The translations under genes and the position numbers were made by a program. A stretch of 37,512 bases of DNA, taken from assembly GCA_023300665.1 (NCBI GenBank), contig JALZUU010000419.1, positions 1 through 37,512 on the forward strand, given 5' to 3'. This document shows, one piece after another, positions 1-37,512 of this stretch. The stretch is from Saprospiraceae bacterium (lineage in GTDB: Bacteria > Bacteroidota > Bacteroidia > Chitinophagales > Saprospiraceae). Below the pieces are notes generated by a model. It had not been told where the DNA came from and searched no databases. It saw nothing but the letters and a program-made list of their open reading frames with translations. Each line of letters opens with the position of its first letter. Within the stretch, counting starts at the first letter, position 1.

Positions 1-4
1 AAAC

Positions 5-1126
5 ATGAAAATACCCATGGTCGATCTACGCGGCCAATATGACAAAATAAAGACGGAAATTGATATAGCGATTCAAGAGTGTATTGACTCTACTCGTTTT
101 GTCGGTGGCCCGGTGGTTGAGCGATTTGCGGAAAATTTGGGTAAGTACCTTGATTGTAAATACGTGATACCTTGTGCTAATGGAACAGATGCATTGCAAA
201 TTGCTTTGATGGCAGCAGGTTTAAAGCCAGGCGATGAAGTGATCGTTCCTTCTTTTACCTATGTAGCAACGGCAGAAGTAATTGCCTTGTTGGGATTAGT
301 GCCAGTAATGACCGATGTAGATCCAGATCATTTTAATGTAACCAAAGATATTCTTCGACAAGCTATTTCTGTTAATACGAAAGCGATTGTTCCTGTCCAT
401 CTTTTTGGGCAAACAGCTCCAATGGAGGAAATTATGGAACTTGCGGCAGAGTATGGACTAACCGTTATAGAGGACAATGCACAATCTTTGGGGTCGGATT
501 ATACATTTAGTGATGATAGAAAACAAAAGGCAGGAACGATTGGCCATATCGGAACAACTTCCTTTTTTCCTGCAAAAAATTTAGGTGCTTATGGAGACGG
601 TGGTGCATTATTTACAAATGATGATGAGTTGTTTAAAAAAATAAAAATGATTGCGAATCATGGTCAATCGAAATTATATCATCATGAAGTAGTCGGTGTT
701 AATTCTCGGTTAGATGCCATGCAGGCTGCCGTGTTGGATGTTAAATTGAAATACTATGCGGATTATATAAAAGCACGACAAGCGGTAGCAGCTTATTATG
801 ACCAACAATTTGCTGAGATAGTAGAGGTTGTCATTCCACACCATTATAAAAAGTCTACTCATATTTTCCATCAGTATACTTTAAAAATTACCAACGGAAA
901 ACGGGATGAATTAAGAGAATTTTTAAAATCCAAAGGCATCGCATCTGCCATTTATTATCCGATACCACTTAATGAGCAAAATGCTTTTCGAGGGATAGGT
1001 CGATTGGTTGGTGAGATGAGTGTAACCAAAGAACTCTGTGACCAAGTTTTATCCTTACCCATTCATACCGAAATGGATAACACGACTTTAACATATATCA
1101 CTGATCAGGTGAAATCATTCTTTTAA
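5..1126 (+). CDS. DegT/DnrJ/EryC1/StrS PLP-dependent sugar aminotransferase, WbpE/WlbC-like
   Basis: ORF 373 aa; N-terminus IPMVDLRGQYDKIK, FVGGPVVERFE-like segment, PSFTYVATAEVI, EDNAQSLGS and FFPAKNLGAYGDGGA (PLP lysine region). Directly followed by a WlbA-like dehydrogenase. Confidence 0.93.
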   Translation: MKIPMVDLRGQYDKIKTEIDIAIQECIDSTRFVGGPVVERFAENLGKYLDCKYVIPCANGTDALQIALMAAGLKPGDEVIVPSFTYVATAEVIALLGLVPVMTDVDPDHFNVTKDILRQAISVNTKAIVPVHLFGQTAPMEEIMELAAEYGLTVIEDNAQSLGSDYTFSDDRKQKAGTIGHIGTTSFFPAKNLGAYGDGGALFTNDDELFKKIKMIANHGQSKLYHHEVVGVNSRLDAMQAAVLDVKLKYYADYIKARQAVAAYYDQQFAEIVEVVIPHHYKKSTHIFHQYTLKITNGKRDELREFLKSKGIASAIYYPIPLNEQNAFRGIGRLVGEMSVTKELCDQVLSLPIHTEMDNTTLTYITDQVKSFF

Positions 1127-1128
1127 AA

Positions 1129-2109
1129 ATGAAAAAAAATTTTGCCCTCATTGGTGCTGCAGGTTATATTGCCCCCCGACATCTGGCGGCTATTCAGTCC
1201 GTAGGTGGGGAGTTAGTTGCTGCGATGGATCCAAATGATTCTGTAGGTATTTTGGATAGTTATTTTCCCAATACAGCCTTCTTTACAGAATTCGAACGCT
1301 TCGATCGACATTTAGAGAAGCTAAAAAGAAGAGGAAACAAGATTGATTATATCATTGTCTGTTCACCCAATTATTTGCATGATGCACATTGTCGATTTGG
1401 GTTACGTTATGGAGCAGATGTGATCTGTGAAAAACCCATCACTTTAAATCCATGGAATCTAGATGGATTGTTAGAAATAGAAAAAGAAACAAAAAGAAAA
1501 GTATATAACATATTACAACTTCGGCTACACGAAGATATTCTAGCCTTAAAAAAACGAGTAGATGCACTTCCTGCCAATACCATACATGAAATAGATCTTA
1601 CCTATATTACTTCTCGTGGAAACTGGTACTACACCAGCTGGAAGAGTGATTTAGAAAAATCGGGTGGGGTGGCTACCAATATCGGCATTCACTTTTTCGA
1701 TATGTTGGGATGGATATTTGGAAAGTGTAATGAAAACAAAGTTTATCAACATCGACATGATCGGGCAGCAGGTTTGTTGGTATTTGATCGAGCAAAAGTC
1801 AACTGGTTTTTGAGTATCAATTATGATACATTGCCAGAATCAATCAAAGAAAAAAGACAGAGAACCTATCGTTGTATCACCGTAGATGGGATGGAATTAG
1901 AATTTAGCAATGGATTTACTGAATTGCATAATCGTAGTTATGAAGCTATTTTAAATGGTAATGGATTTGAGTTAGAAACAACTCGTCCTGCGCTGGAATT
2001 GGCCAATCAGATTCGGAATGCAGATCTAGTCTCACCACCTTCAGGTGCACATGCCTTTCTACAAAAGCCACTTACGCCACATCCTTTCAATCGGCGTTGG
2101 AAAGTATAA
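1129..2109 (+). CDS. wlbA: Gfo/Idh/MocA-family oxidoreductase, WlbA/WbpB-like (UDP-N-acetyl-2-amino-2-deoxyglucuronate dehydrogenase)
   Basis: N-terminal FALIGAAGYIAPRHLAAI, DPNDSVGILDSYFP, CSPNYLHDAHCRFGLRYGADVICEKPITLNPWN; characteristic of WlbA/WbpB. Partner aminotransferase is adjacent. Confidence 0.88.
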   Translation: MKKNFALIGAAGYIAPRHLAAIQSVGGELVAAMDPNDSVGILDSYFPNTAFFTEFERFDRHLEKLKRRGNKIDYIIVCSPNYLHDAHCRFGLRYGADVICEKPITLNPWNLDGLLEIEKETKRKVYNILQLRLHEDILALKKRVDALPANTIHEIDLTYITSRGNWYYTSWKSDLEKSGGVATNIGIHFFDMLGWIFGKCNENKVYQHRHDRAAGLLVFDRAKVNWFLSINYDTLPESIKEKRQRTYRCITVDGMELEFSNGFTELHNRSYEAILNGNGFELETTRPALELANQIRNADLVSPPSGAHAFLQKPLTPHPFNRRWKV

Positions 2110-2426
2110 TTTATTTTCCTTTCGATGTTTGTCTAGCTGTCTCACGCAAAAAAGGAAAAGTAGATACAGTAGTACAACTAGATTTGGTGGTTGAAATATT
2201 AACACCAAGAAATTCTAACACCAAAATGCACGCTAAATACTCAGCCTATGAAGAATCTGGTGTTAAAGAATATTGGTTGATTGATCATAACGAATGAAGC
2301 GGGAATTCTTTATAGCTTAGACAAAAAAAGAAAATACATCGCTTCTCCCTTCTAAACTAGTGGTCAGTAAATACAATCAAAGATTATCAAAAGGGTTTAA
2401 ATTTGATTTAGAAAATATTTTTCTAG
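2103..2426 (+). pseudogene. Degraded Uma2-family (DUF820, PD-(D/E)XK-like) remnant with frameshifts
   Basis: Frame 1 gives DLVVEILTPRNSNTKMHAKYSAYEESGVKEYWLIDHNE (Uma2 core), then a stop. A second frame continues AGILYSLDKKRKYIASPF and a third gives LSKGFKFDLENIF, matching the usual Uma2 C-terminal order. Confidence 0.72.
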
Positions 2427-2479
2427 TATGGTGGCCAATAAAAAATACGGCCATATCCCTCTAAATTTCAAGTAAACCT

Positions 2480-2509
2480 TTTTCGTCCTGTAAAAATAGT
2501 GTAATTTTG
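2480..2509 (+). promoter_or_regulatory. Possible Bacteroidota-type promoter (TAnnTTTG -7 element TAATTTTG at 2502-2509)
   Basis: TAATTTTG fits the Bacteroidota TAnnTTTG -7 consensus; the upstream T-rich stretch is only a weak -33 match. About 160 nt upstream of the regulator start. Confidence 0.3.
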
Positions 2510-2668
2510 TATTGAGAAAATAATCTATTTTATCCCAAGTTATCCCCCTTTACCAACTCATATTCTTGTTAAATTATTCGTTTTACATAAAAAACGATAG
2601 ATTAATATTTGCAATTGTAAATACTTTGAGTAGTTTTGCTACTCAATAATGAACAACATACAATTATA

Positions 2669-3208
2669 ATGATCGAGACGCTTATTTCTTCTAAAACGCG
2701 GATTAAGTTATTACTTAAGTTCTTTTTGAACCGTAACACGACTGCCTACTTACGTGGGTTGGAAGGAGAATTTAGTGAGTCAAGCAATGCTATTCGTCTG
2801 GAACTCAATAAGTTAGAAAAAGCAGGCATGTTAAATTCCTTTTCTGAAGGAAATAAAAAAATGTTTAAAGCCAATCAGCAACATCCGTTGTTTGATGAAA
2901 TTCACAATATTATATTAAAGTACGTTGGTTTGGACCAAGTGGTTGAAAATGTGGTAGAACGTTTAGGAGATGTTCAGCAGGTATTTTTGGCAGGTGATTT
3001 TTCACGAGGATTGAATAGTCAAATTATTGATCTGATCTTTGTGGGTAATGTAGATCAAGCCTACTTGGTGAATTTGATTGCCAAAACGGAAGATTTAGTC
3101 AAGCGTAAAATACGCTATTTGGTTTATAGGCAGGAAGAATTAGAAAACTTGGATTGGGGACAATTTCAATCAGCTCCCTTATTACTTTGGAGTAAAGAAG
3201 CTATATAG
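2669..3208 (+). CDS. Winged-helix (ArsR/MarR-like) transcriptional regulator with C-terminal nucleotidyltransferase-like domain
   Basis: ORF 2636-3208; better ATG start at 2669 (MIETLISSKTRIKLLLKFFLNRN). SESSNAIRLELNKLEKAGML recognition-helix pattern; immediately upstream of an upxY-like gene. Confidence 0.75.
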   Translation: MIETLISSKTRIKLLLKFFLNRNTTAYLRGLEGEFSESSNAIRLELNKLEKAGMLNSFSEGNKKMFKANQQHPLFDEIHNIILKYVGLDQVVENVVERLGDVQQVFLAGDFSRGLNSQIIDLIFVGNVDQAYLVNLIAKTEDLVKRKIRYLVYRQEELENLDWGQFQSAPLLLWSKEAI

Positions 3209-3766
3209 ATGAGTGCAACGTTAACAAATAAAAAGAGCCTAACTCCTGAAAATCACCTACACGCTATTAAGGCACGTTGGTTTGCGGTGCGTACTGGATT
3301 TCGTAAAGAAAAAATTGTACATAAAAGACTGACTAGCAAAGGCATAATAAGTTATTTGCCATTGTATAAAGTAATTCGTCGTTATGAACGAAAAGTAAAG
3401 CATCTAGAATTACCTTTAATCAATTCTTATTTGTTTGTCAAAATTACTAAAGCAGATTATGTAAGAGTGTTAGAAACAGAACAAGTCCATACTTTTGTAC
3501 ATTTTAATCGAAATTTAATTGCTATTCCTGAGGTAGAAATTGACACGATTCGTCGAGTATTAGGAGAAGACACAGAAATTTCAGTAATAGAAGAAGGATA
3601 TCAAAAAGGTGATTTCGTAGAAGTTATTGGTGGTCGATTGACTGGACTAAGTGGAGAATTGATTGCAGGTGAAGGAAAAAAGCGTTTGATTATTCGATTA
3701 GAAAATATAGGTGTAGGATTAGAAGTAGAAGTGGATGCTAAGTATTTACGGAAGCAAAATAAATGA
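3209..3766 (+). CDS. UpxY/NusG-family transcription antiterminator
   Basis: WFAVRTGFRKEKIVHKRLTSKGIISYLPLYKVIRRYERKVKHLELPLINSYLFVKI (NGN domain) and GDFVEVIGGRLTGLSGELI (KOW-like). Confidence 0.92.
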   Translation: MSATLTNKKSLTPENHLHAIKARWFAVRTGFRKEKIVHKRLTSKGIISYLPLYKVIRRYERKVKHLELPLINSYLFVKITKADYVRVLETEQVHTFVHFNRNLIAIPEVEIDTIRRVLGEDTEISVIEEGYQKGDFVEVIGGRLTGLSGELIAGEGKKRLIIRLENIGVGLEVEVDAKYLRKQNK

Positions 3767-3814
3767 ATGATGTTATGATAATGGTATAAACCATAATTAT
3801 AGTATAATTTTTTT

Positions 3815-3836
3815 TATAAACGTCTTTGACGTTATA
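3815..3836 (+). promoter_or_regulatory. RNA hairpin TATAAACGTC-TTT-GACGTTATA (one bulged A) between upxY and the exporter gene
   Basis: Directly visible inverted repeat in the 161-nt intergenic region; a second small hairpin ATGGT-ATAA-ACCAT lies at 3781-3794. Confidence 0.5.
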
Positions 3837-3935
3837 ATGTCATATATTTTTAAACATACCCGCTATTTAGACTGTAAATCCATGCGACTTACTGACGGCG
3901 AAGCCTTATTAAAATTTCAAATTATAAATGATTAG
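3837..3935 (+). CDS. Candidate small ORF (32 aa, MSYIFKHTRYLDCKSMRLTDGEALLKFQIIND) overlapping the exporter start
   Basis: ATG directly after the hairpin; open to TAG at 3933-3935, overlapping the next ATG (3928) by 8 nt. No recognised family. Confidence 0.25.
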   Translation: MSYIFKHTRYLDCKSMRLTDGEALLKFQIIND

Positions 3936-6684
3936 ATCAGTTTTTTTTACATTTTCTCTAATACTATTATGCCAATCAATTGGTGCAGCTCAAGAATTAG
4001 ATAATATTCCTATAGATCAGGCTACTATTGACCGTGAACTTGAACGTCGTGGTTTAACTGAAGCAGAAGTAAGATTGAAATTTGAGGAAAAGGGAATTGA
4101 TTTAGATAACGTAACAGCAGATCAGCTTCCAGAATTAGAGGTAACGCTCGATCAGATTATGAAAGAAATTGAAGATGAAAGGAAGGCACTGAAAAACGTT
4201 GCTCAAGAAGCTGAAGGCGAGAAAATCATAGAAGATCAGGCTGCAACTATCGCCAAAGATGCTGGTACTGAAATTCAAGAAGCCGTTGAAGATGGTGCTA
4301 CGGTGGAAGAAGCTATTGCGGAAGAATTAGTAGATCAGGCGCAGGAAGAATTACCACCCACAAATATTTACGGTCAGCAAATTTTTCGAAATAAAACATT
4401 GAAGGTATTTAGCAAATCGGATGATGTTGCTCCATCTCCTTCCTATATTTTAGGACCAGGGGATAAAGTAAATATCTCGATTTGGGGAATTTCCCAAGAA
4501 GATGCAACTTACGAAATTAATCAGTCTGGTTTTATCAAACCGACAGGTATGTCTCGGATTACCTTAAAAGGTATTCCTTATGAAAAAGCAAAATCATTAT
4601 TACAAAGTCGATTTTCAGAATTCTATCGTTTTCGCCCTGAAGAATTTGCGGTAACGATCTCCTATGCACGTACTATCAATGTTAACATCTATGGTGAAGT
4701 TTTTAACCAAGGAAGTTTTACCATCCCTGCGACGAATACTGCATTTAATGCATTAGTCGCTGCCGGAGGACCGACGAATATTGGTAGTGTTAGAAATATA
4801 AAGCTTATTCGTAATAATGGTGGAACTTCAAAAATGGATGTCTACGAGTTTATGAATAATCCGAGTGTTTCAGAAGATTTTCAGTTGTCTAATAATGATG
4901 TAATCTTTGTTTCTGTGGTAGAAAAAATAGTAGAAATAAAAGGAGCTGTTCGTCGCCCGCTAAAATATGAGTTACTAGCCACAGAGCAATTAAAAAACTT
5001 GCTCGATTATGCTGGTGGATTAAAAGAAAACGCTTATAAGACGACGATTCAAGTCAAGCGATTTGAAAATGACAAAGAAAAAATTATTGATGTTAAACTA
5101 GGTGAGTTAATGGGAGGAAGTAGTGATTTTACCTTGTTAAATGGAGATATTGTTACCATTCCTGTAATTCCTACCTCATATCAAAACTTTGCTAGTGCTG
5201 AAGGTGCGGTAGAGCTTCCTGGTCAATTTGAGATCACTAAAGGGATGCGTGTAAGTGATTTGTTACGTAAAGCTGTAATGGCTCGTGATGCACGAACTGA
5301 TTTAGCATATCTAATCCGTGTGCGAGAAGATGGAACAGCTAGTTATGAGCGAGTCAATATTGCAGAAGTCTTAGCGAATTCTGCTGCTCCTAGCAACTAT
5401 GTTCTAACTGACCGAGATCGGTTAAATATCTTATCGCAGAAATCATTTGTTGACGATAACTTAATTGTAACCAGTGGAAAAGTAAGAAACCCACGAGAAA
5501 TAAAATACGATCCAGCGCAGAGTATTCGAGTAGCAGATGCAATCGTATTGAGTGGTGGATTAAAACCTGATGCGACAGATTTCGCTTACATTCGCCGACA
5601 AGTATTCAGCGACCAAAGGGAAACGGAGTACGTCCGAGTGAATTTAGTAAATGCACTATCAGATGCGGCCTCAGGAGATAATCTTGAATTAAAGGCAAAC
5701 GATAAATTAATTATTTATTCTAAGCTTGATTTTCTAGAAAAATCTGTAGTGTCTGTTTCTGGAGCAGTTCGTAGTCCTGGCGAATTTACATATGACGCTT
5801 CTCTTACTCTAACTGATCTATTGACACTTGCCGGCGGTCTAAAAATGCAAGCTGCAACAAATCGAATTGATGTATTTCGAGTGCAAATATTTGAGAATGA
5901 ACCTACCAAAACCGTAGTTGCTACTCTGGAAGTGGATGGTAATAATTTTCAAGTGGATGGTAGTAATTTCGCGTTACAACCCTTTGACCAAATAGCAGTA
6001 CGATCGGTGGCGGATTTTGAGTTGCAGCAGTTGGTGACGCTAAGAGGAGAGGTGAAATTTCCGGGTGTGTATGCATTGTTGGATGATAATGAAAAGTTAG
6101 CGAGTGTGATTAAGCGAGCGGGTGGATTAACGAGAGAAGCATTTGTGGAAGGAGCTATTTTGACCAGAAATATAGAACAAAGAGGTTACGTTGTTTTTCA
6201 GTTGGAGGAGGCAATGAAGAATAGTGCTTCTAATTCGAATATTCTCATGAAGCGGGGGGATGTTTTGGAGATTCCGAAGCAGAAGGATTTGGTGAGGATT
6301 GATTTGGTGAATACACTGGCATCAGAACTCTACGATACCACTATTGTTCGGGAAAAAATGATCAATGTACCTTATGTTAAAGGAAAGTCAGCCAAGTACT
6401 ATATTGATGAGTATGCAGCAGGAATTGGAGAGAATGGAAAGCGGAGATATGTGACCGTTCGGCATCCTAGTGGAGAAATACAGCGGACGAAGAATTTTTT
6501 ATTTTTTAAGAAATATCCGAGAGTGGAGAAGGGGTCAGTAGTGAAGATTGGTCGAAAAGAGGAGAAGCCAGAAAAGTCAAGAAGAGAGCGAGGAGATACG
6601 GATTGGGGGAAGGTGGTAGCGAATAGTATTGCACAGGTAACTGCAGTGTTGAGTTTGGTATTGTTAACCCAAAATTTAGATTAA
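3928..6684 (+). CDS. SLBB-domain polysaccharide export protein (Wza-like outer membrane exporter)
   Basis: Signal peptide; YILGPGDKVNISIWG poly-export motif; repeated SLBB segments (V.GEV..PG.F......L..L...AGG). Confidence 0.95.
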   Translation: MIRSVFFTFSLILLCQSIGAAQELDNIPIDQATIDRELERRGLTEAEVRLKFEEKGIDLDNVTADQLPELEVTLDQIMKEIEDERKALKNVAQEAEGEKIIEDQAATIAKDAGTEIQEAVEDGATVEEAIAEELVDQAQEELPPTNIYGQQIFRNKTLKVFSKSDDVAPSPSYILGPGDKVNISIWGISQEDATYEINQSGFIKPTGMSRITLKGIPYEKAKSLLQSRFSEFYRFRPEEFAVTISYARTINVNIYGEVFNQGSFTIPATNTAFNALVAAGGPTNIGSVRNIKLIRNNGGTSKMDVYEFMNNPSVSEDFQLSNNDVIFVSVVEKIVEIKGAVRRPLKYELLATEQLKNLLDYAGGLKENAYKTTIQVKRFENDKEKIIDVKLGELMGGSSDFTLLNGDIVTIPVIPTSYQNFASAEGAVELPGQFEITKGMRVSDLLRKAVMARDARTDLAYLIRVREDGTASYERVNIAEVLANSAAPSNYVLTDRDRLNILSQKSFVDDNLIVTSGKVRNPREIKYDPAQSIRVADAIVLSGGLKPDATDFAYIRRQVFSDQRETEYVRVNLVNALSDAASGDNLELKANDKLIIYSKLDFLEKSVVSVSGAVRSPGEFTYDASLTLTDLLTLAGGLKMQAATNRIDVFRVQIFENEPTKTVVATLEVDGNNFQVDGSNFALQPFDQIAVRSVADFELQQLVTLRGEVKFPGVYALLDDNEKLASVIKRAGGLTREAFVEGAILTRNIEQRGYVVFQLEEAMKNSASNSNILMKRGDVLEIPKQKDLVRIDLVNTLASELYDTTIVREKMINVPYVKGKSAKYYIDEYAAGIGENGKRRYVTVRHPSGEIQRTKNFLFFKKYPRVEKGSVVKIGRKEEKPEKSRRERGDTDWGKVVANSIAQVTAVLSLVLLTQNLD

Positions 6685-6685
6685 G

Positions 6686-7756
6686 ATGGATGAATTTTCG
6701 AAAAAAGATATGGAGGATGAACTTACATTAAAACAGGTAATTGAATTAGGCAGAGACTATTTTTATGAATTGCTGCGTAGTTGGAAAATTATAATATTGA
6801 TTGTTGTACCATTTGTTTTGTATTTTTTAATCTCTGCAATTGTAAAACCAGTTACTTTTAATGCTTCTCTTACTTTCATGGTAAATGAGGATGAGGGAGG
6901 AGGAGGAGGAATGAGTCAGATTTTTAATACATTTGGATTGCCGGGAATTGCTAGTGGAAAAAATAATTTAGATAAGATCTTAGAATTAGCCCGTTCTCGG
7001 CGAATTATTCAAAATGTAATCTTTAATAAGATATCTATTGATAATAATGAAGATTATATTGCTAATCATATTATCAATATTTATGATTTTCATAAAAAAT
7101 GGAAAAATGATACAACAGGTCTAAAGAACTACCTTTTTGTAAAGGATAGTTTTCCATTATTTACTCGTACTGATAATGCCGCGCTAAAGCGAGTTTACCA
7201 CACAGTGATAGGATCTAAAGGTGTAAAAGGCTTACTAACTACTTCTTATTCTGATGAAACTGGGATCATGGAATTTATAATGGATACGGAAAATGAAAAA
7301 CTTTCAATTGAGTTTTCTAAGATTTTATATGATCGTGTTCTTGAATTTTACGTCAAAAAGACTATTGAAAAACAACAACAGACTTACGATATTATGAGGT
7401 TGAAAATGGATACTATTCTCCAAGAAATGTCTAGTGGGGAATATCAGTTAGCCAATTTTAGAGATCGTAATCTTGGATTATGGTCAGATATGGATAAACT
7501 AAAAGGGGCTCAGTTAAAAAGAGACGTACAGGTGCTTAATGAACGCTATGTTGTTTTATTAAAGAATTTAGAAATCGCTGACTTTACCTTAAAAAATAAG
7601 GTGCCATTCGTACAGCTTATTGACGAACCAATTGCGCCGATTCAACCAGAAGTTGAATCAAAAATTATTGCCATTTTGATTGGAGGTTTTGTAGGAGGTT
7701 TTGTAGCTATTGGGTTTGTTATTATTAGAAAAATATTTAGAGACGCCTTATCTTAA
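6686..7756 (+). CDS. Wzz-type chain-length determinant protein (no kinase domain)
   Basis: N-terminal TM (IIILIVVPFVLYFLISAI), long periplasmic region, C-terminal TM (IIAILIGGFVGGFVAIGFVII) preceded by a Pro-rich stretch. Confidence 0.85.
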   Translation: MDEFSKKDMEDELTLKQVIELGRDYFYELLRSWKIIILIVVPFVLYFLISAIVKPVTFNASLTFMVNEDEGGGGGMSQIFNTFGLPGIASGKNNLDKILELARSRRIIQNVIFNKISIDNNEDYIANHIINIYDFHKKWKNDTTGLKNYLFVKDSFPLFTRTDNAALKRVYHTVIGSKGVKGLLTTSYSDETGIMEFIMDTENEKLSIEFSKILYDRVLEFYVKKTIEKQQQTYDIMRLKMDTILQEMSSGEYQLANFRDRNLGLWSDMDKLKGAQLKRDVQVLNERYVVLLKNLEIADFTLKNKVPFVQLIDEPIAPIQPEVESKIIAILIGGFVGGFVAIGFVIIRKIFRDALS

Positions 7757-7758
7757 TT

Positions 7759-8424
7759 ATGAGAGATTATAAATTTGAAATAGAAATTGTTAAAGAAAAG
7801 ATGGAGGGTTATTTGACCGCTGGTAAAAAAATATTTATCACCTCTTCTTTTCAAACGCATAGTATCCCTATGCTGCACATTTTTTCTGTACTCGCTCCCA
7901 AAATCCCTGTCTATTTTTTGAATACTGGATTTCATTTTCCTGAGACTTATTCTTTTAAAAAACAGATTGAAGATTTACTACATATAAAGGTGGTTTCACT
8001 AGAATCACAGATATCCAAAATAAATCAACGGACTTCCACCGGTAAATTCTACTATGCCTTCAATCCAGATTATTGTTGCCATTTAAATAAAATCTTACCG
8101 CTGGAACCGATTTTAGCTGCTCACGATATATGGATCACCGGAGTGCGAGGTGACCAAAATGCTAATCGTAAAAGTATGGGAATGGAAGCATCAGGTGCCT
8201 TTGATACTTTGCGCTTTCATCCTATGATTAACTGGACTGCGAAAATGATCCACCAGTATCGAAAGGATTTTAATTTGCCAGAGCATCCATTAGAAAAAGA
8301 AGGTTACCTCAGTGTAGGATGTGAACCTTGTACTGAAAAGTATCTAGATGGTTCGCGAGATGGACGTTGGGGAGGAATGAAAAAAAATGAATGTGGACTT
8401 CACATAGAATTAATTAAGAAATGA
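7759..8424 (+). CDS. cysH: APS/PAPS reductase (CysH family) with 4Fe-4S cysteine signature
   Basis: FITSSFQTHSIPML PP-loop position, VYFLNTGFHFPET, DYCCHLNKILPLEP (C106 C107), WITGVRGDQNANR, VGCEPCTEK (C188 C191), C-terminal ECGLH (C212). ATGA overlap with the next gene. Confidence 0.88.
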   Translation: MRDYKFEIEIVKEKMEGYLTAGKKIFITSSFQTHSIPMLHIFSVLAPKIPVYFLNTGFHFPETYSFKKQIEDLLHIKVVSLESQISKINQRTSTGKFYYAFNPDYCCHLNKILPLEPILAAHDIWITGVRGDQNANRKSMGMEASGAFDTLRFHPMINWTAKMIHQYRKDFNLPEHPLEKEGYLSVGCEPCTEKYLDGSRDGRWGGMKKNECGLHIELIKK

Positions 8425-9386
8425 ATATATTAATTACGGGAGGTTGTGGATATATTGGTTATAGTCTTGTAAAGAAAATTATAACTAATAATTCTTCGGA
8501 TAGTATCTTTTTATACGATAATTTGTCGAGTAGAAATATGAATTTCTTTATTGGAGATGAGTTGCCAAACCAAGAAAGATTGACACTTATATTGGGAGAT
8601 ATTTTAGATAATTTCTCTTTGAAAAATACATTACAAGAGAATAATATTGAAGTAGTTATTCATCTGGCAGCAAAAGCATCGACTCCTTTTGCTGATCATG
8701 ATGCTCATTCTTTTGATCAAGTTAATAATTGGGGAACAGCTTGTTTAGTTGATGCAATCGAAAGTACTCCATCTGTTAAAAAAGTGATTTATTTGAGTAG
8801 TATCTCTGTCTATGGCCACTCTCAAGGTGAAATTGTAACAGAACAAACTATTCCTGGACCGAAAACTTTTTATGGTATTTCTAAGTTGAGAGGTGAAAAA
8901 CACATTCAAAGATTGTCAAAAAATCATGATACTTACGTTATTCGTGCTGGGAATGTTTTTGGATATAATCCATGTATCCGAATTCAGTCGGTTTTTAATA
9001 AATTAGTTTTTGAAGCTCATTTTAAGAAAAGGATTGAACTTCATGGTTCCGGATTACAAAATAGAGCATTTGTACATGTATTATCATTAGCAAACGTTTT
9101 GTCTGAATTAGCCTTAGGAAATGCTACTTTTCCACGTTTGTTTAATAAGTATGATTGTAATCTTTCAATATTAAATATTGTCGAACATATTTTAGACGTA
9201 TATCCAGAAACAGAAAGAATTTTTATCGATCAGCATCTAGAGATGAGAAATGTAAAAGCAGGTTCAAAAAACATTGCCAATCCGATAATAACTAAAGAAC
9301 AACTAATAAATTATATTCAAGAGATATCAAATAATTTTACCTTTTCATCTAAAAAAACATCATATGAAGAATCTTTGGGAAAATAA
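8421..9386 (+). CDS. NAD-dependent epimerase/dehydratase (extended SDR, GalE-like)
   Basis: ITGGCGYIGYSLV Rossmann motif, HLAAKAS, YLSSISVYG, YGISK active-site motif. Confidence 0.9.
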   Translation: MNILITGGCGYIGYSLVKKIITNNSSDSIFLYDNLSSRNMNFFIGDELPNQERLTLILGDILDNFSLKNTLQENNIEVVIHLAAKASTPFADHDAHSFDQVNNWGTACLVDAIESTPSVKKVIYLSSISVYGHSQGEIVTEQTIPGPKTFYGISKLRGEKHIQRLSKNHDTYVIRAGNVFGYNPCIRIQSVFNKLVFEAHFKKRIELHGSGLQNRAFVHVLSLANVLSELALGNATFPRLFNKYDCNLSILNIVEHILDVYPETERIFIDQHLEMRNVKAGSKNIANPIITKEQLINYIQEISNNFTFSSKKTSYEESLGK

Positions 9387-10413
9387 AAAAGTGCTGATCA
9401 CAGGTGTGTGTGGAACAGTAGGGGCCGAGTTGTTAAAACAATTGCTCGATATGGATGTAGAATCCATTGTTGGGATTGATAGTAACGAAAGCGAATTGTT
9501 TTTTGCGACTCAACCTTTTCAAAATAATGATAAAATAAACTTTTATTTATGTGATATTACCAATAAATCTGAAATGAGGAGGTTGCTTAAAAATGTAGAT
9601 ATTGTATTGCATGCTGCTGCTCGTAAACATGTGATTCTTTGTGAAAAGTCTCCTTCTGAAGCAGTCCGTACAAATATTGTTGGAACACAAACATTAATTG
9701 ATGTTGCTTTAGAAATGGAAGTCGAAAGAGTTTTATTTACTTCTTCTGATAAAGCAGTAAATCCAACGAATGTAATGGGTACCTCTAAGTTAATGGGAGA
9801 ACGCTTAATGACCGCTGCGAATGCTTCAAAAAAGGGGCAGTATCCTATTTTCGCTTCTACGCGTTTTGGAAACGTATTAGGTTCTAATGGGTCGGTTATT
9901 CCTTTATTCAAAAAACAAATATTGAATGGTGGACCAGTGACTTTAACAGATGAAAAGATGAGTCGTTTTGTAATGACTATTGAAGAAGCAGCTAAGATGG
10001 TTTTACAATCTGTCTTTTTAGCTCATGGGGGAGAAGTATTTGTTACAAAGATGCCGATTATTCAAATTAAAGATTTGGCAACTTCTATGATTGATATCAT
10101 AAAAGAGAAAGAAGATATTCTTACAGGTATCGATATTACAATAATTGGAGCGAAAGCTGGAGAAAAAATGTACGAGGAATTAATCAGTGACGAAGAAATT
10201 CGACGTACAGTAGAGATAGAAAATTTCTTTGCGGTACTACCGGCATTTAAGTCTGTTTACAAGGATATTGAATATACCTTCAATGGAATGAAGCAAACTA
10301 AAGTTAATAAAATGTATCGTTCTGATTTGGAGCCCTCAATGAATGGGCAAGAGTTAAAGGACTACCTAATAGAAGAAGAATTGTTGTATAGGAAGGATCA
10401 GGTTAAAGTGTAG
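9364..10413 (+). CDS. CapD/FlaA1-type soluble nucleotide-sugar 4,6-dehydratase
   Basis: KKVLITGVCGTVGAELLKQLL, AAARKHVILCEKSPSEAVRTNIVGTQTL, TSSDKAVNPTNVMGTSKLMGERL (Met in place of the catalytic Tyr), RFGNVLGSNGSVIPLFKKQI. Confidence 0.9.
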   Translation: MKNLWENKKVLITGVCGTVGAELLKQLLDMDVESIVGIDSNESELFFATQPFQNNDKINFYLCDITNKSEMRRLLKNVDIVLHAAARKHVILCEKSPSEAVRTNIVGTQTLIDVALEMEVERVLFTSSDKAVNPTNVMGTSKLMGERLMTAANASKKGQYPIFASTRFGNVLGSNGSVIPLFKKQILNGGPVTLTDEKMSRFVMTIEEAAKMVLQSVFLAHGGEVFVTKMPIIQIKDLATSMIDIIKEKEDILTGIDITIIGAKAGEKMYEELISDEEIRRTVEIENFFAVLPAFKSVYKDIEYTFNGMKQTKVNKMYRSDLEPSMNGQELKDYLIEEELLYRKDQVKV

Positions 10414-10453
10414 AAGCTAACTAATTTTATAATACTATTATCTTGACGTACCT

Positions 10454-10531
10454 GAGTTTTGAAATTTTAATAATGTCAAATGAGCTGGAGTTGCTCTGGT
10501 GATGAGATTGTAATCATTCTTTTCAAAACTC
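10454..10531. repeat. Intergenic inverted repeat, 11-bp arms GAGTTTTGAAA / TTTCAAAACTC
   Basis: Perfect arms at 10454-10464 and 10521-10531, enclosing a smaller GAGC...GCTC hairpin. Confidence 0.6.
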
Positions 10532-10571
10532 TAACCTTGTCAAATAATTTATACCTTCAAAAAAAATATCA

Positions 10572-11339
10572 ATGTCAAATTTAACAAATTTATTTTACCG
10601 AATTCAATTTAAATTACTTAGGCTTTTTCCATTCTCAATCAATTCTTTGGTGCGAATAAAATCAGGTCCCCTAAAAGGATACAAATTTTGTGTAGGTGCC
10701 GGGAATGATTTTCTTTTTGGTACTTACGAAGAGGATGCCTTAAAGACCTTTTTGAGTAAAATAAAAGAGAACGATGTAATCTATGACTTGGGAGCAAATG
10801 CTGGCTATCATTCTTTGGCTATGGCAAATAAGACCAAGAATTCGATTTATGCTTTTGAACCTTTTCCGCTAAATATTTTTCGTTTGAAAAAACATCTTGA
10901 AGCTAACAAGGTTAACAATGTCATTGTCAAGGAAATGGCTGTTTCAGATAAATTGGGAGTTATTGAATTTTCGAATGTACCAAAATTGGGAGGAAATACC
11001 TACATCACTGAATCGAAAAACTTCAAAGATACTTCAAACATACTGAAAGTAAACACCACGAGTATTGATGAGCTAGTATTTGGTGACAACAAAATTAATC
11101 CTCCACAAATTATGAAAATTGATGTGGAAGGGGCAGAATTTGATGTGCTAAAAGGAGCAGAGAAAACAATAAAGGAATATAAACCTATCCTCTTATTGGC
11201 TACTCACGATATGCATCTACCCGGAGTGAAAGATAAATGCCTCGATTTCTTAAAGCGTCTTGAATATAAAGTTGAAAAGACCGATGAAGTCAAAGGGGCT
11301 CATCACGATATTGAAGACTTTATCGCTTATCCCAATTAG
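10572..11339 (+). CDS. FkbM-family methyltransferase
   Basis: VIYDLGANAGYHSLAMA SAM-binding motif, FEPFPLNIFRLKKHL, MKIDVEGAEFDVLKGAE. Confidence 0.9.
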   Translation: MSNLTNLFYRIQFKLLRLFPFSINSLVRIKSGPLKGYKFCVGAGNDFLFGTYEEDALKTFLSKIKENDVIYDLGANAGYHSLAMANKTKNSIYAFEPFPLNIFRLKKHLEANKVNNVIVKEMAVSDKLGVIEFSNVPKLGGNTYITESKNFKDTSNILKVNTTSIDELVFGDNKINPPQIMKIDVEGAEFDVLKGAEKTIKEYKPILLLATHDMHLPGVKDKCLDFLKRLEYKVEKTDEVKGAHHDIEDFIAYPN

Positions 11340-11457
11340 ATTAAAATCATTTAGTATATATTAATAATACTTGTTACCGAAATTATTTAGAATTATTTCA
11401 TTCTCTCGGTCTGGTATAACTTGACTATCATTCTATTATCAAAATCAATCTTTAATT

Positions 11458-12609
11458 ATGCGAATTATTATACTTGGAGCAGATGGCTACTTAGGTTGGC
11501 CAACCTCTATGGATTTGGCAGCTAAAGGCCATGAAGTACTAGCTATCGATAACTATTCTCGTCGAACGATTGCTATGCAAACCTCTTCGGAGGCTTTAAT
11601 CCCAACTCCAAACCTAGAAGATCGGGTAAAATTGTTTCGGTCCCTAACTGGAAAAGAAATTAAAGTTTCTATTGGTGATTTAAAAGACTATCATTTTTTA
11701 GAAAATCACATTAAAGAATTTCAGCCTGATGCAGTGGTTCATTATGCAGAACAACCGTCAGCTCCTTATTCTTTGAAAGGATATGAAGAAGCACATTATA
11801 CACTGAAAAACAACCTAGAGGTAACTCACAACTTAATTTGGGCTATTTTAAAAAATAAACCAAAATGTCACATCGTAAAATTAGGAACGATGGGAGAATA
11901 TGGTTGTCCAAATATTGATATAGAAGAAGGTTGGTTAGAAATCGAACACAAGGGACGAAAAGATAAATTTTTATTCCCACGAGCTGCTGGTAGTTTGTAT
12001 CACACAACAAAAGTATTAGATACGGATTTACTTTGGTTTTATGTGCGAACGTATGATCTAAAAGTCACAGATTTGATGCAAGGTCCTGTTTATGGTTTAT
12101 CAACTAAGGAATCTGATTTAGATGATCGTTTATTACCTAACTTCCATTATGATGATATTTTTGGAACAGTGGTGAATCGATTTTTAGTTCAAGGAGTAGC
12201 AGGAGTACCACTAACAGTATATGGAAAAGGAGGCCAAGTACGAGGTTATCTTAACCTAAAAGATACTTTACAATGTGTAGAACTGGCAATCAATAATCCA
12301 GCTGGAGAGCGAGAATTGAAAATTTATAATCAGTTAACAGAGACTTTTTCAGTCAATGAACTAGCTGCAAAGGTTCAAGAAGCAGGTAAGTTAGTAGGTG
12401 TAAATGTTGAAGTAAAATCAATTCCTAACCCAAGAAGAGAACCAGAAGATCATTACTACAATCCAACATGTACTGGCTTGATAGATCTTGGTTTAGAACC
12501 AAACTTTATGACTCCAGAAGTCTTAGCGGATATGATGAAGATCGCATTGAAATATAAAGATAATATTGATGATAGTAAGATTTTTCCACGTGTAAAATGG
12601 AGTAAATAA
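11458..12609 (+). CDS. sqdB: UDP-sulfoquinovose synthase-like (SQD1/SqdB/Agl3 family)
   Basis: GADGYLGWPTSMDLA, NYSRR, VVHYAEQPSAPYSL, HNN-like NNLEVTHNLI, HIVKLGTMGEYGCPNIDIEEGWLEIEHKGR, SLYHTTKVLDT (T144/Y181/K185 catalytic triad), LTVYGKGGQVRGYLNLKDTLQCVELAI, NPRREPEDHYYN; aligns along its full length with remembered plant SQD1. Confidence 0.93.
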   Translation: MRIIILGADGYLGWPTSMDLAAKGHEVLAIDNYSRRTIAMQTSSEALIPTPNLEDRVKLFRSLTGKEIKVSIGDLKDYHFLENHIKEFQPDAVVHYAEQPSAPYSLKGYEEAHYTLKNNLEVTHNLIWAILKNKPKCHIVKLGTMGEYGCPNIDIEEGWLEIEHKGRKDKFLFPRAAGSLYHTTKVLDTDLLWFYVRTYDLKVTDLMQGPVYGLSTKESDLDDRLLPNFHYDDIFGTVVNRFLVQGVAGVPLTVYGKGGQVRGYLNLKDTLQCVELAINNPAGERELKIYNQLTETFSVNELAAKVQEAGKLVGVNVEVKSIPNPRREPEDHYYNPTCTGLIDLGLEPNFMTPEVLADMMKIALKYKDNIDDSKIFPRVKWSK

Positions 12610-13595
12610 TGAATTGGTTAATAACAGGAGGGTGTGGGTTTATTGGTAAAAATTTACTTAGACACCTTTTATCAAAAGATGAAAATCTTAAAATTAGGAT
12701 AGTAGACAATTTTTCAGTAGGTCAGATTTCAGACCTTACTTATGCAACGTCAAATGTTGATGTTGCCGGTGTTGCTACTGCTCTTGATTGGGAAAAAAAT
12801 GTTCAAATTATAGAAGGAGATATCACTGATTCTCCTTTGATGGAATTAGTAACAAAAGGAGCTGATGTAGTAGTTCATTTGGCTGCGAATACAGGGGTTG
12901 GACCTTCTGTAGAAAATCCAAGAATGGATTGTGTAACAAATGTTTTAGGAACTTTTAATGTTTTGGAAGGATGTCGTGCCAATGGAGTAAAGCGATTTGT
13001 TTTTGCATCGAGTGGTGCTCCAATAGGAGAATGTACTCCTCCTATTCATGAAGAATTAGCGTGTCATCCGGTGTCCCCTTACGGAGCTAGTAAAATGGCC
13101 GGTGAAGGATATTGTTCATCTTATTTCCGTACATTTGGTTTAGGAACAGTTGCCTTAAGATTCGGAAATGTTTATGGTCCTGGATCTACTCATAAAAGTA
13201 GTGTTGTAGCCAAATTTATTCGACAGGGATTAAACGGAGAAACCTTAGAAATTTATGGAGATGGAACTCAAACAAGAGATTTTATTTTTACGGAAGATTT
13301 AGTGAGTGCTATATGGAATGCGGCCACTATCAAAGGAATAGGTGGTGAAGTTTTTCAAATTGCGACTAATAAAGAAACGACTGTTCTTGAAGTAACTGAA
13401 AAATTAGTAGACGTATTAAAGCGACATGGCGTTCCTAATGTTAAATTAATACATGGTAATAAGAGATTAGGAGATGTGATGCGTAATTTTTCTGATACTA
13501 CTAAAGCAGAGAAAATATTGAAATGGACTTACCAGTATGATTTGGATAAAGGATTGAATGAAACAGTTAACTGGTTTTTAAAAAAAATACGATAG
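12609..13595 (+). CDS. NAD-dependent epimerase/dehydratase (UDP-hexose 4-epimerase-like)
   Basis: ITGGCGFIGKNLLRHLL, VVHLAANTGVGPSVENP, ASSGAPIGE, YGASK, LRFGNVYGP; TAATG overlap with the SQD1-like gene. Confidence 0.9.
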   Translation: MNWLITGGCGFIGKNLLRHLLSKDENLKIRIVDNFSVGQISDLTYATSNVDVAGVATALDWEKNVQIIEGDITDSPLMELVTKGADVVVHLAANTGVGPSVENPRMDCVTNVLGTFNVLEGCRANGVKRFVFASSGAPIGECTPPIHEELACHPVSPYGASKMAGEGYCSSYFRTFGLGTVALRFGNVYGPGSTHKSSVVAKFIRQGLNGETLEIYGDGTQTRDFIFTEDLVSAIWNAATIKGIGGEVFQIATNKETTVLEVTEKLVDVLKRHGVPNVKLIHGNKRLGDVMRNFSDTTKAEKILKWTYQYDLDKGLNETVNWFLKKIR

Positions 13596-15014
13596 TTGGG
13601 AATCGAAGAGCAAATTATTGTAAGTATTTACTTTATAGATATAATACTGATTACTTATCTATTTGTTAATGAGAAAAAGTGGTCTCTCTTATCCTTTTTT
13701 CTTTTTCTTGGAACTGCTATCATGTTTGCTTCTAATGTGCCTATCATTTTTTATGAACACTACATTGGAGATGATGATATTTACTTTACTTTGCCCTATT
13801 TAAGCATTTTTAAAGGGACGATAATCAATTTAGTATTTCTTATTTTTTGGCAACTTGGATTTTTACTTGGAATAAAAATGAAAATTACTGAAAGTAATAA
13901 ATTTGTCTCTGAACGAGATATCAAATTTGGCTTATTTTTCCTTTTTGTCTCTGCTCTTTTTTATATAAGGCATTATAGCCAATCCTATTCTTATGCGTAC
14001 TCTAATGATCTGTATGAGGGAGGAGCATCTGTAGAGGCTAGCACCTTTGGAATATTTGGTTCATTCAAAAACTTGTTTGTACCTATTATTGGAGGGTTAC
14101 TACTGGTATTCTATCAAAGAAAAGTTAAAGGTAGACTTCCCAATCAAACTCTTAGCAAATGGATAGTCTATGCTTTGTGGTTTGCCTTATTTTTTACAGT
14201 CTATATTGGATTGACGAAAGATTTGCAAAGAGGGGATATTATCAAGCCCTTTGTATTAGTAGCACTTATCTTAATAGTAAAAGGGATAAGTGCAAAAAAA
14301 ATACTACTGAGTTTGGGCTTTCTAGCAGTATTGATCTTGTTTATAAGCCCATTTATTGATATACTTCGGATTCGTGGTTGGTACGATAAAGAGGTTAGCA
14401 TTTCGACGGTAACTGATATGCTAGAAAATGAAAAAGCATTAAAGTATGTTCAGTTATCTCAAGATAATTTTTTCTCAGCGAAAAGTTTTTTAGTGCAAAT
14501 TGCCAGAAAAAATGTACTTCCCAAATATTCAGGTGCATTAGCTCAATATGCAAATAGAGAAGGTTATGCTTATTTTTTGACTTACCCTACTATCGTAGTT
14601 GATATTATTCCCAAAGCGATTTATGGTACTAAACCATATGCTTTGTCTTCTGATGGCACACGTTCGTCTACTGCTATGGGTATTTCAGCTACAGAAAGTG
14701 GTAACGATGATTCTGTTTTTTGGGAGACAGGAGGAGGAACGCTATATTGGCAGTTTTGGTGGTTTGGTGTTATTATAGGTGGGGCATTCGTAGGATTTTT
14801 ATGGGCTATTACCTTAAAGTACGCCTTGTATGGGAATAGTTTTCTTTTTTTAATAATGATCTTAGGTACCGTACATTGGGGGTTAACTATTATTGCTGGT
14901 TTAGATAATTTTTTTCTTACCATCGTCAGAGCTGTCAAACCAATTGCAATATTTTTTATCATAAAGCTGATTTGGACAGCAGTATTTCTAAAAAAAAGAC
15001 AATATGTTAGGTAA
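13596..15014 (+). CDS. Polytopic membrane protein, probable O-antigen/EPS polymerase (Wzy-like)
   Basis: About 10 or more hydrophobic segments, TTG start, position between nucleotide-sugar enzymes and flippase; no strong sequence motif. Confidence 0.65.
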   Translation: MGIEEQIIVSIYFIDIILITYLFVNEKKWSLLSFFLFLGTAIMFASNVPIIFYEHYIGDDDIYFTLPYLSIFKGTIINLVFLIFWQLGFLLGIKMKITESNKFVSERDIKFGLFFLFVSALFYIRHYSQSYSYAYSNDLYEGGASVEASTFGIFGSFKNLFVPIIGGLLLVFYQRKVKGRLPNQTLSKWIVYALWFALFFTVYIGLTKDLQRGDIIKPFVLVALILIVKGISAKKILLSLGFLAVLILFISPFIDILRIRGWYDKEVSISTVTDMLENEKALKYVQLSQDNFFSAKSFLVQIARKNVLPKYSGALAQYANREGYAYFLTYPTIVVDIIPKAIYGTKPYALSSDGTRSSTAMGISATESGNDDSVFWETGGGTLYWQFWWFGVIIGGAFVGFLWAITLKYALYGNSFLFLIMILGTVHWGLTIIAGLDNFFLTIVRAVKPIAIFFIIKLIWTAVFLKKRQYVR

Positions 15015-15477
15015 ATACGTCGTCATATTGTTTCGTTTAGCAAACAAAAGCTACAGACTAAAAATTCCCTTTCTTCCAAAACTTCTTCAACTTTTCATTT
15101 TTTTAATCTCTTCTTGTGAGATTAGTTATAAAGCGACGATTGGTAGAAATTTAAGACTCCCTCATCCTACTGGTATTGTGATAGCAGGAGGAGCTATAAT
15201 AGGAGAAAATGTTACAATCAATCAGCATGTTACCATTGGGGGAAACTGGGGAAAAAAAATAGATGGAAGAGCATTTCCAATAATTGGTTCCTGTATATGG
15301 ATCATGCCAGGTTCTTTAGTTGTTGGGCCAATTATTATTAATGATAATGTCATTGTTGGTGCACAATCCTTGGTTACTAAAAGTGTTGCAACTAATTCTT
15401 TAGTTGCAGGTTCCCCTTCTAGGCTCATCAGAAATCTAAATGAAGACGATATAAAAAAAATAAATTACATAAATTAG
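15004..15477 (+). CDS. Serine O-acetyltransferase-like left-handed beta-helix acyltransferase
   Basis: Hexapeptide repeats and LPHPTGIVIAGGAIIGENVTINQHVTIGG...PIIGSCIWIMPGSLVVGPIIINDNVIVGAQSLVTKSV...AGSPSRLI. Confidence 0.88.
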   Translation: MLGKYVVILFRLANKSYRLKIPFLPKLLQLFIFLISSCEISYKATIGRNLRLPHPTGIVIAGGAIIGENVTINQHVTIGGNWGKKIDGRAFPIIGSCIWIMPGSLVVGPIIINDNVIVGAQSLVTKSVATNSLVAGSPSRLIRNLNEDDIKKINYIN

Positions 15478-15492
15478 ATTTTAGAAAAGGAA

Positions 15493-16854
15493 GTGCTAGG
15501 AAACTCTCTACAAAAACTCATACAAGAGAAATTGGTACAAAAAACCTCTAAGGTATTTATTGTACGAATATTAGGTACAGCACTAGGCTTCCTTGGACAT
15601 GTAGTCCTCGCAAGATTTTTGGGCGTTGAAGAATATGGTACTTACACTTTGGTTTTCTCTTGGCTAATGGTGATCTCATTATTCTCAAGACTTGGTTTTG
15701 ATAATATGGTTATTCGCTTTATTACCAAATATGAAGTAAATAAAGAATTTGGAAAACTAAAAGGACTACTAAAATACTCTAAAAAGGTTATTCTTCAAAT
15801 CAATATTGTAATTGCAATATTGCTTTCCGCAGGCATATATTTATTTGGAGAACACTATTCCCAAAGCCTCAAAAATACCTTTATTTTAGGCTTTATTTTT
15901 TGCCTCCCAATGATTTCAATTGCTTACTTAAAGCAAAGTAATCTTAGTGGATTAAAACTAGTTGGTATTTCTAATATTCCGGTATTGATCATTCGACATC
16001 TTGTTCTGATGTTGATGGTCGTGATTTCTTACTTCAGTATCGGAAAGATAAATGCGCCAATTGTTATGGTACTTAATGCCATTGCTTTTTTTGTTGCTGT
16101 CGTATCTGCTAGTCATTGGATAAGAAAAAATCTTCCATACGTCAATAATAGTATAGAACCAGAGGTCAAAAAAAAATACTGGATACAAGAATCCCTTCCC
16201 TTCCTTGTTTACTCTGGTGCCAACAATATTAGCACAAGAATTGATATTTTACTGCTAGGTTTTTTTGCTTCGTTTGAAGAAATAGGAGTATATTCAGCTG
16301 TGACTAGATTAACTCCATTGTTATCTTTCGTTTTAGGCGTAATTGCAACAACAGTAAAGCCATATATTTCAGATTTTTTTACAAAAAACAACTTAGACCG
16401 CTTGAGAACAGTTGTTTTTTATTCTGTTTTTTCCTCAACAATTTCTTCTTGTTTTATCTTCATCTTCTTCATGTTTTTTGGCAAGTCATTACTAACTTTT
16501 TTTGGCGAAGAATATGTTAGTGGATACAATTATCTGATTTTAATTATTATTGGTCATATGGTTGGAGTACTTACAGGCTTATCTGGCCCTCTGTTAGCCA
16601 TGACTAATCATCAGCGTTTACTCTCAAAAATCGAAATATTTTTCCTCATACTTAATATATTGTTGTCAATTATTGTTGCTACGAAATTTGGAATTATAGG
16701 AATCATTATATCAGGTACCTTTACTTATATTTTAAAAAATATCGTTAATAGTTATTACTGTATTGTCTCAACAACTGTCAATCCTACGATTTTTAACAGG
16801 GAAGGCTTTAAAAAAATCCAATCTTTATTAACCCCTAAAAATAAGGAAAAGTAA
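15493..16854 (+). CDS. Polysaccharide flippase (Wzx/MATE-MVF-like)
   Basis: GTG start; FIVRILGTALGFLGHVVLARFLGVEEYGTYTLVFSWLMVISLFSRLGFDN and 12 or more hydrophobic segments. Confidence 0.92.
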   Translation: MLGNSLQKLIQEKLVQKTSKVFIVRILGTALGFLGHVVLARFLGVEEYGTYTLVFSWLMVISLFSRLGFDNMVIRFITKYEVNKEFGKLKGLLKYSKKVILQINIVIAILLSAGIYLFGEHYSQSLKNTFILGFIFCLPMISIAYLKQSNLSGLKLVGISNIPVLIIRHLVLMLMVVISYFSIGKINAPIVMVLNAIAFFVAVVSASHWIRKNLPYVNNSIEPEVKKKYWIQESLPFLVYSGANNISTRIDILLLGFFASFEEIGVYSAVTRLTPLLSFVLGVIATTVKPYISDFFTKNNLDRLRTVVFYSVFSSTISSCFIFIFFMFFGKSLLTFFGEEYVSGYNYLILIIIGHMVGVLTGLSGPLLAMTNHQRLLSKIEIFFLILNILLSIIVATKFGIIGIIISGTFTYILKNIVNSYYCIVSTTVNPTIFNREGFKKIQSLLTPKNKEK

Positions 16855-16858
16855 AATT

Positions 16859-18751
16859 ATGGAGAATAATAATATCCTAAGAAATTTCATTTTTTTTAGT
16901 TTTATTTTAATATTACTATCTTGTAAAACAAGTAAAAATACTGGTAATCAGGAGACTGAAAACGATTCCTTTAGTTATGAATTGCCTGATTGGATTGATG
17001 GAAATCGAGTACAAATGCACACCCGTTTTTTGGGGAAATACCTAGAAGATCCAAGATTTTATAAACTCAGTAAAGTCATGAAAAATAAGGGGGTTAATGT
17101 TATTACTCGCCATTTTAAAACAGGAGGTGAACAAGCTTACTGGCAAAGTAGTGTTGGCTTAAAGAGTCCAAGACTTAAGGATGTAAACCCTCTAATAGCG
17201 AACGATATCATTAAAAGTGCCCATATTGAAGATACTTATGTCATTGGTTATTATTTTCATGTAGCAGATAAGTGGGCTCAAAAAAGACACCCACAATGGG
17301 TTTGTCGCCAGAGCAATGGCGCTCCAGCTAAAGTTAATCAAGGTGCTCTTTTATGCCTCAATTCGCCACACTTAGATTTTCTCATTACTAGATTAGAAGA
17401 GCTAGTCAGAATGGGAATAGATGGTATTTACTTTGATTATTTACACTTTCCAAACGATGGATGTTGGTGTGGATTTTGTCAAGAAAAATTTATTAAAGAA
17501 GAACGATTAGCTGTTCCTAAAAACAGAAAGGATAAAAATTGGCCTAAATACAAAGAAGCCGCAAATCGGTTTTTTACAGAAAATATAAAAACTATAAGAA
17601 GTGCCATCCACAGTCTTAATGAAGAGGCCGTTTTGATCGTTAGTGCTAATACATGGCCTAGTTTAATAAATTATCATTTATCGGAAAACCTGTTTCAACA
17701 TGTAGATCTTTTGAAAACAGAATATGGCTTGTCTTATAGAGCACTTAAAAAATTTAAACTTGAGTTTAGCGTTCCCTTGTCGCAGTTACCTTTACAAAAG
17801 GATATTCAAATTTCTAAAGGACTAATTATTAGTCGTGATGCAACCAATGGTCGTCCGCCACATATCTGGTGTGCAGGTTTCCTAGATGAAACGAATGCAT
17901 TATACGCGACAGCTAGTATTCTGACCCATGGAGGGATTGCGAATATGGATATGGAAGAAGGTAAAATACCAGACAAAATGCTAGATTCTTCATTTGATTT
18001 AGGAACAGTCTTAAACCCATACATGAAAAAAACTACACCTTTCAAATGGGTAGGTATTTATTTTCCTGAAAAATTAAAGAACAAGTATTTAGATAATCCC
18101 AAGATGGCTTGGGATAAAATCATACTGCCAACAGATGGCGTTTTTGAAGCGCTTATGAGAGCTAGAGTTCCGGTTGGTTTTATTACAGATTCTCAAATGG
18201 AGGCTGGTAAATTTGATGATTATAGCTACGTCTTTATCGTTGAAGAAAAAAATATTTCTCCTCAGGGAAAACGTCACTTAAAAAAGTATGAAAACAATGG
18301 AGGAAAGATTATTTCCAACCAAGAAACATGGAATTGGTCAACAGATAAATCTAAAAAAATTGCTTTTCAAGACCTTTTAACAAAATACCCAGCGTTAATT
18401 GAAAATGCTCCAATTCAACTTTTTTCTAATAGTCATAAAGTACAAATGGGAGCTTTTAAAAAGAAAAATAAAAATCAAATTATTGTCAATTGCCTAAACG
18501 ATTTCGATTGGGTAGAACGTTTTAATTATTTAAAGATTAACAAATTAAACTTGAGAGAGAAAGTAAAGCGAACTTCTATCCCTCCTCTGGCAAGAGATAA
18601 TCAACTCGTTTTAAGAAATTTTAGTGGAACGCCCAAACAAATTATTGATGCAATGACAGGTAATAAGCTAGCGTTTACCGTGGAAAATGAGACGATTAGA
18701 ATAAAATTAGATGATTTCCAGTTGATGTCTTCAGTTGTAATATCCTTCTGA
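16859..18751 (+). CDS. Surface lipoprotein, glycosyl hydrolase-like (GHL6-like TIM barrel with beta-galactosidase-trimerisation-like region)
   Basis: Lipobox FILILLSCKTSK; MGIDGIYFDYLHFPNDGCWCGFCQEKF resembles the hypothetical glycosyl hydrolase 6 signature; later YVFIVEEKNISPQGKRHLKKYENNGGKII. Confidence 0.65.
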   Translation: MENNNILRNFIFFSFILILLSCKTSKNTGNQETENDSFSYELPDWIDGNRVQMHTRFLGKYLEDPRFYKLSKVMKNKGVNVITRHFKTGGEQAYWQSSVGLKSPRLKDVNPLIANDIIKSAHIEDTYVIGYYFHVADKWAQKRHPQWVCRQSNGAPAKVNQGALLCLNSPHLDFLITRLEELVRMGIDGIYFDYLHFPNDGCWCGFCQEKFIKEERLAVPKNRKDKNWPKYKEAANRFFTENIKTIRSAIHSLNEEAVLIVSANTWPSLINYHLSENLFQHVDLLKTEYGLSYRALKKFKLEFSVPLSQLPLQKDIQISKGLIISRDATNGRPPHIWCAGFLDETNALYATASILTHGGIANMDMEEGKIPDKMLDSSFDLGTVLNPYMKKTTPFKWVGIYFPEKLKNKYLDNPKMAWDKIILPTDGVFEALMRARVPVGFITDSQMEAGKFDDYSYVFIVEEKNISPQGKRHLKKYENNGGKIISNQETWNWSTDKSKKIAFQDLLTKYPALIENAPIQLFSNSHKVQMGAFKKKNKNQIIVNCLNDFDWVERFNYLKINKLNLREKVKRTSIPPLARDNQLVLRNFSGTPKQIIDAMTGNKLAFTVENETIRIKLDDFQLMSSVVISF

Positions 18752-18925
18752 CGACTAATCTAATATTATTTATACTAGTATTACTGCGTCAAGAAGGTAA
18801 AACCCATCTTTTATTTGATGCTGCCCATTTTGTATTATCCCCGTTTTTATGCTGTGTTTGGTGTTTTAAGCGAATATTTATTAAATCTCCTGCTGGCAGA
18901 GAGAGGGTAAATCTATTATAAAAAT

Positions 18926-20026
18926 ATGTCTAAACAAAAAAAAGTAATCACCTTTCTAAATCGATTTGACTTTTATCCTAATTTGGTTGCAGTACTAGAA
19001 AACTATGCGCTGATGTTGGAAGAAAATTACGAGTTAAAACTGATTACAGGTGATAAAGATGAAATTCCTCAAAGTATTTCCAAGTATTATCAGGTTTTCC
19101 AATATTCTGAGAAAAAAAAATCAGCAGGTCAATGGAGATACATGTATAATGCACTTAAAGACTTTTTTGAGAATGAACACACTGATATTCTAACCAATAC
19201 AACTTCTCCTTTATTTTCAGGATATATGATTACGCTTTTTGGAAAAAAAAAGAGCGTAAAAACTATTCTTCGTTTGACTGGAGATCTATTTGCCGAAAAA
19301 GATTTAGAAACAAAATGGAGGAAAAGATTTTATAAACAATTTATCTACGAGCCAATGCATCTTCGGGTATTTAAAGCAGCAGATGAGTTGATACCTATTG
19401 GGCAAAAGCTAGAGGCGGATCTTCTTGCACGAGGAATACAGCCTACAAAGATGAAGACGATGTGCCAGCCTTTTAAAGCCAGTTCTTTTCCACCGATTAG
19501 CCTGGAAGAAAAATTACTGATAAAAGAAAAACTCGGCATTCTACCTAATAAAAAGACCATTCTTTTTGCAGGACGATTGGTTATGATAAAAGGAATTGAC
19601 GTTTTGCATGAAATTATTGATAAGGTAAGCGCACAAAGTGACCAATTTCAGTTTTGTATCACAGGAACGGGCCCTTTATTTGATTCTTTTGATAAATACC
19701 CCCTTGACCTGGTCGCCATGCAAGGCTACATTGAGCATGATGATTTACATCAATACTATCAATGTGCAGATTTATTTTTGTATCCAACAAAAAAAGATGC
19801 TATGCCAACAGTTTTGCTAGAGGCATTGTCGGCAAGGCTACCAATTGCAGCTACTAAAGTTGGAGAAATACCTATGTTGACTAATCAATTTTTTAGTTCT
19901 TCTGATGAATTTACCGAATATATTTTAGAAGGAAATTATCAATTAGATCCAATTCCAGATTGGTTTGCTTGGGATTTTCAAAAGAAAAAATACAATCAAA
20001 TATTTAATGATTTATTAAACAGCTAG
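18926..20026 (+). CDS. Glycosyltransferase family 4
   Basis: ILFAGRLVMIKGIDVLHEII, ITGTGP, DLFLYPTKKDAMPTVLLEALSARLPIAATKVGEIP. Confidence 0.93.
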   Translation: MSKQKKVITFLNRFDFYPNLVAVLENYALMLEENYELKLITGDKDEIPQSISKYYQVFQYSEKKKSAGQWRYMYNALKDFFENEHTDILTNTTSPLFSGYMITLFGKKKSVKTILRLTGDLFAEKDLETKWRKRFYKQFIYEPMHLRVFKAADELIPIGQKLEADLLARGIQPTKMKTMCQPFKASSFPPISLEEKLLIKEKLGILPNKKTILFAGRLVMIKGIDVLHEIIDKVSAQSDQFQFCITGTGPLFDSFDKYPLDLVAMQGYIEHDDLHQYYQCADLFLYPTKKDAMPTVLLEALSARLPIAATKVGEIPMLTNQFFSSSDEFTEYILEGNYQLDPIPDWFAWDFQKKKYNQIFNDLLNS

Positions 20027-20138
20027 GACTTTATTTGATTTGTCATTAATATAAGCTTTCAAATTGTGATATTAAATTAAAGAGAACAATACTAATTGAT
20101 CGATTATCTCTAAAGAAACAAGAACTACTAAACAAAAT

Positions 20139-20936
20139 ATGGCTAAGAACGAAACAAGATCCAAAATTGCAATTAGCACCTCCGCTCTAAAACGATTAGC
20201 ATTATGGCACTTATTTTCTACAAAGCTAGATTTGGTTTTGTTAACTGAGTTTCCTAAGTCTGGTGGTACCTGGCTTTCTAAATTAATTGCTAGCTATTTG
20301 AAGATTCCTTTTCCAGAAAATGAATCTGCAAAATTTGAAAAAGCTTTATTACATGGACATCATGTATATCACCCTAATTTTCATAACTTGATTTGTTTGA
20401 ATAGAGATGGTCGTGATATTTTAGTGTCCTATTATTACCATATGTTTTCTGGAATGAAAGAAATTAAATCCTCGGTAGTAAATGATTTTAGAAAGAATCT
20501 TAATTTCAAAGATTACCAGGATACCAAAGTCAATCTTCCAAAATATATTGAATATATGTTTACTCAATACAATAAAGGAAAATTCAGATTTAGTTGGAGC
20601 GAATTCGTACAATCCTTTTATGGGAAAGAAGACGTAATTCATGTTAAATACGAAGATCTTTTGGCTGATGCTCCTCAAACACTCAACAATATTTTAGTTC
20701 AATTAAATGAAGAACAAGTAGACATAGCAAAAGTAAAGAGCATAGTCAACCGTTTTTCATTTAAAAATCAAACAAACCGCAAGCCAGGAGAGGAAGATAC
20801 AAAAAGCTTTTTGCGAAAAGGTATCGCTGGCGATTGGAAGAATCATTTTTCTCCCAAAGCTTGTCAGGTATTTGATCATTACGCAGGCAAAGAACTGATT
20901 CACCTTGGATATGAAAAAGACCACAACTGGTATTAG
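20139..20936 (+). CDS. Sulfotransferase domain protein (PAPS-dependent)
   Basis: VLLTEFPKSGGTWLSKLIASYL (5'-phosphosulfate-binding loop), LICLNRDGRDILVSYYYHMFSG (3'-phosphate-binding), VKYEDLLAD, C-terminal LRKGIAGDWKNHFSP. Confidence 0.93.
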   Translation: MAKNETRSKIAISTSALKRLALWHLFSTKLDLVLLTEFPKSGGTWLSKLIASYLKIPFPENESAKFEKALLHGHHVYHPNFHNLICLNRDGRDILVSYYYHMFSGMKEIKSSVVNDFRKNLNFKDYQDTKVNLPKYIEYMFTQYNKGKFRFSWSEFVQSFYGKEDVIHVKYEDLLADAPQTLNNILVQLNEEQVDIAKVKSIVNRFSFKNQTNRKPGEEDTKSFLRKGIAGDWKNHFSPKACQVFDHYAGKELIHLGYEKDHNWY

Positions 20937-20939
20937 ATT

Positions 20940-22097
20940 ATGATAGTAGGTATTGATGCATCAAATGCACATAGTGGAGGAATCATTAATTACCTCCAAG
21001 AGTTATTGAAAGTTGCTGAACCAGCAAAACACGGGATAGAGAAAGTGATCATGTGGGCACCAAAAAAAGTAGCTGATAAATTACCCGACCAACCTTGGTT
21101 AGAAAAACGATACCATCCTTTTTTAGATAAAGGGTTAATTTATCGTCAGCTTTGGCAAAAATTTTACCTTACTAAATCAGTCAAAGAGGAATGTGATCTG
21201 TTGTATAGCCCAGGAGGAATTTATCTAAAATCTTTTCGTCCATACATTGTTTGCTGTATGAATATGTTGCCTTTCGAAAAGGAAGAAAAATCCCGCTACG
21301 AAAAATGGTCTTGGTGGCGAATAAAAATAGAGCGAATCCTGAAGGAATACCTACAGTCATTTAAAAAAGCCAACGGCGTAATTTTTCTTTCTAATTATGC
21401 ACATGATTATTTTTTAAAATATTTTTTCCAACCTGAATCAACTGATATTATCTCATTCGGAGCTAGGTCACTTTATTTTTTTGATAAAAAAGAACAACTC
21501 CCCATTGAGTCATATACGAAAGAAAATCCTTTCAAAGTTTTATATATTTCTCCGGTTACGGCTTACAAACATCAATGGGTTTTAGCGGAAGCTGTCGCTA
21601 AACTTCGAAATGCAGGTTACGCTATTGAGTTAAATTTATCAGGAAGAGTAACCTACAAAACTGCTGGAGAAAAACTAGAGACGGTCTTGAAAAAATATGA
21701 TCCTCAACAAACATTTTTGAAGTATCACGGATTTGCCTCCGACGAAACACTTTTACAATTAAGAAAAGAAACGAATGCGTATGCTTTCTCTTCTAGTTGT
21801 GAAAATCTTCCAACTATTTTGATTGAATATATGTCCTCCGGGCGGCCTATCGCTTGCTCAAATAAAGGACCTATGCCAGATTGTTTACAAGATGCTGGAT
21901 TCTACTTTGATCCTACTTCTGTTGAAAGTACCTACCAAGGAATTGAAGAGATGATATTAGCACCTCAAGAAAGGAACTTTAGAGCTGATAAAGCACAAGA
22001 GCTGGCACGTGAATTTGTTTGGGAAGATTGTGCAGACAAAACATTCCAATATTTCAATGAAATTTACCATAGTCACCATAATACGCAACCTGCTTAG
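20940..22097 (+). CDS. Glycosyltransferase family 4
   Basis: VGIDASNAHSGGIINYLQELL, LYSPGGIY, VLYISPVTAYKHQWVLAEAVAKL, ENLPTILIEYMSSGRPIACSNKGPMPD. Confidence 0.92.
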   Translation: MIVGIDASNAHSGGIINYLQELLKVAEPAKHGIEKVIMWAPKKVADKLPDQPWLEKRYHPFLDKGLIYRQLWQKFYLTKSVKEECDLLYSPGGIYLKSFRPYIVCCMNMLPFEKEEKSRYEKWSWWRIKIERILKEYLQSFKKANGVIFLSNYAHDYFLKYFFQPESTDIISFGARSLYFFDKKEQLPIESYTKENPFKVLYISPVTAYKHQWVLAEAVAKLRNAGYAIELNLSGRVTYKTAGEKLETVLKKYDPQQTFLKYHGFASDETLLQLRKETNAYAFSSSCENLPTILIEYMSSGRPIACSNKGPMPDCLQDAGFYFDPTSVESTYQGIEEMILAPQERNFRADKAQELAREFVWEDCADKTFQYFNEIYHSHHNTQPA

Positions 22098-22125
22098 GGA
22101 TTAAGCATCAATAAACCCAATAAAA

Positions 22126-23196
22126 ATGTCTGATATATTTATTTGTGAAGATGAACTATTAATTACAGCTATTCAGCGAATGGATGCTATTAGTAGGAAA
22201 CTTTTGATCGTTACAGATGAAAAAGAGCATTATAAAACCCTCTTGAGCATTGGTGATGTTCAAAGACATTTAATAAAAAATCAAGATTTTAATATTCCTG
22301 TTAAGAGCATTATTCGACCAGATAGAGAAAATATCGTAGTTTATGAAGATGACCCTTTAGAGGAAGTCAAAAAAGTAATGCTTGAGCACCGTACAGAGTT
22401 TATGCCAGTACTCAATGAGGATGGAAAATTGATTAAAGTACATTACTGGGAAGATATTTTTAATACAGCCTTTACAATTGCTAAAAGTGATCTCGATCTT
22501 CCAGTAGTTATCATGGCGGGAGGAAAAGGATCAAGACTCAAACCCATTACCAATATTATTCCTAAACCATTAATTCCTCTAGGAGAAAAACCGATTATTG
22601 AAATGATCGTAGATAGGTTTGTTTTGATGGGAGCAAGAAGTTTTTATCTTTCCGTTAATTATAAGGCGGAGATGATAGTCAATCATTTTAAAAATATCGA
22701 AGATAAAGAATATACCGTTTCTGGTTTTACAGAGGACAAACCACTGGGTACCGCAGGAAGTCTACACTTACTTAAGGATAAAATTGACTCTACTTTTTTT
22801 GTCTCTAATTGTGATATTCTGATTGATCAGGATTTAACGGAAGTATATAATTATCATGCTTCTAATAAAAATGAGCTGACGTTGATCGCTGCAATCAAGC
22901 AATATTCTATTCCTTATGGAACACTTGAAGTGGATAATACTGGACTCCTTCATGCACTAAAAGAAAAACCCAAAATGACTTACTTGGTCAATGCAGGTTT
23001 ATATATTATTGAACCACATTTACTCAAAGAGATTCCTGAGAATGAGTTTTATCATATCACACACCTAATTGAGAAAATTTTGAAAAGAAAAGGAAAAGTG
23101 GGAGTATTTCCAGTTAGTGAAGGTTCTTGGCACGACATCGGTGAATGGAAACAATACAAAGAAACTCTAGAAAGCCACGGCTATACTTTTTGGTAA
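22126..23196 (+). CDS. Nucleotidyltransferase with N-terminal CBS pair (PtmE-like hexosamine-1-P nucleotidyltransferase)
   Basis: CBS-like region residues 1-120, then VVIMAGGKGSRLKPITNIIPKPLIPLGEKPIIEMIVDRF and GSWHDIGEWKQYKE. Confidence 0.9.
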   Translation: MSDIFICEDELLITAIQRMDAISRKLLIVTDEKEHYKTLLSIGDVQRHLIKNQDFNIPVKSIIRPDRENIVVYEDDPLEEVKKVMLEHRTEFMPVLNEDGKLIKVHYWEDIFNTAFTIAKSDLDLPVVIMAGGKGSRLKPITNIIPKPLIPLGEKPIIEMIVDRFVLMGARSFYLSVNYKAEMIVNHFKNIEDKEYTVSGFTEDKPLGTAGSLHLLKDKIDSTFFVSNCDILIDQDLTEVYNYHASNKNELTLIAAIKQYSIPYGTLEVDNTGLLHALKEKPKMTYLVNAGLYIIEPHLLKEIPENEFYHITHLIEKILKRKGKVGVFPVSEGSWHDIGEWKQYKETLESHGYTFW

Positions 23197-23369
23197 TATG
23201 GTCGAAAGAAATAAGATAGCCCGATTGAATTGGTAAAATAAAAGCAGAGAATCAAAAGAAGCCCAATGCTAATGTTTTCGTTTCCTACTTTCGTAGTTTT
23301 TTGCTGCGGATTAAAAAATATATTATTCTAACTTTTCGTTTATTCCATTTTAAATTATTGATTAATATA

Positions 23370-24131
23370 ATGTCTAAAAAAATTCAAAATAAACCAGTTA
23401 ATAAAGAATCTTCAAGATTCCTTTGGTCTCATCACCATCCATTACACAGAATTTCTGTCAAAGTTTTCAATCGATTAATGCGATATGTACCCTTTGGTGC
23501 AAAATATGGCTTAGGTAAATGGAGAAGAAAAAATCGATTTCCTTATAAATTAATTGAAGAAGGAAAAACGGTCGTACAGGTTGGAGCTCCTATTGATACA
23601 CTAGGAAGTGGTCGGTCAAGAGCCATGTACTTTACCCTTTTTGCAGGCAATAAAGGGAAGGCAGTCATTGTAGAACCAGATGGTGCTAGTCAGAAAATGT
23701 TTGAAAGCCATAAAACTAAAAGAGATTTATCACAAATAAATTTTGTTAACCAAGGGGCCTGGAGTGAGCCTAAAACATTACGTTTTTATATTGATCCATC
23801 TCATCCAGCGACTAACTTTACCGAAGGTGTTAGAAACTATTCTAAAGAAGAAATGGCTGCTTATGAATTAATTGAATTAGATGCAGATACAATTGATAAT
23901 ATTTTAGATCGCTTGAAAATTAATGACCCATATTTAGTTAGTATTACTACAAATGGGGCTGAGCCAGAAATCTTGAAAGGATTGGAAAAAAGTATGAAAA
24001 GGGGACTCACTTTTATTGCATTAGCAAGAACAGGTGAAAAATATATTGAATTAATGAATTCCTACGGATATGAGTTATATGCTCATGATGATAGAGGATA
24101 TACTTTTAAAAAGAGCGATGCTAAAAGTTGA
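23370..24131 (+). CDS. Divergent FkbM-like methyltransferase
   Basis: ORF 23301-24131 opens with TTG; ATG at 23370 is a likelier start. VVQVGAPIDTLGSGRSRAMYFTLFAG, IVEPDGASQKMFE, LVSITTNGAEPEILKGLE. Confidence 0.72.
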   Translation: MSKKIQNKPVNKESSRFLWSHHHPLHRISVKVFNRLMRYVPFGAKYGLGKWRRKNRFPYKLIEEGKTVVQVGAPIDTLGSGRSRAMYFTLFAGNKGKAVIVEPDGASQKMFESHKTKRDLSQINFVNQGAWSEPKTLRFYIDPSHPATNFTEGVRNYSKEEMAAYELIELDADTIDNILDRLKINDPYLVSITTNGAEPEILKGLEKSMKRGLTFIALARTGEKYIELMNSYGYELYAHDDRGYTFKKSDAKS

Positions 24132-24666
24132 TAAAAGTGCTTACAATAATGATTGGTACAATCCTGGTTCAAAGACAAAACGTATCTTATGGATGTTGAT
24201 AAATCCAATTTTTATTAAGAATCATTTTTTTCCATTTGCTATTTTCAAGGTTTTTATTTTAAAAGCATTTGGAGCTAAAATTGGAAAACGCCTGACTATT
24301 AAACAAGGAGTTAATATTAAATATCCATGGTTTTTAGAAATCGGAGACTATGTAGGACTGGGCGAAAATGTTTGGATAGATAATTTGGCTCACGTCAAAA
24401 TAGGAAACCAAGCAACTATTTCACAAGGAGTATATCTGTTGACCGGAAACCATGATTTTAACTCTCAACAATTCGAGCTTATTATTAAACCAATCACCAT
24501 CGAGGATGGCGTTTGGATTGGTGCAAAATCAACTGTCTGCCCAGGGGTCACTTGTCATTCGCATTCCGTTTTAGGAGTAGGTTCTACGTTGACTAAAAAT
24601 ATGGATGCTTATGGAATTTATTTTGGGCTTCCTGCAACAAAAGTAAAGGAGAGGAAATTACGATGA
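24118..24666 (+). CDS. WcaF-like acyltransferase (left-handed beta-helix)
   Basis: ATG 24118 gives MLKVDKSAYNNDWYNPGSKTKRILWMLINPIF; IKYPWFLEIGDYVGLGENVWIDNLAHVKIGNQATISQGVYLLTGNHDF. Confidence 0.9.
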   Translation: MLKVDKSAYNNDWYNPGSKTKRILWMLINPIFIKNHFFPFAIFKVFILKAFGAKIGKRLTIKQGVNIKYPWFLEIGDYVGLGENVWIDNLAHVKIGNQATISQGVYLLTGNHDFNSQQFELIIKPITIEDGVWIGAKSTVCPGVTCHSHSVLGVGSTLTKNMDAYGIYFGLPATKVKERKLR

Positions 24667-25829
24667 AACGAATTCATTTTTACAATACTTTCGAAATTAC
24701 AGTGCCCATTTGGAATTGGCTATTTCCTTATTTGAAAAAAAATAACATACTTCCATATGCTATTTTATCCTCTGGGAAATATCGAAAAGAAAAGCAGTCT
24801 AAAATTCATGCTTCAACCAAATGGATCTGGGTACCTTCTTTTTTTAAAGATAAAAAACTTTTTAACCATTTATTTTATATTCTTTTTGCTCCTTTTCGAA
24901 TTTTATTCAATAAGGCAGATCTGAACGTATTTTACACACAACCACCTTTTGGCTTACCGATTCTTGCTTTTTTCTCTCGTCTTCGTGGAGTGCCTTATGT
25001 GGCTCATATTATGGATTATCATCCTGATCTACTTTTAGCAAATGGACGGTTAAATAAAGAAGGTTTTCTATATCGAATACTAGATGGAATGTATCTTCGA
25101 GCCTTAAAAAAATCTAAAAGAGTAATCGTTTTAGGATCTTGTATGGAATTACTTTTCTTGTCAAAAGGAATTGCTAAAGAGAAAATTGATACGATTCAAA
25201 ACATCAGTTCCGTTGAAGACTTTAAAGAAAAAAAATCAACGGTAATTCAAAAGTTTAAAGAAAAGTATGGAGCTCAAAATAAACTAATTATTCTTTATGC
25301 AGGAAATATGGGAGTCGCTCATGAATTCCGTACTATGTTGAGTTGTACCAAATTTTTTAAGAAAGAAATTCAGTTTTTTTTTGCCGGAAAAGGAAAACGT
25401 AGAAAAGAAATTGAAGAAATTTTATCAGAGAATGAAACTGATAATATTACCTTGTTTTCTTATTTGCCTGACGACGAATTTGAATTGATTTTGGAAGTGG
25501 CAGATTTTCATTTTATCTCATTGAGAAAAGGGTTTGAAGGAGTAATGGTTCCTAGTAAATTTTACTCTAGTTTAGCTATTGGCAAACCTATTATATTTGA
25601 AGGAAATGAGCTTTCGGAAGTTGCTCAAGCTATTTTAAAATACGATTGTGGCTTGGTAGTGGAGCATTTGAACGAAGCTGAATTGAAAAGAAAATTAAGC
25701 GACTTAGTTCAAAAGAAAATTTCAGTAGATGCTTTAGGTGATAATTCAAAAAAAACTTATAGCAAGCAATTTCATTCTTCTACTTTTAATAAAAAATATT
25801 TAGCTACACTTGAAAAGTGTTTTCAATGA
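24663..25829 (+). CDS. Glycosyltransferase family 4 (WcaI-like)
   Basis: YVAHIMDYHPDLL, KLIILYAGNMGVAHEFRTML, FFAGKGKRRKEIEE, GVMVPSKFYSSLAIGKPIIF. Confidence 0.9.
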   Translation: MKRIHFYNTFEITVPIWNWLFPYLKKNNILPYAILSSGKYRKEKQSKIHASTKWIWVPSFFKDKKLFNHLFYILFAPFRILFNKADLNVFYTQPPFGLPILAFFSRLRGVPYVAHIMDYHPDLLLANGRLNKEGFLYRILDGMYLRALKKSKRVIVLGSCMELLFLSKGIAKEKIDTIQNISSVEDFKEKKSTVIQKFKEKYGAQNKLIILYAGNMGVAHEFRTMLSCTKFFKKEIQFFFAGKGKRRKEIEEILSENETDNITLFSYLPDDEFELILEVADFHFISLRKGFEGVMVPSKFYSSLAIGKPIIFEGNELSEVAQAILKYDCGLVVEHLNEAELKRKLSDLVQKKISVDALGDNSKKTYSKQFHSSTFNKKYLATLEKCFQ

Positions 25830-26689
25830 ATAAAGAAGATATTTCATATATACCAATTATTTTGATAGGTGCAGCCAGGTCAGGTACTAAATTACTGAGA
25901 GATGTAATCAGCACCTCATTGGATGTCGAAAAAATTCCATTTGATATCAATTTTGTTTGGAAATATAATAACGAAAAAATTCCACATGACCTTTTGACAC
26001 AGGATAACTATAACTCCAAAGCAGAAAAATTCATTAAAAAATATTTTAATAAATTTAGTAAAAAAAAACCGTTTTTAATTGAAAAAACAGTTAGTAATAC
26101 TTTGCGAATTGACTTTGTTAGGAGGTTTTTTCCAAACGCAAAGTTTATCTACCTGATTAGAGATGGGAGAGATGTGGTAGAATCCGTAGCAAGACAATGG
26201 GGGACGGCACCAAAAGGTAATTACTTAATTGATAAACTAAAAACCTTTCCATTATCCAAAACACTCTCTTATGGATGGTTGTATGGGACAGACTTAGTGA
26301 AGATTAAACTACTTGGACAACCTTCAGAATCTTATGTATGGGGAGTCAAATACCCGAATTATAAAGTTGATCTAAAAAATGATGATGTACACAGTTTTTG
26401 CTCTAAACAATGGAAATTTTGTATAGAGGAATCTGAAAAACAAATAAAAAATATTCCTACAAATAACTTGATGAAAATTAGATATGAAGATTTTGTTAAA
26501 GATCCATTATCCGAATTTTTAAGGATCGAAAATTTTCTAGGTCTAAATTCTAAAATTAATCGAGAAGAAATAAAAAAAATAAAACCTAATAATGTTGGTA
26601 AAGGTTTTAAAAAATTGACCGAAGAACAGCGAAAGAAAGTATTAAAAATTATAGCACCAACTTTAACTAAACTAAATTACAAAGTCTAA
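25826..26689 (+). CDS. Sulfotransferase family protein
   Basis: ATG 25826; IILIGAARSGTKLLRDVIS (PSB-loop), LIEKTVSNTLRIDFVRRFFPNAKFIYLIRDGRDVVESVARQW, IRYEDFVKDPLSE. Confidence 0.9.
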   Translation: MNKEDISYIPIILIGAARSGTKLLRDVISTSLDVEKIPFDINFVWKYNNEKIPHDLLTQDNYNSKAEKFIKKYFNKFSKKKPFLIEKTVSNTLRIDFVRRFFPNAKFIYLIRDGRDVVESVARQWGTAPKGNYLIDKLKTFPLSKTLSYGWLYGTDLVKIKLLGQPSESYVWGVKYPNYKVDLKNDDVHSFCSKQWKFCIEESEKQIKNIPTNNLMKIRYEDFVKDPLSEFLRIENFLGLNSKINREEIKKIKPNNVGKGFKKLTEEQRKKVLKIIAPTLTKLNYKV

Positions 26690-27924
26690 TGAAAGTACCA
26701 TTCTGCCTACCGCTCATTGATCAGGATGTTATCAATGAAGTAAATGACACGCTCACCAACACTGGTTGGCTTACCACAGGACCTAAGGTTCGTGCGCTAG
26801 AGCAAGAAATTAATAAACTAACGGGTATCCCCAACTCTTTATGTGTTAACTCCTGGACTTCAGGAGCGATGCTAATATTGCGTTGGTTTGATATTGGACC
26901 TGGTGATGAGGTAATTATTCCTGCATACACTTATAGCGCAACTGCACTTTGTGCCATGAACATCGGTGCCAAAGTTGTGATGGTAGACGTTAGCGATGAT
27001 TTTAATATCAACGTTGCAAATATCCGAAAAGCCATCACTAAAAATACCAAAGCCATTCTTCCAGTAGATATTGGAGGCTGGCCATGTGATTATGATGAGA
27101 TTATGGAACTGGTTAATTCAGAAGAAGTGAAAAATAAATTTTCTCCTGATTCTGATCGACAACGAAAGTTGGGAAGACCTGTCGTACTTTCTGATTCTGC
27201 CCACAGTATTGGTGCAACGTATAAAGGAAAGTCTGCTGCTCAGTTTGGAGACTTTACGATCTTTTCTCTACATTCTGTAAAGAATGTTACTGCTGGAGAA
27301 GGAGGTAATATTGTAATTAATTTACCAGCGCCTTTTGACAACGCCGACGAGTATAACTTCCTAAAAGCTTTTGCGCTAAATGGTCAAAATAAAAGTGCTT
27401 TTGAAAAAAATCAAGTAGGTGCTTGGCGGTATGATATTATTGATCAAGGATTAAAAATAAATATGCCAGATATTTGTGCAGCAGTTGCTTTGGCACAAAT
27501 CAAAAAGTACACAGCAGAAATGCTGCCAGAACGAAAACGGATTTTCACCCAATATAATGAAGGCTTCGCTAACTATGATTGGGCTATCTTGCCAAATTTT
27601 AAAAATGATATAAAGGAATCCTCTTGTCACTTATACACGATTCGGTTTAAAGATATAACAGAAAACGAGCGAGATGCGATGATTCAGTATATCTCTGAAA
27701 GACAAATAGGGGTAAACGTACACTATATTCCAATGGCAATGTTGACCTTATTTAAAAATAAAGGATACGATATCAAAGATTACCCAAACACCTTTAATCT
27801 TTATCATAATTTGATTACGCTCCCCGTTTATAATAATTTGTCGCCTGAGCAAATAAGTTATGTAATTGATATTGTTATCGAATCTTATAACGCCGTAAAG
27901 AAAAATACACATGCTGCAATTTGA
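26689..27924 (+). CDS. DegT/DnrJ/EryC1/StrS aminotransferase
   Basis: VPFCLPLIDQDVINEV, GWLTTGPKVRALEQEI, IPAYTYSATALC, DSAHSIGA, FSLHSVKNVTAGEGGNIV. Confidence 0.93.
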   Translation: MKVPFCLPLIDQDVINEVNDTLTNTGWLTTGPKVRALEQEINKLTGIPNSLCVNSWTSGAMLILRWFDIGPGDEVIIPAYTYSATALCAMNIGAKVVMVDVSDDFNINVANIRKAITKNTKAILPVDIGGWPCDYDEIMELVNSEEVKNKFSPDSDRQRKLGRPVVLSDSAHSIGATYKGKSAAQFGDFTIFSLHSVKNVTAGEGGNIVINLPAPFDNADEYNFLKAFALNGQNKSAFEKNQVGAWRYDIIDQGLKINMPDICAAVALAQIKKYTAEMLPERKRIFTQYNEGFANYDWAILPNFKNDIKESSCHLYTIRFKDITENERDAMIQYISERQIGVNVHYIPMAMLTLFKNKGYDIKDYPNTFNLYHNLITLPVYNNLSPEQISYVIDIVIESYNAVKKNTHAAI

Positions 27925-29122
27925 AGTAAATAGCTTTATAAAAAAACATATTACACGTCGCCCAGAGAGTATGTTTTTACCTGATATTGATACAAATAAA
28001 GCGGTACTATCTAATGCTATTCAGGGAAAAAAACTATTGGTCATTGGAGGCGCTGGAACTATTGGCTCTTCGTTTATCAAGGCTATTATTCGATTTAAAC
28101 CTTCGTCTTTAATTGTCGTAGATTATAATGAAAATGGACTGACAGAACTTACCAGAGATTTGAGGAGTAGTCTCTCTGAATTTGTTCCAACGGAGTACAT
28201 CACTTATCCTTTTGATTTTGGTGGTCCTATCTTTGAAAAATTGTTGAATGATCATCAATTTGATGTTATTGCTTGCTTTGCAGCACATAAGCATGTTCGG
28301 AGTGAAAAAGATCATCTTGCAATTGAGGCAATGGTAAGAAACAATGTTTTTAATACCAAAAACCTTATAGAGTTGGCAATGGCTAATAAGCCTAATCACT
28401 TCTTTTGTGTTAGTACCGATAAAGCAGCTAATCCAGTGAATGTAATGGGGGCTAGTAAAAAAGTAATGGAAAAAGTATTACTAGCTTATACTAAAGAATT
28501 GAAAATAACCACCGCTCGATTTGCTAACGTAGCCTTTTCTAATGGTAGTTTATTATTTGGCTTCTTGGAACGAATCATGAAACGCCAGCCTTTAACAGCA
28601 CCGTTAGATATTAAACGTTATTTCGTATCTCCTGAAGAATCTGGTCAATTATGTATGTTGGCTTGTATCATGGGGAATTCATCTGATATCTTTTTTCCAA
28701 AATTGAATGCGTCGCAAATGATGTCTTTCTCCGATATCGCAGAAAATTTCTTACTAGAAATGGGATTGGAAGCCCAACATTGTCAAACGCCTGAAGAGGC
28801 TCGACAATTAGCAAAAAAATGGAAACCTGGCATGAAAAAATATCCTGTTTTCTTTTTTGCTTCTGATACTTCTGGAGAAAAACCTTACGAAGAATTCTTT
28901 ACAGATACGGATAATGTGGATATGAAAGCATTTGAAGCATTAGGAGTTGTGAAAAATTCAGAAATTCTTCCAAAAGAGAATATTAATGGAATGATTAATC
29001 AATTTGATAGTTTGTTTGCAAGTAATAAGATTGAAAAAAAGGATGTGGTGAATTTATTAAATAATATCCTTCCAGACTTTAGTCATATTGAAACAGGAAA
29101 AGGATTAGACGAAAAAATGTAA
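27911..29122 (+). CDS. CapD-like nucleotide-sugar dehydratase/epimerase (SDR)
   Basis: KLLVIGGAGTIGSSFIKAII, CFAAHKHVRSEKDHLAIEAMVRNNVFNTKNL, VSTDKAANPVNVMGASKKVMEKVL, RFANVAFSNGSLLFGFLERI. Confidence 0.88.
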   Translation: MLQFEVNSFIKKHITRRPESMFLPDIDTNKAVLSNAIQGKKLLVIGGAGTIGSSFIKAIIRFKPSSLIVVDYNENGLTELTRDLRSSLSEFVPTEYITYPFDFGGPIFEKLLNDHQFDVIACFAAHKHVRSEKDHLAIEAMVRNNVFNTKNLIELAMANKPNHFFCVSTDKAANPVNVMGASKKVMEKVLLAYTKELKITTARFANVAFSNGSLLFGFLERIMKRQPLTAPLDIKRYFVSPEESGQLCMLACIMGNSSDIFFPKLNASQMMSFSDIAENFLLEMGLEAQHCQTPEEARQLAKKWKPGMKKYPVFFFASDTSGEKPYEEFFTDTDNVDMKAFEALGVVKNSEILPKENINGMINQFDSLFASNKIEKKDVVNLLNNILPDFSHIETGKGLDEKM

Positions 29123-29126
29123 TTTC

Positions 29127-29810
29127 ATGTATAGCATTTTAAAAAGATTTTTTGATTTGGTAGCGGCATTGATAACACTTATTGCTTTATCGCCGTTTTT
29201 AATTCCTATTGTTATTGGTTTACGCCTTACCGGAGAAGGATATATTTGGTATTTTCAGAAAAGAGTTGGGCATAAAAATCAATTTTTTGATATTTGGAAG
29301 TTTGCTACAATGCTTAAAGATAGTCCTAACATGGGAACGGGTAGCCTGACAACTAGAAATGATCCTCGGGTTACACCAATGGGGGGATTCTTACGTAAGA
29401 CAAAAATTAATGAATTGCCTCAGGTAATTAATGTGCTAATTGGTAATATGTCTATCGTAGGACCACGACCACAAATGCAAGTTGATTTTGATATTTATCC
29501 CCAAGAAGTGAAAAAACATATTTATGATAGTGTTCCTGGTATTACTGGAATTGGATCAATTGTTTTTCGGGATGAGGAAGAGTTAATGTCTGAAACAGAT
29601 ATGCCAATTCGTGATTTTTATGTGCAACATATTGCTCCTTATAAGGGAACTTTAGAATTATGGTATCAGGATAATAAATCTTTTATTACTGATACAAAGA
29701 TCATTATCTTAACTGCGTGGGCTATTTTTTTTCCAAAGACGGATTTGACTTATCGATGGTTTCCAAACCTTCCACCAAAACCGGCTATTCTTACCTTACC
29801 AGAAAAGTAA
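29127..29810 (+). CDS. Initiating sugar phosphotransferase (PglC/WcaJ-type)
   Basis: RFFDLVAALITLIALSPFLIPIVIGLRLTGEGYIWYFQKRVG, FATM, TRNDPRVTPMGGFLRKTKINELPQVINVLIGNMSIVGPRPQ, VPGITGIGSI. Confidence 0.94.
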   Translation: MYSILKRFFDLVAALITLIALSPFLIPIVIGLRLTGEGYIWYFQKRVGHKNQFFDIWKFATMLKDSPNMGTGSLTTRNDPRVTPMGGFLRKTKINELPQVINVLIGNMSIVGPRPQMQVDFDIYPQEVKKHIYDSVPGITGIGSIVFRDEEELMSETDMPIRDFYVQHIAPYKGTLELWYQDNKSFITDTKIIILTAWAIFFPKTDLTYRWFPNLPPKPAILTLPEK

Positions 29811-29844
29811 ATTTAAATTGGAAGATAATCAGCACCTAAAAAAT

Positions 29845-30996
29845 ATGGCAGAAAAGAAAAGTGTGATCCCCTTGTTGGAACCACAGCTTTCAGGAAACGA
29901 GTGGAAATATGTAAAAGATTGTCTGGATCAAGGATGGGTATCTTCAGCCGGAGGATATGTAGATAAATTTGAGACGGCCGTCACCGAATATGTTAATGGA
30001 GGATGGGGAGCGGCTTGTATGAATGGTACGGTCGGATTACAGATTTCACTCGAAGTTATTGGAGTAGGTGAAAATGACCACGTTCTTGTACCAAATGGTA
30101 CATTTGTAGCGAGTGCAAATAGTGTAGTTTACACTGGAGCAGAACCTATTTTTATTGATGCTGCTGAGAAAGATTGGCAGATGGATCTTGATCTTCTAGA
30201 GGACTTTTTGAAAAATAAATGTTCTATTAAAAATGGAAGTACTTACAATGATAAATCTGGCAAAATCATAAAAGCAATTATCATTGTTCATGTTTATGGT
30301 CAGATCTGTGATATGAATCGTCTAATGGCTATTGCTGATCGTTATAGTATTAAAGTAGTTGAGGATGCTAGCGAATCATTGGGCGCAACGTATAATGATC
30401 AACACTCTGGTACAATTGGGCATATTGGTGTCTTTAGTTTTAATGGAAATAAAATAATTACAACTGGAGGAGGAGGAGTTATTGTTTCAAAAGAGAAAGC
30501 GTATATTAAAAAAGCGCGACACTTAATTGCTCAAGCCAAAGTAAATCCTAATGAATATTTTCATGATTCGATAGGTTATAATTATCGAATGGTAAATGTG
30601 CTAGCGGCCATTGGTTTAGCTCAACTTGAATTGTTAAAAGAATTTACCAACCGTAAAACCGAGATTGCTCAAATTTATCGAAACTTGTTAGGAGATATTC
30701 CTGAAATTAAATTTCAATCAGTAAATCCAGATGTAACACCTAACTATTGGTTGAATGGATTTATGAGCAACAAAAAAAATACCATAGCTAAATTATTGAA
30801 ACATAATAAAATCATGCATGGTAACTTCTGGATACCTATGAACGAACTGCCAATGTATCAAGACCATCAATATATAACAACTCATAACATTACGGCCGCC
30901 ATTACCAAAGAATGTATTTGTATACCAAGTTCTGTTAGTATTACAAAAATAGAACAACAACGAATCTGTGAGTTAATCAAATCCTGTTTCCATTAG
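29845..30996 (+). CDS. legC: LegC-family sugar aminotransferase (DegT superfamily)
   Basis: ORF from TTG 29818; ATG 29845 is plausible. VIPLLEPQLSGNEWKYVKDCLDQGWVSSAGGYVDKFE, EDASESLGATYNDQHSGTIGHIGVFSFNGNKIITTGGGGVIV. Confidence 0.88.
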   Translation: MAEKKSVIPLLEPQLSGNEWKYVKDCLDQGWVSSAGGYVDKFETAVTEYVNGGWGAACMNGTVGLQISLEVIGVGENDHVLVPNGTFVASANSVVYTGAEPIFIDAAEKDWQMDLDLLEDFLKNKCSIKNGSTYNDKSGKIIKAIIIVHVYGQICDMNRLMAIADRYSIKVVEDASESLGATYNDQHSGTIGHIGVFSFNGNKIITTGGGGVIVSKEKAYIKKARHLIAQAKVNPNEYFHDSIGYNYRMVNVLAAIGLAQLELLKEFTNRKTEIAQIYRNLLGDIPEIKFQSVNPDVTPNYWLNGFMSNKKNTIAKLLKHNKIMHGNFWIPMNELPMYQDHQYITTHNITAAITKECICIPSSVSITKIEQQRICELIKSCFH

Positions 30997-32051
30997 TGAA
31001 AAGTAAAATGGTATTGATAGATGCTCTTAACCTGTATAGTAAAGGAGGTAATGGACTGCTTAGATATCTAATTGAAAAATTACAGGAAAATAAAATCTCT
31101 TACGAACTATTATTAGGTGAAAACTTTACTGAATTCCAAAAAAGAATACTCGTTTTTTCTCGTAAAGGAATCATTCGTGAGGCCATAAAACGATGTTCTC
31201 CAACCTGTCTTTTTTGCTTTGGAAATTTCCCAATTCACTTTTCTGTTCCAGATAATATTACCGTAGTCGTAAATTTTCAAAATGCATTCTTATTAAATAA
31301 CAGCAATATTTATGTATTTAATAAGATGGAAAAAATAAAACTTTGGGTTAGAAGAAGCTACCTGAGGTCTTTTGTAAATTATGCTGATTTGTACGTTTTT
31401 CCAACCGAATATATACAAAGTGAGTTTATCGAAGCTTATGCGATTACTCCTCAAAAATGTCGAGTCATTCCATATTTTGATAAAAGACAAGTAGTTGCGA
31501 TCAGAGAAGAGATGAAAGGAAAAGAGAAAATTAAAAATAGTTTTATCTATATTTCTTCCACTTCTAAACATAAAAACCACATCACTTTATTAAGCGCCTG
31601 GGAATTATTAGCAACGCAAAATATATTTCCGCTATTAACGCTTAGTATTCCACTAAATGATTCTCGTTCAGAAGAACACCTGAATCGTATTGCTTTGCTA
31701 AAAACAAAAGGTGCTCAGATAGAAAATATCAATGCACAAGGATATATTCCGTACGAAGAAGTATTGAGGATTTCTGCACAACATGAATTTACGATCTTTC
31801 CTTCATTGAATGAAACCTTCGGATTTGGTAGCATTGAAGGGGCAATTTTGGGAAATAAATTATTGATTAGTGATCGACCTTTTGTTAAAGATGTAACGAT
31901 TCCGTCGCTAAATTTTGATCCTTTAAATGCACAAGATATTGCTGATAAAGTTATCTACGCAATGAATAATACTTTGCCGAAAACTGAATTGGTTTTTAAA
32001 GATAATGTGGATGAATTATTAGAATTATTATCTAATAAAAAAGATGTTTAG
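30996..32051 (+). CDS. Glycosyltransferase family 1/4-like
   Basis: GTG start; VLIDALNLYSKGGNGLLRYLIEKL, YISSTSKHKNHITLLSAWELL, FTIFPSLNETFGFGSIEGAILGNKLLISD. Confidence 0.88.
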   Translation: MKSKMVLIDALNLYSKGGNGLLRYLIEKLQENKISYELLLGENFTEFQKRILVFSRKGIIREAIKRCSPTCLFCFGNFPIHFSVPDNITVVVNFQNAFLLNNSNIYVFNKMEKIKLWVRRSYLRSFVNYADLYVFPTEYIQSEFIEAYAITPQKCRVIPYFDKRQVVAIREEMKGKEKIKNSFIYISSTSKHKNHITLLSAWELLATQNIFPLLTLSIPLNDSRSEEHLNRIALLKTKGAQIENINAQGYIPYEEVLRISAQHEFTIFPSLNETFGFGSIEGAILGNKLLISDRPFVKDVTIPSLNFDPLNAQDIADKVIYAMNNTLPKTELVFKDNVDELLELLSNKKDV

Positions 32052-32844
32052 ATTTCGACATCAATTTAATTTTCTACGCTCGATTCTTAAAGCTGATTTA
32101 TTGCTCTATACCATGGGCAAAACAGGATCAAATAGTTTGTCTTATAGTCTCGAAGAAGAGGGACTAACTGTCGCTAGTAAACACTACTTCGGTGGAGACC
32201 AGCAACATTTTTTTAATAATGAAAAAAAAGGACGGGGAGGAAAAATAAATAAATTCATTATTCGGACATTACTGAACACGACCAATCAGCGTGTAAAAGT
32301 AATAACACTCGTTCGAGACCCAGTTGCGAGAAATTTATCCATGACTTTTTTTGCACTGGATAAAGTTATTTATAAAACCTTACAAAGAATACCAAACGGT
32401 CAGCGAGATGGAGAAATCCTTAGTTTGGACGAAATAATTACAGAAGGATTTATGAATACCATCAATCAAGAAGGACCATTGAATTGGTTTGAGAAAGAGT
32501 TTGATTATGTGTTGAAGGTAGATGCCTTGCAACATCCTTTTGATAAAGAAAAAGGATATACCATTATCCAAAAAGAAAATCTGGATTTGCTTATTTTAAA
32601 ACTAGAAAAATTAAGTGATTTAGAAGAGGTGATTAAATCTTTTTTAAACTTAAGATCGTTTAAATTACTTACCGCCAACTCAGGAAGTAAATATTGGTAT
32701 TCGGATTTATATAAAGATTTCAAAAATCATTTTAAACCGTCAGAAGATTATCTGGACAAAATGTATACGTCAAAATTTGCTACGCACTTTTATTCGGCAA
32801 CGGAGCTAGAAAATTTTCAGTCTCGATGGCGTAAAAATAACTAA
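32044..32844 (+). CDS. Putative capsular polysaccharide synthesis/sulfotransferase-like protein
   Basis: DLLLYTMGKTGSNSLSYSLEE (PSB-loop-like) and VKVITLVRDPVARNLSMTFFALD (3'-PB-like). Confidence 0.75.
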   Translation: MFRFRHQFNFLRSILKADLLLYTMGKTGSNSLSYSLEEEGLTVASKHYFGGDQQHFFNNEKKGRGGKINKFIIRTLLNTTNQRVKVITLVRDPVARNLSMTFFALDKVIYKTLQRIPNGQRDGEILSLDEIITEGFMNTINQEGPLNWFEKEFDYVLKVDALQHPFDKEKGYTIIQKENLDLLILKLEKLSDLEEVIKSFLNLRSFKLLTANSGSKYWYSDLYKDFKNHFKPSEDYLDKMYTSKFATHFYSATELENFQSRWRKNN

Positions 32845-32859
32845 GAGACTGTTCTGTTA

Positions 32860-32922
32860 AAGTGTGTCAGCGAGCTAGGTATCCTTTAGGATCATAGGCG
32901 CGGGCTGCAAAATGACACACTT
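32860..32922. repeat. Intergenic inverted repeat, 10-bp arms AAGTGTGTCA / TGACACACTT with 43-nt GC-richer interior
   Basis: Perfect arms at 32860-32869 and 32913-32922 in the gap between convergent genes; smaller ATCC-TTTA-GGAT hairpin inside. Confidence 0.6.
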
Positions 32923-32952
32923 AGTAGTAGGTAGGTTTCTCCTAATTTATTA

Positions 32953-33921
32953 TCAGCTTAGTCGTTTACGCTTTAGGAGATAGTATAAAATATCAATTAA
33001 GTAACTCTTAGTCTTTGTGATGATATAAAAGCGTCTTTTTGTTCCGCCAAATTCTGTAAAAAGCTGTTCGATTTCAGCAGGCATCGAACCTTCTAGGTCT
33101 AGCGTGCTAATCAGTGTTTTTAAGCGACAAATCTTCTCCCAAAAAACTAAAGACATTGGATAGGTTGTTTCCAAGTTATGATCAATACCGCCTAGTAAAT
33201 AGTAGGCTTTGTCTTGATCAAGGATAATATAACTTGCCGCTAATATTTGATTTTTTTGATCTACGCAAAAGTAAATTTTTCTTAAATTTCGTTTTCTTAG
33301 TTCTTGATCTAGTTGCTTTAAGTTTTCAAGTGAATAAGGAGGTTTTATTCCTTTTCGAATGAATGCGTGACTACTTAACTCATAAAGCTTTTCAATATCA
33401 TCTGATTCTATTACTTGATATCCTTGTTCTTTTGCTTTTTTTATTTCCCATCTCCTTTTGCTACTTAGGTTGGCAAAGAGATCTTTTTCTTCTAAAGACA
33501 AATCTATTAAATGTGTATAGTAACTTGTCTGTCGGAAATTTTGTAAAAATAAAGGTTGCCAGTTCATAAATTCAGGTAGGAAGTTTTGTCGAAAATAATG
33601 GAAGGAGGGAAGTTTTTCTACTAACTGCTTCATTACTTTTCTTTGAAAACTATAGCGCTTAACTGATTTTTTTATATCTGAAGGAAGGAGAAGGTGAATC
33701 CCTAAAAATGGGGTAAGTACAGGATGTTTAGATATTTGAAATCCAAATGCTTTTTTTCGATAAAAAGGCCAAACACCTCTTATTTCATTGGCTTTGTCAA
33801 TAAACAATACGACATCCCAATTATCTGGACCACAGACCACATCAAGCCACCAATCATAAAAAAAGATAGGTAACGTCTTTGATGTTTGGCAAAATACGCG
33901 ATATATTTGTTTCTCTGTCAT
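32953..33921 (-). CDS. FemAB/GNAT-like acyltransferase
   Basis: ORF to 33975; internal ATG (33921, MTEKQIYRVFCQ) is the likelier start. SSKRRWEIKKAKEQGYQVIES and AASYIILDQDKAYYLLGGIDHNLETTYPMSLVFWEKI are typical of the FemAB-like family. Confidence 0.8.
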   Translation of the reverse strand: MTEKQIYRVFCQTSKTLPIFFYDWWLDVVCGPDNWDVVLFIDKANEIRGVWPFYRKKAFGFQISKHPVLTPFLGIHLLLPSDIKKSVKRYSFQRKVMKQLVEKLPSFHYFRQNFLPEFMNWQPLFLQNFRQTSYYTHLIDLSLEEKDLFANLSSKRRWEIKKAKEQGYQVIESDDIEKLYELSSHAFIRKGIKPPYSLENLKQLDQELRKRNLRKIYFCVDQKNQILAASYIILDQDKAYYLLGGIDHNLETTYPMSLVFWEKICRLKTLISTLDLEGSMPAEIEQLFTEFGGTKRRFYIITKTKSYLIDILYYLLKRKRLS

Positions 33922-34027
33922 GAAGTATCGATCAAATGATATCGACAAATTAGACTTTATTTTACAATATGACAATATCTGACTTCAATAATTATTTGGA
34001 TCCCATAAACCCAAAAAGTAAATTATT

Positions 34028-35146
34028 ATGAAAAATAAAAAAGCCCTTATCACGGGAATTACTGGACAAGATGGAGCTTATCTCTCTGAACTTTTACTTT
34101 CTAAAGGATACGAAGTACACGGAATCAAACGTCGTGCTTCCTCCTTTAATACAGCTCGTATCGATCACCTTTATCAAGATCCTCACATAGACAATCGTAA
34201 TTTTATTCTTCACTATGGAGATCTAACTGATTCTACTAATTTGATTAGAATCATCCAGGAAATACAACCTAATGAAATCTATAACCTTGGAGCAATGTCT
34301 CATGTAAAGGTAAGCTTCGATGCACCTGAATATACTGCAGATGTCGATGGAGTAGGAACCCTACGGATACTAGAAGCGGTACGTCTACTAGGACTGACCA
34401 AAAAAACTAAAATATATCAGGCTTCTACTTCTGAATTATATGGACTGGTGCAAGAGGTACCTCAAAAGGAAACAACCCCTTTTTATCCTCGATCTCCATA
34501 CGCTGTTGCAAAAATGTACGCTTACTGGATTACCGTTAATTATCGAGAAGCATATGACATGTTTGCTTGTAACGGGATTTTATTCAATCATGAATCTCCA
34601 TTAAGAGGAGAAACATTTGTTACCCGAAAGATCACGAGAGCGGTAGCTAAAATTGGACTTGGGCTACAAAATAAACTCTACCTTGGAAATATGGACGCCA
34701 AACGAGATTGGGGACATGCAAAAGATTATGTGGAGTGTATGTGGAAAATTCTACAACAAGATGAACCCGAAGATTGGGTGATTGCTACTGGAGTAACTAC
34801 AAGTGTACGTGATTTTGTACGCATGTCATTCAAAGAAATAGGTGTCGAACTAGAATTTACCGGTACCGGAGAACAAGAAATAGGTACCATTAAATCTGTT
34901 GCTAAACCTGAATATCAAGGCAAAGTAGGACAAGTAGTGGTAGCGGTTGATCCAGCTTATTATCGACCAACAGAAGTAGAATTATTAATCGGTGATTCTT
35001 CGAAGGCACAGGAAAAATTAAATTGGACACCTAAATATGATTTAGAGGCGCTTTGTAGCGAAATGGTAGCGGCTGATATTGAACTCTTTAAAAGAGATCA
35101 GATACTAAAAAAGGCAGGATTTAAAGTGAACAACGAATTCGAATAG
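34028..35146 (+). CDS. gmd: GDP-mannose 4,6-dehydratase
   Basis: [108 protein letters not shown]. Confidence 0.98.
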
Positions 35147-35153
35147 GATAATT

Positions 35154-36275
35154 TTAGTTCGTCAATAAACGATCTAGTTCTTTTTGGAAATGACGCAATC
35201 TTGCCTCAAGCCCAAAAGGAAGATGTAAAGCTGTAGTATTAGGAATAGACTGATTGCCTGAGATTAAATCTTCTAAGATTGATTTTAACTCGGTTGAATT
35301 TTTATATCTTAAAACCGCGGACTCTAAACCAGACTCTAATTGATAACTCATAGGTAAAATGATGGCTTTGTCGTAGTTGATAAAGTCATTAATATTACCA
35401 GAAACATGAGAATAGCTATTCTTCTCAACAGTGAAATTACTGACCGTCTGAGCAGGAATTGGACAGAGCAAAACATCTGCTTCTTTCATTATTTGCTGGT
35501 ATTTTTCAGCGGATAAAAAATCGGTAAAGCATTTTATATTTAAATTCTTAATTTGAATACCATTCATTTTTTGAATGATTTCCTTACCTGCTTTTCCGGA
35601 AGCTTTTCCGGCAAGAATGATTTCTACTTGACTGTTAGCGCAATTAAGTTTTTTTATTAATTCGTAGATCATCGAGTAGTTTCGGGTAGAAGGATGTACC
35701 GAACCAGGAATAACAATTTTCAAAAGTCCTTTTTCTAATTGCTTAGCGGGTTCATTGGACTCACTTAGATAAAAAGGAAAATCATAAAATTGATGCAGTT
35801 GAAAATAAGACTGCTTTTTTAAATATTCAAAAACAGTTGGAGCTCCTACAATAAATCCATCCATGGTATCTAAAGAAGGAGCATTCGAAAATAAGCTACG
35901 AATCAGATTCACGGTTGAACGAAAAGGTCTTATTCTAAAATCAAAATACCTCCAAGGATCAAAAGCTTGATTAAAGGCATGAACAACCGCATATTTCGGA
36001 GGCTGAAGATTAATAAAAGGAAGAATTCTATCGTCGAAGGTAGTGAAGATAATTAAGCTACAATTATTTAAGATTTCTTTGACGTCATTTTGATGATCCA
36101 AAAAATGCCAATGTAGATTTTTGCTTTTAGGAACCGCCCGCATTAATTCATTGGCCGAGGTGGTGAGAACAGCATGAACTTCTATATTTAGACTAGAAAA
36201 AATAAAAGCATAGTTCCTCAGTACTTCTACATGTAAAGCAGGTTCAACTAAGCCGATTTTTATTTTTTTATTCAT
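35154..36275 (-). CDS. Glycosyltransferase-like protein
   Basis: 373 aa; KIVIPGSVHPSTRNYSMIYELIKKL, VEIILAGKASGKAGKEI, ADVLLCPIPAQ resemble the GT-B C-terminal half. Confidence 0.6.
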   Translation of the reverse strand: MNKKIKIGLVEPALHVEVLRNYAFIFSSLNIEVHAVLTTSANELMRAVPKSKNLHWHFLDHQNDVKEILNNCSLIIFTTFDDRILPFINLQPPKYAVVHAFNQAFDPWRYFDFRIRPFRSTVNLIRSLFSNAPSLDTMDGFIVGAPTVFEYLKKQSYFQLHQFYDFPFYLSESNEPAKQLEKGLLKIVIPGSVHPSTRNYSMIYELIKKLNCANSQVEIILAGKASGKAGKEIIQKMNGIQIKNLNIKCFTDFLSAEKYQQIMKEADVLLCPIPAQTVSNFTVEKNSYSHVSGNINDFINYDKAIILPMSYQLESGLESAVLRYKNSTELKSILEDLISGNQSIPNTTALHLPFGLEARLRHFQKELDRLLTN

Positions 36276-36299
36276 CTTTTTTCTGAAAACTAAAAAGAA

Positions 36300-37217
36300 A
36301 TAAACGAGCCATTTTTTTCTATTATTGTTCCTACCCGCAATCGTGCAGACTTATTGGATAGTGCTATTCAAAGTGTAAAGTTACAAACCTACACAGATTG
36401 GGAATTACTCATCATTGATGATGCTTCTACCGATCATACTAAGGAAGTGATAAAAAAAAATGCAGATGTGCGCATTATATATTTATATCAACAAAAATTA
36501 GAACGTAGTAAAGCACGTAACAAAGGTATTGAAAATGCCAAGGGAAAGTATATTTGTTTTTTAGATGATGACGATCTTTTAAAAGAAAATTTTCTAAGTG
36601 ATTTTAAAAAAGCAACTTCTACTTCTCTTAATGCAATTCTTCGTACCGGTTTTGATTATAAATTTATCTTAGACAATCGTATAAAACCAGGCGAATTAAT
36701 AACGCCTCATCAACATCCTTTTCATTTTGCTTTAAAGGAAATGTGCGGTGTTTGGAGCCTTTGTATTCCTCGAGATTATTTATCAAACGATAGATTTGCC
36801 GATTTTCCACATTGGCAAGATACACACCTTATCTTAAGACTATTCGCTAAGTATCCGGTGAAACAACTCAATTCTCACAATTACGTGTACGTTCAACATC
36901 CTGCGATGGGTACCCAAAAAATCTTTGAGAATAATTCAGAGATAGAAAAAAGGCTGAGCCTCAATTTAGCGGCAATTAAAGACTTTTTCACTCAATATTC
37001 CAGTGAAGTCCAAGAATTTATCACACCTAAAACCGAAAAAATACTCTTATCTGGAAAGATTTTACACTATGCAATTACAGCTGTAGCCCGTAATAATTCC
37101 CAAAAATCTTGGAATTTATTCATTCGTTCTCTAAAAACGGGTTTATTTTTGCAACATTATAAATTATATATGGTTTTTCTTAAAAAATACCTTTATACAA
37201 AATGGAAAAAATTGTAA
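36300..37217 (+). CDS. Glycosyltransferase family 2 (start codon uncertain)
   Basis: Frame extends upstream of the listed TTG (36354): ATA-AAC-GAG-CCA gives (I/M)NEPFFSIIVPTRNRADLLDSAIQSVKLQTYTDWELLIIDDAS; IDDDDLLKENF-like FLDDDDLL. Confidence 0.88.
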   Translation: MNEPFFSIIVPTRNRADLLDSAIQSVKLQTYTDWELLIIDDASTDHTKEVIKKNADVRIIYLYQQKLERSKARNKGIENAKGKYICFLDDDDLLKENFLSDFKKATSTSLNAILRTGFDYKFILDNRIKPGELITPHQHPFHFALKEMCGVWSLCIPRDYLSNDRFADFPHWQDTHLILRLFAKYPVKQLNSHNYVYVQHPAMGTQKIFENNSEIEKRLSLNLAAIKDFFTQYSSEVQEFITPKTEKILLSGKILHYAITAVARNNSQKSWNLFIRSLKTGLFLQHYKLYMVFLKKYLYTKWKKL

Positions 37218-37512
37218 ATCCTGTCTTTCAATCAATAGAGAATCAACTCACTGATCTTGGTTTTACCTTCGAACGTACCGACTTTAACCGCCCATGGGGT
37301 GGTTTTTTCGTTATAGACGAAGCACAGTCTGAAAAATTCTGTGAGACTTATTACCCTGATGAGGACGTTACTCAACTCACCAAAGGCGGGCGCGTTAGCC
37401 CCAAAATCCTCGTTGTCTTACCTGGTAAACGACTTTCTTGGCAATATCACCACCGACGTTCCGAAGTATGGAAGTTAATTGCTGGAGAATCAGCCGTTAT
37501 TCGTAGTGATAC
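37202..37512 (+). CDS. Cupin-type phosphomannose isomerase-like protein (truncated by window end)
   Basis: ATG 37202: MEKIVNPVFQSIENQLTDLGFTFERTDFNRPWGGFFVIDEAQ...PKILVVLPGKRLSWQYHHRRSEVWKLIAGESAVIRSD; open to the end of the window. Confidence 0.8.
   Translation, partial: MEKIVNPVFQSIENQLTDLGFTFERTDFNRPWGGFFVIDEAQSEKFCETYYPDEDVTQLTKGGRVSPKILVVLPGKRLSWQYHHRRSEVWKLIAGESAVIRSD

Follow-up and report, generated by a model that had tools for sequence, protein, structure and literature searches.

Sulfoquinovose-type sugars have been described from the lipids of photosynthetic membranes, some Bacillus lipids and archaeal N-glycans (PMC12890257, a 2026 review). The described enzymes closest to the protein considered here are SQD1 of Arabidopsis, SqdB of the sqdBDC systems in Rhizobiaceae and Rhodobacterales, and Agl3 of Sulfolobus acidocaldarius, whose activity is abolished by the replacement R101A (PMC4388408). 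An operon of SqdB and two GalE homologues has been annotated in Haloquadratum (PMC1544339). Here we analysed a contig of 37,512 nucleotides from a Saprospiraceae bacterium (JALZUU010000419.1), the whole of which is called the window below. A first-pass annotation had proposed that a CysH-family protein and an SQD1-like protein encoded in this contig form a self-contained module, in which the reductase supplies sulfite for a sulfoquinovose-like sugar of an exopolysaccharide. The stated ORF coordinates were confirmed, and the features of the locus are as follows.

3928-7756, forward strand: exopolysaccharide context, an SLBB/Poly_export gene (3928-6684) and a GNVR chain-length protein gene (6686-7756)
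7759-8424, forward strand: CysH-family APS/PAPS reductase, 221 aa, [4Fe-4S] (PF01507, NF002537, motifs)
8421-9386, forward strand: extended SDR of the GalE/RmlB type (QxNxWGT, SSxxVYG, YxxxK), partner of CysH
9364-10413, forward strand: Pen/CapE/FnlA-like nucleotide-sugar dehydratase (PF02719), catalytic TSSDKAVNPTNVMGTSK conserved
10572-11339, forward strand: FkbM-family methyltransferase, not conserved as part of the cassette
11458-12609, forward strand: SQD1-like SDR, 383 aa, of the HYAEQ-P-SAPYS clade, GTMGEYG and YHTTK kept
12609-13595, forward strand: GalE/RmlB-like SDR, accessory member
15493-16854: Polysacc_synt flippase
20139-20936, forward strand: sulfotransferase (Pfam PF00685)
25817-26689: second sulfotransferase (Pfam PF13469)
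29127-29810: sugar transferase
34028-35146: GMD

Three genes on the forward strand, for the SDR at 8421, the dehydratase at 9364 and the methyltransferase at 10572, separate CysH from the SQD1-like gene. Genes for export, a flippase, an initiating sugar transferase and glycosyltransferases flank the cassette, as in exopolysaccharide loci of the Wza/Wzx type, and together with the chain-length and GMD genes they bear out the exopolysaccharide context assigned at first pass. O-sulfation by the two sulfotransferases of the window may take place alongside the cassette.

The protein encoded at 7759-8424 matched PF01507 (1.9e-32) and the NCBIfam model for phosphoadenylyl-sulfate reductase, NF002537 (197 bits, above the cut-off of 154). 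It has the PAPS_reduct domain, the motif DYCCHLNK...SVGCEPCT and a C-terminal ECGLH with the catalytic Cys, as expected of a [4Fe-4S] APS reductase, and the CC, CxxC and ECG residues are invariant among 15 aligned homologues. The score against the APS_reductase subfamily model TIGR02055 was 145 bits, below the cut-off of 235, and by sequence either APS or PAPS may be the preferred substrate. The SQD1-like protein aligned along its whole length with SQD1 of Arabidopsis (1qrr; 413 bits, E = 1.1e-122, residues 2-383, 47% identity), as a full-length SQD1-type SDR should. Both family assignments made at first pass, including the motifs on which they were based, are thus upheld.

The catalytic Thr, YxxxK, His95, Met145, Glu147 and Tyr148 (Agl3 numbering) are kept in the SQD1-like protein, and Arg101 is the sole tested catalytic residue that is not retained. 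This position is occupied by Pro in the window and in all of the best 80 of at least 556 relatives, in contrast to the Arg found in Arabidopsis SQD1, SqdB, Agl3 and six sampled rhizobial, rhodobacterial and actinobacterial homologues; Pro was also found in a haloarchaeal homologue. The window protein and the same best 80 relatives (81 rows) form a separate clade (SH-aLRT 97). The first-pass annotation had named membership in a non-sulfite clade or loss of the sulfite pocket as grounds for abandoning its proposal; the clade is separate and carries Pro, and the other tested residues are kept. We dropped the cut-off of NF041015 (575 bits) as a test of SQD1 function, because it does not discriminate: an accepted SqdB-type protein of S. 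meliloti, from a sqdB-sqdD arrangement, scored only 332 bits and the window protein 451 bits.

The tightest partner of the SQD1-like gene is not CysH, but the Pen/CapE-like dehydratase, which accompanies it in 65 of 81 loci (the window and the best 80 of at least 556 relatives). The nearest solved structures of the dehydratase (6bwc, 3vvb, 4j2o and 2gn4) are those of the UDP-GlcNAc dehydratases Pen, CapE, FnlA and PseB, and the TDKxnMx3K-type catalytic motif of these enzymes is kept. Unlike them, however, it belongs to a distinct subfamily (across 229 genomes, its members score 284 bits or more and paralogues 222 bits or less), membership of which predicted an adjacent SQD1-like gene in six of six newly read loci. 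A GalE/RmlB-like SDR of the 12609 type lies before or after the SQD1-like gene in ~40% of related loci.

The genome-neighbourhood survey suggested at first pass was carried out on the loci of the best 80 of at least 556 relatives, which span Bacteroidota, Pseudomonadota, Chloroflexota, Actinomycetota, Thermodesulfobacteriota, Nitrospirota, Planctomycetota, Myxococcota and other phyla, and it showed that CysH-family genes recur beside this SQD1-like clade. A CysH-family gene was found within ~10 kb in 12 of these 80 loci and in none of 53 control polysaccharide loci (Fisher p = 0.0016), and any sulfate-assimilation gene in 17 of 80 against 2 of 53 (p = 0.003); the DNA examined for the other 68 loci held no CysH. 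The controls were 20 Bacteroidota Wza loci, which alone gave p = 0.057 and were too few, and 33 Gammaproteobacteria loci of dehydratase paralogues, which were then added. A Poisson estimate from the genome-wide density of CysH (0.33 expected, 12 seen) takes no account of how polysaccharide genes cluster, and we weighted it less.

In the CysH tree, at least six changes between SQD1-linked and unlinked copies were found, corresponding to at least six separate recruitments. The order cysH-SDR-dehydratase-SQD1 is kept in Bacteroidota and Chloroflexota (loci G180/L017, L019, L020 and L023), and in Saprospiraceae the two cysH-SDR lineages (types A and B) occupy the same site beside closely related SQD1 genes. 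CysH directly adjoins the dehydratase-SQD1 pair in ~10 loci; CysH of other lineages adjoins it in L025, L045, L048, L085 and L049, directly and without the SDR in the first four, and in L040, L041 and L086 CysH lies within the SQD1-like locus. The gene row of L048 (a Sat-CysC fusion, a PAPS reductase, the dehydratase and the SQD1-like gene) is, by its predicted products, a row from sulfate through sulfite to SQD1. In L061, L074 and L087, cysC or cysD-cysN lies directly upstream of SQD1.

ATP sulfurylase (cysD-cysN) and CysC are encoded on a different contig of the same assembly (C627), so the module is not self-contained as first proposed. The sulfite reductase expected of housekeeping sulfate assimilation was not found: PF01077 had no match in this assembly, which is 87% complete and in which absences are soft, and the copy at 7759 was the only CysH detected there. 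PF01077 was also absent from four other genomes with the Pro-type SQD1 clade (G299-G301 and G306), three of which have a linked cysH. A relative of 99% completeness (G180), in which the order cysH-SDR-dehydratase-SQD1 is kept, also carries a second, housekeeping cysH next to the gene for sulfite reductase. As far as the assembly shows, these absences and the dedicated second copy in the relative support the view, already taken at first pass, that the CysH of the locus does not serve cysteine synthesis. The accompanying caveat was that cysteine synthesis might depend on a sole CysH; neither a second copy nor a sulfite reductase was found in this assembly.

CysH, for its part, is linked most tightly to the SDR at 8421 and not to the SQD1-like gene: an SDR of this type adjoins cysH in 14 homologous loci. 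The cysH-SDR pair is also present in five complete genomes without any SQD1 homologue (G089, G354, G357, G485 and G588), three of which also lack sulfite reductase, and CysH can therefore serve something else. An exopolysaccharide locus, L164, has cysH-SDR and cysD-cysN without SQD1. Co-location of cysH with the SDR was consequently dropped as proof, by itself, of a link between cysH and SQD1. Sulfonolipid (capnine) synthesis was considered as a possible role of the pair in the SQD1-free genomes, and a literature search returned no matching paper.

On these grounds we lean towards a sulfite-fed, SQD1-derived cassette that would provide the exopolysaccharide with a C-sulfonated nucleotide sugar, which may not be UDP-sulfoquinovose. 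CysD and CysN would make APS from sulfate, and CysH, presumably the sulfite source of the cassette, would reduce APS to sulfite, which we infer to be the substrate of the SQD1-like protein. With NAD, the latter would oxidise a UDP-hexose at C4, open or accept a 5,6-ene and add sulfite at C6, so that a UDP-sugar with a C-S bond results. Preparation of the substrate or completion of the sugar would fall to the dehydratase and the SDRs at 8421 and 12609; the SDR at 8421 may be an epimerase or a 4-reductase acting on the sulfonated sugar. The finished sugar would then be polymerised by the polysaccharide machinery, and we infer that it ends in the polysaccharide. We counted the recurrence of CysH, the kept gene order, the row in L048, the lack of PF01077 in this assembly and the four other genomes, the second cysH of G180 and the retained catalytic residues for this cassette, and Pro at Arg101, the loci without CysH and the SQD1-free cysH-SDR genomes against it, as well as the sulfotransferases, another use of activated sulfate, and the incompleteness of the assembly.

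The first-pass idea of sulfite supplied to an SQD1-like sugar is thus favoured by the recurrence and by L048, but its specific product, UDP-sulfoquinovose from UDP-glucose, is unproven and only one candidate: with Pro at Arg101 throughout the clade, either the substrate or the product may be a different one. The narrower form of the cassette reading, in which the protein is a plain UDP-sulfoquinovose synthase that tolerates Pro and ordinary sulfoquinovose enters the polysaccharide, appears possible but doubtful. The full-length similarity to SQD1, the other catalytic residues, the haloarchaeal homologue with Pro and the Haloquadratum operon speak for it; the inactive R101A variant of Agl3 and the Arg kept in plant SQD1 and the sampled rhizobial and actinobacterial SqdB speak against it, and UDP-sulfoquinovose needs no dehydratase, yet the dehydratase partner is fixed. 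Alternatively, two modules may share the locus. In one, CysH and the SDR at 8421 would form a separate sulfonate, with the SDR and not the SQD1-like protein using the sulfite; in the other, the dehydratase, SQD1-like and GalE-like proteins would make a deoxy or keto sugar that is unrelated to it and involves no sulfite. Such a division, which we consider unlikely, would explain the loss of Arg101 and agrees with its universality in the clade, with the SQD1-free cysH-SDR genomes, with L164 and with the lack of a nearby CysH in most SQD1-clade loci. Nevertheless, it leaves unexplained the SDR-free CysH lineages adjoining dehydratase-SQD1 and the cysC or cysD-cysN genes directly upstream of SQD1 elsewhere.

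Two further explanations were weighed. Sulfate activation could serve O-sulfation by the sulfotransferases of the locus, with CysH either regulating the pool of APS and PAPS or being a bystander; ST1/ST2-like genes in ~10 SQD1-clade loci (best 80 of at least 556 relatives) and cysC near several of them agree with this, as do the two sulfotransferases of the window, but O-sulfation does not require reduction of APS or PAPS, and the direct adjacency of CysH to dehydratase-SQD1 makes it very unlikely. That CysH is the ordinary assimilatory reductase of the genome, in the locus by chance, would fit its being the sole copy found, and is hardly credible given the lack of sulfite reductase here and in the four other genomes, the additional housekeeping copy of G180 and the recurrence across phyla. 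Returning to the sulfite-fed cassette, it is tempting to speculate, with low expectation, that the Pro-clade SQD1 and the Pen-like dehydratase divide the sulfoquinovose-synthase reaction between them. The 5,6-ene of UDP-GlcNAc (or a UDP-hexose) would come from the dehydratase, and the SQD1-like protein would oxidise C4, add sulfite at C6 and reduce again. Together they would yield a C-sulfonated (amino) sugar nucleotide of a new kind, such as 6-sulfo-quinovosamine, for the exopolysaccharides of bacteria from many phyla, with CysH copies dedicated to feeding the pathway.

Since the pairing of CysH with SQD1-like genes recurs in several phyla, many bacteria may build C-S bonded sugars into their coats. 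If true, a bacterial exopolysaccharide route would be a new sulfonate reservoir and a source for sulfoquinovose degraders, and the clade is widespread (at least 556 relatives, the best 80 across many phyla). With Arg replaced by Pro throughout at an essential position, the clade also offers a direct way to test the sulfite-binding chemistry of SQD1 enzymes.

Compared with assimilatory [4Fe-4S] APS reductases, the window CysH has the same domain, model match and cysteine motifs, but it lies in a polysaccharide locus, is paired with an SDR in an assembly without a sulfite reductase gene and, in G180, is extra to the housekeeping copy. The SQD1-like protein shares with SQD1, SqdB and Agl3 the full-length SDR sequence, GTMGEYG, YHxxK and the positions of His95, Met145, Glu147 and Tyr148, and differs from them in its separate clade, Pro at Arg101, fixed dehydratase partner and polysaccharide locus without a sulfolipid partner. 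The Agl3 pathway of Sulfolobus, which places sulfoquinovose in the N-glycans of S-layer and archaellin, differs from the cassette described here, which is bacterial, lies in a locus of the exopolysaccharide type and has an APS reductase of its own close by; in both, an SQD1-family enzyme would feed a surface glycan.

Gene calls, profile matches and alignments bore out the coordinates and motifs that the first-pass annotation assigned to CysH and the SQD1-like protein. Every gene described in the surrounding polysaccharide locus lies on a single strand:

3928-7756, + strand: polysaccharide export and chain-length proteins, 5' of CysH
7759-8424, + strand: CysH (CC...CxxC, ECGLH), above the NF002537 cut-off
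8421-9386, + strand: extended SDR, directly after CysH
9364-10413, + strand: dehydratase (PF02719)
10572-11339, + strand: FkbM methyltransferase, between dehydratase and SQD1-like gene
11458-12609, + strand: SQD1-like protein, matching Arabidopsis SQD1 end to end
12609-13595, + strand: GalE/RmlB-like SDR, directly after the SQD1-like gene
3' of the latter SDR, + strand: flippase, glycosyltransferases, sulfotransferases, sugar transferase and GMD

The CysH motif residues are those of [4Fe-4S] APS reductases, and the end-to-end alignment with Arabidopsis SQD1 shows 47% identity. O-sulfation is likely at this locus as well, judging from two sulfotransferase-family genes (20139-20936 and 25817-26689) and an NKWYS capsular gene (32044-32844).

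When the SQD1-like protein was searched against 85,462 species genomes, at least 556 relatives were found, the best 80 of which were retained for a neighbourhood survey. The proposed co-occurrence of cysH and SQD1 proved recurrent: a CysH-family gene was found in the surveyed flanking DNA of 12 of these 80 loci versus none of 53 control loci (p=0.0016), namely 20 polysaccharide loci around Wza from the same class as the source and 33 Gammaproteobacterial loci around dehydratase paralogues without SQD1. Any sulfate-assimilation gene occurred in 17 of the same best 80 versus 2 of the 53 controls (p=0.003). The order cysH-SDR-dehydratase-SQD1 was found in L017, L019, L020 and L023 (the last with one small extra gene inserted), while the cysH-SDR pair lies ~9 kb from the SQD1-like gene in L040 and L086, and 13 kb away in L041, beyond the flank used for the count of 12. 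Other CysH lineages, PAPS-reductase-like and without the iron-sulfur signature, directly adjoin dehydratase-SQD1 in L025, L045 and L048; L049 carries a truncated CysH remnant in that position, and in L047 CysH is 7 kb away. The gene row of L048 (Sat-CysC fusion, PAPS reductase, dehydratase, SQD1) is predicted to lead from sulfate through sulfite to SQD1, and cysC or cysD-cysN lies directly upstream in L061, L074 and L087. In L085, a CysH of another lineage follows SQD1 directly (11203-11892); this PAPS_reduct protein is intermediate between CysH and CysD, with CC and CxxC present and a CysD-like C-terminus. To reconcile the well-supported branches of the CysH tree with the distribution of SQD1-linked genes, six or more switches between the linked and unlinked states are needed; the link thus arose repeatedly. 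In 65 of 81 loci (the window and the best 80 of at least 556 relatives), the dehydratase gene was found no more than three genes from SQD1. Across 229 genomes, all six newly read loci around dehydratase matches scoring 284 bits or more had SQD1 adjoining, whereas an SQD1 homologue was present in only 1 of 34 loci around matches scoring no more than 222 bits; this dehydratase subfamily is specific to the SQD1 neighbourhood.

The cysH-SDR pair is nevertheless wider in distribution than the SQD1 cassette. It occurs in the complete genomes G089, G354, G357, G485 and G588, none of which carries an SQD1 homologue, and in G354, G357 and G485 no sulfite reductase was found either. In G089, G357 and G485 (L155, L157 and L158) the pair lies outside any polysaccharide locus, and polysaccharide locus L164 has cysH-SDR-cysD-cysN with no SQD1 within the 15 kb read. 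The SDR may therefore itself handle a sulfonated intermediate. Two lineages of the pair, types A and B, are found in Saprospiraceae at the same position next to SQD1 genes that are closely related, which favours a real working link in this locus. CysH without an SDR partner was seen in G384 (L134), G490 (L136) and similar Bacteroidota of family f44; no PF01077 sulfite reductase was found in G384 or G490, which suggests that their sulfite goes to sulfonates, perhaps sulfonolipids.

A role of CysH in cysteine biosynthesis, the alternative to sulfite supply, was weighed against the source assembly (5.4 Mb, 796 contigs, 87% complete; the window is contig C419). Besides the window CysH, its only other PF01507 protein is a CysD, encoded on contig C627 within a cysC-cysD-cysN cluster. 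The first-pass annotation had remarked on the lack of sulfite reductase and ATP sulfurylase genes in the window; the former lack extends to the whole assembly, in which no PF01077 protein was found by a search positive in 11 of 14 control genomes, but sulfate can evidently be activated through the C627 cluster, so that sulfite from CysH is left without a visible route to sulfide. As the assembly is a draft, this absence is soft evidence. Sulfite reductase was likewise not found in G299, G300, G301 and G306, all with SQD1-like loci and three of them with a linked cysH. The window CysH is the sole CysH found in the source, a point in favour of the housekeeping role; against that role stand the missing reductase and G180, a 99% complete genome of the same family. 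G180 keeps the order GMD-cysH-SDR-dehydratase-SQD1 in a polysaccharide locus (identities to the window: cysH 57%, SDR 44%, dehydratase 65%, SQD1 87%) and has a second, different CysH (L120) close to its sulfite reductase, so that the locus copy is additional to the housekeeping one. By eye, a small ORF between cysD and cysN on C627 (L013, 7285-7876) resembles the 23S rRNA intervening-sequence protein family; similar ORFs lie between cysD and cysN in L162 (G327) and beside cysN in L168 (G306).

The claim that the SQD1-like protein makes UDP-sulfoquinovose agrees with its full-length similarity to SQD1 and most catalytic residues, but is complicated by its placement in a separate clade altered at a position that is essential in Agl3. 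Replacement of Arg101 by Ala inactivates Sulfolobus Agl3 (PMC4388408). Plant SQD1 has Arg at this position, as do six homologues of rhizobial, rhodobacterial and actinobacterial origin, whereas Pro occupies it in the window protein and all 80 relatives (best 80 of at least 556), which form one clade (81 rows, SH-aLRT 97), and also in one haloarchaeal homologue and in locus L222. The other catalytic residues tested are retained except Glu147, replaced by Val in a few clade members and in rhizobial SqdB. The enzyme is thus probably active, and its substrate, product or manner of holding sulfite may differ from those of SQD1; the NF041015 cut-off does not discriminate here. Another polysaccharide locus (L016, 7966-10461; G163, same order as the source) encodes an 831-residue protein whose SQD1-like domain has Cys at the Arg101 position (AQQCSAPYS). 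Its C-terminal half resembles a class V aminotransferase/desulfurase by eye (SLHKWMFGPHGSG), and a Pfam search matched the N-terminal epimerase domain only; a built-in sulfur donor is possible.

CysH-family enzymes convert APS to sulfite, as the window CysH would do. From sulfite onward we infer each step. The dehydratase would make or modify the substrate of the SQD1-like enzyme; its closest solved structure, 6bwc, is annotated as CapD and is presumably Pen, a UDP-GlcNAc 5,6-dehydratase. In Agl3 and SQD1, sulfite adds at C6 of an enzyme-held 4-keto-5,6-ene (PMC4388408, PMC8987622), and the SQD1-like enzyme may hold such an intermediate for sulfite to join at C6. The SDRs would then finish the sugar before polymerisation. 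A search of 5.39 million open-access papers turned up no account of a polysaccharide cassette that combines CysH and SQD1, and the sulfoquinovose carriers named in a 2026 review are lipids and archaeal N-glycans only (PMC12890257).
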